Source: Flavivirga rizhaonensis (GTDB taxonomy: Bacteria; Bacteroidota; Bacteroidia; Flavobacteriales; Flavobacteriaceae). Taken from it: DNA of 64,000 nt. The position numbers and the translations under genes were made by a program. The stretch covers positions 124,001 through 188,000 of the forward strand of contig NZ_SRSO01000007.1 of NCBI RefSeq assembly GCF_004791695.1, in the 5' to 3' direction. Of the stretch, positions 1 to 64,000 are shown in pieces; position 1 is the first letter of the stretch, and each line of letters begins with the position of its first letter. The notes beneath the pieces are model-generated. The model was not told where the DNA came from. It did not search any database and was given only the letters and a program-made list of their open reading frames with translations.

Positions 1-148
1 CATCAAAAAAAGCTCTTTCCTGATTTAATTTGCTTGCTTTTTTATTGTTGTATTTGATTCTATTAGCTGGTGTTGCAAATTTTTGACTTATTTTCTTTGG
101 GATAAATTTCTCTTTTGTAAGAGGATCTGTTTTGTATTTAATTTCCAT
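1..148 (-). CDS. Hypothetical protein, mobile-element-associated (partial, runs off the window)
   Basis: An open frame begins with ATG at 148 on the minus strand and continues past the left edge, giving at least 49 residues. The product is very basic and starts MEIKYKTDPLTKEKFIPKKI. The start lies one base past the stop of the HTH gene at 150-449, so the two are probably co-transcribed. I do not know a function. Small basic proteins of this look are common beside HTH/excisionase genes and integrases in flavobacterial integrated elements, which fits the neighbours here; that is a family-level impression, not a domain match. Confidence 0.55.
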   Translation of the reverse strand, partial: MEIKYKTDPLTKEKFIPKKISQKFATPANRIKYNNKKASKLNQERAFFD

Positions 149-149
149 G

Positions 150-449
150 TTATAAGCTAATTTTATTATTATTTAAGATATCATTTATGGCTTTGACTTC
201 ATACAGATAAACATCACCCAACTTAGTGTAAGGAAGAACGCCAGTTTCTCTGTATTTAATAATAGTATTTGATGAAATACCAAATAGATTTTTTAAATCA
301 GAATTTCGATAATATTTATTCGTTTTTGAATTTAAAGGAGCCTGTGAAGTACAGTTCTTAATTGAATCCAATTTCAATAAAATCGGCTCGAGCAAACTCT
401 CTATTGCTTTTATTGTCGGTATTGTTATTTCTTGTGAATGATCAGACAT
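150..449 (-). CDS. Helix-turn-helix excisionase-like DNA-binding protein
   Basis: The protein has 99 residues. The N-terminal half (about 1-45) is acidic to neutral and may form a short coiled segment with SIESLLEPILLKLDSI-like heptads. Residues 46-95 form a small winged-helix/MerR-type HTH of the kind in Bacteroidota excisionases: YYRNSDLKNLFGISSNTIIK, then YRETGVLPYTKLGDVYLYEV. The tyrosine/leucine wing after TKLGD is typical of this HTH_17-like group. It lies between two small element genes and 1.1 kb downstream of the integrase on the same strand, so a role in excision or in regulating the element is likely. No catalytic function is expected. Confidence 0.75.
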   Translation of the reverse strand: MSDHSQEITIPTIKAIESLLEPILLKLDSIKNCTSQAPLNSKTNKYYRNSDLKNLFGISSNTIIKYRETGVLPYTKLGDVYLYEVKAINDILNNNKISL

Positions 450-528
450 ATTTTTCTGTTTTAATATGTCTCAAAGAAAAAGAGTTGTTTTAAAATAACT
501 TTAGTTTAATAGCGAATTCGCAGCGAAT

Positions 529-1461
529 TTAATATTTAAGATTAGCTTTTCTAGTCTGCAATGTTAAAACTAGCTTATCAATTAGCTTATTGTGTCTAAT
601 TTTATCCACATCCTCTAGGCGCCAACTTGCTTCTGAGTATTCTCGATTCAATTTATCAATAGCCATTCTTTCCTTTTTCTTATTTTGATAAGTGAAGTTT
701 TTCTCAACAAAACTTTTCATTTCAGTAAGATTTTTTGAATCATTAAATTCATCAAATACAATTAGTTTTTCTTCGATTAGAATTCTAAACAAATGTGCAA
801 TATTTTTTTTATCCAGATTAAAATTACAAATCTTAACATTTCTTTGCGTTTGTTTTACCTCATTTGAATTTACTAAGTTTAAACTTTTGAAATCTGTAAA
901 TTCTACATACTGATGTAATGATTTGATATATTCAGATAGAATTGATAATGCATGTCTATAAGACTTAATTGAATAAAGTAGTAATCCTTTTTCAAAATCT
1001 AATTCGTCTTTGAAGTCATTAAATTCCTTTTTAAATAGTTCTAAAAACCAGAAGATTCGCATTTCAGATGAATTTGGTACTGGAGAATTATTAAAAAATT
1101 TTTTAAAACTACTTTTATTTGAATTGCGTGCTGGGAGAAGATAATCGTAATCTGTTTTTTTGATTGAATAGTTTTCGAAAAAAATAGGCAAATTATAGTT
1201 GTTTTCAAGCAACCAAATAATTCTCTTATTCAAAATATCTAAGAGGTTTTGTAGATATTCTTTATGATTTAAACCTGCGTTTAATTGAATGTGTAATAGA
1301 TTTTTAATTCTATCTATTTGTTCATTGTGATACGAGTCAATTTTAATATTTATCCATTGATTATTAAATAAATAGCTTTTGTTTTTTTCACTAAACTCAA
1401 TGTTAAATTTTGAAAATTCAATTATAGCTTGATCTGTTTTATGTGCGAAATTATAATCCAT
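529..1461 (-). CDS. Hypothetical protein of an integrated element
   Basis: This is a 310-residue, Lys/Asn-rich, apparently soluble protein with no signal peptide or membrane segment. It is predicted to be largely helical: a central FWFLELFKKEFNDFKDEL region is followed by repeated amphipathic helices, and the C-terminus (about 240-310) is highly charged. I do not recognise the family. It is placed between the integrase and the HTH gene, as RteC-type or other accessory proteins are in Bacteroidota conjugative elements, but I see no diagnostic RteC motif and do not assign that name. A spaced A+T-rich gap of about 80 bp separates it from the HTH gene. Confidence 0.6.
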   Translation of the reverse strand: MDYNFAHKTDQAIIEFSKFNIEFSEKNKSYLFNNQWINIKIDSYHNEQIDRIKNLLHIQLNAGLNHKEYLQNLLDILNKRIIWLLENNYNLPIFFENYSIKKTDYDYLLPARNSNKSSFKKFFNNSPVPNSSEMRIFWFLELFKKEFNDFKDELDFEKGLLLYSIKSYRHALSILSEYIKSLHQYVEFTDFKSLNLVNSNEVKQTQRNVKICNFNLDKKNIAHLFRILIEEKLIVFDEFNDSKNLTEMKSFVEKNFTYQNKKKERMAIDKLNREYSEASWRLEDVDKIRHNKLIDKLVLTLQTRKANLKY

Positions 1462-1568
1462 AATTTTTAAGATATGTAAACAAATATATTATATCCAATC
1501 CATAAAACTTATGAGTTTTAAGATTCTAATTGCGATTTTTAGACAAAATCGCAATTATTTTTTATCAG

Positions 1569-2792
1569 CTATTTATATTTCAATTTTAGTTTTTGCATAT
1601 CGTCCAATACGTTTGAATCCAGTACCTTAGCATAATGTTGAGTCTGTTTTATATTTGAATGTCCCATCATAGCTGAAACATTTTCCAATCTAACTCCGTT
1701 TCCTAAGGTTACTGTTGTTGCAAAAGTGTGTCTTGCGACGTACCAAGTTAAGTTTTTAGCAATTCCACATATATCTGCAATTTCTTTTAAATAAGCATTC
1801 ATTTTTTGATTGGATATTTTAGGAATTAATGTTTCTTGTTTGTACTTATATTTTTTAATAATTCTTTGAACTGGTGGTAAAACAGGGACGTTAGCTCTAA
1901 TACCAGTTTTAATTCTATCAGTAATTATCCATAAATCTCCATCATTACTACAGATTAAATTTTCTGATGTTAAGCTTTCCGCATCAATAGGTGCATACCC
2001 GGTGTAGCAACTAAAAAGGAATATATCTTTTACTTTTTCCAACCGTTCAATTTTAAATACCCTTTCTTCAATTTTATTCAATTCTTCTTGTGTTAAAAAT
2101 GTAGCGTCTTTTTTCTGTAATTTGCCGTCATATTTTGAAAACGGGTTTTTAACTATTAAGTCTAGTTTAATTCCGAAATTACATACGGTCTTAAAAGTTT
2201 TGAAATACTTCACTACTGAATTGTTTTGTATTCCAACTCTTCCTTTATACTCGCTTTCATACTTTAAAAAGGATTCAAGGTTATGTATAAATGCACCTGT
2301 AATTTTTTCCACAGCTATATTATCAATTTTATATTTTTTGCGTAAGAATATTTTAATTAAGTTTTTGGCTCGATCATATTTTTGTAAAGAAGCAGGAGAG
2401 CGTTCTCCATATTTCACTTTTCTTTCAAAATCTTTATTATGAATATCAAATATGTCAAGTAAACCTATTTTGGTTTTAGTTTTGACTTGCTTTTTTCCAA
2501 GAATGTCAATTTTAATTTCATTAAGATTAATAGTAGCATTGTTTTTAAGTAATAAATTGAATTTTGTTTCAAATAACATAGCCAGTGAGTCTAGAGAAGC
2601 TTTAATAACTTTTTCTTTTTGAATCCTTAAAGGTCCTCTTAAATTGCTGGTAAATTTCCAACGCTCTTTACTAATGTATTTACCAGTGCTCATGGTAATA
2701 CTTTTACCTTGATAAGAAATTTTGGCGTAAATAGGGCATTCGTCATTACTATTTGACTTTTCCGATTTGATAAAATAAATAATTTTAAGCAT
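1569..2792 (-). CDS. Tyrosine site-specific recombinase (integrase), Bacteroidota type
   Basis: At 407 residues this is full length for the family. Residues 1-95 form an arm-type DNA-binding domain (PIYAKISYQGKSITMSTGKY), about 105-205 a SAM-like core-binding domain, and 215-400 the catalytic domain. Visible catalytic elements are the beta-hairpin Lys (DRIKTG), ARHTFAT with the second Arg, MGHSNIKQT with the His, and the nucleophile in QHYAKV. Box I reads YTGYAPIDAESL, so the usual first Arg is missing, as in CTnDOT-like integrases. The first His of HxxR also appears as Tyr (WYVAR). It is probably the integrase of the element whose other genes lie to its left. Inverted gttaccct/agggtaac repeats stand just beyond its start. 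Confidence 0.92.
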   Translation of the reverse strand: MLKIIYFIKSEKSNSNDECPIYAKISYQGKSITMSTGKYISKERWKFTSNLRGPLRIQKEKVIKASLDSLAMLFETKFNLLLKNNATINLNEIKIDILGKKQVKTKTKIGLLDIFDIHNKDFERKVKYGERSPASLQKYDRAKNLIKIFLRKKYKIDNIAVEKITGAFIHNLESFLKYESEYKGRVGIQNNSVVKYFKTFKTVCNFGIKLDLIVKNPFSKYDGKLQKKDATFLTQEELNKIEERVFKIERLEKVKDIFLFSCYTGYAPIDAESLTSENLICSNDGDLWIITDRIKTGIRANVPVLPPVQRIIKKYKYKQETLIPKISNQKMNAYLKEIADICGIAKNLTWYVARHTFATTVTLGNGVRLENVSAMMGHSNIKQTQHYAKVLDSNVLDDMQKLKLKYK

Positions 2793-2879
2793 AGCTTAGT
2801 TTTTAAATTAGTACTAATTGATTTAAAAACATTTTGATAGCCTAATGTTTTAGGCGAATTCGCTGCGAATTCTTAAAAA

Positions 2880-2945
2880 GTAGTTACCCTAAGTTTGGAA
2901 TCGAACCTAAAATGCGATAGGGTAACCAATAGGGTAACTAAACTA
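2880..2945. repeat. Clustered inverted gttaccct / agggtaac repeats, candidate att region
   Basis: Within 66 bases upstream of the intact integrase there is one tagttaccct copy, then agggtaacc and agggtaacta in the opposite orientation. The outer pair forms an inverted repeat around a 35-40 base centre. The same octamer recurs at 4093-4100 and 9810-9817 downstream of each decayed integrase. This suggests recombinase binding or crossover sites. A crossover point cannot be proven from one window. Confidence 0.4.
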
Positions 2946-2983
2946 TGCGTTTTTATGTGCGATTTGAAAATAGTCAAAAAAAG

Positions 2984-3016
2984 AAAACCCTTTAAACACT
3001 GAGTTTAAAGGGTTTT
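2984..3016. terminator. Strong hairpin, probable bidirectional terminator
   Basis: Two perfect 14-base arms (AAAACCCTTTAAAC and its complement) flank a 5-base loop, with A-rich and T-rich shoulders. This is the shape of an intrinsic terminator working in both directions. It separates the integrase region from the decayed integrase on the right. Confidence 0.7.
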
Positions 3017-3812
3017 TGAAATTTTATGTTTCTTTTGAAACATCGTTTCAGCGGAGAACAAGCACCTTTTCCATTACTTTTTTCACTAGAAAATCAAGAA
3101 GCAACCTCGAAGAGCTTAACATTTATGCACGCATAAACGTTAACGGTAAAAGAGCCGAAATCAGTCTAAAAAGGTGTGCAAATTCCATACAATGGGATTC
3201 CACCAAAAACAAGGGTAGGGGAAATTCAGAAAAAATAAGAGCCCTGAACGCCTATTTAGACCAAGTGTATGGTAAACTACTCCAATGCCACAAACAGCTT
3301 GTAGAAGAGGATAAAATAATAACCTCGAATGCCATAAAGTCTCGATATTTGGGAGAAGATGATAATAGTAAAACCTTAAAAGAGTTAATTGCTTATCATA
3401 ATGGCAATATGATTCACGTTCTAAAAGCAGGAACGATGAAGAATTATTACACAACGGAACGATACTTGCAGAAGTTTTACGGAAGAAAAAGAGACTGAAA
3501 GATATCTATTTAAAACAATTGAATTTTAGATTTATCACAGATTTTGAACATTACCTGAGAACCTACAAAAACTACAAAAATGAATTGCTGTTATCTAATA
3601 ATGGCGTGATGAAACATTTGGAGCGTTTTAAAAAAATGGTAAACCTAGCCATCAAACTAGAATGGATGAACAAAAGCCCGTTTAGCCAATTTCAATTAAA
3701 GTATAATAAATACGACAGGCAGTTTTTAAATGAAAGAGAATTGCAGCTAATAGAAGCTACCGAGTTTACAAGCAGCGACCGTTTACAAAAAATCAAAAAT
3801 TGTTTATGGTGT
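3016..3812 (+). pseudogene. Decayed tyrosine recombinase (integrase), frameshifted and truncated
   Basis: The first frame (3016-3498) encodes an arm domain with NIYARINVNGKRAEISLKR, WDSTKNKGRGNSEKIRALN and the start of the SAM-like domain. It breaks near 3490. A second frame (3519 onward) continues with FRFITDFEHYLRTYKNYK, the NNGVMKHLERFKKMVNLAIK helix and YDRQFLNERELQLIE. Homology stops near 3810 at IKN, before any catalytic Arg, His or Tyr. Nothing after that belongs to an integrase: the DNA passes into a minus-strand mobilisation-gene remnant. The gene is therefore dead through at least one frameshift plus loss of the catalytic domain. It is a different lineage from the intact integrase at 1569-2792 and closer to the second wreck at 9155-9685. 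Confidence 0.88.
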
Positions 3813-3954
3813 CATGAAGGAGAAAGTCCAGTATCTTCAAAAAAAGCAATCATATAATCAAGCGTTTCAGAGTGACTGGGACTTGTTTTTTTGAATATTC
3901 TTTGAATTTTTCGATGACCTTTTTCTTTAACCGAATCGTATTAAAATCATCCAT
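3812..3954 (-). pseudogene. BfmA/BtgA-like mobilisation protein remnant, frameshifted
   Basis: Reading leftward from ATG at 3954 gives MDDFNTIRLKKKVIEKFKEY, then SKKQVP. After a one-frame slip the protein continues SHSETLDYMIAFFEDTGLSP to a stop at 3812. Together the two frames reconstruct the N-terminus of the BfmA/BtgA-like small mobilisation proteins of Bacteroidota (N-terminal FNTIRLK..., then SHxETL...MI.FF). The gene is both frameshifted and truncated, and its distal end abuts the broken integrase tail-to-tail. The pairing shows that an integrated or mobilisable element once lay here and collapsed by deletion. Confidence 0.65.
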
Positions 3955-4071
3955 ATTTTATTGAATTGTTACAATGGATCCTTTATTTTACTTGCTTCAT
4001 TTTTGCGTTAAATTACAAAAAAATAAAATTCTAAAACAGGTGTATTTATTTGATTTTCAGTTAAATACTAG

Positions 4072-4110
4072 ATAAGTAACATCGCTCTGCGTGTTACCCT
4101 CTTGCTCTTC
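4072..4110. repeat. Hairpin module, copy 1 (shared with 9789-9827)
   Basis: The segment contains a dyad, gtaaca-t-cgc-(tct)-gcg-tgttac at 4076-4097, followed by cctcttgctcttc. An almost identical segment lies at 9789-9827, where the loop is gta instead of tct. Both copies stand downstream of a decayed integrase. It could be an attachment site, an element terminus or a terminator; the sequence alone does not decide between these. Confidence 0.6.
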
Positions 4111-4354
4111 TGGCTCTAGTGTCCAGAAAAGATCCAGGGTACATCATATCGCTAACAAAACAATGAAAAAGCAATTGCATATGTGTGCTTTGTCTGCTGT
4201 TCGACATGACCCAGAACTTAAAATCTATTATGAAAGAAAAGCCAATGAAGGAAAAAATAAAATGCTCGTACTTAACAATGTTAGAAACAAACTCGTTTTG
4301 AGAGTTTGTGCTGTTATTAAACGACAAAAACCGTATCAAAAAAGAGTCGCTTAA
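4108..4354 (+). pseudogene. IS110-family transposase, C-terminal remnant
   Basis: The frame encodes about 80 residues matching the end of IS110/IS116/IS902-type transposases: SGSSVQKRSRVHHIANKTMK, then QLHMCALSAV, ELKIYYERKANEGKNKM and NNVRNKLVLRVCAVIKRQ. The N-terminal DEDD catalytic part is absent. The fragment interrupts the repeated module: the left half of the module ends at about 4110 and the right half resumes at 4417, whereas the second copy at 9789-9931 is continuous. The insertion therefore came after the module was duplicated. The ATG at 4091 lies in the hairpin module and is not the transposase start. Confidence 0.82.
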
Positions 4355-4416
4355 ATATGCTGTGTTTTTATGACTTAAATTTTTCATTTTTTCTTTGGTT
4401 TTAACATAGAAATTCT

Positions 4417-4519
4417 CCTTAGTTTTACATTAATAGTTTTCATAGAAGTATTTATATGATATTTAGCTCTATTAATTTATAACTTCTTATCGGAGAAATA
4501 CTCTCTATAATTGTTAACT
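4417..4519. repeat. Right half of the duplicated module, copy 1
   Basis: The stretch from cttagttttac to ctctataattgt matches 9829-9931 with scattered substitutions. It is noncoding and is separated from its left half (4072-4110) by the IS110 remnant. Confidence 0.55.
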
Positions 4520-4603
4520 ATGACTAAACTGATAAGAGCGAATTACGCACTAATTTTAATAGCTAAAATAATTAGCATAATTAACTATACTATATTTACT
4601 TTG

Positions 4604-4646
4604 GTCTACATTTGTAGACTTAATAATTATTGTCTACATTTGTAGA
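4604..4646. promoter_or_regulatory. Double BlaI-type operator
   Basis: Two copies of tctacatttgtaga stand at 4605-4618 and 4633-4646, 28 bases apart centre to centre. The first extends to a 16-base palindrome, gtctaca-tt-tgtagac. TACA/TGTA dyads are the known operator type of BlaI/MecI repressors. The sites end 21 bases before the repressor gene, so autoregulation is very likely. A partial half-site (acatgtag) follows at about 4659. Confidence 0.85.
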
Positions 4647-4667
4647 TGTAAAATAAAAACATGTAGT

Positions 4668-5036
4668 ATGCAACTTCCAAAAGCCGAAGAACAAGTAATG
4701 AAATATTTGTGGAAAATCAATAAGGCATTTATGAAGGATTTGCTGAATGAGTATCCCGAGCCAAAACCTGCATCAACAACAATTTCTACGCTTATAAAAA
4801 GATTATCCAAAAAAGGTTTTATTGGCTATAAAACTATTGGCAAATCAAGAGAGTATTTCCCAAAGGTTAAAAAATCAGGCTATTCCTCGTATCAAATAAA
4901 AGAGTTAATTAAGGGTTTATTCAACGAGAGTACTTCACAGTTTGCATCATTTTTTACAAGAACAACTGATTTTTCAGAAGAGGAGTTAAACCAATTAAAA
5001 GATATTCTAGACAAACAACTAAAAAGTAAAAAGTAA
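4668..5036 (+). CDS. BlaI/MecI/CopY-family transcriptional repressor
   Basis: The protein has 122 residues, the usual length. The N-terminal winged helix (about 1-75) shows the family signature: LPKAEEQVMKYLWKINKAFM, STTISTLIKRLSKKGFIGYK, then the wing GKSREYFPKV. The C-terminal part (80-122) is the dimerisation region with the LNQLKDIL helix. In this family the repressor binds TACA/TGTA dyads and is inactivated by cleavage triggered by a BlaR1/MecR1-like membrane protease. Here such a protease gene overlaps its stop codon by one base (TAATG), and two operator copies lie directly upstream. No beta-lactamase is present. The plausible targets are this operon and possibly the propeller genes that follow. 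Confidence 0.93.
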   Translation: MQLPKAEEQVMKYLWKINKAFMKDLLNEYPEPKPASTTISTLIKRLSKKGFIGYKTIGKSREYFPKVKKSGYSSYQIKELIKGLFNESTSQFASFFTRTTDFSEEELNQLKDILDKQLKSKK

Positions 5037-6211
5037 TGTTAATTTATATTATCAAATCAACACTATGCTTAGCCTTTTTTATTGGGTTATACTATCTTTT
5101 TTTAGAAAGAGAAAAGATGCATCAATTCAATCGGTTTTATTTGTTAAGCGCTATTTTTTTATCCCTGTTCATACCAATATTAGATATTTCTATAGATTTT
5201 GGATTATCATTTGATCAGTTGTATGTTGAATATTTTTCAAGCCAAGAAACGCTAAAACCTTTGGTGGTTAGTACTGAGTCTAGTTCTAGTTTAGTAACTT
5301 CTGGGCAAACTGAAAGAAGTATTAGTAATCTATATTTTTGGATTGGATATTTACTGGTGTTTGTTGTGTTAGTATTCCGTTTTATTAAAAATCTAGCTGC
5401 TATTTACAAAACAATTAGAGTTAATAAAAAAGTTGTTTATAAAAATTCCAATTTAGTATTGTTAGAAAGAGAAACCGAATCTCATACTTTTTTTAAGTAC
5501 ATTTTTTTGAATAAATCAAATTACAACAGTAAAAGAGTTGCAGATGAAGTGCTTACTCATGAATTAACCCATGTGAAACAATTACATACACTTGATGTTA
5601 TTCTAATTGAATTGGTTCATTTGTTATTCTGGTTCAACCCATTATTTATAATATATAAAAAAGCAATCAAATTAAATCACGAATTTATTGCTGATAATAA
5701 GGTTGTTGAAAAACATAAGAACGTTTATTCTTATCAGAAAATGCTAATAGGAATAGCCTCAAATTATAGAGTTCATTTGGTAAACAATTTTAATTTTATT
5801 GTAACAAAAAAAAGATTGGATATGATGAATATTAGAAAAAACGAACTAAAAATAATAATAAATAAAAGTGGAATAATATTCTTAGTATTTGTATTGATCT
5901 TGGTTTTTAGCAAAAATAGTACCTCACAAAACAAAATTAATAAATCTAATTATTTGGAAAATATTACCAATGCTAAAACTGAGATTATTAAAGGTAAAAT
6001 TGTAAATGAAGATGGAGAAGGCATACAGGCAATCATTATTGTGAGGGGAGTTGATAGTGGAGTTAAGTGTAATATAGATGGTGATTTCGTCATTAGAGCT
6101 TTATCAAATCAAATTCTTGATATTTCTCATAAAGGTTATCAATCACAAGAAGTAAAAATAGGTGAAAAAAAATCTTTTAATATTAACCTTATAAAAGATC
6201 TTAAAAATTAA
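5036..6211 (+). CDS. BlaR1-like M56 membrane peptidase with C-terminal carboxypeptidase-regulatory-like domain
   Basis: The protein has 391 residues. Residues 1-110 hold three likely transmembrane helices (start, FLSLFIPIL region, YFWIGYLLVFVVLVFRFI). A cytoplasmic M56 zinc peptidase domain follows, with HELTH (HExxH) near 180 and the downstream NHEFIADN segment supplying the third ligand. A further membrane helix is at about 282-300 (GIIFLVFVLILVF). The C-terminal ~80 residues form a carboxypeptidase-D regulatory-like beta-sandwich (KGKIVNEDGEGIQAIIIVRG, then ISHKGYQSQEVKIG) instead of a penicillin-binding sensor. In known BlaR1 systems, ligand sensing outside leads to protease activation and repressor loss. 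This one would sense something other than a beta-lactam. It is translationally coupled to the repressor. Confidence 0.9.
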   Translation: MLIYIIKSTLCLAFFIGLYYLFLEREKMHQFNRFYLLSAIFLSLFIPILDISIDFGLSFDQLYVEYFSSQETLKPLVVSTESSSSLVTSGQTERSISNLYFWIGYLLVFVVLVFRFIKNLAAIYKTIRVNKKVVYKNSNLVLLERETESHTFFKYIFLNKSNYNSKRVADEVLTHELTHVKQLHTLDVILIELVHLLFWFNPLFIIYKKAIKLNHEFIADNKVVEKHKNVYSYQKMLIGIASNYRVHLVNNFNFIVTKKRLDMMNIRKNELKIIINKSGIIFLVFVLILVFSKNSTSQNKINKSNYLENITNAKTEIIKGKIVNEDGEGIQAIIIVRGVDSGVKCNIDGDFVIRALSNQILDISHKGYQSQEVKIGEKKSFNINLIKDLKN

Positions 6212-6357
6212 AAAGAGTAGTCTTGTTAAAGTTTTTAAAGACACAGTCACTAATAAATATTAAGGAGTAGGTTTAACTAGTACAAATATATTTTTAAAAG
6301 GAGCAAACTAGCGGATTTCACTCAAATTAGTAACCTAATATAATTAAAATTAAAAAA

Positions 6358-7437
6358 ATGAAGAAAATATTACTTGTAATAACCTTAGCTCTATTTAACT
6401 TTTCCTTACAATCACAAGAAAAATCAAAAATAATTGAGGTTGATGTAAAAAAGAGTACCTCCTTTAGTTTATCTCAAATTGTTGAAGAGATTACAATGGT
6501 TACTCTATCAAAACCTAATAACTTGTCGCTATATAAAATAAGTAAAATATTATTAATTGATAATTTTTTGTATGTATTATCTGGAAGTGAGGAGAATAAA
6601 GGATTTCCAGAATATGTATTGCAATTTGATTTAAAAGGTAACTTTATAAAAGAATTGGATCGCAAAAATAAAGAAACGGGAGAGCTTATGGAGGTAACAG
6701 GGCTTTTTTATAGTGATGATAAAATATATGTTCGGTATAAAAATAAACACAAAAAATATGCTGTATTTAATAGTCAAGGAGATTTTGAATATTCAAAGAA
6801 TAATAACGACTCATTTATTTGTGCTTTTAATAATGGTTTATGGAATGAAAATGTATCATTTGATTTTGATAAAGGAATTGCTATTCATACGGTAGAAAAA
6901 AGAAATAGAACAACTAATAAAGTAAAAACTATATTGAAATATAAAGAAAATTTAAAGCCTAAATTTATTAAAAATAAAATTAAGGGCTCTATTCTTGCAG
7001 ATTATTCAGTTACAGATAACAAACTATTTATTGCTGTTGATCATACAAAAACAGTATATATTATGGATAATGAAAATAAAATGTCTGCTTTTCAATTTAA
7101 CTTAAAAAACAACTCTCCTAGCACGTTTAGTATTAAGCCGTTAAGCTGTGGTTTAAATAATTATATAAAATTTGGTTATATGAGTGGTACTACACCATAT
7201 ATTTATCTTTATAATATAAAGGATAACACTGGCAATAATATAAAGATATCATGGGGGAAAAACAGAAAACTAATCTCGGGAATACAAGATGATATACTAA
7301 ACACAGGTTTTGTGAATTTAAGAAATACCAATGTAAAAGAACTAGGGTATTTCACAAAACGTAAGTATGATTTACCAGAAATATTTAATGAGAGTGATGA
7401 TTCTGATTCTGTTGTCTTTATTGTAAAACTTAAATAA
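6358..7437 (+). CDS. 6-bladed beta-propeller family exported protein
   Basis: The protein has 359 residues. An N-terminal signal peptide (KILLVITLALFNFSLQSQ) indicates export. Without a lipobox Cys it is probably periplasmic or released. The body carries repeated beta-strand units such as VLQFDLKGNFIKELDRK and IYVRYKNKHKKYAVFNSQGD. It ends with a GIQDDILNTGF segment, which matches GFEDDILKTGV in the next gene. The usual GxGPxEY motif of the family is not evident, so it is a diverged member. It is separated by five bases from the related lipoprotein gene downstream and lies about 150 bases after the M56 gene. The propellers may be ligand-binding partners of the BlaI/M56 regulator, but this is inference. 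Confidence 0.72.
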   Translation: MKKILLVITLALFNFSLQSQEKSKIIEVDVKKSTSFSLSQIVEEITMVTLSKPNNLSLYKISKILLIDNFLYVLSGSEENKGFPEYVLQFDLKGNFIKELDRKNKETGELMEVTGLFYSDDKIYVRYKNKHKKYAVFNSQGDFEYSKNNNDSFICAFNNGLWNENVSFDFDKGIAIHTVEKRNRTTNKVKTILKYKENLKPKFIKNKIKGSILADYSVTDNKLFIAVDHTKTVYIMDNENKMSAFQFNLKNNSPSTFSIKPLSCGLNNYIKFGYMSGTTPYIYLYNIKDNTGNNIKISWGKNRKLISGIQDDILNTGFVNLRNTNVKELGYFTKRKYDLPEIFNESDDSDSVVFIVKLK

Positions 7438-7442
7438 AAGGC

Positions 7443-8498
7443 ATGAAAATTTTCTATTATTGTGCACTTGTTTTTCTAATTATTTCTTGCAATCAGGAAA
7501 AAACGAATGATTTTTTAGTAATTGATGCTCAAACAAATGACAATACATTTAATCTTTCAGAAATAGCTGACGAAATAATAGCTATTCCTTTAGAAACTAA
7601 TGATGATTGTCTGATATCATTTATTAGTCGTGTAATTATGACTAAGGATTATTATTTTGTATTGTCTTCTGATCTTTATCAATTTAACAAAAAAGGAAAG
7701 TTTATAAGGCAAATTGGGGAGAGAGGTCGAGGTCCTAATGAATATAGTCGTATTAACTCAATAGCTGTGGATGGAGAAGAGCAGACTATCTTTATGGCTA
7801 CAGGACAAAAGTTATTAGCTTATAATTTTGATGGAAAAATAAAACAGGGTATTAAGTTTAAAAAATTTGTTGAATTTATGTCTTTCACAGACGAAGAATT
7901 ACTGATTATTTCTACAGAAATGGGAATAGAACAAGAAAATAACAAGTTTAAGAATGTAACAAAACTACACAAAGTTAGCCGCAGACTTAATGTCAAAGAC
8001 AGTATTTTAGTAAAAAGTATTGATTTAAAAAAACAGTCAGGGACATTTTATTCGGGAGCCCAATATATTTCTAACTTTGGGAAACAACTATATTTATATT
8101 ATCCCGTATTAATGAAAGAGTCTATTATAAGAGATACACTATATAAAATTGATGATGAAAAATTGTTGCCGTTTTTAAAGCTAAACTTTAAAAGAAAAAA
8201 AGATAAACACTTATTATTTAAAAATATATACCGTTCAAAAAACTTCCTTTTTTCAGAATATAATTATAACCGCCAACAATATTTCTTTTGTTATGATTTT
8301 AAAAGCAATAAGCAAATGAATATGAAAAGTGGGTTTGAAGATGATATTTTAAAAACAGGTGTAGCAAAGTTGATACCATTAGATAAAAAATCTGGTTTAA
8401 TGCTATTTATTAAAGAAGCCCATCAAGTATCAGAAATTATAGAGGGTGTAGATGAAAATGACAACCCTATTTTAATGCTAGCGCAACTCAAAGAATAG
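7443..8498 (+). CDS. 6-bladed beta-propeller lipoprotein
   Basis: The protein has 351 residues. A type II signal peptide ends in FLIISC, so it is a lipoprotein. The family hallmark is clear: FNKKGKFIRQIGERGRGPNE, then YSRINSIAVDG, at about residues 80-110. Further blades follow (LLAYNFDGKIKQG), with GFEDDILKTGV near 300 and the C-terminal DNPILMLAQL. The last motif (DNPIL plus a short hydrophobic strand) recurs in the propellers at 37969, 40138 and 50963, which links this operon to the cassette array 30 kb downstream. No enzymatic residues are expected; these proteins are thought to bind ligands or partners at the envelope. Confidence 0.87.
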   Translation: MKIFYYCALVFLIISCNQEKTNDFLVIDAQTNDNTFNLSEIADEIIAIPLETNDDCLISFISRVIMTKDYYFVLSSDLYQFNKKGKFIRQIGERGRGPNEYSRINSIAVDGEEQTIFMATGQKLLAYNFDGKIKQGIKFKKFVEFMSFTDEELLIISTEMGIEQENNKFKNVTKLHKVSRRLNVKDSILVKSIDLKKQSGTFYSGAQYISNFGKQLYLYYPVLMKESIIRDTLYKIDDEKLLPFLKLNFKRKKDKHLLFKNIYRSKNFLFSEYNYNRQQYFFCYDFKSNKQMNMKSGFEDDILKTGVAKLIPLDKKSGLMLFIKEAHQVSEIIEGVDENDNPILMLAQLKE

Positions 8499-9154
8499 TT
8501 AAGCATTACTAAAGTAGAATTCTTGGACTTGTTACTCTTACTCGGACATAAATTTTAAGACTGTTTAATCTATAGAATTCCTCGACACTCTGCGTTGGAG
8601 TGAATTGGAAAGCTTGAAAACCTTAAGTTTTCAGCAAACTAAAAATAAACTTTTATTCCGTTTAATACCCCAATGACTCTGCCTCGAGATTCTTTATTAA
8701 AAACCAAATATCATAGATAATGAAAAAGCAAGTACCCGGTATATCACAACTCTAAAAGCAGTTAATGACGTTATCTTCATTAATATTAATATAATTTGTA
8801 CCTTTATATTAACAAAGAGAAACAAATTATATGTTTAAAGTTCTTTTTATAGTTTTAGTGTACAAATAGGTGTGCATAGTTATAGAAGACAGCGTAAATA
8901 GCTGTTTAACAGTGTTGTATGAAAAGGGGGTTAATCCTGCCCCCCCGACTTTTTAATAAATCAATTAGTAATAAAAACTTGGTAATCTCATGATTATCAA
9001 GTTTTGTCGTTTTAAGGCAATCCATTTTATTTGAATTGATTTGGTAAAATAAGTTACCTATTCGGTTACCTTGTTTTAAAATCACCTAAAAAGGTAACAG
9101 AGGCGTCTGATTTGACTTTTGTTTTTGAATGTTTAACTCTTAAAAACAAAATGT
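8499..9154. other. Noncoding stretch between the propeller operon and a decayed integrase
   Basis: No credible gene is seen. The stretch holds a short run-in ORF (MFKVLFIVLVYK, stop) at about 8831, a C-rich patch at 8938-8946, a hairpin at 8974-9005, and ggttacc/aggtaac-like repeats at 9050-9105. These repeats resemble those upstream of the first integrase wreck. It looks like the scarred left side of a lost element. Confidence 0.5.
8974..9005. terminator. Hairpin, probable terminator
   Basis: Arms aaaacttggtaat and attatcaagtttt pair over 13 positions with one G-T pair, around a 6-base loop. T-rich DNA follows. It stands left of an integrase wreck, in the same place as the hairpin at 2984-3016 relative to the first wreck. 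Confidence 0.55.
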
Positions 9155-9685
9155 ATGAAAAATGCTCACACCTTTAGTATCCTGATTTGGTTAAAACTTG
9201 CCAATACCAAAAATGAAAAAGCCCACTCTATGCCCGTATTACAGTCAATGGAAAACGAGCAGAACTTTCACTAAAAAGAAAATTAGCCGTTTCAAACTGG
9301 GATAGTACTAAAAACCGGTTGAAAGGTTTAAGTCACGAAGTATCCATTATCAATAGTTATTTAAATCAGGTATATTTAAAATTGTTTGAATGCCATCAGC
9401 AATTACAACAAGAAAATAAACTAATTAGTGCAGTATGTTTCTTTCTGAATTGAGTTACAAATTCATTATTGACTTTGGACGCTTTTTAAAGTATCAAGAG
9501 TCTATGGGAAACAATACAGTTATGAAACATATAGAACGTTTACGCAAAATGATAAACTTGGCTTTTCTATTGAAACTGTTTCTAAGCTATTAGGACATTC
9601 TAAAATTACAACCACTCAAATCTATGCGAAAGTCATTGAGAGAAAAGTAAGTCAGGACATGATACGGTTAGAAAGACGAATGTAA
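9155..9685 (+). pseudogene. Decayed tyrosine recombinase with internal deletions
   Basis: The frame opens at ATG 9155 (MKNAHTFSILIWLKLANTKN), then needs a one-base shift at about 9221 to continue LYARITVNGKRAELSLKRKL and NWDSTKNRLKGLSHEV. After about 9430 the DNA jumps to a SAM-like piece (YKFIIDFGRFLKYQES, NTVMKHIERLRKMINLAF). It then jumps near 9570 to the very end of a catalytic domain: SIETVSKLLGHSKITTTQIY, AKVIERKVSQDMIRLERRM, stop. At least two internal deletions and one frameshift have occurred, and boxes I and II are lost. The surviving arm domain resembles that of the wreck at 3016-3812. Confidence 0.87.
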
Positions 9686-9788
9686 ATTGCACATAAAATG
9701 ACCATCTCGATTTGGAATTCAAGATGTGTGCCTGTGGGCACAATCTTGTCTGCTCCCCTTGGTCGCAGAGTTTTAAAGTAAATTATAA

Positions 9789-9931
9789 ATAAGTAACATC
9801 GCGTAGCGTGTTACCCTCTTGCTTTTCCCCCTTAGTTTTGTAAACACACTTTATGTAGAGATTCTTTTATGATATTTAGTTTTCTATTTAATTGCTAACT
9901 TTTTATCTGGGAATACACTCTATAATTGTAA
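9789..9931. repeat. Duplicated module, copy 2 (uninterrupted)
   Basis: The dyad gtaaca-t-cgc-(gta)-gcg-tgttac at 9793-9814 is followed by ccctcttgc and then the cttagttttg to ctctataattgt segment. Together they match 4072-4110 plus 4417-4519, without the IS110 remnant between. The rest of the gap up to 10230 shows no gene. Confidence 0.6.
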
Positions 9932-10230
9932 ATAAAACTAATCAACAAAAAACCTCAAGACTTTAGTACCACCAGCAGCTTGATATAATATACTTCTATG
10001 CAACTGTGTGCATCTCTATATACATTTTAAGCGTGTCTTTGTTTTAATATATACATTTGTAAGGTGAGTCAAAGCAGATATAAGACTACATGGCATTTTC
10101 AATTAGCCATCTAGGTCATTAAAATGTTTTTATTTTAATGAGAAGGATTAAGAACCATTATATTTATGTTCATTTGTAAATATATAAATTTGGTTGACTA
10201 AATATTGACTGAAGGAAATTCCTGCTTTTT

Positions 10231-11583
10231 TTATAATTTTAAACTAAAAGTTGTTTCTTTATTTGGGATTGATGAAACATATAAGCTACCGCCATGAAGC
10301 TTCATAATATGTTTAGAAAGGCTTAACCCGATACCTGTTCCTTCTTCTTTGGTAGTAAAAAAGGGAATGAAAATTTGATCTTGAATTTCTAAAGGAATAC
10401 CAAGCCCATTGTCTGTAACACTTACTATAACATTATTATGTTCATCTTTTTCGCCTTTTAACTGAATAAGCCCTTGATTACTAATTTTATTTATAGACTG
10501 GATGGCATTTTTAACTAAGTTCAATAAAACTTGAATGATCTGTTTTTCATCAGCGCAAATTTCTAAATTATCAGGCCTTATAGAGACTTCAAACTTTATA
10601 TCTTGGAAACCCTTTTTTTGACTAGACAGAATTCGTATTTTATTAAATAGCGTTTCAACAAAGACAATCTCTTTTTCTGGTTTGGGAATTTTAGTAAGCG
10701 ACCTATATGACTCAACAAAATTGGTTAAGTCTTTACCTTGATCTTTAATTACTTCTAGCCCTTTAATGGTTTTTTCAATGTCTTTTTCGTTTAATTCTGA
10801 AGGCTGTATCTCCTTACTATTCTTTGTGTATATCGTAGATAATGTTTCAGATAATGAGGTTATAGGTGCAATAGAATTCATGATCTCATGTGTTAGCACT
10901 CTAAAAAGTTTTACCCAAGCATCTGTTTCTTTTTCATCTAATTCGCTATTAATATTTTGAATAATCACTAAAATTAAATTTTCATTACCAACCATTATAG
11001 GTTTGGATCGTATGGTTAATTGTATGGTTTCACGCTCATTAGTAATAGAGGTTAGTTTTTGGTCAAAAGGTTTTAATTGAGATATTAAAGTAAATAACTT
11101 TTCATCAACACGTTTTAATTGTTCTATATGAGTCAACTGCTCATAATTCAGCAGTGTTTTTGCTGTTTTATTGGCTAATAAAATATGCCCTTTTTCATTT
11201 AAAGTGAGTAAACCTATCGCTGCTTGCTCTAAAATAGAATGATAATATTGTTCTTGCTGTTTGTTTTCTATTTTTACTTTTTGGATTAAAAAGTTAAGCT
11301 TATTTAAGCTTTTATGTAAATCTTTTACGGATTTATCTTTGGTATGAATAGGAAAATGTATAGCAGAATCATCGTTCTCTACGGCTTCAAAAAAGAAGGC
11401 TATTTTGCGATTGGTTTTATTTAAAAATTTAATTAAACCTACAACTTGAAAACATAAAATGACACCAATATAAACTCCATAATCAAGATGCTTATTAATA
11501 CTAAAATACGCTAACCCGAAAGCTGTAAACGTAATACAGAGCACTCTAACAATTATTCTATAATATATATGTTTACTTGCCAT
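10231..11583 (-). CDS. NtrY-like sensor histidine kinase
   Basis: The protein has 450 residues. Two membrane helices lie near the start (IIVRVLCITFTAFGLAYFSI and YIGVILCFQVVGLI), with almost no periplasmic loop. A coiled segment and a PAS-like domain (about 115-215, AAIGLLTLNEKGHILLANKT) follow. The H-box is FRVLTHEIMNSIAPITSL, phospho-acceptor His near 232. The ATPase has the N-box NLVKNAIQSI, the G1 box DNGLGIP and the G2 box GTGIGLSL. It phosphorylates the response regulator encoded two bases upstream on the same strand. A minimal extracellular loop argues for sensing in the membrane or cytoplasm, perhaps envelope stress or pump load. Confidence 0.92.
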   Translation of the reverse strand: MASKHIYYRIIVRVLCITFTAFGLAYFSINKHLDYGVYIGVILCFQVVGLIKFLNKTNRKIAFFFEAVENDDSAIHFPIHTKDKSVKDLHKSLNKLNFLIQKVKIENKQQEQYYHSILEQAAIGLLTLNEKGHILLANKTAKTLLNYEQLTHIEQLKRVDEKLFTLISQLKPFDQKLTSITNERETIQLTIRSKPIMVGNENLILVIIQNINSELDEKETDAWVKLFRVLTHEIMNSIAPITSLSETLSTIYTKNSKEIQPSELNEKDIEKTIKGLEVIKDQGKDLTNFVESYRSLTKIPKPEKEIVFVETLFNKIRILSSQKKGFQDIKFEVSIRPDNLEICADEKQIIQVLLNLVKNAIQSINKISNQGLIQLKGEKDEHNNVIVSVTDNGLGIPLEIQDQIFIPFFTTKEEGTGIGLSLSKHIMKLHGGSLYVSSIPNKETTFSLKL

Positions 11584-11585
11584 AA

Positions 11586-12950
11586 TTAAATACCATATCG
11601 TTTTATTTTATTATATAAAGTTTGTCTAGTAATTCCTAATTGATTGGCTGCTGCGCTAAAATTTTGTTCGTGTTTCACTAGTGCATTTTCAATCATAGTT
11701 TTTTCCATATCGTCTAATGTAATGTTCATTTCTTGAGTAGCAGAAAAAGCCTGTTTTTTAAAAACAAAATCGTTTGAAGTAAGGATATTGTGTTCACTTA
11801 ATATTACGCTTCGTTCTATGGTATGTTGTAGTTCTCTAACATTTCCTGGCCATTGATGATTTAGTAATTTCTTTTTAGATGAAGCATTAAGTTTTAACCC
11901 AGATTTCCCATACTTACTAGAATAGCTAGTTAAAAAATATTCAGCTAATAATAAAATGTCATCATCCCGAAGTCGTAATGGAGGAACTTCAATTTGTATG
12001 GTATTAATTCTATATAACAAATCCTCTCTAAACAAGTCTTCATCTACCATTTGCTCTAAATTACAGTTTGTAGCACAAATCAATCTAATATCTACAGGTA
12101 TGGGATCATTAGATCCTACTCTAAAAATCTCTCTGTTCTCTAAAACGGCTAGCAATTTAGCTTGTAAGGTTAAACTAAGATTACCAATTTCGTCGAGAAA
12201 AAGTGTTCCACCATTAGCCGTTTCAAACTTTCCTGCACGGTCTTCATGTGCATCGGTAAAAGCACCTTTAGTATGCCCAAAAAGTTCACTTTCAAAAAGG
12301 CTTTCAGTAATGGCGCCCATATCTACAGTCACTAAAACTTCATCTTTTCTTAAAGAACCGTTGTGAATTGCTTGCGCAATGAGCTCTTTACCTGTACCAT
12401 TTTCACCTGTTATTAAAATATTAGCTTTAGTTTTGGCAACTTTTTGGGTAATTTTTAAAACTTGATTTATAGCTTTAGAATTCCCAATAATTGGGGTCTC
12501 GTTTTTATTGATTAGCTGCTTTAAATGTTTTGTTTTTTCTTTTAAATGGCTAACCTCTTTTCTGGATTGCTGTAACTGATATGCTGATTGTATGGTACTT
12601 AAAAGCTTATGATTGTCCCAAGGTTTTAATATAAAATCTGTAGCTCCTTCTTTTAAGGCACGAACTGCCAATTCTACACCGCCGTATGCCGTCATCATAA
12701 TAATCGATGTGTTTTGAGTCAACTCATTTATACGTTTTAGCCAATAAAATCCTTCGTTTCCCGTATTTACACCTGCCGAGAAATTCATATCTAACATTAT
12801 AACATTATAAGTATTTAAATCTGAAATTGAGGTAATACCATTAGGGTTAGCTAATGTGGTTATAGTTTTATATTCAGACTGCAATAATAGCTCTAAAGCA
12901 CTTAGCACACTTTTTTTGTCGTCTACAATAAGAATTTTTCCTTTATTCAT
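11586..12950 (-). CDS. Sigma-54-dependent response regulator (NtrC/AtoC type)
   Basis: The protein has 454 residues. Receiver domain 1-120: acidic pair VDD at 10-12, phospho-Asp in VIMLDMNF near 54, Lys in ILKPWD. AAA+ domain about 150-375: Walker A GENGTGKE, then the L1 loop HTKGAFTDAHEDRAGKFE, Walker B GGTLFLDEIGNL, and the sensor/Arg-finger region FREDLLYRIN. A Fis-type HTH closes the protein (NFSAAANQLGITRQTLYNKI). The sigma-54 contact motif is GAFTDA rather than GAFTGA. It is divergent from the exporter operon, whose promoter region carries a sigma-54-like element and an upstream dyad, so that operon is its probable target. Confidence 0.94.
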   Translation of the reverse strand: MNKGKILIVDDKKSVLSALELLLQSEYKTITTLANPNGITSISDLNTYNVIMLDMNFSAGVNTGNEGFYWLKRINELTQNTSIIMMTAYGGVELAVRALKEGATDFILKPWDNHKLLSTIQSAYQLQQSRKEVSHLKEKTKHLKQLINKNETPIIGNSKAINQVLKITQKVAKTKANILITGENGTGKELIAQAIHNGSLRKDEVLVTVDMGAITESLFESELFGHTKGAFTDAHEDRAGKFETANGGTLFLDEIGNLSLTLQAKLLAVLENREIFRVGSNDPIPVDIRLICATNCNLEQMVDEDLFREDLLYRINTIQIEVPPLRLRDDDILLLAEYFLTSYSSKYGKSGLKLNASSKKKLLNHQWPGNVRELQHTIERSVILSEHNILTSNDFVFKKQAFSATQEMNITLDDMEKTMIENALVKHEQNFSAAANQLGITRQTLYNKIKRYGI

Positions 12951-12999
12951 TAGTATAAAAATTGGAACTCAAAACTAAGCATTATAAGGTTCCACTTTT

Positions 13000-13043
13000 A
13001 AAAAGTGTAAAAATATTTTACACTTTTTGTAAATTAATTTTAC
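13000..13043. promoter_or_regulatory. Enhancer-like dyads for the NtrC-type regulator
   Basis: A perfect inverted repeat with 13-base arms (aaaaagtgtaaaa / ttttacacttttt) and a 3-base spacer spans 13000-13028. A weaker second dyad, gtaaa...tttac, spans 13029-13043. They lie 82-110 bases upstream of the -24 element of the exporter promoter and about 50 bases from the regulator start. This is where an NtrC-type enhancer would be expected, and a site here could also serve autoregulation. Confidence 0.7.
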
Positions 13044-13109
13044 ACTTACATATTAAAAAATGATTCTAAATAAGGATTAAAGTGCTGTATTTCAATGCGT
13101 TTTGTTTTA

Positions 13110-13125
13110 TGGCATGTAGTTGGCA
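13110..13125 (+). promoter_or_regulatory. Sigma-54 (-24/-12) promoter of the exporter operon
   Basis: The sequence tggcatgtagttggca fits the -24/-12 pattern TGGCAC-N5-TTGCA with mismatches at two positions. The GG and GC pairs are exactly 12 bases apart. The predicted transcription start is about 13136, only 6 bases before the ATG at 13142 and 18 before the in-frame ATG at 13154. Confidence 0.7.
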
Positions 13126-13141
13126 TATGGAATTATAGAAA

Positions 13142-14512
13142 ATGATTAAAAACATGTGTCAAAAAATAGTGTGGTTTTTAGCTTTGCTACTAATTCCATG
13201 TAAAGGGATGTCTCAAAAAATATGGACACTAGATAATTGCATTGCTTATGCTTTAGAACATAATCTTGCACAAGAAACACAAAATTATAATGCCGAAATC
13301 AGTAAAGAGCGATGGCGACAAAGCAAACGCGATATGTTACCAATCATAAGTGTTTCATACCCAAGATATAATGTCAGTTTTGGGCGTACCTTAGATCCTG
13401 TTACTAATAGTTTCGTAGATACGCGTTTTGTATCTGGTTTAAGTGGCGGGTTATCATCATCTTTAACGCTTTTCGAGTCTTTTAAAAAATGGCACACCTT
13501 ATCGTACCAAAAGTTGATATATGAATCCAGTAAATTTGATGAGCAGCAAGCACAATATGATTTGGCCTTTAGAATTATGGACTTGTTTAATAGCGTATTG
13601 TTTCAAGAGGGTACTTTAGAAATAATTAAAGAACAACAAGCTACCAATTTATTGCGTCAAAAAACTATTGCTAAAAAAGTAGAACTAGGTTTAGTTGCTA
13701 AGGCCGATTTTTATGAAATAGAAGCCGCTACCAGTGCTGATGCTTTGGAAGTATTAAAAGCTGAAAACACCCTTAAAGCAGCTAAATTAGCACTTATTCA
13801 AGAAATGAACTTAGAAGCTTCAGATATTTCTATTATTCAGGATATGCCTTCGGATAAAGCTTCAGATATTGATTCATCATTACATATAGAAACACTGTTT
13901 AATGCTTCGCAAAACATTTTACCTAGTCTTCAAAAGAGTAAAATAAATGTAGAAACTGCTAAAAAAGATTTAGCTATTGAAAAAACAGCACTATTACCTA
14001 GTATTCGTTTAGGAGCCAGTATTTTTTCAAGTTTTTCTGATAATTTTAAAGATGCTTCAGGAAGTACTATTCCATTTAATGAACAAATAAAAAACAATCA
14101 AAATAAATTTATAGGATTATCCCTTAATTATCCCATTTTTGGTAACGGTAGAATACGTAGTAGTATAAAAATTGCTAAGATAGAATTAGAAAAAGCACAA
14201 GCTGAACTAAAAATAGAGGAACAACGTACTTATAAAATTATTCAGGAATTATTACAAAAAAATGAGGCACTTATTGCCGAAGAGCAGTTTAATTTAAAAA
14301 CGGTAAAAGCTAAAAAGAAAGCTTATGATATTGCTCAAAAAAAGTATGAAAAAGAATTAATAAATCTTTACGAACTACAAATGGCAAGTAATACGTATCT
14401 AACAGCAAAAATTGAACAAGTTCGATTAATGGCGCAAATGGCTATTCAAAAGCACACACTAGATTTTTACAATGGTACATTTTCATTACCAGTCATATCA
14501 CCTTCTAATTAA
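13142..14512 (+). CDS. TolC-family outer-membrane efflux protein
   Basis: The protein has up to 456 residues. A signal peptide lies at about 5-26 (KIVWFLALLLIPCKGMSQ), followed by the family start KIWTLDNCIAYALEHNLAQ. Two OEP repeats follow, rich in long coiled helices (VELGLVAKADFYEIEA, IRSSIKIAKIELEKAQAELK), with FGRTLDP and YPIFGNGRI strand segments for the barrel. If the sigma-54 start at about 13136 is right, the second ATG at 13154 (MCQKIVWF) leaves a more usable leader and may be the true start. It forms the outer-membrane duct for the ABC system encoded next; six bases separate it from the fusion-protein gene. Confidence 0.92.
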   Translation: MIKNMCQKIVWFLALLLIPCKGMSQKIWTLDNCIAYALEHNLAQETQNYNAEISKERWRQSKRDMLPIISVSYPRYNVSFGRTLDPVTNSFVDTRFVSGLSGGLSSSLTLFESFKKWHTLSYQKLIYESSKFDEQQAQYDLAFRIMDLFNSVLFQEGTLEIIKEQQATNLLRQKTIAKKVELGLVAKADFYEIEAATSADALEVLKAENTLKAAKLALIQEMNLEASDISIIQDMPSDKASDIDSSLHIETLFNASQNILPSLQKSKINVETAKKDLAIEKTALLPSIRLGASIFSSFSDNFKDASGSTIPFNEQIKNNQNKFIGLSLNYPIFGNGRIRSSIKIAKIELEKAQAELKIEEQRTYKIIQELLQKNEALIAEEQFNLKTVKAKKKAYDIAQKKYEKELINLYELQMASNTYLTAKIEQVRLMAQMAIQKHTLDFYNGTFSLPVISPSN

Positions 14513-14518
14513 ACAACT

Positions 14519-15769
14519 ATGGACACCAAAATAGAAAAGAAAAAAGGGATTAGGCCAAAACATATAGCTATAGTAAGTGCGGTGTTACTATTTCTTTATT
14601 TTATTGGTTATATCGCTTTTAGCGATTCAGGCTCTACACTTAAAGTAGAGAAAGATAAGCTAACCATTTCTACAACAGTTCAAGACAAGTTTAACGATTA
14701 CATAAGCATTAGTGGCTTAGTGCAACCTATAAGCACGGTGTATTTAGATGCTTATGAAGGCGGTCGTGTACTCGAAATTTTAATAGAAGAAGGTAGCATG
14801 GTAAAAGAGGGGGATGTTATTTTAAAGTTAGAAAACAGAGAGTTGTATGGTCAAATTTTAAATAGTGAAACCAATTTAGCTATAAAACAAAATGACCTTA
14901 GACAAACCCAAATAAATTTTGAGTCTAAACGAATTGGTGGGCAAAAAAGCTTGTTAGAATCTGAATTCCAGTTAAAAAAGGCAAAGCGAAAGTTTGAACA
15001 ATACAAAGCTCTATATACAGATGAACTCATTGCTGGTGAAGAATTTTTACAAGCAGAAGAGAGTTATGAGCTCGCACAAAAAAATCACGAGGTAAATAAG
15101 TTTCAAGTAAAACAAGATTCATTACTAAGTACCGGAAGTATAAAAGATTTGGTAAAAGATTTAGCCCGTATGAAACAAACTTTGGGTATGGCATACGAGC
15201 GTATAGAAAACTTAAATGTAAAAGCACCCATCGATGGCCAATTAGGTATGCTGGATGCGGAAATTGGTAAACAAATAGGTCGCGGACAAAGCATAGCACA
15301 AGTAAACGTGCTAACCGATTTTAAAATAGAATCTACTGTTGATGAACATTATACAGACCGTATAAAAAAAGGACTAACAGGTACGTTTGAACGTGGAGAT
15401 ATTTCTTTTGGTATAACATTGAAAAAGGTATATCCAGAGGTTCGAGAAGGAAAGTTTAAAATAGATATGGTATTTTCTGGAGAAAAACCAAACAATATAA
15501 GAACAGGGCAGAACTATTACATTAAATTACAATTAGGTGCACCAACCGAAGCCTTGTTGTTACCCCGTGGGGCATTTTTTCAAAGCACTGGTGGTCAATG
15601 GGTATATGTTGTTCACAGTACAGGAGAATTTGCGGTAAAACGTTCGGTAAAAATAGGAAAACAAAACCCTAAATATTATGAGATTTTAGAAGGATTACAA
15701 GAAGGAGAGCAAGTAATCACCTCGGACTATGATGCTTTTGGTGAGAGTGATAAGTTATTACTAAAATAA
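14519..15769 (+). CDS. Membrane-fusion protein of an ABC exporter (HlyD/MacA type)
   Basis: The protein has 416 residues. One N-terminal membrane anchor (HIAIVSAVLLFLYFIGYIAF) is followed by a lipoyl-like half-motif (VYLDAYEGGRVLEILIEEGS MVKEGDVILKLE, with a break between for length). A long coiled-coil hairpin spans about 110-240, then the second lipoyl half (LNVKAPIDGQLGMLDAEIGK) and beta-barrel/membrane-proximal domains ending RSVKIGKQNPKYYEILEGLQ. Its place between TolC and MacB-type permeases makes it the periplasmic adaptor of this pump. Confidence 0.92.
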   Translation: MDTKIEKKKGIRPKHIAIVSAVLLFLYFIGYIAFSDSGSTLKVEKDKLTISTTVQDKFNDYISISGLVQPISTVYLDAYEGGRVLEILIEEGSMVKEGDVILKLENRELYGQILNSETNLAIKQNDLRQTQINFESKRIGGQKSLLESEFQLKKAKRKFEQYKALYTDELIAGEEFLQAEESYELAQKNHEVNKFQVKQDSLLSTGSIKDLVKDLARMKQTLGMAYERIENLNVKAPIDGQLGMLDAEIGKQIGRGQSIAQVNVLTDFKIESTVDEHYTDRIKKGLTGTFERGDISFGITLKKVYPEVREGKFKIDMVFSGEKPNNIRTGQNYYIKLQLGAPTEALLLPRGAFFQSTGGQWVYVVHSTGEFAVKRSVKIGKQNPKYYEILEGLQEGEQVITSDYDAFGESDKLLLK

Positions 15770-15814
15770 TAGAGATACAATGGTGCTACTGAAACAAATG
15801 AAAAGTTAATAAAT

Positions 15815-18250
15815 ATGATTTTTAAAATACTAAAAGAATACATCCGTAGAATAAGTAGAAACTATAAAATCTACGCCATTTCTATTTTAGGAATGAGCAT
15901 TGCTATTATTGCTTCTTTTCATATTTATCATTTTGTGTATAAGGAGTTAAGTGTTGATGGGTTTCATACGAAAAAGAAAGATATTTACAGAGTGAATTGC
16001 AAATGGGGAAATAATTCTAATTTTAGGGTGGCAATAACTCCAAATCCACTTGGGCCTCTATTAAAAGAAAAGCTTCCAGAGGTAAAAGACTATACAAGAT
16101 TTCAGCATAACTCCCCAATAGAGTTTCATTTTAATAGAACATCTGAATTAAGGCAATTTGCACATGCTGATCCTTCTTTTTTTGAATTATTTAATTTCTC
16201 AATTATAGAGGGTAGTCTTAAAAAGTTTAAGGAAACTCCGAATGGTATTTTTTTGACACAAAAAATAGCTAAAGAACTATTTAAAGATGAAAACCCTATA
16301 GGTGAAGTGTTAACTATTTCTGATTATAAATCACCAAATAAAAGAACATTAGAAGTAATAGGTGTTATTGAAAACTTTTCTAAAACATCGACTATACAAG
16401 CAGAAGCTATTATAAATTTTCAAGATTATGAAAAGAATGTTGGAGGAGGATGGAGTTCATGGTCACCAAGTTTATACTTGCATATTCCTTTATTAACAGA
16501 TGCTAAACAATTAGCAACTAAAATCAGTAATGAATTATTTGATGAACGAAATAGAGTTGCTAATGGATATACCGTTAAAGAAAAAACACCATTTTATTTA
16601 CAACGCTTTGACAAAATATATTTTAACTCCAATAATATAAAAGATCAAGAGGAAAAAGGGTCTTTACAATTTATTAAAGTAGTTTCTTTAATAGGTATTT
16701 TAGTGTTGCTTTTTGGAGCGCTTAATTATGTAATCATGAACATTGGGCTCAATAGCTCAAGAATTAAAGAGTTTACCACAAAACGCTATTTAGGGGCTTC
16801 TAAAAAGACCATTTTAATGCAACTTATTTCAGAATCTATTTTAAATGTTTTAATAGTATTAGTAATTGCTTTTGCTTCTTATCCATTATTAAATACTTAT
16901 ATCTCAGAATTAATCGGGTTTGATTATTTGTTGTCTTTAACATCAGATGTATTTATTCTGTTTACATTCTTTTGTCTTGTTTTAGCTATAGGGTTAGTAA
17001 TTGGTTTTATTGAGTTTTTAATATCGTACAGTACTATTATCTTAAGCATCAATACTAATTTGAAAAACGCTTTTAATCTTTCTAATAAATATATTATTGG
17101 CTTTCAGTTAGTGTTAAGTATTGCTACAATTATATCGATTTTGGCAATAAAAAAACAAGTAGATTATATTGAAAGTAAGGATATAGGCTTCGATATTCAT
17201 AATATTATAAGTATTCCTACTATGAAATATTCAGATGAGATAAAAGGTTTACTTCAATCTAAAAGTTTTGTAAATTCTATTGCTAGAGGGCAAAATTTAT
17301 TTAGAACAGATTTTAGAGCTTCAAATACAAAATTAGTTGAGCTTGATAAAGAAATAGATGCTATTGTTATTCAGGGCGATAACAACTATTTAAAAACCCA
17401 TAAAATAGAATTATTACAAGGTAAAAACTTAAACCCATTAATTCTTTCTAATAATGTTAAAGAGCATTTTGATGGAGAAAGGAAAATGAAGCTTAGGAAT
17501 AATAATTCTCTAATAGAAGTTTTGGTAAACGAAACTTTTGTTAAAAAAGCTAACCTTAAAAACCCAATTGGTACTGTTTTAACCAACGATTATGCAACTG
17601 GAAGTCTTAGAAAAGGGGTTATTGTTGGCGTATTTAAAGATGTTTATAACCTTCCATTGTATTATCCTGTTCAACCAATCATCTTTGGATTTGATTTTAC
17701 TGGGTATCCGAATATTTTTCAAGTATCCTATAATCCGGAGTATAAAAATCAGTTGCAAAATGACATACTTACATTTTTTAAAAGCAAAGGGTTTGATGAC
17801 AAAGTCTTATTAAGAAGATTAATTGGTTCATACAATCACAAAGACATCTACAAAAAAGAACTCCAATTAAAACGTTCATTAGAAGCTTTTACCATGATTG
17901 TGCTCTTTATTTCACTATTGGGTATGATAGCCATTAGCTTATTTATTACCGAAAGCAAAATCAAAGAAATTGGCATTCGTAAAGTAAACGGTGCTACTAT
18001 TAACGAAATCATGCTAATGCTTAATAAAGATTTTATAAAATGGGTGGTTATTGCCTTTGTCATCGCTTGCCCCATTGCCTATTACGCAATAAGTAAATGG
18101 TTGGAGAACTTTGCATATAAAACAGCATTAAGCTGGTGGGTATTTGTATTGGCAGGTGTATTCATCCTAGTAATTGCATTACTAACGGTAAGTTTGCAAA
18201 CGTATAGAGCAGCGACTAGGAATCCCGTAGAGAGTTTGCGGGATGAATAA
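15815..18250 (+). CDS. MacB/FtsX-type ABC permease (paralogue 1)
   Basis: The protein has 811 residues, with the arrangement TM1, large periplasmic core domain, three TM helices, a second core domain and three TM helices that is typical of duplicated FtsX permeases in Bacteroidota. Anchors seen are YKIYAISILGMSIAIIASFH at the start, VVSLIGILVLLFGALNYVIM mid-protein and ESKIKEIGIRKVNGATINEI before the final helices. The C-terminal ~100 residues are almost the same as in paralogues 2 and 3 (WLENFAYKTALSWWVFVLAG, ending RNPVESLRDE). The N-terminal core is more diverged. No ATPase domain is fused; the ATPase is encoded at 20812. Confidence 0.9.
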   Translation: MIFKILKEYIRRISRNYKIYAISILGMSIAIIASFHIYHFVYKELSVDGFHTKKKDIYRVNCKWGNNSNFRVAITPNPLGPLLKEKLPEVKDYTRFQHNSPIEFHFNRTSELRQFAHADPSFFELFNFSIIEGSLKKFKETPNGIFLTQKIAKELFKDENPIGEVLTISDYKSPNKRTLEVIGVIENFSKTSTIQAEAIINFQDYEKNVGGGWSSWSPSLYLHIPLLTDAKQLATKISNELFDERNRVANGYTVKEKTPFYLQRFDKIYFNSNNIKDQEEKGSLQFIKVVSLIGILVLLFGALNYVIMNIGLNSSRIKEFTTKRYLGASKKTILMQLISESILNVLIVLVIAFASYPLLNTYISELIGFDYLLSLTSDVFILFTFFCLVLAIGLVIGFIEFLISYSTIILSINTNLKNAFNLSNKYIIGFQLVLSIATIISILAIKKQVDYIESKDIGFDIHNIISIPTMKYSDEIKGLLQSKSFVNSIARGQNLFRTDFRASNTKLVELDKEIDAIVIQGDNNYLKTHKIELLQGKNLNPLILSNNVKEHFDGERKMKLRNNNSLIEVLVNETFVKKANLKNPIGTVLTNDYATGSLRKGVIVGVFKDVYNLPLYYPVQPIIFGFDFTGYPNIFQVSYNPEYKNQLQNDILTFFKSKGFDDKVLLRRLIGSYNHKDIYKKELQLKRSLEAFTMIVLFISLLGMIAISLFITESKIKEIGIRKVNGATINEIMLMLNKDFIKWVVIAFVIACPIAYYAISKWLENFAYKTALSWWVFVLAGVFILVIALLTVSLQTYRAATRNPVESLRDE

Positions 18251-18285
18251 TACGGATTAATAAAAAGGAATAGTTAAAACAAATT

Positions 18286-20673
18286 ATGCTTAAACATTAT
18301 ATAAAATTCACTTTAAGAAATTTTAGAAGTAACAAAACCATTCTGTTAGGGAGTTTGTTATCGCTGTGTTTGGGAACGCTTTGTGCATCGTTGTTATTTA
18401 CATACACCTTTAATGAACTCACTATAGATAACTTTCATGAAAACAAAAAACGTATTTATTTAGAAGTTTTTAAGTTTACCCCAAATGATGAATGGTCAAA
18501 TCCGCCACCAGCCATCGATATAGATTACAGTTTGTTTCCAGAATTAGAAACTGCAGTCTCCGTGCCCAAGTTAAGTAAAAAGTATAAAAACGCAGTGGTT
18601 TACCATAAAAAGGAAGCTTACTATTCTGATATTATTATAGCTGATACTGCATTTTTTAAAATATTCGATTTTAAATTAAAAACAGGTAATAAAGAAACCT
18701 TTTTTAATGATCCATACAGTGTTATTTTATCTGAAAAAATTTCTAAGCTATTATTTGGAGATAAGAATCCTGTTGGAGAAAAAATTCGAATTAAGACTAG
18801 TTTCGAAGCTACTTACACTATCAAAAACATTATACAAGTACCATCTAACAGTTCTATAACCTTTGACCTTATTTTGCCGGAACCCTCAAAAACTTTTGGT
18901 ATTAATTATCATCAGGGTGGTATGAAATTTATACTTGTTAATGAAACATTTAATGAAGCTGATTTTATAAAAAAAGTAGAACGTCTAGATATCGTTTCAC
19001 TTTTTAAAAAGAACTTAGGTTCCCAAATAAATTATCTTCCGTTTAACAAACTATACTATAAAGATATAGCGCTTCGGGCAGACATTTTATCGAGAAGAGG
19101 AGACTCTAAAACTTTAAAAATACTTTTTGCAATCATACTGGTGATAATCATTATTCCTGCACTTAACTTTTCCAATGCGCAAATAATCAACATGAATAAT
19201 AGTGCTAAGTATATTGCTATAACAGCTATAAACGGTGCAAAAAAATCAAATACACTATATCAAAAACTTACTGAGTTCATAATACTTTATGGCATTGCTT
19301 TTTTATTCGTTAGTATTCTCTACAAACTTGTACTGCCTTTTTTTAATAATATTGTTAAAATTGAATTACAACCCTCAAATTTAACCACCTATATTATCAT
19401 TGGTGCTACATTGGTTTTGACCATGATATTGGCTTTTGTATATCCATTGCTAAAAACATATAATAGTTCTGCAATAAGAGGCGTAAAACATGCAATTGCA
19501 ATCAATACTAATTTAAAGCTTCGCAAAACCATTTTGGTGTTTCAATATGTTCTTACAATGGTTCTCCTTATTTGCTCCATATTGGTTTCCAAACAACTGG
19601 ATTTAATGTTAGGTAAGGATTTAGGTTTTAAAACCAAAAACATTGTAAGAGTAAAGTTTTACAATAAATCACTTTTATCGCAAGCAGAGTATACGCAACA
19701 AAATAATGTAGACTTACAGAAACTTGACTTGATAAATAATGAGTTGTCCACAAACCCTTTGGTAATTAATTTTTCTCAGGGAATGTCACCAATAACATTG
19801 GCACCAATTCTTTTCAAGAAAAAAGATAGTGGTAAAGATTTTTCTGGAATGAACTTTTTATCAACCGGTATCAATTATAGAAGTGTTTTTGGGCTTACAC
19901 TTCAGGAAGGACGATGGTTTGATAACAACACTAGATATTCATACAATAAAGATGAAATTATTATAAACGAAGCCGCCAAGAAATTTTTAGAAGTAGATAA
20001 TATTAACAATGCTACAATTTTAAGCCCAAATGAAGTCTTTAAAGGTTATAAAATTATAGGTGTAATTAAAAATTTCAATAATGAGCATTTAGCATATAAA
20101 CCTAAGCCCTTGGTACTATTTCCTTCTGTGCAGCCTGAAGATGACTATTTTATCACATTACAAGAAAATGGTGTTAATGATGCTTTAATTTCACTTGGAA
20201 ACTTATTTAAAAAAGTGAATCCAAATGAAACTTTTAAATATACTTTTTTAAGTGATGAGATTGTAGCTCGTTACGATAAAGAAAAACGTCTTAGTCTTAT
20301 CTATATTCTATTTACACTTATAGCTTTATTAATATCGGCTATAGGTTTATTTACCATTGCTTTGTATGACACTCAACGACGTGTTAAAGAAATAGGCATT
20401 CGTAAAGTAAACGGAGCTGCCATTAAAGAAGTTATGTTAATGCTTAATAAAGACTTTATGAAATGGGTGCTTATTGCTTTTATAATTGCATGCCCCATAG
20501 CTTATTACGCTATGAGTAAATGGTTAGAAAATTTTGCATATAAAACCAGTTTAAGTTGGTGGGTATTTGCTTTGGCAGGAGTGTTTATGTTAGTTATTGC
20601 ATTACTAACGGTGAGTTGGCAAAGTTATAGAGCAGCATCTAGGAATCCTGTAGAGAGTTTAAGAGATGAGTAA
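18286..20673 (+). CDS. MacB/FtsX-type ABC permease (paralogue 2)
   Basis: The protein has 795 residues with the same domain order as its neighbour. The start, HYIKFTLRNFRSNKTILLGS, is shared with paralogue 3 and not with paralogue 1. Both periplasmic core domains are present (VILSEKISKLLFGDKNPVGE; IINEAAKKFLEVDNIN), each followed by FtsX helices. The C-terminus has IGLFTIALYDTQRRVKEIGI, RKVNGAAIKEVMLMLNKDF and the end RNPVESLRDE. Mechanotransmitting permeases of this type couple cytoplasmic ATP use to periplasmic substrate expulsion through TolC. It is spaced 35 bases from the first permease. Confidence 0.9.
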   Translation: MLKHYIKFTLRNFRSNKTILLGSLLSLCLGTLCASLLFTYTFNELTIDNFHENKKRIYLEVFKFTPNDEWSNPPPAIDIDYSLFPELETAVSVPKLSKKYKNAVVYHKKEAYYSDIIIADTAFFKIFDFKLKTGNKETFFNDPYSVILSEKISKLLFGDKNPVGEKIRIKTSFEATYTIKNIIQVPSNSSITFDLILPEPSKTFGINYHQGGMKFILVNETFNEADFIKKVERLDIVSLFKKNLGSQINYLPFNKLYYKDIALRADILSRRGDSKTLKILFAIILVIIIIPALNFSNAQIINMNNSAKYIAITAINGAKKSNTLYQKLTEFIILYGIAFLFVSILYKLVLPFFNNIVKIELQPSNLTTYIIIGATLVLTMILAFVYPLLKTYNSSAIRGVKHAIAINTNLKLRKTILVFQYVLTMVLLICSILVSKQLDLMLGKDLGFKTKNIVRVKFYNKSLLSQAEYTQQNNVDLQKLDLINNELSTNPLVINFSQGMSPITLAPILFKKKDSGKDFSGMNFLSTGINYRSVFGLTLQEGRWFDNNTRYSYNKDEIIINEAAKKFLEVDNINNATILSPNEVFKGYKIIGVIKNFNNEHLAYKPKPLVLFPSVQPEDDYFITLQENGVNDALISLGNLFKKVNPNETFKYTFLSDEIVARYDKEKRLSLIYILFTLIALLISAIGLFTIALYDTQRRVKEIGIRKVNGAAIKEVMLMLNKDFMKWVLIAFIIACPIAYYAMSKWLENFAYKTSLSWWVFALAGVFMLVIALLTVSWQSYRAASRNPVESLRDE

Positions 20674-20811
20674 AATAAAAAATAGAAATATCAATTTATT
20701 TGCTGAGGTAATCTTTGAAAAAGCAATTGTCAACGAACAAATTATCAAGTCATTAAAGATAGAACTTCGTAATAAAAACAAATAAATATTAATAACAAAA
20801 AACAAGTAACT

Positions 20812-21501
20812 ATGATAAAAACTGAAGAACTCACAAAAATTTTTAGAACAGAAGAGATTGAAACTAAAGCCCTTAACAACGTCAACTTACACGTCAAAGA
20901 AGGTGAATTTGTAGCCATAATGGGACCTTCTGGATGTGGTAAATCAACCTTGTTAAATATTATTGGAATGTTAGACAATCCTAGCGAAGGCACATATATG
21001 TTTAACGGTAAAGAAGTTGGTAGTTTAAAAGAAAGTAAACGCACCCAAGAACGTAAAGGGAATGTTGGCTTTGTATTCCAGAGTTTTAATTTAATTGATG
21101 AGCTTAACGTTTACGAAAACGTAGAACTACCATTAATCTACTTAAAAATAAAAGCTAGCGAGCGTAAACGTATGGTTAAAGACATGTTAGAGCGCATGAA
21201 AATGGGACATAGAATCAAACATTTTCCACAGCAATTATCGGGAGGTCAGCAACAACGAGTTGCTATAGCTCGTGCCGTAGTAGCAAATCCTAAATTAATA
21301 TTAGCCGATGAGCCTACGGGGAATTTAGATTCTAAAAATGGAAGAGAGGTTATGAATTTGCTCACCGAACTCAATCAGGAAGGTACTACAATTGTAATGG
21401 TAACACACTCCGACCATGATGCAAATTACTCACATAGAATTATAAATTTATTTGATGGGAAAATTGTAACCCAAACCCGTAAAGACCCTGCTTTGGTGTA
21501 A
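20812..21501 (+). CDS. ABC transporter ATPase (MacB/LolD type)
   Basis: The protein has 229 residues. Walker A is GPSGCGKST, the Q-loop is FVFQSFNLIDELNVYENVEL, the signature is LSGGQQQRVAIARA, Walker B is LILADEPTGNLDS, and the H-loop is MVTHSDHDA. The length and the EPTGNLD sequence fit the MacB/LolD/FtsE subgroup. It is the only ATPase gene in the cluster and lies between permeases 2 and 3, so it probably serves all of them. A 138-base gap with no clear terminator precedes it. Confidence 0.95.
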   Translation: MIKTEELTKIFRTEEIETKALNNVNLHVKEGEFVAIMGPSGCGKSTLLNIIGMLDNPSEGTYMFNGKEVGSLKESKRTQERKGNVGFVFQSFNLIDELNVYENVELPLIYLKIKASERKRMVKDMLERMKMGHRIKHFPQQLSGGQQQRVAIARAVVANPKLILADEPTGNLDSKNGREVMNLLTELNQEGTTIVMVTHSDHDANYSHRIINLFDGKIVTQTRKDPALV

Positions 21502-21641
21502 TACTAATTTCTATGGAAGTAGAATTTCATGAAATAAGAGAGTAAAAATAATCGAAAACGTCATTGCGAATCACGCTTTTTTTCGTGATGTGGCAATTTT
21601 TTAGATTCAAAATAAAAAAATTACTAGCAACAAATTTAAAT

Positions 21642-24035
21642 ATGCTAAAATATTATATAAAATTCGCCTTTAGAAACTTTAGAAGTAACAAAGTCATTTT
21701 TGCAGGAAGTCTAGCGACACTTTGTTTAGGAGCATTGTGTATTTCGTTATTGTTCTCATATATACATAATGAGCTTACAATGGATGATTTCCATGAAAGA
21801 GAGAACGATATCTATATGGTGATTATGAAACAATCTCCAAAGAGTGATTGGAGTCACCCATTCAGATTTTCAGTCGAAGAATATCCTGAAATTGAAAGTG
21901 CAACAGATTTAATATTTTTTAGAGAGGATGAAACAAAACTTAAATATAACCAGGATATTTATTTACCAAAAGGAATCATTGCAGACAGTAGTTTTTTTAA
22001 AGTATTTGATTTCAAATTGTCAATTGGAGATACAAATACGGTTTTAAACGACCCTCAAACCATTATCTTAAGTGAAGACTTTAGCAAGAAACTCTTTGGT
22101 GATTCAAATCCTATAGGCCAAGTCATTGATTTTGAAATACGTATGCATCAAGGAACTCATACAGTAAATGGAATAATAAAAATACCACCCAATAGTTCCT
22201 TGAAGTTTGATTATATTATTCCTTATGCAAGGAGAACTTACGGTTACGGACGCTCAAGTATTCCCTTTTTTAAAGCTGTAAAAGGTTTTGATAAAAATAA
22301 GTTTGAAGAAAAAATAAAGAATTCTAATAATAAAGTTCCAAATTTTTATCCACAATTAACAGAGAGTATAACTTCTACAATAAGTTTTGACGAATTATAT
22401 TTTAATTCTGAGTTGAGTACTTTAAAGAAGAGAACCCTATTTAGCTCAGGAAATAAAAAAAATATAGACATTCTTATAGTCATTATGCTAGTCATTCTAT
22501 TGGTGTCTATACTTAATTATTCTAACCTCCAAATAATTAACACCAATGCAGTACTTAAAAATATTGCTATATCTAAAGTAAATGGGGCTTTAAAGCGTCA
22601 TATTGTTGGGCAAAAAATTATTGAGACCTTAATTGTTATCACCATATCTGTTCTACTTATTACTCTAGTTTACAACTTATTACTGCCATGGTTTAACGAT
22701 TTTGTTCGAGTTTCCTTAGCACCACCCATTTGGAAAATATTTTTAATTAATGCTATTATTCTTTCCTCTATAACAATTATCGGTTTAATATACCCAATGC
22801 TCATTATTAATCGTTTTTCAACCATTAATAACTTAAAGAAAACGAATTCAATCTCTCAAAAATTAAAAGGAAAACAAGTTACGGTGGTTCTACAATATGC
22901 TATGGCCTTTTTGCTATTAATATCTTCAATAATAGTAAATAATCAACTAAAATTAATGTTGGATAAAGACCTTGGATTTAACGATGATGGCATTTTAAAA
23001 GTCAAACTTTATTACGAACCACCTTTTAATACTGAAAGCCGAAATTGGACACGAGAACGCAGACTGGAAGAACGAGAAAAAGCGATGCAAACACCTAAAT
23101 ATATTAATAATCAGTTAGCGTCATTTTCCATTATAGAGCAATCATCTCAAGGAGGATCTCCTTTAGATGTTTTTCCCATAGACTGGAAACCTAAAGCTGG
23201 AGATTTTGAATTTGAAACACTCAATTCTTTAGTTGTAACTCCAAATCATCAGAATTTATTTAATTTTAATTTAATAGAAGGCCGCTTTTTTGAAGAAGGT
23301 GTAGACAAACAACGTGGTAAAAAAATAGTTATTAATGAAGCCGCTAAAAAGCATTGGGGTATTGAAGACATAGAAACTACGGTAATTAAAAACAGAAGCT
23401 GGGGAGAATATAAAATAATAGGTGTTGTAAAAGATTTTAATTACGAACATCTATCAGCAAAACCTAAACCTCTTATGATGGTTTATTTTGAAGATTTTGA
23501 AGCTGAATATTTCATAAGATTCCATAAGAATAAAACACAAGAAGGTATCCAGCATATCGAAGCTTTATTTAAAGAAATAAACCCGAATCAGGTTTTTAAA
23601 TATTCCTTTCTAAGCGATGAAATTGCTGTACTATACCAAAAAGAAAAACGCTTAAGCATTATTTACATAGCCTTTACCATTATTGCGTTGTTAATCTCAG
23701 CAATAGGTTTATTTACCATTGCTTTGTATGATACGCAACGTAGAGTAAAAGAAGTAGGTGTTAGAAAAGTAAACGGTGCTACCATAAACGAGATTATGTA
23801 CATGCTTAATAAAGACTTTATAAAATGGGTGGTTATTGCTTTTATTATTGCTTGTCCTATTGCTTATTACGCTATGAGTAAATGGTTAGAGAATTTTGCC
23901 TATAAAACGCCTTTGAGTTGGTGGGTGTTTGCTTTGGCAGGTGTGTTTACATTTATAATTGCTCTGGTAACAGTTAGCTGGCAAACATATAGTGCGGCAA
24001 CTCGGAATCCTGTGGAAAGTTTAAGGGATGAATAA
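21642..24035 (+). CDS. MacB/FtsX-type ABC permease (paralogue 3)
   Basis: Starting at ATG 21642 gives 797 residues beginning MLKYYIKFAFRNFRSNK, which aligns with paralogue 2. A further upstream ATG at 21564 would add 26 residues without homology. Domain order and C-terminus match the other two permeases (DTQRRVKEVGVRKVNGATIN, SLSWWVF-like PLSWWVFALAGVFTFII, RNPVESLRDE). Between paralogues, identity is highest over the last 100 residues and low in the periplasmic cores. That suggests substrate-side divergence with a conserved membrane engine or occasional gene conversion. Confidence 0.9.
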   Translation: MLKYYIKFAFRNFRSNKVIFAGSLATLCLGALCISLLFSYIHNELTMDDFHERENDIYMVIMKQSPKSDWSHPFRFSVEEYPEIESATDLIFFREDETKLKYNQDIYLPKGIIADSSFFKVFDFKLSIGDTNTVLNDPQTIILSEDFSKKLFGDSNPIGQVIDFEIRMHQGTHTVNGIIKIPPNSSLKFDYIIPYARRTYGYGRSSIPFFKAVKGFDKNKFEEKIKNSNNKVPNFYPQLTESITSTISFDELYFNSELSTLKKRTLFSSGNKKNIDILIVIMLVILLVSILNYSNLQIINTNAVLKNIAISKVNGALKRHIVGQKIIETLIVITISVLLITLVYNLLLPWFNDFVRVSLAPPIWKIFLINAIILSSITIIGLIYPMLIINRFSTINNLKKTNSISQKLKGKQVTVVLQYAMAFLLLISSIIVNNQLKLMLDKDLGFNDDGILKVKLYYEPPFNTESRNWTRERRLEEREKAMQTPKYINNQLASFSIIEQSSQGGSPLDVFPIDWKPKAGDFEFETLNSLVVTPNHQNLFNFNLIEGRFFEEGVDKQRGKKIVINEAAKKHWGIEDIETTVIKNRSWGEYKIIGVVKDFNYEHLSAKPKPLMMVYFEDFEAEYFIRFHKNKTQEGIQHIEALFKEINPNQVFKYSFLSDEIAVLYQKEKRLSIIYIAFTIIALLISAIGLFTIALYDTQRRVKEVGVRKVNGATINEIMYMLNKDFIKWVVIAFIIACPIAYYAMSKWLENFAYKTPLSWWVFALAGVFTFIIALVTVSWQTYSAATRNPVESLRDE

Positions 24036-24056
24036 AAATAGAATCTAATTAAAAAA

Positions 24057-24254
24057 ATGAACATCACATACTATTTAAAAATAGTTTACAGGAATTTCAT
24101 AAACCAACGTCCTTATACTTTTTTAAACTTAATTGGGTTAAGTATTGGTTTGTGTATTTCTTTTATTGCATTGCTTTACGTAACAGAAGAAACGGGTTTT
24201 GATACGTTTCATAAAAATTCTAAGAATATTTACAGATTATCGAATAAGTATTAA
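24057..24254 (+). pseudogene. Truncated fourth FtsX-type permease (N-terminus only)
   Basis: 65 residues remain: MNITYYLKIVYRNFINQRPY, a first membrane helix (LNLIGLSIGLCISFIALLYV) and the start of the core domain (TGFDTFHKNSKNIYRLSNKY), then a stop. Full-length relatives are about 800 residues. The following 217 bases contain no continuation in any frame that I can recognise. It follows paralogue 3 by 21 bases, so it is the remnant of a fourth permease in the operon, deleted up to the hexuronate region. Confidence 0.8.
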
Positions 24255-24471
24255 GCGTCTGTTATCAAGTAATTAGGGGGAAATACAGTGATGAAGCGCA
24301 TTCGAAGACTTCGAATAATAATGACGTAAACCTATAAGATAGGGTGGATAGGATAGAAAAAGATCCATTTCAAAAAGAATCCAAATTAAATTAGACTGGA
24401 AACAAAACAGGTTTAATAGAACTTATTTAGGTATTAACAAAACAGCACTTTTGGTGAGTTTTTAAAATAAA

Positions 24472-25509
24472 TTACAAATATTTAACATTTTCTTTTGTTA
24501 ATAATTTAATAGGTAAATACCTGTTTTTTGGGGGAACAACATTATTTATAATGAAGTTAAATAAAGTTTTAGTACCCTCATAACCTTGAAAAAAAGCATC
24601 TTGATCAATTAAGAAGTCAATGGTTTCATTTTTAATTAAATGCACATTTTCTTCATTTAAATCGTAACCAATTAATTTTAAATGTTTCAGTTTATGTTCT
24701 TCTACGTAATTGGCGACAACGCTAACTTTACTTGAAGGAATAAACAAGCCTTTAATTTGATGGTTGGTCAATTTTTTATGAAGTAATGTGTTAATCGTTT
24801 CTTGGTCTTTAATTTTTGGGAGTATGACTTCATGTATTTGAATAGGTGTTTTCCGAGTATTAAAATACGATTTAAAACCAGAAATTCTATCTTCAATAGT
24901 TGAGTGATGGACATTATCCCTCCTAACTTTTACTATAAGAATATCATCTTCCGTATTTATTAGTAATGACATAAGTTTTGCTGCGAGCGCTCCACTGTCG
25001 AAGGAATGTTGTCCGATATAAGAAATATTGTTTGCCCCTTCTAATTCTGCGTTAATGAACACATATGGAATCTTTCTTTGGTCTAAATATATAAGCCTCT
25101 CTTTGGCTTCATTTAAAAATATAGGAGCTAATAATACAGCATTAAAAGAATTCTCCAACAACTTATCAAATACATCCTTAAAGGAATTTAAATTTAAAGG
25201 ATCAAAGTGGAAATAATTTACTGAGATCCGATGCATTTCGAATTCTTCAGATGCTTTTTCAATACCTTTTTTTGGAAGATACCAAAAATCGGATGAAGAT
25301 TCAACAGTAGGCATTAAAACTGCGATATTGTATTTTTTATTTAAAGCAAGTATTCTAGCAGTTTTGTTTATTTGAAAGCCATGTTCCTGAATTATTTTCT
25401 CAATACGTTCTTTTGTTTTTTTAGAAACTCCAGATCTATTATGAATAACACGGTCTACTGTTCCAATAGAAACTTTTGCTAAGGCTGCAATATCTTTAAT
25501 TGTTTTCAA
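24472..25509 (-). CDS. LacI-family transcriptional regulator of the hexuronate operon
   Basis: The protein has 345 residues. The N-terminal HTH is classic: TIKDIAALAKVSIGTVDRVI, then HNRSGVSKKTKERIEKII and a hinge helix (TARILALNKKYNI). Residues 60-345 are a periplasmic-binding-protein-like sensor with IAVLMPTVESSSDFWY, NAVLLAPIF and LKLIGYDLNEENVHLI segments. It is divergent from the SDR-uxuA-uxaC-TRAP operon, with a palindromic operator between, so it probably represses that operon and responds to a hexuronate or a catabolite such as fructuronate or mannonate. The DRVIHNRSGVS variant is common in Bacteroidota and in some sugar-acid regulators. Confidence 0.9.
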   Translation of the reverse strand: MKTIKDIAALAKVSIGTVDRVIHNRSGVSKKTKERIEKIIQEHGFQINKTARILALNKKYNIAVLMPTVESSSDFWYLPKKGIEKASEEFEMHRISVNYFHFDPLNLNSFKDVFDKLLENSFNAVLLAPIFLNEAKERLIYLDQRKIPYVFINAELEGANNISYIGQHSFDSGALAAKLMSLLINTEDDILIVKVRRDNVHHSTIEDRISGFKSYFNTRKTPIQIHEVILPKIKDQETINTLLHKKLTNHQIKGLFIPSSKVSVVANYVEEHKLKHLKLIGYDLNEENVHLIKNETIDFLIDQDAFFQGYEGTKTLFNFIINNVVPPKNRYLPIKLLTKENVKYL

Positions 25510-25637
25510 TATATATTTTTAAAAAAACCTTATTAACACATAAAGGAACTAATTAGTTAATTAAAGCGTAATAAACGAAAATATAAAATACTGAGCTAAA
25601 TTTCTTTGTTTTTCAAAACTAAATCAAATAAAATATT

Positions 25638-25659
25638 TAAATTTGCGTGTACGCACACG
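25638..25659 (+). promoter_or_regulatory. -7 element with overlapping LacI-type operator
   Basis: TAAATTTG at 25638-25645 matches the Bacteroidota -7 consensus TAnnTTTG exactly. It is followed at once by cgtgt-acgc-acacg (25646-25659), a dyad with perfect 5-base arms. No -33 TTTG stands at the usual spacing: the nearest, at 25605, is too far. A repressor bound here would cover the start of transcription. A GTG within the dyad (25647) could be mistaken for the SDR start. Confidence 0.75.
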
Positions 25660-25712
25660 TTTTTATAAAGTATATATATAATTATTATAGTATTAAAAAG
25701 TTAGCTCATAAA

Positions 25713-26528
25713 ATGAATTTATTTAGCATTAAAGATAAAGTAGTACTTATAACGGGAGGTTGTGGAGTATTAGGAGGAAGTATTTCAGAATATTTATTAA
25801 AAGAAGGTGCTACAGTAGTTTTACTGGATTATAAAGAGGATCTTATAGAAAAGACAGTAACAAAATTTAAAGCCATAAGCGAACATGTAGATGGTCTTTT
25901 TTGTAATGTAACAGATGAAGAAAATTTACAAAAAGTTTCTGATACTATAATTGAAAAATACGGGCGCATAGATATTTTGTTAAATGCAGCTGGAGGAAAT
26001 ATGCCAGGGGCTACCATTGGACCTACACAAACCATTTTTGATGTAAATATCGATCACTTTAAAAAAGTAGTAGATTTGAATCTTTTTGGTAGTATCTTAC
26101 CATCTATTGTTTTTGGAAAAGAAATGGCAAAAAAGAAGAAAGGCGTTATTTTAAATGTGTCTTCCATGACAGCAGAAAGAGCCATTACAAGGGTTGTAGG
26201 GTATTCAGCTTCAAAAGCTGCTATTGATAATTTTACAAAATGGATGTCTGTTGAATTAGCTTTGAAATTTGGTGATGGATTACGGGTAAATGCGATTGCT
26301 CCGGGATTCTTTATTGGAAATCAAAATAGAGATTTACTAATCGATAAAGAAACAGGAAATTATACAGATAGAGGAAATACAATTATTCAAAATACACCAA
26401 TGAGAAGATTTGGTGATGCTGACGAATTGAACGGAGCCGTACATTATTTATGTTCTGATGCTTCAAAATTTGTTTCAGGGATTGTAGTTCCTATCGATGG
26501 CGGATTTAGTGCTTTTAGCGGTGTGTAA
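25713..26528 (+). CDS. SDR-family oxidoreductase, probable D-mannonate oxidoreductase (fructuronate reductase)
   Basis: From ATG 25713 the protein has 271 residues: MNLFSIKDKVVLITGGCGVL. The Rossmann dinucleotide motif is TGGCGVLGG, NAG is present as LNAAGG, the catalytic Ser lies in LNVSSMT, and the Tyr/Lys pair in YSASKAA. The end, SKFVSGIVVPIDGGFSAFSG, is typical of classical SDRs. The upstream GTG start at 25647 overlaps the operator and is rejected. Directly ahead of uxuA and uxaC, it probably interconverts fructuronate and mannonate in place of the unrelated UxuB. The substrate assignment is from context; gluconate-type SDRs look similar. Confidence 0.85.
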   Translation: MNLFSIKDKVVLITGGCGVLGGSISEYLLKEGATVVLLDYKEDLIEKTVTKFKAISEHVDGLFCNVTDEENLQKVSDTIIEKYGRIDILLNAAGGNMPGATIGPTQTIFDVNIDHFKKVVDLNLFGSILPSIVFGKEMAKKKKGVILNVSSMTAERAITRVVGYSASKAAIDNFTKWMSVELALKFGDGLRVNAIAPGFFIGNQNRDLLIDKETGNYTDRGNTIIQNTPMRRFGDADELNGAVHYLCSDASKFVSGIVVPIDGGFSAFSGV

Positions 26529-26551
26529 TATAATAATTAAGAGAAAAGAAG

Positions 26552-27733
26552 ATGAAACAAACATGGCGATGGTACGGACCTAATGATCCTGTGCAATTAT
26601 CAGATATTAAACAAGCAGGAGCAACTGGCATTGTTTCCGCATTACATCAAATCCCTAATGGCGACGTTTGGACTGTTGAAGCCATAAAAGAAAGAAAGCA
26701 AATTATTGAAACTGCGGGTTTAGAATGGTCTGTTGTAGAAAGTATACCTGTACATGAAAATATAAAAACCCGTTCGGGGAATTTCAGCATATACATTGAA
26801 AACTATAAGAAAAGTATAGAAAATTTAGCGGCTTGCGGTATCAACATTGTTTGTTACAATTTTATGCCAGTTTTAGACTGGACACGAACATCTTTGGATT
26901 ATGAAGTAGCCGATGGCTCTAAAGCATTACGTTTTGATGTGGTAGCTTTTGCAGCGTTCGAGTTATATTTATTAAAACGACCAGAAGCAGAAGCTATATA
27001 TTCTGATGCCGAAAAAGTTGAAGCAAAAGCATATGTAGATGAATTGTCTGAAGACAGAAAGAAAGCATTGGTAAACAATATTATAGCAGGGTTACCAGGA
27101 GCAGAAGAAGGGTATACACTAGAGCAATTTCAAACAATTTTAGATACCTATGCTAATATTGATGCTAAGAAATTAAAAGAAAATCTGGTAGCCTTCTTAA
27201 AAGAAATTATCCCTATAGCAGCTCAAAATAATGTGTTAATGTGTATTCATCCAGATGATCCACCTTATGCCATTTTAGGATTACCAAGAGTGGTGAGTAC
27301 CGAAGCAGATTATGCATATATTTTTGAACAAGTACCTCATATATCTAATGGCATTACGTTTTGCACAGGATCTTTAGGCGTAAGGGCAGATAACAATCTG
27401 GTACAAATTTTTAAACGCTTTGCAGAACGTGTGCACTTTTTACATTTAAGAAGCACAAAAAGAGACAAAAAAGGAAACTTTTACGAAGCCAATCATCTAG
27501 AGGGAGATGTAGATATGTATAGTATTGTAAAAGAAGTTATAGCTGAAGAAGCAAAAAGAAAAGAAGCTGGAAGAGTAGATGCTCTGATTCCGGTACGTCC
27601 GGATCATGGTCATCAAATGTTGGATGACTTACATAAAAAAACAAACCCTGGATATTCGGGAATTGGACGTTTACGAGGATTAGCAGAATTGAGGGGATTG
27701 GAATTGGGAATTTCTAGAAGCGTAGGATTATGA
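26552..27733 (+). CDS. uxuA: Mannonate dehydratase
   Basis: The protein has 393 residues, the usual UxuA length. It starts [20 protein letters not shown] and continues [19 protein letters not shown], a hallmark of the family. Metal/active-site segments include [36 protein letters not shown] and [10 protein letters not shown]. UxuA removes water from D-mannonate to give 2-keto-3-deoxygluconate. It follows the SDR by 23 bases and overlaps uxaC by four bases (ATGA). The kinase and aldolase needed to finish the pathway are not in this window. Confidence 0.96.
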
Positions 27734-29151
27734 TGTTGACAAATTCAAAGGCATTTATAACAGATAATTTTTTATTGCGATCTAAAGAAGCAGAAATTTT
27801 ATATCACGATTATGCTAAAGGTATGCCTATAATAGATTATCATAATCATTTATCTGCCAAACAAATTGCCGAAAATAAACCGGTTGGAAATATTACTAAG
27901 GCCTGGTTAAGTGAAGATCATTATAAATGGCGTGGAATGAGAGCTCATGGTATAGATGAAGCCTATATTACGGGTACCGCTTCTTTAAAAGATAAGTTTA
28001 CAAAATGGGGAAAAACGGTTCCATTTACCTTAAGAAATCCGTTATTTCACTGGACGCAATTAGAGTTGAAGCGTTATTTTGATATAGATACCATTCTACA
28101 ACCCGATACAGCCGATGACATTTATGAAAAAGCCAATACTATTTTAGCTCAAAAGACACCGGCACAGTTGTTAGAACAAATGAAAGTAGAACTTGTTTGT
28201 ACTACGGACGACCCAACAGATTCTTTAGAATATCATAAGCAAATTGCAGCGGGTAATTTTTACACGAAAGTATTACCTACGTTTCGATCAGATAATTTCT
28301 TTTTTATTGAGAATACTGTTACGTTTACAGCCTATTTAGATAAGTTAGATGCTTGTGTTAATTTTTCTATTGATAGTCTTGACAGTTTATTTAAAGCCAT
28401 TGATGAAAGAATAGATTTCTTCGATGAACATGGTTGCAAATTGTCCGATTACGGTATTACAGGACCTCTCTATGTAGTAGATTATACAGAAGATGAAGTT
28501 ACCGAAATCTTTAAGAAATTTTTAAGTAAAATAACGTTAACTGAAGACGAAATAGCAAAATACAGAACGTATATTTTATTTTATTTATCTCGTAAATACC
28601 ATGAAAAAGGGTGGGCGCAACAATTTCATTTAGGACCTATAAGAAATAATAATAAAAGACTTGTAGAACAATGTGGTGCTGATGCGGGATGTGATTCCAT
28701 AGGAGATTATTCATTCGCAGAATCGATGTCAAAATTCTTTGGGCAGTTAGATTATGAAAACAAATTAACTAAAACAATTTGTTATAATCTAAACCCAGCA
28801 CATAATGAAGTATTTGCAAGCATGATGGGTAATTTCAATACAGGAGAATTACCAGGTAAGATGCAGTGGGGATCCAGTTGGTGGTATTTAGACCAAAAAG
28901 ATGGTATAGAAAAACAATTAAACACGCTATCAAATATAGGTCTGTTAAGCCATTTTGTTGGTATGTTAACAGATAGCCGTAGTTTTTTATCGTTCCCGAG
29001 ACATGAGTATTTCAGACGTATATTATGTGATTTAATTGCTGATGATGTACAAAAAGGATTGGTGCCTAATGATATGGCTTTTTTAGGAAAGATAGTCCAA
29101 GACATATGTTATAATAATGCTATGAATTATTTTAAATTTGATAGTAACTAA
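27730..29151 (+). CDS. uxaC: Glucuronate (uronate) isomerase
   Basis: The protein has 473 residues. It shows the amidohydrolase-like UxaC signature near the start ([19 protein letters not shown]) and the family segments [53 protein letters not shown] and [20 protein letters not shown]. UxaC converts D-glucuronate to D-fructuronate (and galacturonate to tagaturonate), feeding the SDR and UxuA upstream. It starts at the ATG overlapping the uxuA stop; a second ATG follows immediately. Ten bases separate it from the TRAP binding-protein gene. Confidence 0.97.
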
Positions 29152-29160
29152 AAATACTTT

Positions 29161-30159
29161 ATGAAGAATCCATATTTAAAATTCTTGTCAATTAAAACAC
29201 TGCTTGTTTTAATGATATCATATATGCTAAGTTCATGTGATACTTTGCAAGGTAAAAAAGTTATAAAACTGGCGCACGGTTTAGATATGAGTCATCCAGT
29301 CCATAAAGCCATGGTGTTTATGGCTGAGGATTTGGAAAAACGTTCCAATGGGACTATGGGGATTCAAATTTATCCAAACCAACAACTTGGAACCGAACGT
29401 CAAGCCTTAGAATTATTGCAAATAGGAAGTTTAGATATGACCAAAGTCTCAGCTGCCGTTATGGAGAACTTTTCTCCTAATATGAAAGTATTTGGACTGC
29501 CTTTTTTATTTAGAGACCGAACACATATTTTTAATGTTCTGGATGGAGAGATAGGAAAAGAGCTTTTAGATGGTGGGCAAAAATATTGGCTTAAAGGCCT
29601 TGGTTATTATGATTCAGGAAGCCGAAGTTTTTATACAAAAGAAAAGCCTGTAAAATCACCTGAAGATTTAAAAGGGTTAAAGATTCGTGTTATGGAAAGT
29701 ATTACTGCTATGAATATGGTGAGTAGTTTAGGAGGTTCTCCAACACCAATTTCATGGGGAGAATTGTATACTTCTTTACAACAAGGTGTTGTTGATGGTG
29801 CTGAAAATAATCCACCTAGCTTTTACTTGTCACGTCATTATGAAGTCTGTAAGTTTTATTCTTTAGATGAGCATACATCTATACCAGATGTACTGATTAT
29901 GGGAACACATTTATGGAATGATTTGAATGATGAACAACAAAAATGGGTTCAAGCTTCTGTAAATGTATCTGTTAAGCACCAAAGAAAACTGTGGGAAGAA
30001 GCAGAGCAGGAGGCGTTAGAAGAAGTAAAAAAAGCAGGTGTTCAGGTTATTAACCCTGACAAATCAAAATTTCAGGAAAAAGTAGCAGATATGTACGAAA
30101 GCTATAAAGATGAAAATGAGATTTATAGTTTGATCAATAGAATTCAAAAAGTAAAATAA
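29161..30159 (+). CDS. dctP: TRAP transporter solute-binding lipoprotein (DctP type)
   Basis: The protein has 332 residues. A type II signal peptide ends in YMLSSC, so it is anchored in the membrane as a lipoprotein. The family pattern is clear: KLAHGLDMSHPVHKAMVFMA, PNQQLGTERQALELLQIGSL, FGLPFLFRD, then the ligand Arg region LKGLKIRVMES and NNPPSFY. DctP proteins bind an organic acid through a conserved Arg-carboxylate contact, here probably a hexuronate because of the operon. It is followed by DctQ and DctM genes, making a complete importer. Confidence 0.95.
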   Translation: MKNPYLKFLSIKTLLVLMISYMLSSCDTLQGKKVIKLAHGLDMSHPVHKAMVFMAEDLEKRSNGTMGIQIYPNQQLGTERQALELLQIGSLDMTKVSAAVMENFSPNMKVFGLPFLFRDRTHIFNVLDGEIGKELLDGGQKYWLKGLGYYDSGSRSFYTKEKPVKSPEDLKGLKIRVMESITAMNMVSSLGGSPTPISWGELYTSLQQGVVDGAENNPPSFYLSRHYEVCKFYSLDEHTSIPDVLIMGTHLWNDLNDEQQKWVQASVNVSVKHQRKLWEEAEQEALEEVKKAGVQVINPDKSKFQEKVADMYESYKDENEIYSLINRIQKVK

Positions 30160-30178
30160 CACTATAGTTTATAAAATT

Positions 30179-30646
30179 ATGGAAATAAGAAAGAAAATAG
30201 ATAAGGTTCTAGGCAATACTTTGGTTTTAATTATGGCCGTTATGGTTGTAAATGTACTTTGGCAGGTATTTACCAGATTTATAGTAGGTACGCCAAGTTC
30301 GTTTACAGATGAATTAGCCAGATATTTAATGATTTGGGTCGGTGTATTAGGAGCTGCTTATGTTTCTGGAAAGCGAATGCATGTTGCCATAGATTTAATT
30401 CCCAGAAAAATTAGTAAACCAAACCAAGTTAAGTTAAAGATTTTTGTAAACATTCTCATCATCATTTTTTGTTTGGCGGCACTTGTTATTGGGGGTGCCA
30501 GGTTAGTCTATATAACCTATGTTTTAGAACAATACTCGCCTGCACTTCAAATTCCATTGGCACTCGTTTACTTAGTGATTCCTATTAGTGGGCTCTTAAT
30601 TATTTTCTATAAAGTTTCAGACATTTTTAATAAACAATTATTCTAA
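30179..30646 (+). CDS. dctQ: TRAP transporter small membrane subunit (DctQ type)
   Basis: The protein has 155 residues with four predicted membrane helices (LVLIMAVMVVNVLWQVFTRF; LMIWVGVLGAAYVSGK; VNILIIIFCLAALVIGG; IPLALVYLVIPISGLLIIFY). The DctQ signature is present as FTDELARYLMIWVGVLGAAY with the nearby Arg/His KRMHVAIDL. It works with DctM in a sodium-driven importer. Its stop codon and the DctM start share bases (TAATGG). Confidence 0.94.
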   Translation: MEIRKKIDKVLGNTLVLIMAVMVVNVLWQVFTRFIVGTPSSFTDELARYLMIWVGVLGAAYVSGKRMHVAIDLIPRKISKPNQVKLKIFVNILIIIFCLAALVIGGARLVYITYVLEQYSPALQIPLALVYLVIPISGLLIIFYKVSDIFNKQLF

Positions 30647-31941
30647 TGGAATATATACCAGTAATCATTTTAGTTTTAAGTTTCGTTAGTTTATTGTTAA
30701 TAGGTGTACCTGTTGCCTGGAGTATCGCTATTTCATCATTATTAACTATGATGGTAAGTATTCCAACGTTACCGGCATTAACAACCGTTTCTCAAAGAAT
30801 AGGCACGGGACTCGATAGTTTTGCACTTCTCGCCATTCCGTTTTTTGTACTTTCAGGACAACTCATGAACAAAGGAGGCATAGCCCATCGCTTAATAGCT
30901 TTTGCTAAAACTTTAGTAGGGGCTCTTCCTGGAGGATTGGCTTTGATAAATGTTGTTTCAGCCATGCTTATGGGGGCTATTGCAGGTTCGGCTATGGCTT
31001 CTGCATCCGCAATGGGAAGTATATTAGGTCCGGAAATGGAGAAAGAAGGCTATTCTAAAGAATTTGGAGCTGCTGTAAATATTACATCTTCTACTATAGG
31101 ACTTGTTATTCCTCCAAGTAATGTGTTAATTGTATATTCTCTGGCTAGTGGTGGTGTGTCTATAGCGGCATTGTTCCTCGCTGGATATATCCCTGGAATT
31201 CTAACAGGACTATTTTTAATGATAGTTGCCTCACTTTGGGCTAAAAAGAAAAAATATAAAGTTGGAAAACGTAGTTCTTTAAAGGATGTTGTGAAAACAT
31301 TTATAGCAGCTTTCCCAAGTTTAATGCTTTTAGTAGTTGTTATAGGAGGTATTGTTACTGGAATTTTTACTGCGACAGAAGCTTCTGCAATTGCCGTACT
31401 ATATACATTAGTTCTTGCGTTTTACTACAAAGAAATTTCAATTAAGGGCTTACCTCAGATATTTTTAGATTCTTGTGGTACAACGGCTATTGTGATGTTA
31501 TTAATTGGCACATCCATGAGTATGTCCTGGATTATGAGTTATGAAAATATTCCTCAGGATATTTCTACCTTGCTTTTAGGGGTTAGTGATAATCCTATTA
31601 TCGTTTTATTGATCATTAACCTATTGCTTTTATTTGTGGGTATATTTATGGATATGACACCTGCTGTTTTGATTTTTACACCTATATTTTTACCAATCAT
31701 TACAGAGTTAGGCATGGATCCTGTACAGTTCGGAATCGTGATGGTGCTTAACTTATGTATTGGACTCTGTACACCTCCCGTCGGCTCGGTCTTGTTTGTC
31801 GGTGTTGGTATTGCAAATACAACCATAGAAAAAGTAGTGAAACCGTTATTGCCGCTCTTTGTTTCTATGATTGTAGCGTTATTTCTGGTAACGTATTTTC
31901 CTGAATTAAGCTTGTGGTTACCTAGGTTATTTGGGTTATAA
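30646..31941 (+). CDS. dctM: TRAP transporter large permease subunit (DctM type)
   Basis: The protein has 431 residues with about 11-12 membrane helices, the standard DctM topology. Family segments visible are LLIGVPVAWSIAISSLL, FALLAIPFFVLSGQLMNKGG, SAMLMGAIAGSAMASASAMG, GLVIPPSNVLIVYSLASGG, TATEASAIAVLYTL and NLCIGLCTPPVGSVLFVG. It ends the hexuronate operon. No strong hairpin is seen directly after the stop. Confidence 0.96.
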   Translation: MEYIPVIILVLSFVSLLLIGVPVAWSIAISSLLTMMVSIPTLPALTTVSQRIGTGLDSFALLAIPFFVLSGQLMNKGGIAHRLIAFAKTLVGALPGGLALINVVSAMLMGAIAGSAMASASAMGSILGPEMEKEGYSKEFGAAVNITSSTIGLVIPPSNVLIVYSLASGGVSIAALFLAGYIPGILTGLFLMIVASLWAKKKKYKVGKRSSLKDVVKTFIAAFPSLMLLVVVIGGIVTGIFTATEASAIAVLYTLVLAFYYKEISIKGLPQIFLDSCGTTAIVMLLIGTSMSMSWIMSYENIPQDISTLLLGVSDNPIIVLLIINLLLLFVGIFMDMTPAVLIFTPIFLPIITELGMDPVQFGIVMVLNLCIGLCTPPVGSVLFVGVGIANTTIEKVVKPLLPLFVSMIVALFLVTYFPELSLWLPRLFGL

Positions 31942-32460
31942 TAAAATTAGTATATAAATCTTTAGAAGATGTTATGTAGAGCAATTTTTCAATGATTATT
32001 TAAATTTGATTTTTCTAAATTAAGAGCTTCAACCTCCTTTAAAACTTTTTTGATCCATAATTGTAAAGAATAATAATACATTTATACATAGCTTCTAAAC
32101 AATTTTTTTTATTAAACTTTCGTTCTCAGTAGTTTTACACCCTCACTGTACATAAAAGTATAAAACTATTGCGATTGTATTTTACAACTTGTCTTCAATA
32201 CAAGCAGTGGCATTTATTTCATCTCGTATTGATTATTTTCTTCAGATTCAACAAAAAAATGTTTTTTGAACGAAATATCATATTTATTTGAACATTTTGA
32301 ACCCTTTGACATACGAAAAATTGTGGGAAATTTATGAAATAGATATAGTGTGATCAATAAGCTTGAAGTTTAAGGATTTATCTGTCCTTTCTTAAAGATT
32401 AATTTTTAATCTAACAAGTTATAGTCTTTTAACCCAAAAACAGTTAAACTTACTTACAGA
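31942..32460. other. 519-base intergenic region
   Basis: No coding frame is supported. It contains weak A/T-rich dyads such as cttgt-cttcaat-acaag at about 32187-32203. No clear -7 element matching TAnnTTTG was found. A promoter for the downstream lipoprotein gene is expected somewhere in the last 200 bases. Confidence 0.4.
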
Positions 32461-35400
32461 ATGGCAAATGTTAATTTTAAAATTGCTTGTTTCTTTTTTT
32501 TAATTTTAATGTGTTTTTTCCAATCTTGTTTAAATAATAGAGACATCCCAATAAATAAAATTGATAGGTTAAGTGAGGACAACGATTATATTATAACAGA
32601 TTGGCAAATAACAGGTCCTTTTTATTCAGATACACTTTTTTCAAGTGAAATTAAGAAACCTGACTATTATCCCTTGAAAAGTCGTGGGATTGTAGAAGAG
32701 TCTAAGTTGAATTCTAAGTTGATTGTGGGTTTAAATAATAGTGAGCGTGATGCCTCTTCCCATGGTTCGAATAATTATACAAATTCTAGATACCATAATG
32801 AACAAGGCTATGTCGATTTCGGAAACTATTTTAAGTTAAATAAAACGGCTGTTACGTATATGTCTTGTTTTATTAATAGTCATATTGAACAAGATGTGGT
32901 TTTTATGGTAGGTGCCGCAGACGGTTACAAAATGTTTCTAAATGGAGATTCAATATGTAATTCATATAATCTTCGCAATTTTGTTCCGTATTCGGATATA
33001 GTACATGCAAAACTAAAAAAAGGGAATAATTTATTAATCATTAAATTAATAAATACTCGCAAAACCTGGATGAAAACTGACTATAACAAGCAATGGAAAT
33101 TTAATTGTAAACTAACAAACTCAGATCGTTATTATAGTTTTTATCAGAAAATTAAAAATGACTATCTTAAATTTCTTGTCGTTCCAAAATTTTATCCACT
33201 TGAATTACAAGATGTGTTTGATTCAATGAATCCTGCTCATAAAATTTCTTTGTTTGACCCTCACCGTAAACGAATAGGTTCAGATAGTTCTAATTTAGGA
33301 GTAAAAGAATTTAAATTACCATCTAGCATGAAGCCAGGGTTGTACGAGGCAGAAATCTATACTAAGAAAGATACGTTTTCACAACAGTTTTATTATGGAG
33401 ATTTAAAAAATGGTATAGAAAACCTTTTAGAGCAAGCAAATAATATCATCAAAAATACTTCTGATGTAAAACTAAAAATTAATTTGCAAGCCTTAGTTAA
33501 AAGGCATCAATTAATAGAAGATCATTATACAGATCGTAAAGGAATACATATAGAAACTTCAGAGGATGGAATAAACTATAGTACATTAACAAAATCACTT
33601 ATAGTGCCCACCAGGTGGTTGAATTTAAACCATAAAAATTTTTTACGATTATCACCTATTGCAGATAAAAGTAGTAAAATTTCGGAAATTAGTTTTTATA
33701 CTGAGGGGCGTTCTAGCTCAAGGATAAATCCAAAACGAGTTAGCGATACGATACGTTTTTCAGAAATAACAGATAACAATGATGATACATTTACCGTACT
33801 AAGAAAGAAAGAAGCTCCCTTAGTAATTGAATTTGATAGTCATAAAAAACCTCTTTTTGCTCGTATAATACCGGATCAACAATGGCATGTATTAGAAAAA
33901 AAATACCTGTTTATATATTCTGAACTGTATGATATTTTAGATAAACTAAAAAAGGAAGAAGAACCATTTAAAGATGTATCGGGGAACCATATTAGGAGTT
34001 TTATTTCAAGAATAGACAATAAACCGCAACATTATTTTATTCAAACTCCCAAAGAAGACATTCTAAAACAAAAAAAAATGCCATTGATAGTACAATGCCG
34101 TTTTTATGAGAAACAACACTTAGATTTCTTAAAAAGTGTTTTTGTGTCTAATATAGAGGTTATTGACCTGTACTCTTATTGGTTAAATGAGAATAAGTGT
34201 ATTATGGTAACACCATCTGGCAGGACGTATTCAAAAGCTATACAAACTCCTATTGCCGAGGCTGATGTATTGGCTGTTATTGAAGAGGTTAAAAAAGATT
34301 ATAATATAGATGCATCACGAATATATTTATATGGAATTTGTAGTGGAAGTAAATTAGCGCTTTCACTTGCTAGCAAGTATCCCGATAAATTTGCAGCCGT
34401 TGGTATTGCTAGTGGTGCTTTTAAAACCCGAGTAGATAATAAATGGGAGCAATTTAATCTTCCTGCAACGATGACTTCAAACGTTTATAACCTTCCTGTT
34501 TATGCCTTTAATATAGAATCTGATAACCATTCACCTATAGAAATTATGAAGACGTATGTAGACGAAGCTCGAAAAAACGAAATAGAAATTGATTTTGATG
34601 TGTATAAAAATCACCATTTAAAAGCATTTCCTTTTTGGTATCGTCCAACTAACGTGCTATCAAGTTTTCAAAATAAAACATTAAGCATACCAAAAAAAAT
34701 AATATATGAAACAGCATATTATAAGTATAACAAGGCATATTGGATAAGTGTATTTCCTGAAAAAACTGGTGACAAAGGAACTATTAAAGCTATTGCCAAA
34801 GGAAACAATATTACTGTTGATGCCGATAAAATAAAGAAATTTTCAATTTTAACAAATGAAGCCCCAATCGATAAAAATAAAAAGTTAATAATTAGCTTAA
34901 ACGGTGAATCCAAAATTTACATGCCTCCTTATCCTAAAGAATTAACAATCTGGCTTTCAGATAAGAATTTAGATACGATTGCTCAAAAAAATGAATTTAC
35001 AGAAGGGCCAATAATAGATATTTTTAGAAATCATTTTATACTTATTAAAGGAAGTCTGGGGTCAAAATCGCAACGAATTAGTGAAGATAGTCTAGCTAAT
35101 AAGTTTATAAATATATGGGAGAATAGTTATTATGTAAAACCCGAACTTAAAACAGATTATGAGGTTATGGATACCGATATCCAGAGTAGTAACCTTATTC
35201 TTCTAGGAAATCAGTATACTAATAAAATTTTTAAAGCTATTTATAAACAGACACCTCTTAAAGTAGAAAAAGATTATATAGAACTTGATGGAAGAAAATT
35301 TAAAGGGAATGCTTTGGGGTATTATATGGTTTATCCTAATCCGCTTAACCCTAAAAAATATATGGTATTGATTGGAGGTAATGATCTTAGTAAAGTAACA

Positions 35401-35532
35401 TTAGATAAGCGAAACTTGGCCGAGGACGGTTTTTTCGATTATGAAATATTTAATTATAGGTATAGAATAGCGGAAATAATCGATAAAGGTTATTTTAATC
35501 AGTATTGGAAGCTATCAAATAAGAATAAATAA
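32461..35532 (+). CDS. Large lipoprotein with alpha/beta-hydrolase (esterase/peptidase-like) domain
   Basis: The protein has 1023 residues. A type II signal peptide ends in MCFFQSC. Residues 35-215 look like a PA14/galactose-binding-like beta-sandwich (DYIITDWQITGPFYSDTLF; VGAADGYKMFLNGDSICN). The middle (about 330-520) is unassigned beta-rich. An alpha/beta-hydrolase core spans about 525-740: PLIVQCRFYE, then DASRIYLYGICSGSKLALSL with the nucleophile elbow GICSG, and a late His in YKNHHLKAFPFWYRP. The elbow reads GxCxG rather than GxSxG, so the nucleophile may be Cys. The C-terminal 280 residues are unassigned. It follows the hexuronate operon and precedes the O-antigen-ligase-like gene by seven bases. 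A role in glycan or ester processing outside the cell is possible but unproven. Confidence 0.75.
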   Translation: MANVNFKIACFFFLILMCFFQSCLNNRDIPINKIDRLSEDNDYIITDWQITGPFYSDTLFSSEIKKPDYYPLKSRGIVEESKLNSKLIVGLNNSERDASSHGSNNYTNSRYHNEQGYVDFGNYFKLNKTAVTYMSCFINSHIEQDVVFMVGAADGYKMFLNGDSICNSYNLRNFVPYSDIVHAKLKKGNNLLIIKLINTRKTWMKTDYNKQWKFNCKLTNSDRYYSFYQKIKNDYLKFLVVPKFYPLELQDVFDSMNPAHKISLFDPHRKRIGSDSSNLGVKEFKLPSSMKPGLYEAEIYTKKDTFSQQFYYGDLKNGIENLLEQANNIIKNTSDVKLKINLQALVKRHQLIEDHYTDRKGIHIETSEDGINYSTLTKSLIVPTRWLNLNHKNFLRLSPIADKSSKISEISFYTEGRSSSRINPKRVSDTIRFSEITDNNDDTFTVLRKKEAPLVIEFDSHKKPLFARIIPDQQWHVLEKKYLFIYSELYDILDKLKKEEEPFKDVSGNHIRSFISRIDNKPQHYFIQTPKEDILKQKKMPLIVQCRFYEKQHLDFLKSVFVSNIEVIDLYSYWLNENKCIMVTPSGRTYSKAIQTPIAEADVLAVIEEVKKDYNIDASRIYLYGICSGSKLALSLASKYPDKFAAVGIASGAFKTRVDNKWEQFNLPATMTSNVYNLPVYAFNIESDNHSPIEIMKTYVDEARKNEIEIDFDVYKNHHLKAFPFWYRPTNVLSSFQNKTLSIPKKIIYETAYYKYNKAYWISVFPEKTGDKGTIKAIAKGNNITVDADKIKKFSILTNEAPIDKNKKLIISLNGESKIYMPPYPKELTIWLSDKNLDTIAQKNEFTEGPIIDIFRNHFILIKGSLGSKSQRISEDSLANKFINIWENSYYVKPELKTDYEVMDTDIQSSNLILLGNQYTNKIFKAIYKQTPLKVEKDYIELDGRKFKGNALGYYMVYPNPLNPKKYMVLIGGNDLSKVTLDKRNLAEDGFFDYEIFNYRYRIAEIIDKGYFNQYWKLSNKNK

Positions 35533-35539
35533 TTTTCCA

Positions 35540-37402
35540 ATGACAAAAAGACTTCATCTATATATTATTTCTATAGCCCTAATAATACTATTAATTGGGT
35601 TGCCTCTTGTTAATATAAAAACGTATGCACAATCAACAATTACAAGTAAATTTATCGTGTTTGCTTATAGTTGCTTTGCTATTATAGGGATTCACCTCTT
35701 TTTTATAATCTTCTCTAAGGTAAAAGCGATTTACATTTCTAAAATAGATATTATTCTTTTGATCATTATAGGCTATTTAACATTAAATAGATATGTATTT
35801 CAAGCCGATTATAGTTTTTCTATGAGGTATCTGGAATTATTAGGGTTGAGCATTTTATACCTTGTTATAAGAGGTCTACCAATTAAAAGTTATACATGGC
35901 TTTTGTTGGCTATAATTATTTCTGGTATCATACAAGCCGTTTATGGTAACCTACAATTATTAGGATATTATCCGTCAAATCACTCAGGGTTTAAACTAAC
36001 AGGAAGTTTTTTTAACCCAGGCCCCTATGCTGGATTTTTAGCTGCTGTATGGCCTGTAGCCTTAGGTATGTATTTGTTTAAGGACCAGGTTATAGTTCAT
36101 GCATTCGAACAGTTTAGAAACAGATCAAAAACAGTCAATATTTTAATAGCGTATGTTTTTGAATATATACCAGTTCTGGGAATTGCTTGTATCATGCTAG
36201 TCATTCCATCAACACATTCTAGAGGAGCTTGGCTATCCATAATAATAAGTAGTATTCTTTTAATAGAGTATAGATACCTATTAATTAGCAAAGTATTAAA
36301 AAAACTTAACCATATCAAAAGAGGGATATTAATAACTCTCACCGTGTTAATAATAAGTGGTGGCTTATTTGGAGTATATCATTTCAAAAAGGGGTCTTCA
36401 GATGGGCGTTTGTTCATATGGAAAGTTACTACAGAGATTGTTAAGGATAACCCATTCTTTGGTGTTGGCTTCGATCGTTTTAAGGCACATTATATGAATT
36501 ATCAAGCCAATTACTTTGTTGAGCATGGTGAAACCGCTGAGACCTTGGTAGCAGATAATAGCTATTACACCTTTAATGAGTGGTTACAATATACTGCAGA
36601 GAATGGACTTGTAGGTGGTGTGTTGCTATGTGTACTTTTATATTTATTACTTAAGATCTCTATAAGAAAAGAATATAAATACCTATATATTCTTTTGGTG
36701 TTTGGGTTATTAGCATGTGCTGTCTTTGCATTTTTTTCATATCCTTTACAAATAGTGCCTATAAAGCTTGTAGCCTTTGTGTTATTAGCATTGTTGGTGA
36801 ACCTTGATATTAAAAAACACCGAGTTTTTAATACGCAAGAAAAGCCAAAGCCATTCATTCTATTAAAAGCAGGGATATGTATTCTTGGATTAATAGGGGT
36901 TGTAAAAGGGGGGCAATATACCAGTGTTTTAGAGCAAAACTTTAAAACTTGGGAAAATGCTCAAAGTAGTTATCAGTATGGCGATTACCGAGGAGCCATA
37001 CAAGACTATAAAAAGGCATATTCCATTTTAAAAAAAGATGGTGATTTTTTAATGAATTATGGTAAAGCTCTTTCAATTTATAAACGAGATAAAAAAGCAG
37101 TAGAAATTCTAACACAAGCTAAAAACTATTTGAACACTACTATTATAGAAACAGCATTAGGGGATGCTTATAAAAACATGAAACAATACAAAGAAGCCGA
37201 AATAGCTTATAAGCATGCTGCTAATATGATTCCTTCTAGGTTTTATCCATTATATCTCTTAGCTAAATTATATGAAGAAAGTGGTGAAAAAGAGAAAGCG
37301 ATTTTAATGGCTAAAACCATATTAAATAAAAAAGTAAAAATAGCCTCAACTGCCATAGAAGAAATAAAAGAGGAAATGAAAGATATAATCACAAATGAAT
37401 AA
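35540..37402 (+). CDS. O-antigen ligase/polymerase-like membrane protein with C-terminal TPR repeats
   Basis: The protein has 620 residues. About 10-12 membrane helices occupy residues 1-430. The Wzy/WaaL-type loop is recognisable: GFKLTGSFFNPGPYAGFLA, then STHSRGAWLSIIIS, and the large periplasmic loop DNPFFGVGFDRFKAHYMNYQ. Residues 470-610 form TPR-like helix pairs (YQYGDYRGAIQDYKKAYSIL; ALGDAYKNMKQYKEAEIAYK). Such proteins polymerise or transfer lipid-linked glycans, sometimes to proteins. The adjacent lipoprotein and the peptide array suggest an envelope role but not the acceptor. Its last codons (gatataatcacaaatgaa) coincide with the start of a motif conserved upstream of the peptide genes. 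Confidence 0.85.
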   Translation: MTKRLHLYIISIALIILLIGLPLVNIKTYAQSTITSKFIVFAYSCFAIIGIHLFFIIFSKVKAIYISKIDIILLIIIGYLTLNRYVFQADYSFSMRYLELLGLSILYLVIRGLPIKSYTWLLLAIIISGIIQAVYGNLQLLGYYPSNHSGFKLTGSFFNPGPYAGFLAAVWPVALGMYLFKDQVIVHAFEQFRNRSKTVNILIAYVFEYIPVLGIACIMLVIPSTHSRGAWLSIIISSILLIEYRYLLISKVLKKLNHIKRGILITLTVLIISGGLFGVYHFKKGSSDGRLFIWKVTTEIVKDNPFFGVGFDRFKAHYMNYQANYFVEHGETAETLVADNSYYTFNEWLQYTAENGLVGGVLLCVLLYLLLKISIRKEYKYLYILLVFGLLACAVFAFFSYPLQIVPIKLVAFVLLALLVNLDIKKHRVFNTQEKPKPFILLKAGICILGLIGVVKGGQYTSVLEQNFKTWENAQSSYQYGDYRGAIQDYKKAYSILKKDGDFLMNYGKALSIYKRDKKAVEILTQAKNYLNTTIIETALGDAYKNMKQYKEAEIAYKHAANMIPSRFYPLYLLAKLYEESGEKEKAILMAKTILNKKVKIASTAIEEIKEEMKDIITNE

Positions 37403-37530
37403 TTGTTTAACTAAAACTAATGCCAATGATGTAAAGTATATTAAATGATAACAAGGAAATCTATAAGAAAGATTTTGATAGTCTAATGTATTAGGTAATT
37501 ACATATTTTAAAGTAGTATGCCTTTCCAAA
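37383..37530 (+). promoter_or_regulatory. Conserved peptide-gene leader, partial copy (unit A)
   Basis: The copy includes ataatcacaaat, then ttgtttaactaaaa and atgccaatga, as in the copies at 47419, 50230 and 54699, but lacks the CCTCTGAG arm. A promoter-like block, tattttaaagtagtatg, at about 37504-37520 matches the block before the other three peptide genes. The left end overlaps the final codons of the upstream gene. Confidence 0.5.
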
Positions 37531-37568
37531 CTTAAATGTATAAGTATAATAATTTAAAATTTAATAAA

Positions 37569-37904
37569 ATGAAAAAAATAATAAAATTTACATCAATACT
37601 TATGTTTGCTGTACTTTTAGTCTTTAATACTACATCCTTCATTGCTCAGATTGATAATGATGATGATTTAAAATTATCATCATTAATGAACTTAGTTAAA
37701 GCAAATGCAGAGAGTCAAAATTGTACTGAATCAGATGGTGAAGTGCTCACTTCAAATAAGGGTTTTACAAGCCCAACAACTATGTGTTATGGTGCTAATG
37801 ATGTTGTTTGTGGTGTGGCTTTTGGTTGTGAAGAAGACACTGAAGCTAAAGAACTACCACCAAATCAACTAGCTACTTGTTTTGTTACTGTTTGTGCTGA
37901 TTAG
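37569..37904 (+). CDS. NVEALA-like secreted peptide precursor, unit A
   Basis: From ATG 37569 the protein has 111 residues; an ATG at 37536 would add 11 residues and is not supported by the other precursors. The leader has a hydrophobic core (FTSILMFAVLLVF), a polar stretch, then LKLSSLMNLVKANAE, whose ANA probably marks cleavage. The remaining ~62 residues contain six Cys (NCTES; MCYG; VVCGV; FGCEE; ATCFV; TVCAD). The leader pattern (hydrophobic helix, LxxLMxLxxANA) is shared with units C and E. It resembles the Bacteroidota NVEALA group, which I know as a family of small precursors of uncertain function. A 12-bp hairpin follows the stop, and the propeller gene comes next. Confidence 0.75.
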   Translation: MKKIIKFTSILMFAVLLVFNTTSFIAQIDNDDDLKLSSLMNLVKANAESQNCTESDGEVLTSNKGFTSPTTMCYGANDVVCGVAFGCEEDTEAKELPPNQLATCFVTVCAD

Positions 37905-37919
37905 TTTTATTTATAACGA

Positions 37920-37949
37920 TTAAGGAAGGTATTTTAGTACCTTCCTTAA
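37920..37949. terminator. Intercistronic hairpin after peptide A
   Basis: Perfect 12-base arms TTAAGGAAGGTA / TACCTTCCTTAA surround a 6-base loop, followed by a T-rich tract. It lies between the peptide and propeller genes, where partial termination would give more peptide mRNA than downstream mRNA. Confidence 0.75.
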
Positions 37950-37968
37950 TTTAATTTAATACAATAAA

Positions 37969-39204
37969 ATGAAATTCTATATAATAATATTTTTGATTAC
38001 AATAATTTCTTGTACTAAGGAAAATAGAGAATTAGATGGTAAAGTTATTGATTTGGCAAATACTTATAATCAAAAACCTTTGAAAGTTAATTTAAGCGAA
38101 ATTGCTTCAGAAATAGAGTATATTCAATTACAAACAAGTGATAAATCATTATTAAATAGAATAGATAATGAATCGAATAATATTAAATTTTTTAATAAAA
38201 AAATTTTAATTAAAGATAAGTTGAATAGTTTGTTGTTGTTTAATTTTAAAGGAGAATTTTTATCAAAGATTGGGGCTTTAGGTAAAGGTCCTGGCGAATA
38301 TTTGAAAATTGACGGCTTTACCATATTGACAGAAGAAGAGTCAATAGTTATCAATTCAAGACAAGAAAAAAAAATGAGGCTATATGATTATAGTGGAATA
38401 TTTAAAAATGATTTTTCTACTAAATTTCAAACTAATAATATATTTTCATTTAATAACCACTTGATATCTGTAAATAATTTTGATTTTAGAAAATATTCTG
38501 GATACAATAATTTAAGTGTTTTTTCAAAAGAAGGGGAATTAAAAAGTCAATTACTATTCAAGTCGTTTGAAAAAAGCTTAGGAAAAAAAAATAAAAACTA
38601 TATACATTGGTCTTATAATTCAAGAGCAATTAATACTTATAATTTAAAAGGTAAACAGTTTTTTTGGGAATATGGACTTTATGATTCTAAGGATACAATT
38701 TGGGAAATTAATAGTGATTTTATACCTAAACCTAGTCATATTTTTCATTTTGGAGGAAAAAAGCCAGCAATGAAATCGTTTTTTAAAGATAAAAAACCAT
38801 CTATTAATGAACTCTCTAAGTTGACAGGAATTATCGGCTTTATTGATACTAGTAATTCTATGTTTATAGAATTGGGTATGCTAGATAAAAAAATTAAAAT
38901 CTATAGAGATAAAAAAGTAGATATGAATATTAGGGTCGGATATAAAATACCTTCAACTAATTCTATTAATTTCTCTTTTTATAATGATATAGATGAAGGG
39001 ATGCCTTTTTGGCCTGATGGGATGGTTTCAGAGAATAAAATCTTTAAACTAGTCTATGGTTATGAAATTAAAAGATTTTTGAAAGAAAATATAGCAGAGG
39101 ATAAAGATACTATCCATGAAAGAAAAAAAAGATTACGACAAATGGTTGAAAATGCAAAGATATATGATAATCCAATTTTAATGATTGTAACTTTAAAAGA
39201 TTAA
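37969..39204 (+). CDS. 6-bladed beta-propeller lipoprotein, unit A
   Basis: The protein has 411 residues. The type II signal peptide ends in TIISC. The core motif FNFKGEFLSKIGALGKGPGE followed by YLKIDGF lies at about 84-111. A long C-terminal signature, FYNDIDEGMPFWPDGMVSEN and YGYEIKRFL, ending DNPILMIVTLKD, is shared closely with the unit B propeller (FYNNIDGGMPFWPQGKMSDN). The two are therefore recent paralogues and distinct from the unit C and D propellers. It is followed after five bases by the CxxC protein. It may bind the mature peptide or a partner at the membrane, but nothing in the sequence proves a ligand. Confidence 0.86.
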   Translation: MKFYIIIFLITIISCTKENRELDGKVIDLANTYNQKPLKVNLSEIASEIEYIQLQTSDKSLLNRIDNESNNIKFFNKKILIKDKLNSLLLFNFKGEFLSKIGALGKGPGEYLKIDGFTILTEEESIVINSRQEKKMRLYDYSGIFKNDFSTKFQTNNIFSFNNHLISVNNFDFRKYSGYNNLSVFSKEGELKSQLLFKSFEKSLGKKNKNYIHWSYNSRAINTYNLKGKQFFWEYGLYDSKDTIWEINSDFIPKPSHIFHFGGKKPAMKSFFKDKKPSINELSKLTGIIGFIDTSNSMFIELGMLDKKIKIYRDKKVDMNIRVGYKIPSTNSINFSFYNDIDEGMPFWPDGMVSENKIFKLVYGYEIKRFLKENIAEDKDTIHERKKRLRQMVENAKIYDNPILMIVTLKD

Positions 39205-39209
39205 ATTTA

Positions 39210-39830
39210 ATGAAAAAAATAAGTTATATACTAATTATTATTTTATTCATTTTCAATGTTGTTTTACTTTTTAATATTAACAATAATGTAGAAGAGGACA
39301 AAAAAAACAAAGAATATTTAACCAGTTTACAATCATTTTATGATGATAAATTTATCGTAGAAAAACAAAATGAAAGCCTTAAATTAGATAAAAACCTAAA
39401 ACTATTAACTATTGAGGGTGATACAATTTTGGTTAAAGATATATTTAAAAGCAATAAAATTGTTTTAAAGTATTCATTGTTTAATTGTGAAGCTTGTATT
39501 CAGGCTGAGTATAAAATTTTGGCTGAATTCAATTCAGTGATTATGGATCAAGTATGTATTATTGCTTATTATGATAGAGTAAGAGATTTAATAGGGGATT
39601 ATAGTAAGTTAAAGCAAATTGGACTCGATAAAATTCCTATGTATCTAATTCAAAATGATAAATTTGGGATTCCAATAGATGAACAGAATACACCATATTA
39701 CTTTCAAATCAATTCTGATTTAATGATGAGTAATTTTTTTATTCCAATAAAAGAAAAGCCTAAACTATCTGAATATTATCTAAAATTTGGATTAAAGAAT
39801 TTTTTTAGCAACGACGCTTTAAAAAAGTGA
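39210..39830 (+). CDS. Membrane-anchored CxxC thioredoxin-like protein, unit A
   Basis: The protein has 206 residues. A single N-terminal helix (YILIIILFIFNVVLLFNI) has no lipobox, so it is anchored and faces the periplasm. The CxxC is in SLFNCEACIQAEYKIL, after a strand (IVLKYS), as in thioredoxin folds. A possible cis-Pro strand is KIPMYLI. It ends KPKLSEYYLKFGLKNFF. Proteins of this group resemble the small redoxin-like proteins in units C, D and E by the C-x-x-C-I/x pattern rather than by overall identity. A disulphide or thiol-handling role for the Cys-rich peptide is an attractive inference. Confidence 0.7.
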   Translation: MKKISYILIIILFIFNVVLLFNINNNVEEDKKNKEYLTSLQSFYDDKFIVEKQNESLKLDKNLKLLTIEGDTILVKDIFKSNKIVLKYSLFNCEACIQAEYKILAEFNSVIMDQVCIIAYYDRVRDLIGDYSKLKQIGLDKIPMYLIQNDKFGIPIDEQNTPYYFQINSDLMMSNFFIPIKEKPKLSEYYLKFGLKNFFSNDALKK

Positions 39831-39893
39831 AATGTATATTCATAAAAATAACCGTAATGTGCCGTAATGATTAAATTAAAACGATGTCATCAT

Positions 39894-40110
39894 AAAAGTA
39901 TAATATGACTCAAGTGTCTATTGCTAATGCAGGAGGAAGATGTTGTGGTGGGAGAGATGAATGAGTGCCACATTCCAGCTATATAGATTCTTAGGTAGTA
40001 GGATTTGCTTTGACCCTTAAGGAATAGCTTGTGGTCAGTATGCCTATTGAGAATCAGAGGAAGACAGTTTGTGTAATGCATGGCAATGTGCTGTATTTGT
40101 ATAAATATAA
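39894..40110 (+). pseudogene. Decayed peptide precursor, unit B
   Basis: The leader has lost its hydrophobic start; a short frame beginning MTQVSIANAGGRCCGGRDE keeps an ANA site and two Cys before a stop. Further along, one frame reads ICFDP, stop, GIACGQYAY, stop, ESEEDSLCNAWQCAVFV, stop. This resembles the Cys-containing core of peptide A broken by stop codons. No promoter block or leader dyad is seen upstream. The position, directly before a propeller gene and after the unit A CxxC gene, is where a fifth precursor would stand. The evidence is pattern-based and the assignment is moderate. Confidence 0.5.
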
Positions 40111-40137
40111 TTAAAGCACTAAAGATTAAATAAAAAG

Positions 40138-41355
40138 ATGAAAGAATTAAGGATATTACTGGTGTCACTAATCATATTTTTTTCTTGTGAAAAAGATATT
40201 AAAACCACTAATAATACTATATCTATTGATTTGATTTCTGCTATTAGTAATAAAGAAAGAATTAATTTAAGTAGCATAGCTAAAAGCATAGACTATATCC
40301 CTTTACAAACAGATAGTCTTAATTTAATAGGTAAGATAGATAAGCCCAATATAGATGTATTGTTTATTGATAATAAAATATTAATTAATTCTGGGGAATT
40401 ATTTTTATTTACTGATAAAGGGAGGCTTTTAAACAAAATAGGAACCCAAGGTAGGGGACCTGATGAATATGTTAAAATAGCTGATTTTGCGACAATAAAA
40501 AAAGAAAATAACACTTTAGTTGCTATTCATTCTGGAGCTCAACAAAAGGCAATATTATATAACCTTGAAGGAAACCATGTGAAAAGTATACCTATTGATT
40601 TTTGGCCAATGAGGATTACTTCGCTATCTGATGATATAGTATGCATTAATTTAAGAGGTGTTAGAAAAGATTCTGATTACTATGCTTTTAGTATAATATC
40701 TCCTATTAATGGGAAACTAAAGAAAAGGTTATTATATAAGGGAAATGAAAAAGAAATTGAATCAGGAAATAAAAAATTAGATGTTGAAGGTCGAATTAAC
40801 TATTACAAAATAAAGGATACACTCAGTTACTGGGAATCTGGTTATGACACTATATGGAGAATTACTGATGACCTAAAGATCTTTCCAAAATATGTTTTAA
40901 ATATAGGTGAAAATAAAATGCCTATAAATGAACAAATAAATGGTAACTTATTTAACTTTAATAAGATCGTTAAATATAATTCCGTACAAAAATGCTTTGA
41001 ATCTCAAAAATATTTATTTTTTGAGACTTGTATTAATAAACGTCTTCATAAATTATATTATGATAAAAACAGTCAGGAGGTCAATTGTGTAGAATTTAAA
41101 AAACCTTTTGGAAAAGGTATTCATTTTTCTTTTTATAACAATATTGACGGAGGAATGCCTTTTTGGCCACAGGGAAAAATGTCTGATAATAAAATGTTTA
41201 TGTTAGCTTATGGATATGAAATAAAAGATTATTTAGAACGTATAGACGGTAGTTATAATGCTATAGATGAAGCAAGAGAAAGATTATTAAAATTGGTAAA
41301 ACATTCTAAAATTAGTGATAATCCTATTTTAATGGTTGTTACATTGAATAAATAG
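40138..41355 (+). CDS. 6-bladed beta-propeller lipoprotein, unit B
   Basis: The protein has 405 residues with a type II signal peptide ending in IFFSC. The hallmark is LLNKIGTQGRGPDEYVKIAD. The C-terminal half has FYNNIDGGMPFWPQGKMSDN, AYGYEIKDYLER and the end DNPILMVVTLNK, nearly collinear with the unit A propeller. Its own peptide gene is a wreck, and instead of a CxxC gene it is followed, four bases after its stop, by the membrane-fusion protein of an RND exporter. The unit A CxxC gene, about 300 bases upstream, could serve both. Confidence 0.85.
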   Translation: MKELRILLVSLIIFFSCEKDIKTTNNTISIDLISAISNKERINLSSIAKSIDYIPLQTDSLNLIGKIDKPNIDVLFIDNKILINSGELFLFTDKGRLLNKIGTQGRGPDEYVKIADFATIKKENNTLVAIHSGAQQKAILYNLEGNHVKSIPIDFWPMRITSLSDDIVCINLRGVRKDSDYYAFSIISPINGKLKKRLLYKGNEKEIESGNKKLDVEGRINYYKIKDTLSYWESGYDTIWRITDDLKIFPKYVLNIGENKMPINEQINGNLFNFNKIVKYNSVQKCFESQKYLFFETCINKRLHKLYYDKNSQEVNCVEFKKPFGKGIHFSFYNNIDGGMPFWPQGKMSDNKMFMLAYGYEIKDYLERIDGSYNAIDEARERLLKLVKHSKISDNPILMVVTLNK

Positions 41356-41359
41356 AACT

Positions 41360-42520
41360 ATGAAAAACACAACAGTTATTATTGTTATGTCTGCTTTATT
41401 AGGGATAAGTATGATTGGAAAAAAATATTTTGAAAAAGTATCACTAGTATTAGTTTTAATGACTGTATTAACTTTTTCACATTGTAAAGAGGTCGAGTCT
41501 AAACTAGATCAAGAAAAAGGCATTGCTAAAAAACAATATCTCCCAGAAAAAAACGAAGTAAATGTCTTGATCTTAAAAAAAGATATTTTCAGAAAAGAAT
41601 TAGTCAGCAATGGCCGTCTTGTAGCTTTAGAAAAAAGCGAACTAAAATTCAATGTAAGTGAAAAGTTAGAAAAGATATATGTTAAAAATGGAGATCATGT
41701 AAAAAAAGGACAGGTATTAGCAACCTTAAATGCCTTTATCTATCGTCAAAAAGTTAATAAAGCCGAAATAGATTTAAAAGAAGCCACTTTTGAGTTTAAT
41801 GATTTACAAGTGCGCCGTGGTTTTAGCTCTAATACTAAAGATAGTCTTGCCAAAAAAGAATACGATATGATGGCTATTAAATCAGGCTATAAAAATGCAT
41901 TACATCAATTAGAGAATGCCCGTTTCGATTTAAGGTCAACTAAATTAACAGCCCCCTTTAGTGGTAAAATTGCCAATATAAATAGCAAACAATACGAACA
42001 GATCAGCTCGGGAAAAGAATTTATAACCCTTATTAACGATGCCGTTTTTGAAGTGGAATTTTATGTGATAGAATCAGAACTTAAAGATATTAAAATAGAA
42101 GATAAGGTCACCATAGTCCCTTTTGCTATTGATAAGAAATACGAAGGCCATATAGCGACCATAAACCCACAAGTAGAGAAAGATGGTACTATTTTAATAA
42201 AGGCTCAAGTTAAAAATGATGGTGATTTATTAGAGGGGATGAATGTAAAAGTATTCATTGAAAAAGATATTCCAGATCAGTTTGTAGTACCTAAGACTGC
42301 TGTGGTATTAAGAGACAACCAAGAGGTTTTGTTTAAAGTGAAAAACGGAAAAGCCTATTGGACCTATATACAAACAACACTAGAAAATAGTAAGGAATAT
42401 GCTTTGATTCCACATCCGGATAAAAGTAGTGCTTCTTTAAAACCTGGAGATACGATTATTGTTTCTGATAATTTAAACTTGGCACATGATAGTGAAATAT
42501 CAATAAAGCCTAAAGATTAA
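41360..42520 (+). CDS. RND efflux membrane-fusion lipoprotein (HlyD family)
   Basis: The protein has 386 residues from the first ATG. A second ATG at 41411 (MIGKKYFEKV) gives a shorter and more regular type II signal peptide ending in TFSHC. After Cys come the lipoyl half ELKFNVSEKLEKIYVKNGDH and VKKGQVLATL, a short coiled hairpin, the second lipoyl half (STKLTAPFSGKIANINSKQY) and beta-barrel segments ending in a YALIPHPD region. It is the periplasmic adaptor for the RND pump encoded 18 bases downstream. Its position four bases after a propeller gene places the exporter in the same transcription unit as the peptide cassette. Confidence 0.9.
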   Translation: MKNTTVIIVMSALLGISMIGKKYFEKVSLVLVLMTVLTFSHCKEVESKLDQEKGIAKKQYLPEKNEVNVLILKKDIFRKELVSNGRLVALEKSELKFNVSEKLEKIYVKNGDHVKKGQVLATLNAFIYRQKVNKAEIDLKEATFEFNDLQVRRGFSSNTKDSLAKKEYDMMAIKSGYKNALHQLENARFDLRSTKLTAPFSGKIANINSKQYEQISSGKEFITLINDAVFEVEFYVIESELKDIKIEDKVTIVPFAIDKKYEGHIATINPQVEKDGTILIKAQVKNDGDLLEGMNVKVFIEKDIPDQFVVPKTAVVLRDNQEVLFKVKNGKAYWTYIQTTLENSKEYALIPHPDKSSASLKPGDTIIVSDNLNLAHDSEISIKPKD

Positions 42521-42538
42521 CTGTTATAGTAAAGCCCT

Positions 42539-45500
42539 ATGGTCAAGTTTTTAATACATAAACCTATAGCCGTTTTAATGACGGCATTAGGCATTCTTAT
42601 TTTAGGAATCTATGCTTTTGGCTTTATACCGGTGTCATTAATGCCCGATATAGACATTCCGGAAATTACGGTGCAAATGCAAGCTGATAATATGTCTGCA
42701 AGGCAATTAGAGGATGCCGTATTAAAACCACTGCGTTCTCGTTTAATGCAAGTAAGCCATTTAAAGGACATAAAAAGTGAATCTAGTAATGAATCCGGAA
42801 TTATTAAATTGAGTTTTACACATGGCAGTAATATAGATTACTCCTTTATTGAGGTTAATGAAAAGATTGATAGAATTATAGGGACTTTACCTAAAACGAT
42901 CAAACGTCCTAAAGTTATAAAAGCCAGCACAACAGATATTCCGGTATTTTATTTAAGTATGACAGTTCAGGAGCCTGTTAAACTCCGTAAAAGTTCTACT
43001 ATTCAAAATAATAATTTGTATCCTGTTTCTCAAGAATTTATTGATTTTAATCGCTTTACGAATCAGGTGATCCGTAAACGAATAGAACAGGTAAATGAGG
43101 TAGCAATGGTAGATGTTAGCGGTTTAATTACTCCGGAAATTCTAATCATACCCCATCAAAATAAATTAGATGCTTTAGGTCTAAGTTTGGATGATTTAGA
43201 ATCTTCCATAAAGAAAAATGATTTAGATATAGGAAGCCTTTTAATTAAAGATAATCAATATCAATACGATGTACGTCTGGGAACATCTTTAAAGGATATT
43301 AAAGATATTGAATCTATCTATATCCATAAAAACAATCGTATTTTTCAGTTAAAGGAGCTTGCCGAAGTTATTGAACATCCCCAAAACAGAACGGGCTTGG
43401 TGCTGTCTAACGGTAAAGAAGCCGTTACCATGGCCATTATAAAGCAAAGTGATGCGAGAATGGCCGATTTAAAAACGTCTTTAGATAATCTTTTAGTGCA
43501 TCTGAAAAAAGACTATCCACATATTGATTTTTCTATTACCAGAGATCAAACCAAATTATTAGACTATGCCATTAACAACTTACTTCAGAGTTTACTATGG
43601 GGCATGTTACTAGCTTTTGGGATTATGTTTTTATTTTTAAAAAATGTAAAATCGCCTTTATTAATAGGAATTACTATTCCAACTTCAATTATTGTTTGCC
43701 TATTGTTTTTTCATCTTTTAGGCATTTCAATTAATATTATTTCTTTATCAGGATTGGTTTTAGGTATAGGGCTTATGATAGATAATTCTATCATTGTTAT
43801 TGATAATATTACCCAGTACAGAGCGCAGGGGTATAAATTATCTAAAGCTTGCGTGTTGGGAACAAACGAAGTCTTAAAACCATTACTTAGTTCTGCTTTA
43901 ACGACCTGTGCGGTATTTTTGCCTTTGGTATTTTTAAGCGGGATCAGTGGGGCTTTATTTTATGACCAAGCTATGGCAATAAGTATTGGCTTGTTTGTAT
44001 CGCTATTAGTCTCTATTGCTTTATTGCCTGTTTTATATCGATTATTTCATTTAAAAGACACTAAAAAAATAAGCAAAATCAACCGTTTTCTTAACAAAAC
44101 AAACACGTTAGATTATGGAGCTTTATACGAAAAAGGCTTTCGGTTGGTAATGAAAAAACAACATATATCCTGGGGGATATGCCTATTACTTTTAGTTATT
44201 GCGATAGGCATGTTTAGTAGCTTACCTAAATCACAAATGCCAGCTTTAACCAGTACAGAGACTTTATTTAAAATAGATTGGAATGAACAAATAAATGTTG
44301 AAGAAAATAAACGGAGAGTCTTAGAGTTACTGGAACCTATACAAGAAAAGGTAGTTAACCATACCACTTTAGTAGGAACACAACAGTTTTTATTAGATAA
44401 AGATTCGGAAGCCAAAACATCAGAAACAACTATTTATTTACAGGCTAAATCTCAAGAAGAGTTATCACATATAAAATCACATTTAAATAATTTTTTAACA
44501 AGCGAATATCCTGACATTGTTTATAAGTATAATGAAGTTGACAACATTTTTAGCCTGATTTTTTCGAATAAAGAAACACCTTTAGTCGCCAGATTACGAC
44601 ATGTTGAAAATTTAGGAAGCGATCAAAATGACCAATTAAAAAATATTTGGTATCAGGTACAGGCAAATTTAGAGGGGATTGAATTAAAGCCTATAGCATG
44701 GCAAGAGCACATAACACTTGTTGCCGATCAAGAAAACTTAATCACCTATAATGTCACGCCTAATGTGTTATTTAACACCCTTAAAAGTGCTTTTAATGAA
44801 CGTGAAATCATATCTATTGTAGACAATCAAAATTTTGTGCCTGTGATTTTAGGAGGTGATACGAAACATATTGATGACATTTTAAGCGAAACAACTATAA
44901 AGTCTCAAGATCATGCTGTTTTTAGGGTGAAAGATTTTATTAAAGTGGTAAAAGCTAAAGATTTAAAAAGTATTGCAGGAGGTACGGAAGGGGAGTATTA
45001 TCCTTTAGAATTTAATATTGAAGAAGAACATGTTGAAAGTACTATAGCCAATGTAAAACAAATAATAAGCAATAATAAATGGTACGATGTAAATTTTTCT
45101 GGAAGCTTTTTTTCAAATCAAGAATTAATGGGCGAATTAAAAATAGTGCTATTAATTTCTTTGGTATTACTCTATTTTATTTTAGCTTCTCAATTTGAGT
45201 CTTTCGTTTTACCTCTCGTTATATTGTTTGAGGTTCCTATAGATTTAGCGGGTGCTTTTTTATTTTTAAAACTTTTTGGTATGAGTATTAATCTCATGTC
45301 CATGATTGGTATCGTCGTTATGAGTGGTATCATTATTAACGATTCTATTTTAAAAATAGATACCATTATTCAATTACAACGTCAGGGATATTCCTTAATA
45401 AAAGCTTTGCTAGTAGCCGGAAAACGCCGTTTAAAACCGATACTTATGACGAGTTTAACTACCATTCTGGCCTTAGTGCCTTTATTGTTTTCAAGTGGTC

Positions 45501-45622
45501 TAGGAGCAGAATTACAAGCACCTTTGGCAGTCGCTTTGATAGGAGGTATGCTTTTAGGAACGCTGGTAAGTCTTTATTTTATACCCCTTTGTTATTACCA
45601 TTTTACCAAGAAAATAAGATGA
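42539..45622 (+). CDS. RND-family efflux transporter permease (AcrB/MexB-like)
   Basis: The protein has 1027 residues, the usual length, with twelve membrane helices in two halves. The start is MVKFLIHKPIAVLMTALGIL. Porter motifs follow, including VPVSLMPDID-like FIPVSLMPDIDIPEITVQMQ. TM4 carries GLVLGIGLMIDNSIIVIDNI, whose single Asp replaces the double Asp of proton relays in AcrB. A second-half helix has MSMIGIVVMSGIIINDSILK. The end, ALIGGMLLGTLVSLYFIPLC, is typical. The VxxIDNI/INDSILK pattern is common in Bacteroidota RND pumps. Substrate is unknown; the operon context with secreted peptides raises peptide or lipid export as possibilities. Confidence 0.92.
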   Translation: MVKFLIHKPIAVLMTALGILILGIYAFGFIPVSLMPDIDIPEITVQMQADNMSARQLEDAVLKPLRSRLMQVSHLKDIKSESSNESGIIKLSFTHGSNIDYSFIEVNEKIDRIIGTLPKTIKRPKVIKASTTDIPVFYLSMTVQEPVKLRKSSTIQNNNLYPVSQEFIDFNRFTNQVIRKRIEQVNEVAMVDVSGLITPEILIIPHQNKLDALGLSLDDLESSIKKNDLDIGSLLIKDNQYQYDVRLGTSLKDIKDIESIYIHKNNRIFQLKELAEVIEHPQNRTGLVLSNGKEAVTMAIIKQSDARMADLKTSLDNLLVHLKKDYPHIDFSITRDQTKLLDYAINNLLQSLLWGMLLAFGIMFLFLKNVKSPLLIGITIPTSIIVCLLFFHLLGISINIISLSGLVLGIGLMIDNSIIVIDNITQYRAQGYKLSKACVLGTNEVLKPLLSSALTTCAVFLPLVFLSGISGALFYDQAMAISIGLFVSLLVSIALLPVLYRLFHLKDTKKISKINRFLNKTNTLDYGALYEKGFRLVMKKQHISWGICLLLLVIAIGMFSSLPKSQMPALTSTETLFKIDWNEQINVEENKRRVLELLEPIQEKVVNHTTLVGTQQFLLDKDSEAKTSETTIYLQAKSQEELSHIKSHLNNFLTSEYPDIVYKYNEVDNIFSLIFSNKETPLVARLRHVENLGSDQNDQLKNIWYQVQANLEGIELKPIAWQEHITLVADQENLITYNVTPNVLFNTLKSAFNEREIISIVDNQNFVPVILGGDTKHIDDILSETTIKSQDHAVFRVKDFIKVVKAKDLKSIAGGTEGEYYPLEFNIEEEHVESTIANVKQIISNNKWYDVNFSGSFFSNQELMGELKIVLLISLVLLYFILASQFESFVLPLVILFEVPIDLAGAFLFLKLFGMSINLMSMIGIVVMSGIIINDSILKIDTIIQLQRQGYSLIKALLVAGKRRLKPILMTSLTTILALVPLLFSSGLGAELQAPLAVALIGGMLLGTLVSLYFIPLCYYHFTKKIR

Positions 45623-47136
45623 AATATATTAAAATAAAACAAATAAGTGTTGTAATAGGTATCGTATTAAGCTTTACAAAAATAGTGGCGCAACAAAACG
45701 ATACGTTATCTAATGGTATGCAACAAAGCATTACTCTTGATGCTATTTTAAAACTTGCCAGTAAAAAATCTTTAGATGTTTTTAAAGCTAAACGAAAATA
45801 TGGCGTTAATTATTGGCAATTTAGATCATTTAAATCGAGTTTGCTTCCTAAAATTGATTTTGAGACCAGACCGTTTACTTTTAATAGAGCTTTAATAGAG
45901 CGTTATGACTCCGAACAAAACATAGATGTCTTTAGGCAGCAACAAACTATAAATAGTTTTGCAAACCTTTCCATAAGTCAAAATATTCGGGCTACAGGCA
46001 CTCGCGTTTTTATTAATTCCAGTTTTAACAGGCTTGAAAATTTTGGTGATCTAGAAGTAGAAAACTATAGTGCAACACCAGTTAGAATAGGTTTGTCGCA
46101 ACCTATCATGGCATTTAACACCTTTAAATGGCAACAAAAAACGGAGCCCTTAGAATTTCAAAAAGCAAAACAGGATTTTCTATATGAATTACAGACTATT
46201 AATTTAAGATCGGTTGATCTATTTTTTAAATGGGCTTTGGCTAGTAAAAAGGTAGAAATAGCCAAAGAAAATAAAGCGTCTGCAGAAAAACTATTCAATA
46301 TTGGTAAAAAACGTTATGATTTAATTGCTATTGAACGCGATGAGCTTCTAAACCTAGAATTAGATGTATATAATGCGAATACGAACCTAACTCGTAATTT
46401 ACAAACTTTACAAAAAACAGAAGCAGAATTACAATTGTTTTTAAGAGATCAGTTACCACCACGTATTGTTCCAGAATTACCAGAATTAATTTCTAATTTG
46501 AATATAGATTTAAATAGAGCTATAGAATTAGCCTATCAAAACAATCCAGAAATACTCGATTTAAAAATTAGAAAAATTGAGGCTTTAAGAGATTTGGATC
46601 GCGCAATAAAAAATAACCGATTTGATCTATCATTAACAGCAAGTTATGGTTTAAACCAGCAGGCCAATACGTTTGTGGATGCTTACGGTAGGTTTTTAGA
46701 CCAGCAGATGGTTGCTATACAACTTAATGTACCCATATTGGATTGGGGTGAGCGTAAAGGGAGGGTAAAAACAGCCAAGATGAATAAAGATGTGATAGAT
46801 ATAGAATTACAGCAAAATGAAGACACTTATAAGCAGGATATCACTTTAAAAGTTTTAGACTTCAATCTTCAGAAAGAATTGGTATTTGGGGCTTTACGAA
46901 CCAGTGAGATCTCAAAAGAATCATATGATCTAACTCAAAAACGTTTTTTATCAGGACGTGTCGATTTTTTAAATTTAACAGCTTCCAGAAAAGCATGGCA
47001 ACTAGCCAATGAGAACTATATACAAGCTTTACAAAACTATTGGACATTGTATTATAAAGTGCAACAACTAACACTTTATAATTTTATTGAAGACAGCCCT
47101 CTAATGCAAGATTTTGATACCATACTTGAAGATTAA
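45619..47136 (+). CDS. TolC-family outer-membrane efflux protein of the RND exporter
   Basis: Starting at ATG 45619, which overlaps the pump stop (ATGA), gives 505 residues; a start at 45589 would add ten residues inside the pump gene. The signal peptide is QISVVIGIVLSFTKIVAQQ. OEP-type coiled helices and strand segments follow (SITLDAILKLASKKSLDVFK; SGRVDFLNLTASRKAWQLAN). It completes the adaptor-pump-duct set. The gene ends 24 bases before the small HTH gene that opens unit C. Confidence 0.92.
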   Translation: MKYIKIKQISVVIGIVLSFTKIVAQQNDTLSNGMQQSITLDAILKLASKKSLDVFKAKRKYGVNYWQFRSFKSSLLPKIDFETRPFTFNRALIERYDSEQNIDVFRQQQTINSFANLSISQNIRATGTRVFINSSFNRLENFGDLEVENYSATPVRIGLSQPIMAFNTFKWQQKTEPLEFQKAKQDFLYELQTINLRSVDLFFKWALASKKVEIAKENKASAEKLFNIGKKRYDLIAIERDELLNLELDVYNANTNLTRNLQTLQKTEAELQLFLRDQLPPRIVPELPELISNLNIDLNRAIELAYQNNPEILDLKIRKIEALRDLDRAIKNNRFDLSLTASYGLNQQANTFVDAYGRFLDQQMVAIQLNVPILDWGERKGRVKTAKMNKDVIDIELQQNEDTYKQDITLKVLDFNLQKELVFGALRTSEISKESYDLTQKRFLSGRVDFLNLTASRKAWQLANENYIQALQNYWTLYYKVQQLTLYNFIEDSPLMQDFDTILED

Positions 47137-47160
47137 TTAATTTAGACATTAAAGTTAATT

Positions 47161-47361
47161 ATGACCTACGCTGAAAGAAAAGAAAAAGAAACTCATTTGC
47201 TATATCTAATAGAACATGAAAGACTTTGTTCATTAAAAAAAGTAGCGAATGATTACAGTTGTAGTATAAGAACCGTAAAACGAATGCTCTCAAATTTACG
47301 AGAAGAGGGCTATTCCATCATCTATTGCAGAAAAAGCAATAAATATTTTCTTAAAAAATAG
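47161..47361 (+). CDS. Small helix-turn-helix protein heading unit C
   Basis: The protein has 66 residues. Residues 20-55 form a DeoR/HTH_11-like helix-turn-helix: LCSLKKVANDYSCSIRTVKR, then MLSNLREEGYSII and a short wing (YCRKSNKYFLKK). It lies alone, has no partner domain and sits just upstream of the noncoding leader of the unit C peptide. A near-identical but N-terminally shortened copy precedes unit E (54489-54641), so the gene travels with the leader. It may regulate the peptide genes by binding the dyads in that leader; a possible tgacagaatctgtccc dyad begins a few bases after its stop. Confidence 0.78.
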   Translation: MTYAERKEKETHLLYLIEHERLCSLKKVANDYSCSIRTVKRMLSNLREEGYSIIYCRKSNKYFLKK

Positions 47362-47365
47362 CAAA

Positions 47366-47382
47366 GTGACAGAATCTGTCCC
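47366..47382. promoter_or_regulatory. Small dyad after the HTH gene, unit C
   Basis: gacag-aat-ctgtc is a perfect 5-base-arm dyad. The copy after the shortened HTH gene in unit E reads gacaa-aat-ttgtc. Both halves changed together, so pairing or protein-binding symmetry is kept. It could be an operator for the HTH protein or a small hairpin. Confidence 0.5.
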
Positions 47383-47418
47383 TCAAACACATTTTATTTG
47401 TATGGTACAAATATAAAA

Positions 47419-47580
47419 CCTCTGAGCTATTTAATATGTTAAAAAATATAATCACAAATTGTTTAACTAAAAATTCATGCCAATGACATAAATAAAAAAT
47501 ACCCAGAGGAAGTCTTTAATTTTTTAGGCTAAATAGTTTTAAGTTTAAAACTATTTGATATTCTACAAAGGTAGTATTTC
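47419..47580 (+). promoter_or_regulatory. Conserved noncoding leader upstream of peptide C
   Basis: It begins with cctctgag at 47419-47426 and ends its long-range dyad with cccagagg at 47502-47509. A hairpin with 12-base arms, aaatagttttaa / ttaaaactattt, lies at 47531-47556. It is followed by a promoter-like block, ctacaaaggtagtatttcc, at about 47563. The internal box ataatcacaaattgtttaac is also in units D and E and partly in A. The start codon is about 55 bases beyond the block. Confidence 0.7.
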
Positions 47581-47635
47581 CTATAGACTTTTGTTTAGTA
47601 TTAAAATATTTTTCAACAATTTAAATTTAACAGAA

Positions 47636-48031
47636 ATGAAAAGAATAATAGGGTTTTTAGGAATAGTAGTGTTTGCAATTGCTTTATCTTTTAGCATGAA
47701 GATAAATACAAGCTCAAACACTAAATTAGCTAATTTAATGACTATAAATTATGCCAACGCCGAACCAGGAGGTGCGTGGGATAAAACTAAAAGAACACCA
47801 TGCGATCCAATATGGAGAACCAATACTTATAGCTATTGGGCAAATTTGGCATCTTTGACATCTATAATTTCAGAAATTGAAAGTAATGGTCAAACAGTTA
47901 CAGGTACGCAATCATATAATGGGGGTTTTGTAATAACTGCGGAAGCCTATGAAGAAGTTGAACAGGAGAAAAAAGATTGTGTTCAAGGTTGGGGGTTTTG
48001 TTTCACAAAGACCCCTTGTGGTGACGTTTAA
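47636..48031 (+). CDS. NVEALA-like secreted peptide precursor, unit C
   Basis: From ATG 47636 the protein has 131 residues; the frame is open upstream to 47555 but nothing there resembles a leader. The hydrophobic helix is IIGFLGIVVFAIALSFSM, then polar residues and TKLANLMTINYANAE, with ANA as the likely cleavage site. The mature part (about 88 residues) is longer than the others, Trp/Tyr-rich, with four Cys (TPCDP; KDCVQGWGFCFT; TPCGD). Three of the four lie in the last 20 residues. A perfect 32-base palindrome follows before the propeller gene. Confidence 0.75.
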   Translation: MKRIIGFLGIVVFAIALSFSMKINTSSNTKLANLMTINYANAEPGGAWDKTKRTPCDPIWRTNTYSYWANLASLTSIISEIESNGQTVTGTQSYNGGFVITAEAYEEVEQEKKDCVQGWGFCFTKTPCGDV

Positions 48032-48052
48032 CAATGCAAATAACTAAGTCAA

Positions 48053-48084
48053 AAAAATACCAATACGATCGTATTGGTATTTTT
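48053..48084. terminator. Intercistronic hairpin after peptide C
   Basis: This is a perfect 32-base palindrome: arms aaaaataccaatac and gtattggtattttt around gatc. It is the strongest of the four hairpins that separate peptide and propeller genes. Confidence 0.8.
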
Positions 48085-48104
48085 ACATTAGAATATCTAA
48101 AGAA

Positions 48105-49361
48105 ATGAAAAAGCTAAACACATTTATACGATTAATTCTTTTATTAACATTGGTAATAGGTTGTGATAAAAACAAGAAGAGCCCCTATAAAACCATTAAA
48201 ATGGGAGCAATTAAAGACTCCATAAGTATCGAAATAGATAAAAAAATTGCTATTAAAAATTTTTGTTCATTTTTTAAAAAGCAAGAACTTATCAAACTGG
48301 AAACCACTGAAGCTTCATTAGTATCTAGCATAGCTAAAATTGTAAAGCATAAAGACAATATATACGTGTTTGATTGGCATACGGATTATAGTGTATTATG
48401 CTTTAATGGTAAGGGTAAATTTAAATTTAAGCTCAAAAAACTGGGTAAAGGTCCACATGAATATTTTGACTACAATTATGGAGATATTAATGATTATACT
48501 GGTGATATAGAATTATTAGCTAATGGACATCGTCATTTAATAGTTTATGATTCTTTAGGTAATTTTAAGGAGAAAATTAAAATACCTTACAGCTCAAATA
48601 GCTTTTGTAGCCTTAAAGACAAACGCTATTTTTATAAAGGCTATATAGAAAATAAAGAAGAAGATTTTAATTTTAGACTTTACAGTACTGATAACAAATG
48701 TAAAAATATACTAGCTAAGTATTTACCATATAAAGTATCGAAAGATCCTGAAGCAAGTTCTGGTTATGTTTATGGATTTTCTAAAGTTAAAAAAGGAGAA
48801 TATCGATTTGTAGAGGCGTTTAATGATACAATATACAAGATAGACACCACTTCTTTTTCATCTTTATATAAGCTAACATTTAATGGATATGAAAGGAATA
48901 AACCCTACGATTTTATGTATAATAACAATAAATTTGGAAAAAAAAGAGAGTGGGCTAGAAAATTAAAAATACCAAACCTTAAAACATTTTATGAATTTAA
49001 AGACTACATAGCTGGTTCTTATATTACAAATTTAGAGAAGTCTGCTTATATAAAATATTTTATATACGATAAAAAAAACAAAACAACATTATATAATGGC
49101 TATGGGGTTAGTTTTTCTAATCAGATAAGTGTGAGTATTTCTGAGATATTACCAAAAATAACTTTAAATGGCATGCCCGCCACCCACATATCTCCAGATA
49201 GAATAGAACGTTCCATTAAAAACTTAGCAATAGATTTACTTTATAAGAATAAAAAAGAAGAAGTAAGAGAAACTTTAAGATCTTATTTTGACTATGATGG
49301 CAATATTACAGCAAATCCTTATATCATCACTTATAAACCTGAAAAAAATGAGGATAAATAA
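48105..49361 (+). CDS. 6-bladed beta-propeller lipoprotein, unit C
   Basis: The protein has 418 residues with a type II signal peptide ending in LVIGC. The hallmark is FKFKLKKLGKGPHEYFDYNY. It is diverged from the A and B propellers and lacks their GMPFWP block. A central region reads YVYGFSKVKKGEYRFVEAFN, and the C-terminus is NPYIITYKPEKNEDK in place of NPILM. The stop overlaps the start of the CxxC gene by 14 bases, so the two are translationally coupled. Confidence 0.84.
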   Translation: MKKLNTFIRLILLLTLVIGCDKNKKSPYKTIKMGAIKDSISIEIDKKIAIKNFCSFFKKQELIKLETTEASLVSSIAKIVKHKDNIYVFDWHTDYSVLCFNGKGKFKFKLKKLGKGPHEYFDYNYGDINDYTGDIELLANGHRHLIVYDSLGNFKEKIKIPYSSNSFCSLKDKRYFYKGYIENKEEDFNFRLYSTDNKCKNILAKYLPYKVSKDPEASSGYVYGFSKVKKGEYRFVEAFNDTIYKIDTTSFSSLYKLTFNGYERNKPYDFMYNNNKFGKKREWARKLKIPNLKTFYEFKDYIAGSYITNLEKSAYIKYFIYDKKNKTTLYNGYGVSFSNQISVSISEILPKITLNGMPATHISPDRIERSIKNLAIDLLYKNKKEEVRETLRSYFDYDGNITANPYIITYKPEKNEDK

Positions 49362-49908
49362 AAATAATATCTTAATCATAGCATTTATTTATATACTCCT
49401 ATTCTTCACATCATGTAAAAAGACTGTTCAATCGAAAGAGTTACAAAATAAAAGTATGTATAGTGAAAACACGAATTTAAATTCTAAAATCCTAAAAATG
49501 TTACAGCATGATAAGGTCTTTTACAATAAAATTAAAGATTTAACTGAGGAAACATCTAAACTATTCTTTTGTTATTCTAAACATGAATGTAGCACATGTA
49601 TCGATAATGCCTTTTTGGACATATATACCCTGACTAAAGATCATGCCTTTTTTAATGATGCAATAGTAATAACTCCAGAACTTGAAGAAAAAGAATTACA
49701 AAACCTAAACAGACGTTATGATAGTAAAATAGAGTTTATTAATCATAAAGATATTATTTGGGATAACAACTATTTAAATAATGCGAGTAACTTATCTCTT
49801 TTCTTTGTTATTAACCAAGAGACCAAAGTAGAAAATGCTTTTATTTACAAAAGACGAAACACTAAATTAAACACTAGGTATTTTAGGCATTTAAAAAACA
49901 TCTACTAA
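49348..49908 (+). CDS. CxxC thioredoxin-like lipoprotein, unit C
   Basis: Starting at ATG 49348, inside the propeller gene, gives 186 residues: MRINKNNILIIAFIYILLFF, ending the type II signal peptide at TSC. A start at 49288 would put 20 unrelated residues before the signal peptide. The CxxC lies in SKHECSTCIDNAFLDIYTL. The rest (VITPELEEKELQNLNRRYDS; NLSLFFVINQETKVENAFIY) fits the alpha/beta pattern of a thioredoxin fold. No clear cis-Pro is seen before the LSLFFV strand. Probably a lipoprotein facing the periplasm. Confidence 0.72.
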   Translation: MRINKNNILIIAFIYILLFFTSCKKTVQSKELQNKSMYSENTNLNSKILKMLQHDKVFYNKIKDLTEETSKLFFCYSKHECSTCIDNAFLDIYTLTKDHAFFNDAIVITPELEEKELQNLNRRYDSKIEFINHKDIIWDNNYLNNASNLSLFFVINQETKVENAFIYKRRNTKLNTRYFRHLKNIY

Positions 49909-50229
49909 CTTTCTATTTAACAAATGAGCCTGAAAAAAAATCCCCTTTAATTATTCTTTCTTTATTTACTTTAATATTTGGAGAATTCTGGATTGCTATA
50001 GTGGTAATGTTAACCGTCATAAGTAGAAAATGCTTATGTCTTTATTATAAAAGAACAATTAGTGAACTGATTAGAACAATTTATACCCCGCAAATTGGTC
50101 TGTGAGAATATACTTTTAAACAATGAAAGTTTTATTGCTAAAAACTAGAAATATAGTTAGTCTATGTTATAATAACCAGGACAGCTATAATTAGTAGTAA
50201 GATATACAATATATGAACTTACAGAAAAA
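49909..50229. other. Intergenic region with a possible membrane-protein remnant
   Basis: An open frame without ATG at about 49924-50104 encodes a hydrophobic segment (SPLIILSLFTLIFGEFWIAI, then VVMLTVISRKCLCLYYKRTI) and stops after IYTPQIGL. I do not recognise it, and it may be the tail of a lost gene. The remaining DNA up to the leader of unit D shows no other gene. Confidence 0.3.
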
Positions 50230-50445
50230 CCTCTGAGTATTAAAAAATTAAAAAAGTATAATCACATATTGTTTAACTAAAAAATGAGCTTATGAAATAA
50301 ACCCAAACAAACACTCAGAGGAAGAATTTTATTTCGTGCTTGACACGGAATCTATTAAATTGAATCTGAATTTTAAAGATTTATAATTCTTAAAATGACT
50401 TAAACAAATATAAGTTATTAATATGTTTTGCAAAGTAGCATATCT
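50230..50445 (+). promoter_or_regulatory. Conserved noncoding leader upstream of peptide D
   Basis: The dyad is perfect here: cctctgagt (50230-50238) and actcagagg (50313-50321), about 75 bases apart. Between them lies ataatcacatattgtttaac. The 3' part is diverged from units C and E, but the promoter-like block survives as tatgttttgcaaagtagcat near 50423-50442. No HTH gene precedes this copy. Confidence 0.65.
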
Positions 50446-50515
50446 CTTTTATAAACTTTGTTAAAGTAAATAAATTTAAGAGGAAAACCCTCATTAACAA
50501 TTTAAATTAAATAAA

Positions 50516-50818
50516 ATGAAAAAAGTAATTGGAAGCTTTATTGTTTTAGCCTTAGCGGCTGGATTTTATATAAATACGCAAAGTGATAATTTAGAAGCAA
50601 ATGGTGATTATGTGTTGGATCAATTGTTTACTAAAGCTCATGCGCAAAATGAGGGAGGAGGAGGAATTCCCCCAGGAGGAAACCCTACAGAAGGAACTTG
50701 TACTATAACTACAATAATAACGGATAGTAACGGAAAAGAAATATCCAGAACATCAAAGCCTGGTGTTTCTAATGAATGTCCATCTGGATCAAGTGTATGC
50801 GAATATTCTTGTACATGA
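50516..50818 (+). CDS. NVEALA-like secreted peptide precursor, unit D
   Basis: The protein has 100 residues. The leader has a hydrophobic helix (VIGSFIVLALAAGFYI), a polar stretch and YVLDQLFTKAHAQ, where AHA replaces ANA. The mature part opens with a Gly/Pro-rich run (NEGGGGIPPGGNPTEG) and then has four Cys (TCTITT; NECPSG; VCEYSC). The C-terminal CPSGSSVCEYSCT is strongly Cys-clustered. It differs from A, C and E in both leader and core, so it is the most distant member. A 14-bp hairpin follows, then the propeller gene. Confidence 0.72.
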   Translation: MKKVIGSFIVLALAAGFYINTQSDNLEANGDYVLDQLFTKAHAQNEGGGGIPPGGNPTEGTCTITTIITDSNGKEISRTSKPGVSNECPSGSSVCEYSCT

Positions 50819-50869
50819 TAGCAGATTAATAATAAAGAAAAAATAGAGTATTGTTATATTTTTTTTTAA

Positions 50870-50912
50870 TCAAACATCAACATGGATATTTAAAACATAT
50901 GTTGATGTTTGA
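50870..50912. terminator. Intercistronic hairpin after peptide D
   Basis: Perfect 14-base arms (tcaaacatcaacat / atgttgatgtttga) flank a 15-base loop. It lies between the peptide and propeller genes, as in the other units. Confidence 0.7.
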
Positions 50913-50962
50913 TAAAATTAAAGTAAAAAGTTATTAAATAACATTTAACGATTAACACAAAA

Positions 50963-52249
50963 ATGAAGAGTTTTCAATCAAATCTATTATATAAAAAATA
51001 TAATGTAATTATTTGTATCATAGTTGCAATTATACTGTTTAATTGCAAGGAAGATAAATCTAGAATACCCAGAGAATTAAGGAATGAGCAACAACAAGAT
51101 TTAACCAATGATGATTTAGATATTATACCAGTAGATTACTCATCTGTAAAAAAAATAGTAATACCAGAAAATTCTTTTTCAAAAGAATTAAAACTAGAAG
51201 GTAAAAAAATAATAGATACAGCGTGGTATGTACCTTTGCAAACAACAAGTAAAAGTTTGTTAGGTCAAATTTTAAAAATTGAAATTCATGATGATAAAAT
51301 ATTTGTTTTAGAAAAAACAAGATCTCGTTTATTAGTGTTTTCTAATAAAGGAAGATTTTTAAATCAAATAGGTGCTAAGGGACATGGTCCACATGAATAT
51401 AATGTTATAAGAGATTTTTGTCTTGATAAAAAAAACAAAAAAGCAATTGTTTATGATGACAGAGCGTCTAAGCTCGCTTATTATAATTACGATGGGAGTT
51501 TTAGTAAGAAGGAATCTTTTCCTTTAAGATGTTGGAATTTTTCTTTACATGATGATGTTTTTTTCTTTTATATAGGTGTTAGTGATAATGAACACCTACT
51601 GTATGCCCAAGAATACAACTTAGCTATAAAACCTATTAATAGTCAGGTTATAAAAAAGTTTAGTATTCCCGTGGATCCAAATAAAGCAATTTTTGCTAAT
51701 CAAAATTATTTTAATTCTAACTCAGAATCATTAACATTTTCACTCGGTATAGAAAAAAATATAATATATAAAATTAGTGAAGAAGAAGTCATTCCAGAAT
51801 ATAAAATAATTTTCGACAAACATCAAATTACAGAAGAGCATTTAAAAGATACTGAATTCAGGAATAATTTAGCGAAAACTTCTAAAAAACTAGGGTTAGC
51901 TATTTATAGTGGAAATCATTTATTAAGTAATAATTATATCTACCTTAGATATTCGTATAATAATAAGTTTAATCATTTGATTTATAATAAAAAATCTAAA
52001 AAAAATATTATATGGAATGAGTATACTTCTAATGATCCATATTCTTTATTCGAGATAAATCCATTATATTTAATTTATAACGAAGATATATTCGTAACAG
52101 CAATTGATTCCGATATTTTTCCAAATTTATCCCCGAAAATTGTAGAAGATAAGGACAAAAGATTTAAGAATCTTTGTGCTTCTGTTAAAGAAAGTGATAA
52201 TCCAATTTTATTATTTTATAAAATAAGAGATATGGATTATGAACAATAG
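50963..52249 (+). CDS. 6-bladed beta-propeller lipoprotein, unit D
   Basis: The protein has 428 residues. The type II signal peptide is preceded by a longer N-region and ends in IILFNC. The hallmark is FLNQIGAKGHGPHEYNVIRD. A second blade reads ASKLAYYNYDGSFSKKE. The C-terminus is SDNPILLFYKI, matching the DNPIL ending of the A and B propellers. The stop overlaps the CxxC gene by 11 bases. No enzymatic residues are apparent. Confidence 0.85.
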   Translation: MKSFQSNLLYKKYNVIICIIVAIILFNCKEDKSRIPRELRNEQQQDLTNDDLDIIPVDYSSVKKIVIPENSFSKELKLEGKKIIDTAWYVPLQTTSKSLLGQILKIEIHDDKIFVLEKTRSRLLVFSNKGRFLNQIGAKGHGPHEYNVIRDFCLDKKNKKAIVYDDRASKLAYYNYDGSFSKKESFPLRCWNFSLHDDVFFFYIGVSDNEHLLYAQEYNLAIKPINSQVIKKFSIPVDPNKAIFANQNYFNSNSESLTFSLGIEKNIIYKISEEEVIPEYKIIFDKHQITEEHLKDTEFRNNLAKTSKKLGLAIYSGNHLLSNNYIYLRYSYNNKFNHLIYNKKSKKNIIWNEYTSNDPYSLFEINPLYLIYNEDIFVTAIDSDIFPNLSPKIVEDKDKRFKNLCASVKESDNPILLFYKIRDMDYEQ

Positions 52250-52802
52250 TGATAAAATCATTTTTGGGAGTCAAACGAAAGTAATATTCTTGTCTTTTTT
52301 AATTTTAGCCAGTTGTAATAATATTGGGGAAAGAAAAATAACAAAAGAGTTTGAACGAAAAGGTGATTCAATAAGGGGGGATTTTACACTTTCTTCTTTT
52401 AATGACTCTATAAAGTTATTTAATGATTTACCCAAGCCTAGTGTTGTTATGAGGTATTCTGAACTTAATTGCAGTGTTTGTATTGATTCAACTGTAGCTT
52501 ATGTTAAAAAATTAGAACAAGATCTTGGAATTCCTGTAACTTATATTTCAAGCTATTCAAATAGAAGGGATGTCATATTGTTTAAGGAATTAAACGATAT
52601 TAAAAGTAGTGTTTATAAAACTAATTTTATTTCAAAATATGATTCATTGAATGCCCCTTATTTATATGTTATTGATGATGACCTTGTACAAAAATCAGTG
52701 TTTATTCCAAAAAAAGAAGAGATGGGTGAATATATGGACTACCTTAAATACATTGTTAAACATTATTTTGAAGAATCTCTTAATACGTATAAAAGTAAAT
52801 AA
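52239..52802 (+). CDS. CxxC thioredoxin-like lipoprotein, unit D
   Basis: The protein has 187 residues. A signal peptide ends at FLILASC, so a lipoprotein is likely. The redox motif is in YSELNCSVCIDSTVAYVKKL, following the strand SVVMRYS. The strand NAPYLYVIDDDLVQ contains a Pro at the position where a cis-Pro is expected. The C-terminal helix is GEYMDYLKYIVKHYFEE. It resembles the unit A protein in layout (strand, CxxCI, helix, then FIPKKEE near the end; unit A has FIPIKEK). Confidence 0.75.
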   Translation: MNNSDKIIFGSQTKVIFLSFLILASCNNIGERKITKEFERKGDSIRGDFTLSSFNDSIKLFNDLPKPSVVMRYSELNCSVCIDSTVAYVKKLEQDLGIPVTYISSYSNRRDVILFKELNDIKSSVYKTNFISKYDSLNAPYLYVIDDDLVQKSVFIPKKEEMGEYMDYLKYIVKHYFEESLNTYKSK

Positions 52803-53026
52803 GTTTTTAAAAAGAATTAAATAATTTTAAAATGTATTTGTTGGTAGATAAAAGCTTAAATATCTCACAGATAAAATAGAGTCCTATTTTTTTGTGTAAA
52901 TTCTAATTTAAGAGTGACTAATTTCTTGATAAACCAAAATTATCTAAAAGTTATTTAATAACTACATCTAGAAATTTACGTAGTAACAATATTATAAATT
53001 AATTTAGCCTAACTTATGATAATGAA

Positions 53027-54190
53027 TTGATGAAAAAAAGAATAATAATTGTTCTGTTATTTATAATTGTTCTTCTAATGGACTTATTTTGGTTAGCTTT
53101 AGTTTTTATGTTATTTACGATAATATATTTTGGTGTATTAAAAGTAATAACCTCAATAAAGAGTCCTTTAATTAAAAGATTGTTAAAAGTTTTCTTTATT
53201 TTTTTACTTACTTTTTCAATAAGTATAAGTGCAAAAATATTAATTTTTGATTTTTTTCTAATACCAAGTACCTCCATGGAGGACACATTATTTACACAAG
53301 ACGTTATTTTAGTAAATAAACTAAAATACGGTCCTAGATTACCACGTTCTCCTTTTGATATTCCTTGGTTAAACATTGTCTTTTATTTTAATGAGAATGC
53401 AAAAAAACGAATAAAAAAAGGCAATTGGTGGGATTATAAAAGACTTTCAGGCACTACAGCTATTAAGCAAGGTGATGTTTTTGTATTTAATTCTACATGG
53501 AAAAAACAATTTATAATGGTTAAACGCTGTGTAGCATTATCTGGTGATACACTTTATATAAATGATGGTGAAATCTTTACTAATGACAATCAATTTGTAG
53601 AACCTAATACGGTTAAAAATAAATATAGATTTAATGTTAAAAATAAAATGGCTTTATACAAGGCTTTGGATTCTTTAGCTTTAAACGACATAGTATTAAA
53701 AAATATTGGTGGAGAAATTAACGAAGCTATACTTTCAGAGTTTGAATTAAATCAACTTAAGAAATACGAGTTTGTTAGCTCTGTTTCAAAACAGATAGAT
53801 ACTTTTATTTCAAATAAAACATTTGTCAAATTACCCGATAAAAAATGGACATTCGATAATATGGGACCTATAATTATTCCCGAAAAAGGGATGCAAATAC
53901 CATTAAATACTGAAACTTTTGAATTGTATAAAAGTGCTATTAATAGCTCTGAAGGTTTTAAAATTAAAGAGATTGATGGCGTTTATTACATTGATGGTAA
54001 AGAAGTAAATAATTATACTTTTAAACAAGATTATTATTTTATGGTTGGTGATAATAGGAAAAGAACGATGGACTCTAGAGCTTGGGGATTTGTTCCAGCA
54101 TCAAACATTATAGGTAAAGTACAATGCGTATTATTTTCAAATTACCAAGATAGATTTAGGTGGGATCGATTATTAAAAAGTATAGATTAA
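53027..54190 (+). CDS. lepB: Signal peptidase I (type I, LepB-like)
   Basis: The protein has 387 residues. Two or three N-terminal membrane helices (about 1-75) are followed by box B, IPSTSMEDTL, with the nucleophile Ser. NKLKYGPRLPRSP follows, then the box D Lys in FIMVKRCVALSGDTLYIND, and box E FMVGDNRKRTMDSRAWGFVP. All catalytic residues are in place. The length suggests an insertion of about 100-150 residues between boxes D and E. It stands between units D and E with its own ~220-base upstream gap. Signal peptidase I is usually encoded in housekeeping regions, so a copy inside a peptide array suggests it processes the ANA/AHA precursors. It may equally be a passenger. Confidence 0.92.
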   Translation: MMKKRIIIVLLFIIVLLMDLFWLALVFMLFTIIYFGVLKVITSIKSPLIKRLLKVFFIFLLTFSISISAKILIFDFFLIPSTSMEDTLFTQDVILVNKLKYGPRLPRSPFDIPWLNIVFYFNENAKKRIKKGNWWDYKRLSGTTAIKQGDVFVFNSTWKKQFIMVKRCVALSGDTLYINDGEIFTNDNQFVEPNTVKNKYRFNVKNKMALYKALDSLALNDIVLKNIGGEINEAILSEFELNQLKKYEFVSSVSKQIDTFISNKTFVKLPDKKWTFDNMGPIIIPEKGMQIPLNTETFELYKSAINSSEGFKIKEIDGVYYIDGKEVNNYTFKQDYYFMVGDNRKRTMDSRAWGFVPASNIIGKVQCVLFSNYQDRFRWDRLLKSID

Positions 54191-54488
54191 TTAAATTAGT
54201 GTAATAATAGCTTAACTAAATAATAATTTTATATAAACTCATATGAACTTTAAGTTTTCTCCATTCTCTATACGTATTGTGTTTGTATGACTATCAATTA
54301 TTGGAGCTAGCCTTATATCCTTTGTTAAGTGTTAAAACAACTCCAACCAAGACATTGCCATTAATTTAGATAGCTTTTAGTTGGAAAGAAGCTTCCAATA
54401 AATTTGTTTAACAATAAGTTACGTCAAAAGTTGAAGACGTTCTTTATACGGTTAAGGATATTACCGAATACTTATTTAATTATACTTG
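54191..54488. other. Intergenic region after lepB
   Basis: No supported gene. The DNA contains short broken frames and no recognisable repeat. It ends where the shortened HTH copy begins. Confidence 0.4.
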
Positions 54489-54641
54489 ATGGAGCAAGGA
54501 AGGCTTTATTCATTAAAAAAAGCGGCTAGCAATTATAACTGTAGTATAAGAACCGTAAAACGAATGCTCTCAAATTTACGAGAAGAGGGCTATTCCATTA
54601 TCTATTGCAGAAAAAGCAATAAAAATTTTCTTAAAAAATAG
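54489..54641 (+). pseudogene. Shortened copy of the small HTH gene, heading unit E
   Basis: ATG at 54489 opens 50 residues: MEQGRLYSLKKAASNYNCSI, then RTVKRMLSNLREEGYSIIYC, RKSNKNFLKK. From SLKK onward it is nearly identical to the unit C HTH protein at DNA and protein level. The first ~15 residues (ERKEKETHLLYLI in unit C) are missing, and a TAA lies in frame four codons upstream. The HTH itself is intact, so a short functional protein cannot be excluded. Confidence 0.65.
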
Positions 54642-54698
54642 CAAAGTGACAAAATTTGTCCCTTAAACGCATTTTATTTGTATGATATAAACATAAAA

Positions 54699-54862
54699 CC
54701 TCTGAGCATTTAAATGTTAAAAAATATAATCACAAATTGTTTAACTAAAAAATGAGTCAATGAAATAAACCCAAACAAAATACCCAGAGGAAGTCTTTAA
54801 TTTTAGGCTAAATAGTTTTACGAAAAAAACTATTTAATATTTTGCAAAGGTAGTATTTCCTC
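54699..54862 (+). promoter_or_regulatory. Conserved noncoding leader upstream of peptide E
   Basis: It is nearly identical to the unit C leader: cctctgag at 54699, cccagagg at 54783, the aaatagtttt...aaaactattt hairpin at 54810-54835, and the block tattttgcaaaggtagtatttcc at about 54838. Together with the HTH copy it makes a ~370-base segment duplicated between units C and E. Confidence 0.7.
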
Positions 54863-54912
54863 AAAGACTTTTGCAGAAAAGTTAATCATATAATAATTTA
54901 AAATTAAAGAAA

Positions 54913-55131
54913 ATGAAAAAATTAATTGGATTAATAACTGCTATGACATTTGCATTGAGTGTTTTTTTTGTATCAAATACAACATCTAACGACATGGATT
55001 TAGCGTCTTTAATGAGCTTAAATTCTGCCAATGCTGAGTGTGTGGGCGTAAGCCATACCACTTTTTATGAATGCAATGCATATGATAGGTGTGTTTATAT
55101 TGGTGCTATAACTAATCACGGTTGTTTATAG
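54913..55131 (+). CDS. NVEALA-like secreted peptide precursor, unit E
   Basis: The protein has 72 residues, the shortest of the set. The leader has a hydrophobic helix (LIGLITAMTFALSVFFV), a polar stretch and MDLASLMSLNSANAE. Cleavage after ANA would leave ~31 residues beginning ECVGVSHTTF, with four Cys (CVGV; YECNA; DRCVY; HGCL). The spacing C-x10-C-x6-C-x11-C would allow two disulphides. It gives the clearest view of what a mature product might be. A hairpin and the DUF4221-like gene follow. Confidence 0.78.
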   Translation: MKKLIGLITAMTFALSVFFVSNTTSNDMDLASLMSLNSANAECVGVSHTTFYECNAYDRCVYIGAITNHGCL

Positions 55132-55170
55132 TAGTAGGCCACTAATAATCGGAATTTAAATTGTAAATAA

Positions 55171-55203
55171 GGCAGGTTTGTGGTGTTTTCTAATAAACCT
55201 GTC
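55171..55203. terminator. Intercistronic hairpin after peptide E
   Basis: ggcaggttt and aaacctgtc pair over nine positions with one G-T and a 15-base loop. Weaker than the other three hairpins, but at the same place between peptide and next gene. Confidence 0.6.
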
Positions 55204-55226
55204 TATTTCATCAAAAATATTAAATA

Positions 55227-56426
55227 ATGAAAATATATCTATCATGTTTTATTGTATTCATCTTTTTTTCATGTAGCGACCAAAAAATAAACATAAAAAA
55301 TGAAAAAAGCGGACAAATGGCACCTACAATGGAGTTAAGGCAAGTGAATACAAAACCCTTTTTATTAGATACTGATACAGCACCAAAACCGCATTATATT
55401 CAGGTAATCAATGACTCATTGGAAAGCAGACAACTTACCTTTTTAAATTATTACAATAACTCTATCTATTTCTATAACTACAAGACTGAAAAATTTATAA
55501 AAAAAGTAAGCTTTGACAAAGATGGTCCAAATGCTGTTAAAGAGCCCATGGGCTATCATATTAAAAATAGAGACTCTATTTATATATTTAGCAGTCAGTT
55601 AAAGGAAGTATTATTGGCAAATAGCCAAGGTGAAATATTAAATAAAATTTCTTTAATTGGAGGTAAGAGTTCCAAAAGATCGAAAACTGCTTCTTGGTTT
55701 TATACCTACCCTAATTATTATGTAGAAACGGTGACTCCTTTTATAGAAACACCTAGAGGGTTATTGCTCACGGGACAATTTGACATAGATATGAATGATT
55801 CGATAATTAACAAGTTTAAGTTTACGGCAAATATTGATTTTAAATTTGATAAAATAAATTACACGCACACATACCCACCCTCGTTATATGGCAATGGCAC
55901 AGTGTGGGGAGGGGGCTTGCTTACAGAAGTATTCCCTCAGTTACACCCAGATGGGAATAAAATAATCTATAGTTTTCCTGTATCACACCATCTGTACATA
56001 ACCAATATAAATAGTAATACCTATGAAAAAGTTTATGCGGGAAGCAATTTTGCAGGCTCTATTTCTTCTTTGGAGAAAAAACATGGGCGATCAAATGAAA
56101 GGATTTTGTCTAATTTTGTCAGGCAAGATATATATGCTGCCGTTATTTATGATAAGTTCCGCAAAGTATATTATCGTTTTCTCCGGAAAGCCATACCAAA
56201 TGCACCTATAGGTACATCTTGGAAAGAAAAAAATATAGCCATAATAATTATGGATGAAAATTTCAAATATCTAGGAGAGACTGTTCTTGGAATTGAAAGA
56301 GAATGTCATTGGCAAAATTCTTTTGTAACAGAAGAAGGGCTAAACATTGAATATCTTGATATAGGTGATATAGAAGAGGTAAATCTTACCTTAAAAATAT
56401 TTATTCCAAAACGTATTAAAATTTAA
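55227..56426 (+). CDS. DUF4221-like lipoprotein (beta-propeller-like), unit E
   Basis: The protein has 399 residues with a type II signal peptide ending in IFFSC. It lacks the GxGPxEY hallmark of the other four propellers. Instead it has strand repeats such as QLTFLNYYNNSIYFYNYKTE and IYIFSSQLKEVLLANSQGEI, and a long late domain with GHSSK-like basic loops. This looks like the DUF4221 family of Bacteroidota, which is known near NVEALA genes. It takes the propeller's place in this unit. The CxxC gene follows six bases later. Confidence 0.65.
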   Translation: MKIYLSCFIVFIFFSCSDQKINIKNEKSGQMAPTMELRQVNTKPFLLDTDTAPKPHYIQVINDSLESRQLTFLNYYNNSIYFYNYKTEKFIKKVSFDKDGPNAVKEPMGYHIKNRDSIYIFSSQLKEVLLANSQGEILNKISLIGGKSSKRSKTASWFYTYPNYYVETVTPFIETPRGLLLTGQFDIDMNDSIINKFKFTANIDFKFDKINYTHTYPPSLYGNGTVWGGGLLTEVFPQLHPDGNKIIYSFPVSHHLYITNINSNTYEKVYAGSNFAGSISSLEKKHGRSNERILSNFVRQDIYAAVIYDKFRKVYYRFLRKAIPNAPIGTSWKEKNIAIIIMDENFKYLGETVLGIERECHWQNSFVTEEGLNIEYLDIGDIEEVNLTLKIFIPKRIKI

Positions 56427-56432
56427 AAATAT

Positions 56433-56900
56433 ATGAGAAATAGAACTTTAACCGTTACATTTTTCATTTTCATCATATTGTTTTCCTGTAAAAAAGAAGA
56501 AAAAACAATTGAACATGATTATTTAGAAACAATCATAGATAAGTTAGATGTAAATGATAGCATAAAGAGGGTTGTTTTATTACCGGGACTTGGCTGTCAT
56601 GGGTGTATACAAGAAGGTGAAGCCTTTATGAAGCAAAATGTTACAAATAGAAATATCTTATTTATTCTAACACAAATAGAATCTTTCAAAATATTACAAA
56701 ATAAATTGGAGATTACATTGGAAGAGCATCCAAACGTTTATATTGATAAAAAAAATGAGATCAACTTTCCTACAGATAATAAAGTATACCCTTGCATTGT
56801 TATGCTTGATAATGGAAATGTAAAAGGACATGAATTTCAATCTCCTAAAAACACAGCCGCACTTCAAAGGCTCAAAAAGTGTATTGAAATGGAACTATAA
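56433..56900 (+). CDS. CxxC thioredoxin-like lipoprotein, unit E
   Basis: The protein has 155 residues. The signal peptide ends in IILFSC, so a lipoprotein is expected. The motif is GLGCHGCIQEGEAFM after the strand RVVLLP. The segment VYPCIVMLDNG has the Pro-containing strand typical of a thioredoxin cis-Pro, and it adds a third Cys. It is the smallest of the four CxxC proteins. It closes the array; the MG2 proteins start 115 bases later. Confidence 0.76.
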   Translation: MRNRTLTVTFFIFIILFSCKKEEKTIEHDYLETIIDKLDVNDSIKRVVLLPGLGCHGCIQEGEAFMKQNVTNRNILFILTQIESFKILQNKLEITLEEHPNVYIDKKNEINFPTDNKVYPCIVMLDNGNVKGHEFQSPKNTAALQRLKKCIEMEL

Positions 56901-57014
56901 TTGTTAGCTTGAGTTATCACTAATTTAATGTTAATTCGATGTTTTTAATTATGAGAGCTGATAAAATTTTAAAAGTTGAAAAATTATAAGTAAGTAATTA
57001 CTAATTTTAAAAAA

Positions 57015-59402
57015 ATGAGATCCCAAAAATCTATTTACAAAGTTTGTTTTTCAGACTGTTATAGCTTTTTATTGGTTTTAAATCTGCTGTTATATTCTTT
57101 TCCCGTGCTTTCCCAGGACAAGAATGTTATGGACAATCTCGCCGAACGGTTACACCTCCAAACAACAAATAAGCCAAAACTCTCCGTCTACCTTCAGACC
57201 AGCAAAGGTATTTATGAAACAGGGGAGGACCTTTGGTTTAAAGGCTATGTGCTGGATGCACAAAGGCTGCTGCCCTCGGCTTTGGACAAGACCCTGTATG
57301 TTCAATTGGAGCGGGAAGACAACAATCAGGTTGTATTACAAGAAAAATTGCAGGTAGGTAACGGTTTTGTAGATGGGCATATCCATATTCAGGATTCATT
57401 ACGGGCAGGAAACTATAGGTTATCTGCATATTCTTCACGATCCTTTAACGCTGGCTCAAAAGAATTCCACGGATTCCGGAAACTTAAAATAGTCGAGCGC
57501 ATTTCTACGCAACCAAAAGACACAACATTTTTAGGACAAGGTAGGGCAATAAAAAACGACAGTATACACTTCAGCGTATTTCCAGAGGGAGGCCATCTGG
57601 TATCAGGTATATTAAGTACTATTGGTTTTAAGGCGGTTGACGCCAAAGGCCTGCCAAAAGATGTTTTGGGCACCCTGTATGAAAACGACAAGCCCTTATT
57701 GACCTTTAAGAGCACGCACGCTGGTATGGGGCGTTTTTTACTAACTCCCAATAGCAATAAACGCTACCATATTAAGTTAAAGGGACCTTCACCCCAACAA
57801 GTCTATATATTGTCAGGAATAAAAACTCAAGGTAAGGTTCTGCAACTTCTTAATACCCCAAAAGAAGAACTCGTGTTTAAAGTGTCTCAATCTTCTAGTT
57901 TAAAAAAGGAAAGTGTTTATTTAAGGGTTCAGATACGTGGCTTGGTTTATACCATTGCAAAAGCCCTGTTGGATAAAGAAACCATTATAAAAATTCCGTT
58001 AAAGGACCTGCCACAAGGTATTGCGGAAGTGACGCTGTTCAATGAAAGCCTAAAACCTGTGGCGGAACGGCTAGTATATGTAAATCACGACCAAAAACTA
58101 TATATAAAAGCGATATTGGATAAAGGCGAATACCTAACCAAAGAAGAATCCAAATTAAGGTTAAAGGTAACAGACCAAAATGGCGACCCCGTAGTAGCAC
58201 ATTTGGGCTTGAGTGTTTATGACCAGATCTACAAAACCCCAGAAGATTGTAAAACCATAGAAAGCCATTACCAGCTTTCCACACAGCTTAAAGGAACCCT
58301 CTACAATCCAGGTTATTATTTTGATGAAAAAAACGAGGACAGAAAACAAGCTTTGAACCTCTTGCTGCTTACCCAAGGCTGGAGGCGCTATGTATGGAAC
58401 GAACAAAGCCTGAAAGCACAGAAACCTTTGGACAGCCTGTATGTCAAAGACCATGTTGAAGGCGAGCTTGCTTATATCAAAAAAAGAAAAAACACGACGA
58501 AACAGAGCATGGTTGTGATCTACAATCCCTTAGAGGAAGGTAACGAGACGTTTATACCATTGGATAGTCTTGGCAGGTTCGCTTTGACCGCAGACCATCT
58601 AAAAATGGGGAGGAAATTATATATTAAACATTTTGGCACAGATAGGGATAGGATACAGGTTACCGTTAAAGACCCGTTTAATGCCATCAATAAAATTAAA
58701 GAAACTAAGCATTATAGTTACCCTTTAGCCATTATAGCAGAGAAAGAAGCATACAACGAATCTGATGTTAAGGCATGGGCATCAATACAAGAGGGCGTTA
58801 CTCTGGACGAAGTGGAAATTAAAGGTAAAAAGAAACGTATATATAGGGATAAATATCTAAGTAAGCTCGATAGCCTAGAGAAGTTAAAAATGGTTGAAAG
58901 GAATCTTGATTATGTGTGTAAACTAGATAATTATTTAAATTGTCCAATACACCGTAGAAGTAATAGCAGGAAACCAGTAGAAGGAGAAGTTTATTTAGAA
59001 TTTATGTTTTTTAGTGATGGTGAATGGCTTAAGGGAATAGCACCAGTAGGAGTAGGATATTGGTTTAAAAGCCCACCACTCCCACCATATCATAGTGATC
59101 CTTATTTATCAAAGGCTAATCTTATGAGTAGGTATAATTTAATGTGTACTGAAGGGTATTCCCCTAAAAAAGTATTTTATGAACCTGTTTATGATACGAT
59201 AGAACAAACAAATGGTTTTCCAGATTATAGAAATACTTTATTATGGAAACCAGATATCATAACCGATAAAAATGGGGAAGCCACTATTCGTTTTTATTGC
59301 TCTGATATTAATACAAAATTTATTGGTATTGTTGAGGGTGTAGGTATAAGTGACGAAGGGTTTTTAGGAACAAAATCTTTTGAGTTTTTTGTTAGGAAAT
59401 AG
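57015..59402 (+). CDS. MG2 (macroglobulin-like) envelope protein, copy 1
   Basis: The protein has 795 residues. The signal peptide (SFLLVLNLLLYSFPVLSQ) is followed by the MG2-type module KLSVYLQTSKGIYETGEDLW, FKGYVLDAQ. Further beta-sandwich domains include FSVFPEGGHLVSGILSTIGF and PLKDLPQGIAEVTLFNESLK. The region LLLTQGWRRYVWNEQSLKAQ and the C-terminal VTLDEVEIKGKKK are common to Bacteroidota proteins that carry a plug-like segment before a TonB-linked partner. The last domain ends in TKSFEFFVRK. Its DNA is noticeably richer in G+C than copies 2 and 3 (runs such as ctgctgccctcggctttgg). Likely located in the outer membrane or periplasm; function unknown. Confidence 0.8.
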   Translation: MRSQKSIYKVCFSDCYSFLLVLNLLLYSFPVLSQDKNVMDNLAERLHLQTTNKPKLSVYLQTSKGIYETGEDLWFKGYVLDAQRLLPSALDKTLYVQLEREDNNQVVLQEKLQVGNGFVDGHIHIQDSLRAGNYRLSAYSSRSFNAGSKEFHGFRKLKIVERISTQPKDTTFLGQGRAIKNDSIHFSVFPEGGHLVSGILSTIGFKAVDAKGLPKDVLGTLYENDKPLLTFKSTHAGMGRFLLTPNSNKRYHIKLKGPSPQQVYILSGIKTQGKVLQLLNTPKEELVFKVSQSSSLKKESVYLRVQIRGLVYTIAKALLDKETIIKIPLKDLPQGIAEVTLFNESLKPVAERLVYVNHDQKLYIKAILDKGEYLTKEESKLRLKVTDQNGDPVVAHLGLSVYDQIYKTPEDCKTIESHYQLSTQLKGTLYNPGYYFDEKNEDRKQALNLLLLTQGWRRYVWNEQSLKAQKPLDSLYVKDHVEGELAYIKKRKNTTKQSMVVIYNPLEEGNETFIPLDSLGRFALTADHLKMGRKLYIKHFGTDRDRIQVTVKDPFNAINKIKETKHYSYPLAIIAEKEAYNESDVKAWASIQEGVTLDEVEIKGKKKRIYRDKYLSKLDSLEKLKMVERNLDYVCKLDNYLNCPIHRRSNSRKPVEGEVYLEFMFFSDGEWLKGIAPVGVGYWFKSPPLPPYHSDPYLSKANLMSRYNLMCTEGYSPKKVFYEPVYDTIEQTNGFPDYRNTLLWKPDIITDKNGEATIRFYCSDINTKFIGIVEGVGISDEGFLGTKSFEFFVRK

Positions 59403-59773
59403 GCTATAATCTTGATGCTATTTCTTTTGTTTATAGTTTTGAGAAGAATGTTGTTGTTCCGAATGCTATCGAAAACAAAATACATTTTGTTAGAAGATAA
59501 AAGTGAAGCTTATGAGGAGGAATCTCATCCTTTTGAGATTTCTCGCAAGTTTATACTGAGTACTTCGACTGCGCTCAGTATAAACTAAAGTAGAAAGATG
59601 TTGAAATGGTAAAAACATGTTAAATATGTGTTTGCCTAGAAAGGTTACATACATCTTTAGTTTTAATAAACAGTTATGCTTACAATACGAATGTTATTAA
59701 TTATAACAGCTTATAAAATTTTTAAAACTGAGATTATTAGTGATCAACTACTTAATTTCTTTAATAGATAATT
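59403..59773. repeat. Intergenic repeat after MG2 copy 1 (with hairpin)
   Basis: It is nearly identical to 62171-62565. It carries a strong hairpin, gtttatactgag (59549-59560) and ctcagtataaac (59574-59585), around tacttcgactgcg. The TTCGACTGCGCTCAG sequence is a dispersed repeat seen widely in flavobacterial genomes. The hairpin probably terminates transcription. The last ~100 bases hold the shared upstream region of copies 2 and 3. Confidence 0.8.
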
Positions 59774-62170
59774 ATGGGATCCCAAAAATTTGAAAGATCT
59801 ATTTATAAAGTTTGTTTTTCAGACTGTTATAGCTTTTTATTGGTTTTAAATCTGCTGTTATGTTCTTTTCCCGTGCTTTCCCAGGACAAGAATGTTATGG
59901 ACAATCTCGCCGAACGGTTACACCTCCAAACAACAAATAAGCCAAAACTCTCCGTCTATCTTCAAACCAGCAAAGGTATTTATGAAACAGGCGAAGATCT
60001 TTGGTTTAAAGGTTATGTGCTAGATGCACAAAGGCTATTTCCTTCGGTTTTAGACAAGATCTTGTATGTTCAATTGGAGCGGGAAGAAAACAATCAAGTT
60101 GTATTACAAGAAAAATTGCAGATAGATAACGGTTTTGTAGATGGACATCTCTATGTTCAGGATTCATTACAGGCAGGGAATTATAGGTTATCTGCATATT
60201 CTTCACATTCCTTTAATAATGGTGCAAAAGAATTTCACGGATTTCGGAAACTTAAAATAGTTGAGCGCATTTCTGCACAACCAAAAGCTACAATATCTTT
60301 AGAACAAGCTAAAGAAATAGAAAATGACAGTATTCACTTTAGTGTATTTCCAGAAGGAGGTCACCTAGTATCAGGCATATTAAGTACTATTGGTTTTAAA
60401 GCGGTTGACTCCAAAGGACGACCAAAAGACGTTTCAGGAACCTTGTATGAAAACGACGAGGTCTTATTAGCCTTTAAAAGCACACATGTTGGTATGGGGC
60501 GTTTTTTACTAACACCCAATAGCAATAAACGTTACCATATTAGATTAAAGGATTCTTTATCACAACAAGTTTTTAAACTGCCAAGTATAGAAACTAAAGG
60601 TAGAGTTCTGCAACTTCTTCGTAGCTCAAAAGAAGAACTGATCTTTAAAGTATCTCAATCTTCTAGCTTTAAAAAGGAAAGCATTTATTTAAGGGTCCAA
60701 ATACGTGGCTTGGTTTATAGTATTGCTAAAGTCATGTTAGATAAAGAAATTATTATAAAAATCCCGTTAAAGGACATGCCACAAGGTATTGCGGAAGTGA
60801 CGCTGTTTAATGAAAGCCTAAAACCTGTGGCAGAACGGCTCGTATATGTAAATCAAGATCAAAAATTGTATATAAAAACAATATTGGATAAAAGTGAATA
60901 CCTTACTAAGGAAGCAGCTAAATTAAAAATAAAAGTAACAGACCAAAATGGTGAGCCCATAGTGGCGCATTTAGGTTTGAGTATTTATGATCAAATTTAT
61001 AAAAATCCAGAAGACTCAAAAACTATAGAAAGCCATTACTTGCTTTCCACACAACTTAAAGGAACTCTTTACAATCCAGGTTATTATTTTAATAAAAAAA
61101 ACGAGGACAGAAAACAAGTTTTAAACCTCTTGCTGCTTACTCAAGGCTGGAGGCGCTATGTGTGGAACGAACAAAACTTAAAAGCACAGAAACCTTTGGA
61201 CAGTCTGTATGTCAAAGACCATGTTGAAGGCAAGCTTACTTATATCAAAAAAAGAAAAAACAGGATCCAACAAAGTGGGGTTATGATTTATAACCCCCTT
61301 AAAGAAGGTAATAAGACGTTTATACCATTAGATAGTCTTGGCAACTTCGTTTTAACTTCAGACCATCTAAAAATGGGAAGAAAATTGTATATCAAACATT
61401 TTGGCTCAGATAGAGATTGGATAGAGGTTACCGTTAAAAATTCATTTAATGTCATCAATAAAATGAAACAAACCAAAGATTATAGTTACCCTTTTACCAT
61501 TATAGCAGAAAAAGACGCATACAACGAATCTAGTAGTAAGAGATGGACTTCTATGCAAGAGGGGCTTGTTTTGGATGAAGTAAAAATTAAAAGTAAAAAG
61601 AAACATATATATAGGGATAAATATTTAAGTAAGCTGGATAGCCTAGCTAAGCTGGAAATGACAGAAAGAACTTTTGACTTTGTGTGCGAAGACGGTATTT
61701 TAAATTGTCCAAACCGAAACCACCTTAAAAAACATAAGAAACCAATAGAAGGTGAAATTTATAAAGAATTGATGGTTCTTAAAAATGGTGTTTGGTATAG
61801 AGGAATACCACAATTAGAGGGGGTTATTTATAAAAACCCATCACTCCCACCATATCATTATCCTCATTTATCAGAGGCTAATCTTATGAACAAGTATAAT
61901 TTAATGTGTACTGAAGGGTATTACCCTAAGCGCGTGTTTTATGAACCTGTTTATGATAAGATAGAACAAGAAAATGGTTTTCCAGATTATAGAAATACGT
62001 TGTTATGGAAACCAGATATCATAACCGATAAAAATGGGGAAGCCACTATTAGTTTTTATTGCTCTGATATTAATACTAAATTTATTGGTGTTATTGAGGG
62101 GGTAGGTATAAGTGACGAAGGATTTTTAGGAACAAAATCTTTTGAGTTTTTTGTTAGGAAAAGGAAATAG
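59774..62170 (+). CDS. MG2 (macroglobulin-like) envelope protein, copy 2
   Basis: The protein has 798 residues, collinear with copy 1 across its whole length. The signal peptide and first ~90 residues are almost identical to those of copies 1 and 3 (DKNVMDNLAERLHLQTTNKP, SVYLQTSKGIYETGEDLW). Later domains differ by many substitutions, for example GTLYENDEVLLAFKSTHVGM against GTLYENDKPLLTFKSTHAGM. The C-terminal block (GFPDYRNTLLWKPDIITDKN, then GVGISDEGFLGTKSFEFF) is again nearly identical. Codon use is AT-rich, unlike copy 1. It keeps a complete frame. Confidence 0.82.
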   Translation: MGSQKFERSIYKVCFSDCYSFLLVLNLLLCSFPVLSQDKNVMDNLAERLHLQTTNKPKLSVYLQTSKGIYETGEDLWFKGYVLDAQRLFPSVLDKILYVQLEREENNQVVLQEKLQIDNGFVDGHLYVQDSLQAGNYRLSAYSSHSFNNGAKEFHGFRKLKIVERISAQPKATISLEQAKEIENDSIHFSVFPEGGHLVSGILSTIGFKAVDSKGRPKDVSGTLYENDEVLLAFKSTHVGMGRFLLTPNSNKRYHIRLKDSLSQQVFKLPSIETKGRVLQLLRSSKEELIFKVSQSSSFKKESIYLRVQIRGLVYSIAKVMLDKEIIIKIPLKDMPQGIAEVTLFNESLKPVAERLVYVNQDQKLYIKTILDKSEYLTKEAAKLKIKVTDQNGEPIVAHLGLSIYDQIYKNPEDSKTIESHYLLSTQLKGTLYNPGYYFNKKNEDRKQVLNLLLLTQGWRRYVWNEQNLKAQKPLDSLYVKDHVEGKLTYIKKRKNRIQQSGVMIYNPLKEGNKTFIPLDSLGNFVLTSDHLKMGRKLYIKHFGSDRDWIEVTVKNSFNVINKMKQTKDYSYPFTIIAEKDAYNESSSKRWTSMQEGLVLDEVKIKSKKKHIYRDKYLSKLDSLAKLEMTERTFDFVCEDGILNCPNRNHLKKHKKPIEGEIYKELMVLKNGVWYRGIPQLEGVIYKNPSLPPYHYPHLSEANLMNKYNLMCTEGYYPKRVFYEPVYDKIEQENGFPDYRNTLLWKPDIITDKNGEATISFYCSDINTKFIGVIEGVGISDEGFLGTKSFEFFVRKRK

Positions 62171-62565
62171 GCTATAATCTTGATGCTATTTCTTTTGTTT
62201 ATAGTTTTGAGAAGAATGTTGTTATTCCGAATGCTATCGAAAACAAAATACATTTTGTTAGAAGATAAAAGCGAAGCTTATGAGGAGGAATCTCATCCTT
62301 TTGAGATTTCTCGCAAGTTTATCCTGAGTACTTCGACTGCGCTCAGTATAAACTAAAGTAGAAAGACTCATTTTTCATTTTGTTGAAATGGTAAAATATG
62401 ATAATCAATATTTTAAATATGTGTTTGCCTAGAAAGGTTACATACATCTTTAATTTTAATAAACAGTTATGCTTACAACACGAATGTTATTAATTATAAC
62501 AGCTTATAAAATTTTTAAAACTGAGATTATTAGTGATCAACTACTAATCTCTTTAATAGATAATT
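62171..62565. repeat. Intergenic repeat after MG2 copy 2 (with hairpin)
   Basis: It matches 59403-59773 with a few small insertions and one arm mismatch in the hairpin (gtttatcctgag at 62317-62328). It continues into the identical start of copy 3. The repeat spans CDS boundaries, so gene and spacer were duplicated together. Confidence 0.8.
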
Positions 62566-64000
62566 ATGGGATCCCAAAAATTTGAAAAACCTATTTGTAA
62601 AGTTTGTTTTTCAGACTGTTATAGCTTTTTATTGGTTTTAAATCTGCTGTTATGTTCTTTTCCCGTGCTTTCCCAGGACAAGAATATTATGGACAATCTC
62701 GCCGAACGGTTACACCTCCAAACAACAAATAAGCCAAAACTCTCCGTCTACCTTCAAACCAGCAAAGGTATTTATGAAACAGGCGAGGATCTTTGGTTTA
62801 AAGGCTACGTGCTGGATGCACAGCTGTTTTTTCCATCTGTAAAAAGTAAAATATTGTTTGTTCAATTAATCGAAGATAAAACCAATAAAGCTGTTTGGGA
62901 AGAAAAATATGAGATAGAAGAAGGGTTTGTAGATGGACATCTATATTTAAACGATTCTTTACAATCAGGTTCTTATACTTTAGCAGCATATAGTACACAT
63001 TCATTTTATGAAGGTACAAAAGCGTTCCATGGCATACGCAAATTAGAAATTCTTAAAAATATAAAGAATAAACCAAAACAAGAATCTGTGAAAAATGATA
63101 ATATCTTAAATTTCACGACATTTCCTGAAGGAGGAGATTTGATTTCAGGAATTCAAAATAGGATTGCTTTTAAAGCTGAAAACTCAAAAGGATTACCTAT
63201 TGCGGTTTCGGGAATATTATATGAGAATAATATACCAATAGTTGAGTTTAAAAGCACACATGATGGTATGGGGAGTTTTTTATTCCTCCCATTTTCTATC
63301 AATAAATACCATATTCAGCTAGAAGAACCTCTAAAAGACAAAATTTATTATTTACCACAAATCTTAACTAGTGGGAAAACATTGCAGTTATTAAGGAGCA
63401 CTGAAGATCAAGTTATTTTTAAGGTTAGTCAAACTGCCGATTTAATAGAGGGAACTATTTATTTAAAAGTGAGAAACCAGAGGTGTTATTTATAGTGTTG
63501 CTATGGGTAAATTAAACAAAGAACTCATCATTAAAATTCCATTAAAAGATATTCCACATGGTATTGCTGAAGTAACACTCTTTAATGAAAGTCTAAAACC
63601 AGTAGCAGAACGTTTAATATATGTGAATTCTGGTAGAAAATTAACTATTAAGACAATACTTAATAAAAGTGAATACTCAACTAGAGAAAAGGCTGTTTTA
63701 AAGATTAAAGTAACAAACGAAAATAATGAACCTGTAATTGCGCATTTGGGCTTAAGTATTTTCGATAAATTATATCAAAACAAGCTAGACCCTAAGAATA
63801 TTCTTACTCATTATTATTTGTCTACTCAGTTAAAAGGAAATATTTACAATCCTACATATTATTTTAATGAAGAGTATAAAAATAGGCATGAAGGTTTAAA
63901 CTTATTATTACTCACTCAAGGTTGGAGACGGTATATAAGTAGTGAATCTGATATAAGAGAATATACTAAACAAATAAAACCACTACTTTCCGATTCAATT
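62566..64000 (+). pseudogene. MG2 (macroglobulin-like) protein, copy 3, frameshifted and cut by the window end
   Basis: The first frame runs 62566-63495 (309 residues) and stops after IYLKVRNQRCYL. A one-base insertion at about 63478 (cagaggtgtt where relatives need caggtgtt-type spacing) causes the break. The next frame continues without a stop to the window end: GVIYSVAMGKLNKELIIKIP, then IPHGIAEVTLFNESLKPVAE and LLLLTQGWRRYISSESD. Residues 1-90 are nearly identical to copies 1 and 2, but from about 62820 the DNA diverges abruptly (LFFPSVKSKILFVQLIEDKT). The 5' end has been homogenised while the body is an older paralogue. A sequencing error at the frameshift cannot be ruled out. Confidence 0.82.

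Follow-up and report, generated by a model that had tools for sequence, protein, structure and literature searches.

Why do two neighbouring gene units carry closely similar upstream segments when the genes behind them differ? A segment of this kind, with a small helix-turn-helix (HTH) gene and a noncoding leader, stands ahead of units C and E in the marine flavobacterium Flavivirga rizhaonensis, within the window analysed here (64,000 nucleotides of contig NZ_SRSO01000007.1, positions 124,001 to 188,000). A first-pass annotation of this DNA had proposed that the regulatory front end moves, or is copied, independently of its cargo. We consider it fairly probable that the repeated segment is instead a control region under constraint, belonging to an array of peptide cassettes. 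On sequence comparison, different peptide genes appear to have been swapped behind this segment through recombination within it.

Results

Extent and conservation of the repeat

The C copy (47201-47593) and the E copy (54481-54873) are 87.2% identical over 398 bases in a pairwise alignment (E-value 1e-135), with which the repeat search agrees; the repeat is thus real, but at 87% the two front ends are not nearly identical, as had been claimed. In 60-base bins, identity is 82-98% for 47221-47580, 72% at 47581-47640 and 59-72% from there up to the end of the peptide gene. The C leader shares 85-90% identity with leaders of Hyunsoonleella and Algibacter pacificus, whereas fourfold third sites of the neighbouring gene RND1 are only 37% identical to those of A. 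pacificus (n=263), which argues that the leader is under constraint. Moreover, one A. pacificus leader comes as near to that of C (90%) as the E leader does (87%), so that identity alone is no sign of recent copying. We attribute the likeness of C and E mostly to common descent and strong constraint, and not to a mobile front end.

The HTH gene, reported earlier within both copies, is complete in C, where it begins 24 bases after the TolC gene, but is reduced to codons 14-66 in E; the truncated reading frame is still open in both E and G. Parts of the leader also precede D (50226-50334) and A (37379-37435), as the annotation had stated, and copies F and G lie just outside the window. Scanning the whole assembly (4.9 Mb) with an RNA profile at E <= 1 recovered these same six copies (A, C, D, E, F and G), all in one array. 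Among 397 genomes of the family, the leader model detects leaders in 8, counting this one. The D front end is 90% identical to that of G006_2, whose cargo is of the E type. Four matches of 26-41 bases in more distant genomes (G039, G052, G032 and G051), of which three fall in the final HTH codons and one in the core, were regarded as chance, and a core match in G444 was discarded because it lies within genes on the opposite strand, which leaves five of six genomes.

Features of the array in the window (coordinates of the window; a dot marks features given without strand)
Feature	Position	Strand	Remarks
Divergent leader, unit A	37381..37538	+	starts within end of Wzy_C-TPR gene; A. pacificus counterpart
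Small winged-helix (HTH) gene, C	47161..47361	+	full length, 66 aa; same place in relatives
Operator candidate, C	47366..47382	.	dyad GTGACA-N5-TGTCCC; 4 bases beyond HTH stop
Predicted -7 box, C	47393..47400	+	TTTATTTG; consensus TAnnTTTG (PMC9723704); putative promoter
Leader core, C	47415..47512	+	P1 = 47419-47423 with 47505-47509
Hairpin P2, C	47530..47557	+	covarying
Hairpin P3, C	47566..47593	+	earlier read as promoter-like block
Peptide gene, C	47636..48031	+	signal-like start, ..YANAE.., variable C-terminus
Propeller, C (DUF5128)	48105..49361	+	lipoprotein by eye
CxxC, thioredoxin-like protein, C	49348..49908	+	motif by eye
Front end, D	50027..50334	+	5' half (no HTH, no dyad) and core
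Peptide gene, D	50516..50818	+	
Propeller, D (DUF5128)	50963..52249	+	
Signal peptidase I (Peptidase_S26)	53030..54190	+	3' end opens shared junction
Decayed RND2 permease gene, 5' end	54243..54468	+	aa 1-75; stops and frame change
Truncated HTH remnant, E	54480..54641	+	codons 14-66, without most of helix 1
Dyad, E	54646..54662	.	TTTG at 54677-54680
Leader core, E	54695..54793	+	P1 = 54699-54703 with 54786-54790
Hairpin P2, E	54809..54836	+	
Hairpin P3, E	54845..54873	+	
Peptide gene, E	54913..55131	+	..NSANAEC.., tail with Cys
Propeller, E (DUF4221)	55227..56426	+	52% to G006_2, 48% to G077

Cargo behind the leaders

A small signal-bearing peptide gene follows the leader at 23 of 27 sites; the cassette peptides are short, highly variable and probably secreted. 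As the annotation had noted, the cargoes of C and E are unlike: the peptides share 32% identity over 72 aa, and the propellers match separate Pfam families (PF17170, DUF5128, in C; PF13970, DUF4221, in E; blastp E = 1.0). The equal divergence of leader and cargo expected of a whole-unit duplication, which the annotation had named as refuting its proposal, is therefore absent (leader 87%, peptides 32%). Pfam searches with the peptides of C, D, E and A returned no toxin domain and, at E <= 1, no match to an NVEALA family. Likewise, Pfam gave no thioredoxin family for the thioredoxin-like protein of C.

The leader as a probable RNA

The leader is read as a plus-strand RNA of about 175 bases with helices P1-P3, one of them a covarying hairpin; in C, P1 encloses the conserved TATAATCACAAATTGTTTAACTAAA block. 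In the predicted structure 96.1% of 388 cells are paired, and both sides have changed in 11 of 23 pairs; on no measure did any of 500 shuffles reach these values. These pairs include 27 G.U cells against 3 A.C, the G.U count being biased upward by a program that permits G.U. Both-side changes fall on 9/11 pairs of P2, 2/7 of P3 and 0/5 of P1, so that the case for an RNA leans mainly on P2. The block at 47566-47593 had been taken for promoter-like; since P3 pairs and a -7-like box occupies a fixed place behind the dyad, we set a promoter at P3 aside and read the block as the last hairpin of the leader RNA, the likelier promoter being predicted ~170 bases upstream. Rfam gave no gathering match within the window and, over nine loci, a single weak match outside the leaders. 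For a switching interaction between AGAGGAA (the 3' strand of P1) and the P3 loop, complementarity was higher than for shuffled loops (4.76 vs 3.19), but permutation gave no support: a leader's own partners were not favoured over permuted ones, with 545 of 2000 permutations scoring as high.

The HTH protein and its candidate operator

The front end comprises, in order, the 66-residue winged-helix gene, a dyad just past its stop and the RNA leader. AlphaFold2 models the protein at pLDDT 92, with helices at residues 3-18, 25-31 and 36-49 and strands at 53-56 and 61-64. Foldseek returned TM-scores by query of 0.75 (PDB 9ebr) and 0.78 (1j5y), with a best E-value of 0.004 and no match at E <= 0.001, and the score against Pfam HTH_11 was 20 bits, under the cut-off of 25. 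The modelled fold resembles the NiaR/HTH_11-type winged helix of these two structures; unlike that type, the protein has only 66 aa and no effector domain.

By pattern, the dyad is present for 19 of 37 HTH reading frames, and A, D and G006_2 are without it. The TTTG of the predicted -7 box in C lies 23 bases past the dyad centre. Symmetry was scored at fixed distances from TTTG in the 12 near loci, out of 14, that could be used (L059 and L096 lack a TTTG within range, and the E remnant was excluded). Together these gave a peak at 23 (0.74 vs 0.27), with a second symmetry at 27 scoring 0.63; the 10 distant loci used, out of 22, the others lacking a TTTG within range, together gave a weak peak at the same distance (0.42 vs 0.28). 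This test was used instead of an automatic best-dyad search with letter shuffles, which was dropped as noisy (11 of 37 HTHs reached <= 5 of 100 shuffles, and 10 of 37 had TTTG at 11-17). Residue 40 of the recognition helix covaries with the base following TGTC: both dyad-bearing E40 proteins have TGTCGG, and where the residue is K, R or N (n=16) the motif is TGTCC in 15 and TGTCA in L099; for L104, a distant protein with R40, TGACG stands nearby. The fixed spacing and the residue-40 association suggest that the HTH protein may bind the adjacent dyad. Flavobacterial sigma-A promoters are described as having a -7 box TAnnTTTG (PMC9723704); a similar box is found here, but the -33 place would be taken by the dyad.

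A duplication scar and mosaic leaders

Both E and G start at a junction between RND2 codon ~75 and HTH codon ~14, and they have in common the whole succession of signal peptidase 3' end, RND2 aa 1-75 and HTH codon 14 (83.6% identity over 611 bases, with two bins at the signal-peptidase end at 100%). Such a shared RND2'/HTH' junction, joining the end of one unit to the start of the next, is expected of tandem duplication, and we read it as the scar of a block duplication and not as the edge of a mobile element. An intact RND2 gene with a matching 5' end lies on another contig, and we infer a link between C81 and C25.

The leaders are mosaics with one joint, in the 3' strand of stem P1 within the core (in C, at its 3' end). 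Two 5' halves and two 3' halves occur in all four combinations, and the 3' half tracks the cargo. In the 5' half, D matches G006_2 (93%, z 24.8) but not E (z 0.8). The two 3'-half types are separated by z-scores (D/F 9.9 and E/G006_2 14.5, against 2.7-5.3 for the six crossed pairs) and by the ends of blast matches only, not by percent identity over aligned bases (D/F 73%, D/E 79%, D/G006_2 76%, E/G006_2 76%).

A single clade of the C and E propellers was rejected (AU p = 4.8e-7), and grouping of the leaders by cargo type was rejected for E/G006_2/G077 (p = 0.005) and F/Apa_25/Hul_1 (0.032), but not for Sse_1/Apa_1 (0.063). The C and E leaders form no clade in the best leader tree, although such a clade was not rejected (p = 0.21). 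The propeller tree (26 rows) shows no grouping by genome (18 label changes, against a mean of 18.0 after shuffling), while the leader tree (21 rows, without G and units lacking an exact core match) shows some (11 vs 13.0; 11 of 200 shuffles gave a value this low). In the leader tree the A. pacificus label clusters (2 changes vs 6.1; 1 of 500 as low), but the leaders of this genome are not (4 vs 4.7; 140 of 500). The leader tree itself is weak, with 2 of 18 inner branches starred, 13 open, the bootstrap unsettled and long branches at the D/F join. Since the C and E leaders form no clade and the genome's own leaders do not cluster, direct copying of a leader between C and E is unproven. Nevertheless, these comparisons support separate histories of front end and cargo.

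Discussion

Our results point to recombination in a constrained leader, combined with tandem duplication, as the mechanism behind the array. Blocks running HTH'..cargo..signal peptidase..RND2' would be duplicated in tandem, and leaders would recombine by homology with one another or with DNA from outside, so swapping the cargo behind them; because leaders are kept alike by selection while cargoes diverge, exchange between leaders would amount to exchange of cargo. The proposal of an independently moving front end was hence right in its outcome, as separate histories and mosaic leaders attest, but a front end moving by itself was not supported. The HTH protein would bind the dyad, which would span roughly -39 to -23 and so cover the -33 site, and would most likely act as a repressor of the peptide promoter. 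Transcription would start just ahead of P1, and the transcript would carry P1-P3 in front of the peptide gene, whose expression the leader RNA may tune. Regulation, export and peptide function are predicted here on such grounds, and it is only speculation that the cassettes are bacteriocin-like, with antibacterial activity and immunity.

Gene conversion within the genome, homogenising leaders while units stay in place, has some chance of being correct, though it is doubtful. The abrupt rise of identity to 100% at the signal-peptidase ends of D and F would fit it, as would the clustered A. pacificus label and the 84-93% likeness of five A. pacificus unit leaders, but some leaders are equally alike between genera, one cargo type occurs at different positions, and the leaders of this genome are unclustered. 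A simple whole-unit duplication, with cargo then diverging faster, is quite unlikely: the junction does show block duplication and the peptides are highly variable, but the propellers of C and E differ in family and do not form one clade, and that of E has counterparts in other species (48-52%), which places the split of the two cargoes long before this duplication. Least credible is a regulatory element that is mobile, or copied on its own, and lands before different cargoes. The differing histories of front and cargo agree with it, and beyond copy G, at the end of the contig, lies an ORF resembling a transposase (IS200-like by eye); however, all six copies stand in one array, E and G start at the RND2/HTH junction, and the constant ends expected of such an element are absent, the 5' borders (full HTH, codon 14, last ~20 codons or none) varying among C, E/G, F, D and Hul_2. 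Moreover, blastn against 72,556 plasmid and 50,697 phage records gave no front-end match. As the copies have no borders in common and none turned up in these plasmid and phage records, we reject a mobile element.

It is unlikely that the conserved DNA serves protein binding only (promoter and operators) and encodes no leader RNA. P3 and the core are near-invariant and most copies hold TTTG inside P3, as a protein site might, but P2 changes its letters freely while keeping its pairing, unlike a protein site, and G.U cells far outnumber A.C. We give little credence, slightly more than to a mobile element, to the idea that the leader core (~98 bases) is a dedicated exchange joint, with cassettes cut and rejoined at the 3' stem arm. 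If it were true, the bacterium would swap the secreted peptide that it expresses while keeping promoter and RNA control, in a programmed diversification and not by incidental homologous recombination.

In polymorphic toxin arrays the constant joint is an N-terminal protein domain. The constant joint of the constrained control region proposed here is a noncoding leader before whole operons, and the peptides are short. The array nonetheless shares with polymorphic toxin arrays (PMC3482391) constant parts and recombining variable cassettes that are probably secreted. In Bacteroidota operons for GG-leader peptides (L044; named by eye), an HTH relative stands directly ahead with a dyad and TTTG, but those operons have a GG leader and a C39-like ABC exporter, whereas here signal-bearing peptides occur with RND/TolC. 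Bacteroidetocins (PMC8546649) are likewise small Bacteroidota peptides, a likeness by description only. Titles and abstract beginnings retrieved in our literature searches contained nothing on this locus, on a leader RNA common to the cassettes of an array, on a compact HTH-dyad-promoter module before secreted-peptide genes of several Bacteroidota families or on a leader doubling as a cassette-exchange site, and the literature search found nothing on NVEALA or DUF6520/DUF4221/DUF5128. If our reading is right, the leader could help to uncover variable secreted peptides that have so far stayed hidden.

Organization of the array

In the 4.9 Mb assembly that holds the window (124001-188000 of contig C81), genes for a membrane-fusion protein (named by eye), an RND permease (ACR_tran) and TolC (OEP) and a small HTH gene precede the peptide-propeller-CxxC units. 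DNA and RNA-profile searches recovered six leader copies in the assembly, every one within this array, two of them (F and G) past the window edge. The first-pass annotation had described an HTH-plus-leader segment duplicated ahead of units C and E and partial leaders ahead of A and D; the latter are present at both, and between HTH codon 14 and the 3' end of leader hairpin P3 the C and E front ends share 87.2% identity (398 bases). Beyond the segment listed in the table, identity is 72% in the next 60-base bin and 59-72% further on. The cargo does differ, as had been claimed: the peptides are 32% identical (72 aa), and the propellers are DUF5128 (C) and DUF4221 (E).

Coordinates of features in and around the array (window positions, or positions in an L-numbered DNA locus)
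Feature	Position	Observation
Wzy_C (O-antigen ligase) protein with TPR repeats	35540-37402	ahead of unit A; 3' end overlaps A leader
Stretch ahead of propeller B	39840-40137	no intact peptide gene seen; short ..ANAGGRCCGG.. reading and CAGAGGAAG motif; perhaps decayed peptide and leader (by eye)
Propeller B	40138-41355	
C front end	47221-47580	82-98% identical to E per 60-base bin
Noncoding segment ahead of D	49930-50160	resembles signal-peptidase start (weak, E 0.07); 76% over 109 bases to a relative's array; perhaps a further duplication scar
End of D/G006_2 front-end match	50334	
Decayed RND2 start upstream of E	54243-54468	aa 1-75, with stops and frame change; then HTH codons 14-66
Tandem MG2-domain protein genes	57015-64000 and L007:1-7326	between units E and F; in window, starts 86-94% alike, 205 bases behind starts 99% identical in two copies
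Unit F peptide gene	L007:8410-8700	early end (64 aa); Cys codons seemingly go on in another frame; may be broken
C81 end	L007:12654-12866	IS200-like transposase start (name by eye)
C25 start	L054:1-250	may be end of such an element (name by eye)
Second HTH locus of G685	L096:7400-7627	shifted stop codon; dyad now inside HTH reading frame

Constraint on the leader

Across 17 leaders, stems P1-P3 are paired in 96.1% of 388 cells, with changes on both sides in 11 of 23 pairs, nine of the 11 in P2, two in P3 and none in P1. None of 500 shuffles equalled any pairing measure; with the partner shifted by 1-3 bases, pairing fell to 36-58%. The excess of G.U over A.C cells (27 and 3, counted in the pair table) favours a plus-strand RNA over DNA, with the caveat that cells are non-independent and that the structure prediction itself permitted G.U. 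No Rfam family matched within the window at gathering score, and across nine loci Rfam gave just one weak match, on the opposite strand and outside the leader hit. A P1/P3-loop switch is an unsupported possibility.

Leaders could be alike because they are recent copies or because they are constrained. At fourfold third sites, the RND permease before TolC and TolC itself are each 37% identical to A. pacificus (n=263 and n=114); against the C leader, identity reaches 89-90% for two A. pacificus leaders (Apa_1 and Apa_28) and 85% for Hyunsoonleella, and lower cross-genus pairs exist (E and relative G077, 73% over 453 bases, HTH part counted). In the five main A. pacificus units, leaders are 84-93% identical, propellers 24-33% and peptides 26-40%. 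As judged from sequence comparison, strong constraint rather than recency explains most of the likeness.

The HTH gene, dyad and probable promoter

At 11 of the 14 near loci the dyad, a candidate operator, starts 4 bases past the stop codon of the HTH gene. Its centre lies 23 bases upstream of a TTTG: mean complementarity in 12 near loci is 0.74 at this distance vs 0.27 over all distances. The same 12 also show an overlapping symmetry at distance 27 (0.63), and ten distant loci likewise have their maximum at 23 (0.42 vs 0.28, sd 0.06). According to PMC9723704, flavobacterial sigma-A promoters carry TAnnTTTG at -12 to -5, so that the dyad would span about -39 to -23. Such a placement would suggest repression, activation also being possible; how the peptides are regulated and exported, and what they do, are all points that we infer.

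The dyad pattern occurs in 19 of 37 HTH reading frames, the E remnant included, and in the 18 of these 19 that remain when E is set aside, recognition-helix residue 40 tracks the base after TGTC: both E40 proteins (Confluentibacter and G003) have TGTCGG, and with K, R or N the motif is TGTCC in 15 of 16 and TGTCA in L099, few lineages standing behind these counts. Among loci lacking the full pattern, TGTCG or TGACG lies near two distant E40 proteins, yet TGACG also lies near the R40 protein of L104; two distant loci with Y or F at residue 40 (L107, L109) have, by eye, CACTG..CAGTG-like dyads.

Separate histories and a joint in the leader

That the front end has a history apart from its cargo, as proposed from the window alone, is supported by cargo types across genera, trees and topology tests. 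A. pacificus (63%) and Hyunsoonleella (54%) also have the F-type propeller, and relatives G006 (52%) and G077 (48%) the E-type. The 26-row propeller tree shows no clustering of the genome label, which changes 18 times against a mean of 18.0 after shuffling. In the poorly supported 21-row leader tree, where 13 of 18 inner branches are open, the label is weakly clustered (11 changes vs 13.0 shuffled), with A. pacificus at 2 vs 6.1 and Flavivirga rizhaonensis' own leaders unclustered (4 vs 4.7). Topology tests rejected a clade uniting the propellers of C and E (p = 4.8e-7), and likewise one uniting those of D and F (1e-10). Grouping leaders by cargo was rejected for E/G006_2/G077 (0.005) and F/Apa_25/Hul_1 (0.032), and not for Sse_1/Apa_1 (p = 0.063); a C+E leader clade is missing from the best tree, yet not rejected (p = 0.21).

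The leaders divide at the 3' arm of stem P1, an apparent joint that rests on few sequences, some from draft genomes. The front ends of D and the second G006 unit (G006_2) are 90% identical over 309 bases; past the end of this match, G006_2 stays matched to E (84.6%, 182 bases in all) and D to F (77.6%, 228). In the 5' half, D/G006_2 reach 93% (z 24.8; D/E z 0.8); the core is 83-95% identical in all 14 compared pairs; and in the 3' half D/F and E/G006_2 have z 9.9 and 14.5, crossed pairs (C/D, C/F, D/E, E/F, D/G006_2, F/G006_2) 2.7-5.3. At 73-79%, percent identity of the aligned 3' bases is by itself no guide to type, so the 3' classes depend on z-scores, blast match ends and the longer D and F segments. 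An HTH/dyad 5' half is joined to a CE-type 3' half in C, E and G077, a dyad 5' half to a DF-type 3' half in F, and a D-type 5' half to the DF-type in D and to the CE-type in G006_2. With all four combinations of two markers present, recombination must have taken place between the markers, unless one had two separate origins. The 3' half travels with the cargo, both being common to E and G006_2. We regard the overall account, a constrained control region of peptide cassettes with recombining leaders and tandem duplication, as probable, our confidence being slightly reduced by 3' halves that percent identity alone does not separate.

A duplication scar before E and G

Unit G carries the junction seen in E, where the 5' part of the second RND permease gene (RND2) meets the HTH remnant. 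E and G are 83.6% identical along an alignment of 611 bases; identity is 100% in the two bins where the signal-peptidase gene ahead of them ends, and 55-84% per 60-base bin in the rest of that gene. An intact RND2 with a matching 5' end, and a signal-peptidase 3' remnant in front, lies on C25, another contig of the genome, which is presumably linked to C81. On sequence grounds, the RND2'/HTH' junction is a scar: here a block was duplicated in tandem. Of the 53 HTH codons left in E, 8 differ from C synonymously and 9 nonsynonymously, and C differs from G006 by 19 and 9, which suggests that the duplication is younger than the G006 split and that selection has been looser since. The full HTH protein is predicted to be a winged helix (pLDDT 92); the E remnant is without most of helix 1 (residues 3-18). 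By eye, C25 has an IS630-like remnant in the expected signal-peptidase place.

Relatives and the wider HTH family

RND-TolC-HTH with a single full-length HTH gene per genome recurs in five same-genus genomes and in G077 (another genus of the family), the membrane-fusion gene lying immediately ahead in 4 of these 6 stretches. The relatives vary 3' of HTH: leader, peptide, propeller, mostly a CxxC protein, then signal peptidase and, unless another gene comes between, a second RND permease. Wzy_C/TPR-like genes adjoin the locus in some relatives too.

Among 84,980 species genomes scanned, the exact core turned up in 14 stretches, from Algibacter, Flavivirga, Seonamhaeicola, Hyunsoonleella, Confluentibacter and one uncultured Flavobacteriaceae. 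Algibacter pacificus H164 accounts for six, four of them on scaffolds of just 3.3-4.5 kb, as expected for a broken repeat array. With RNA model R2, leaders were found in 8 of 397 family genomes, Flavivirga rizhaonensis counted. Thirty-two leader hits at 28 loci, less four duplicates (same DNA, second locus number) and one weak hit (E 0.97), leave 27 leaders, and in 23 a peptide gene comes next. The encoded peptides begin with a signal-like segment, in many cases MKKIIG, which is followed by ANAE in 15 and by ANAQ, AQA, ANAS or similar in the rest; their tails are variable and mostly bear Cys. The other four leaders are those of G, where the contig stops at a transposase-like ORF, of Apa_12, where no peptide gene was found, and of the first G006 and G011 units, where the propeller follows directly.

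The HTH protein profile matched in 37 of 375 class genomes, Flavivirga rizhaonensis included (E <= 1e-5). The 29 such HTH loci inspected comprise 20 short reading frames, 8 parts of larger proteins and 1 without a match. Behind the short frames we saw, by eye, GG-type peptides (L097, L102, L124, L125), signal-bearing peptides (L099-L101, L112) and ATP-grasp-like genes (L106, L124), the one name not given by eye being DUF6520 for L099. Larger proteins follow at L098, L107, L109, L110, L113 and L114, and nothing telling elsewhere; hence, the HTH-peptide link is frequent, not universal. At L044, from another family of the same order, the HTH gene is likewise followed by a dyad and TTTG, and then by two GG peptides and a C39-like ABC exporter.
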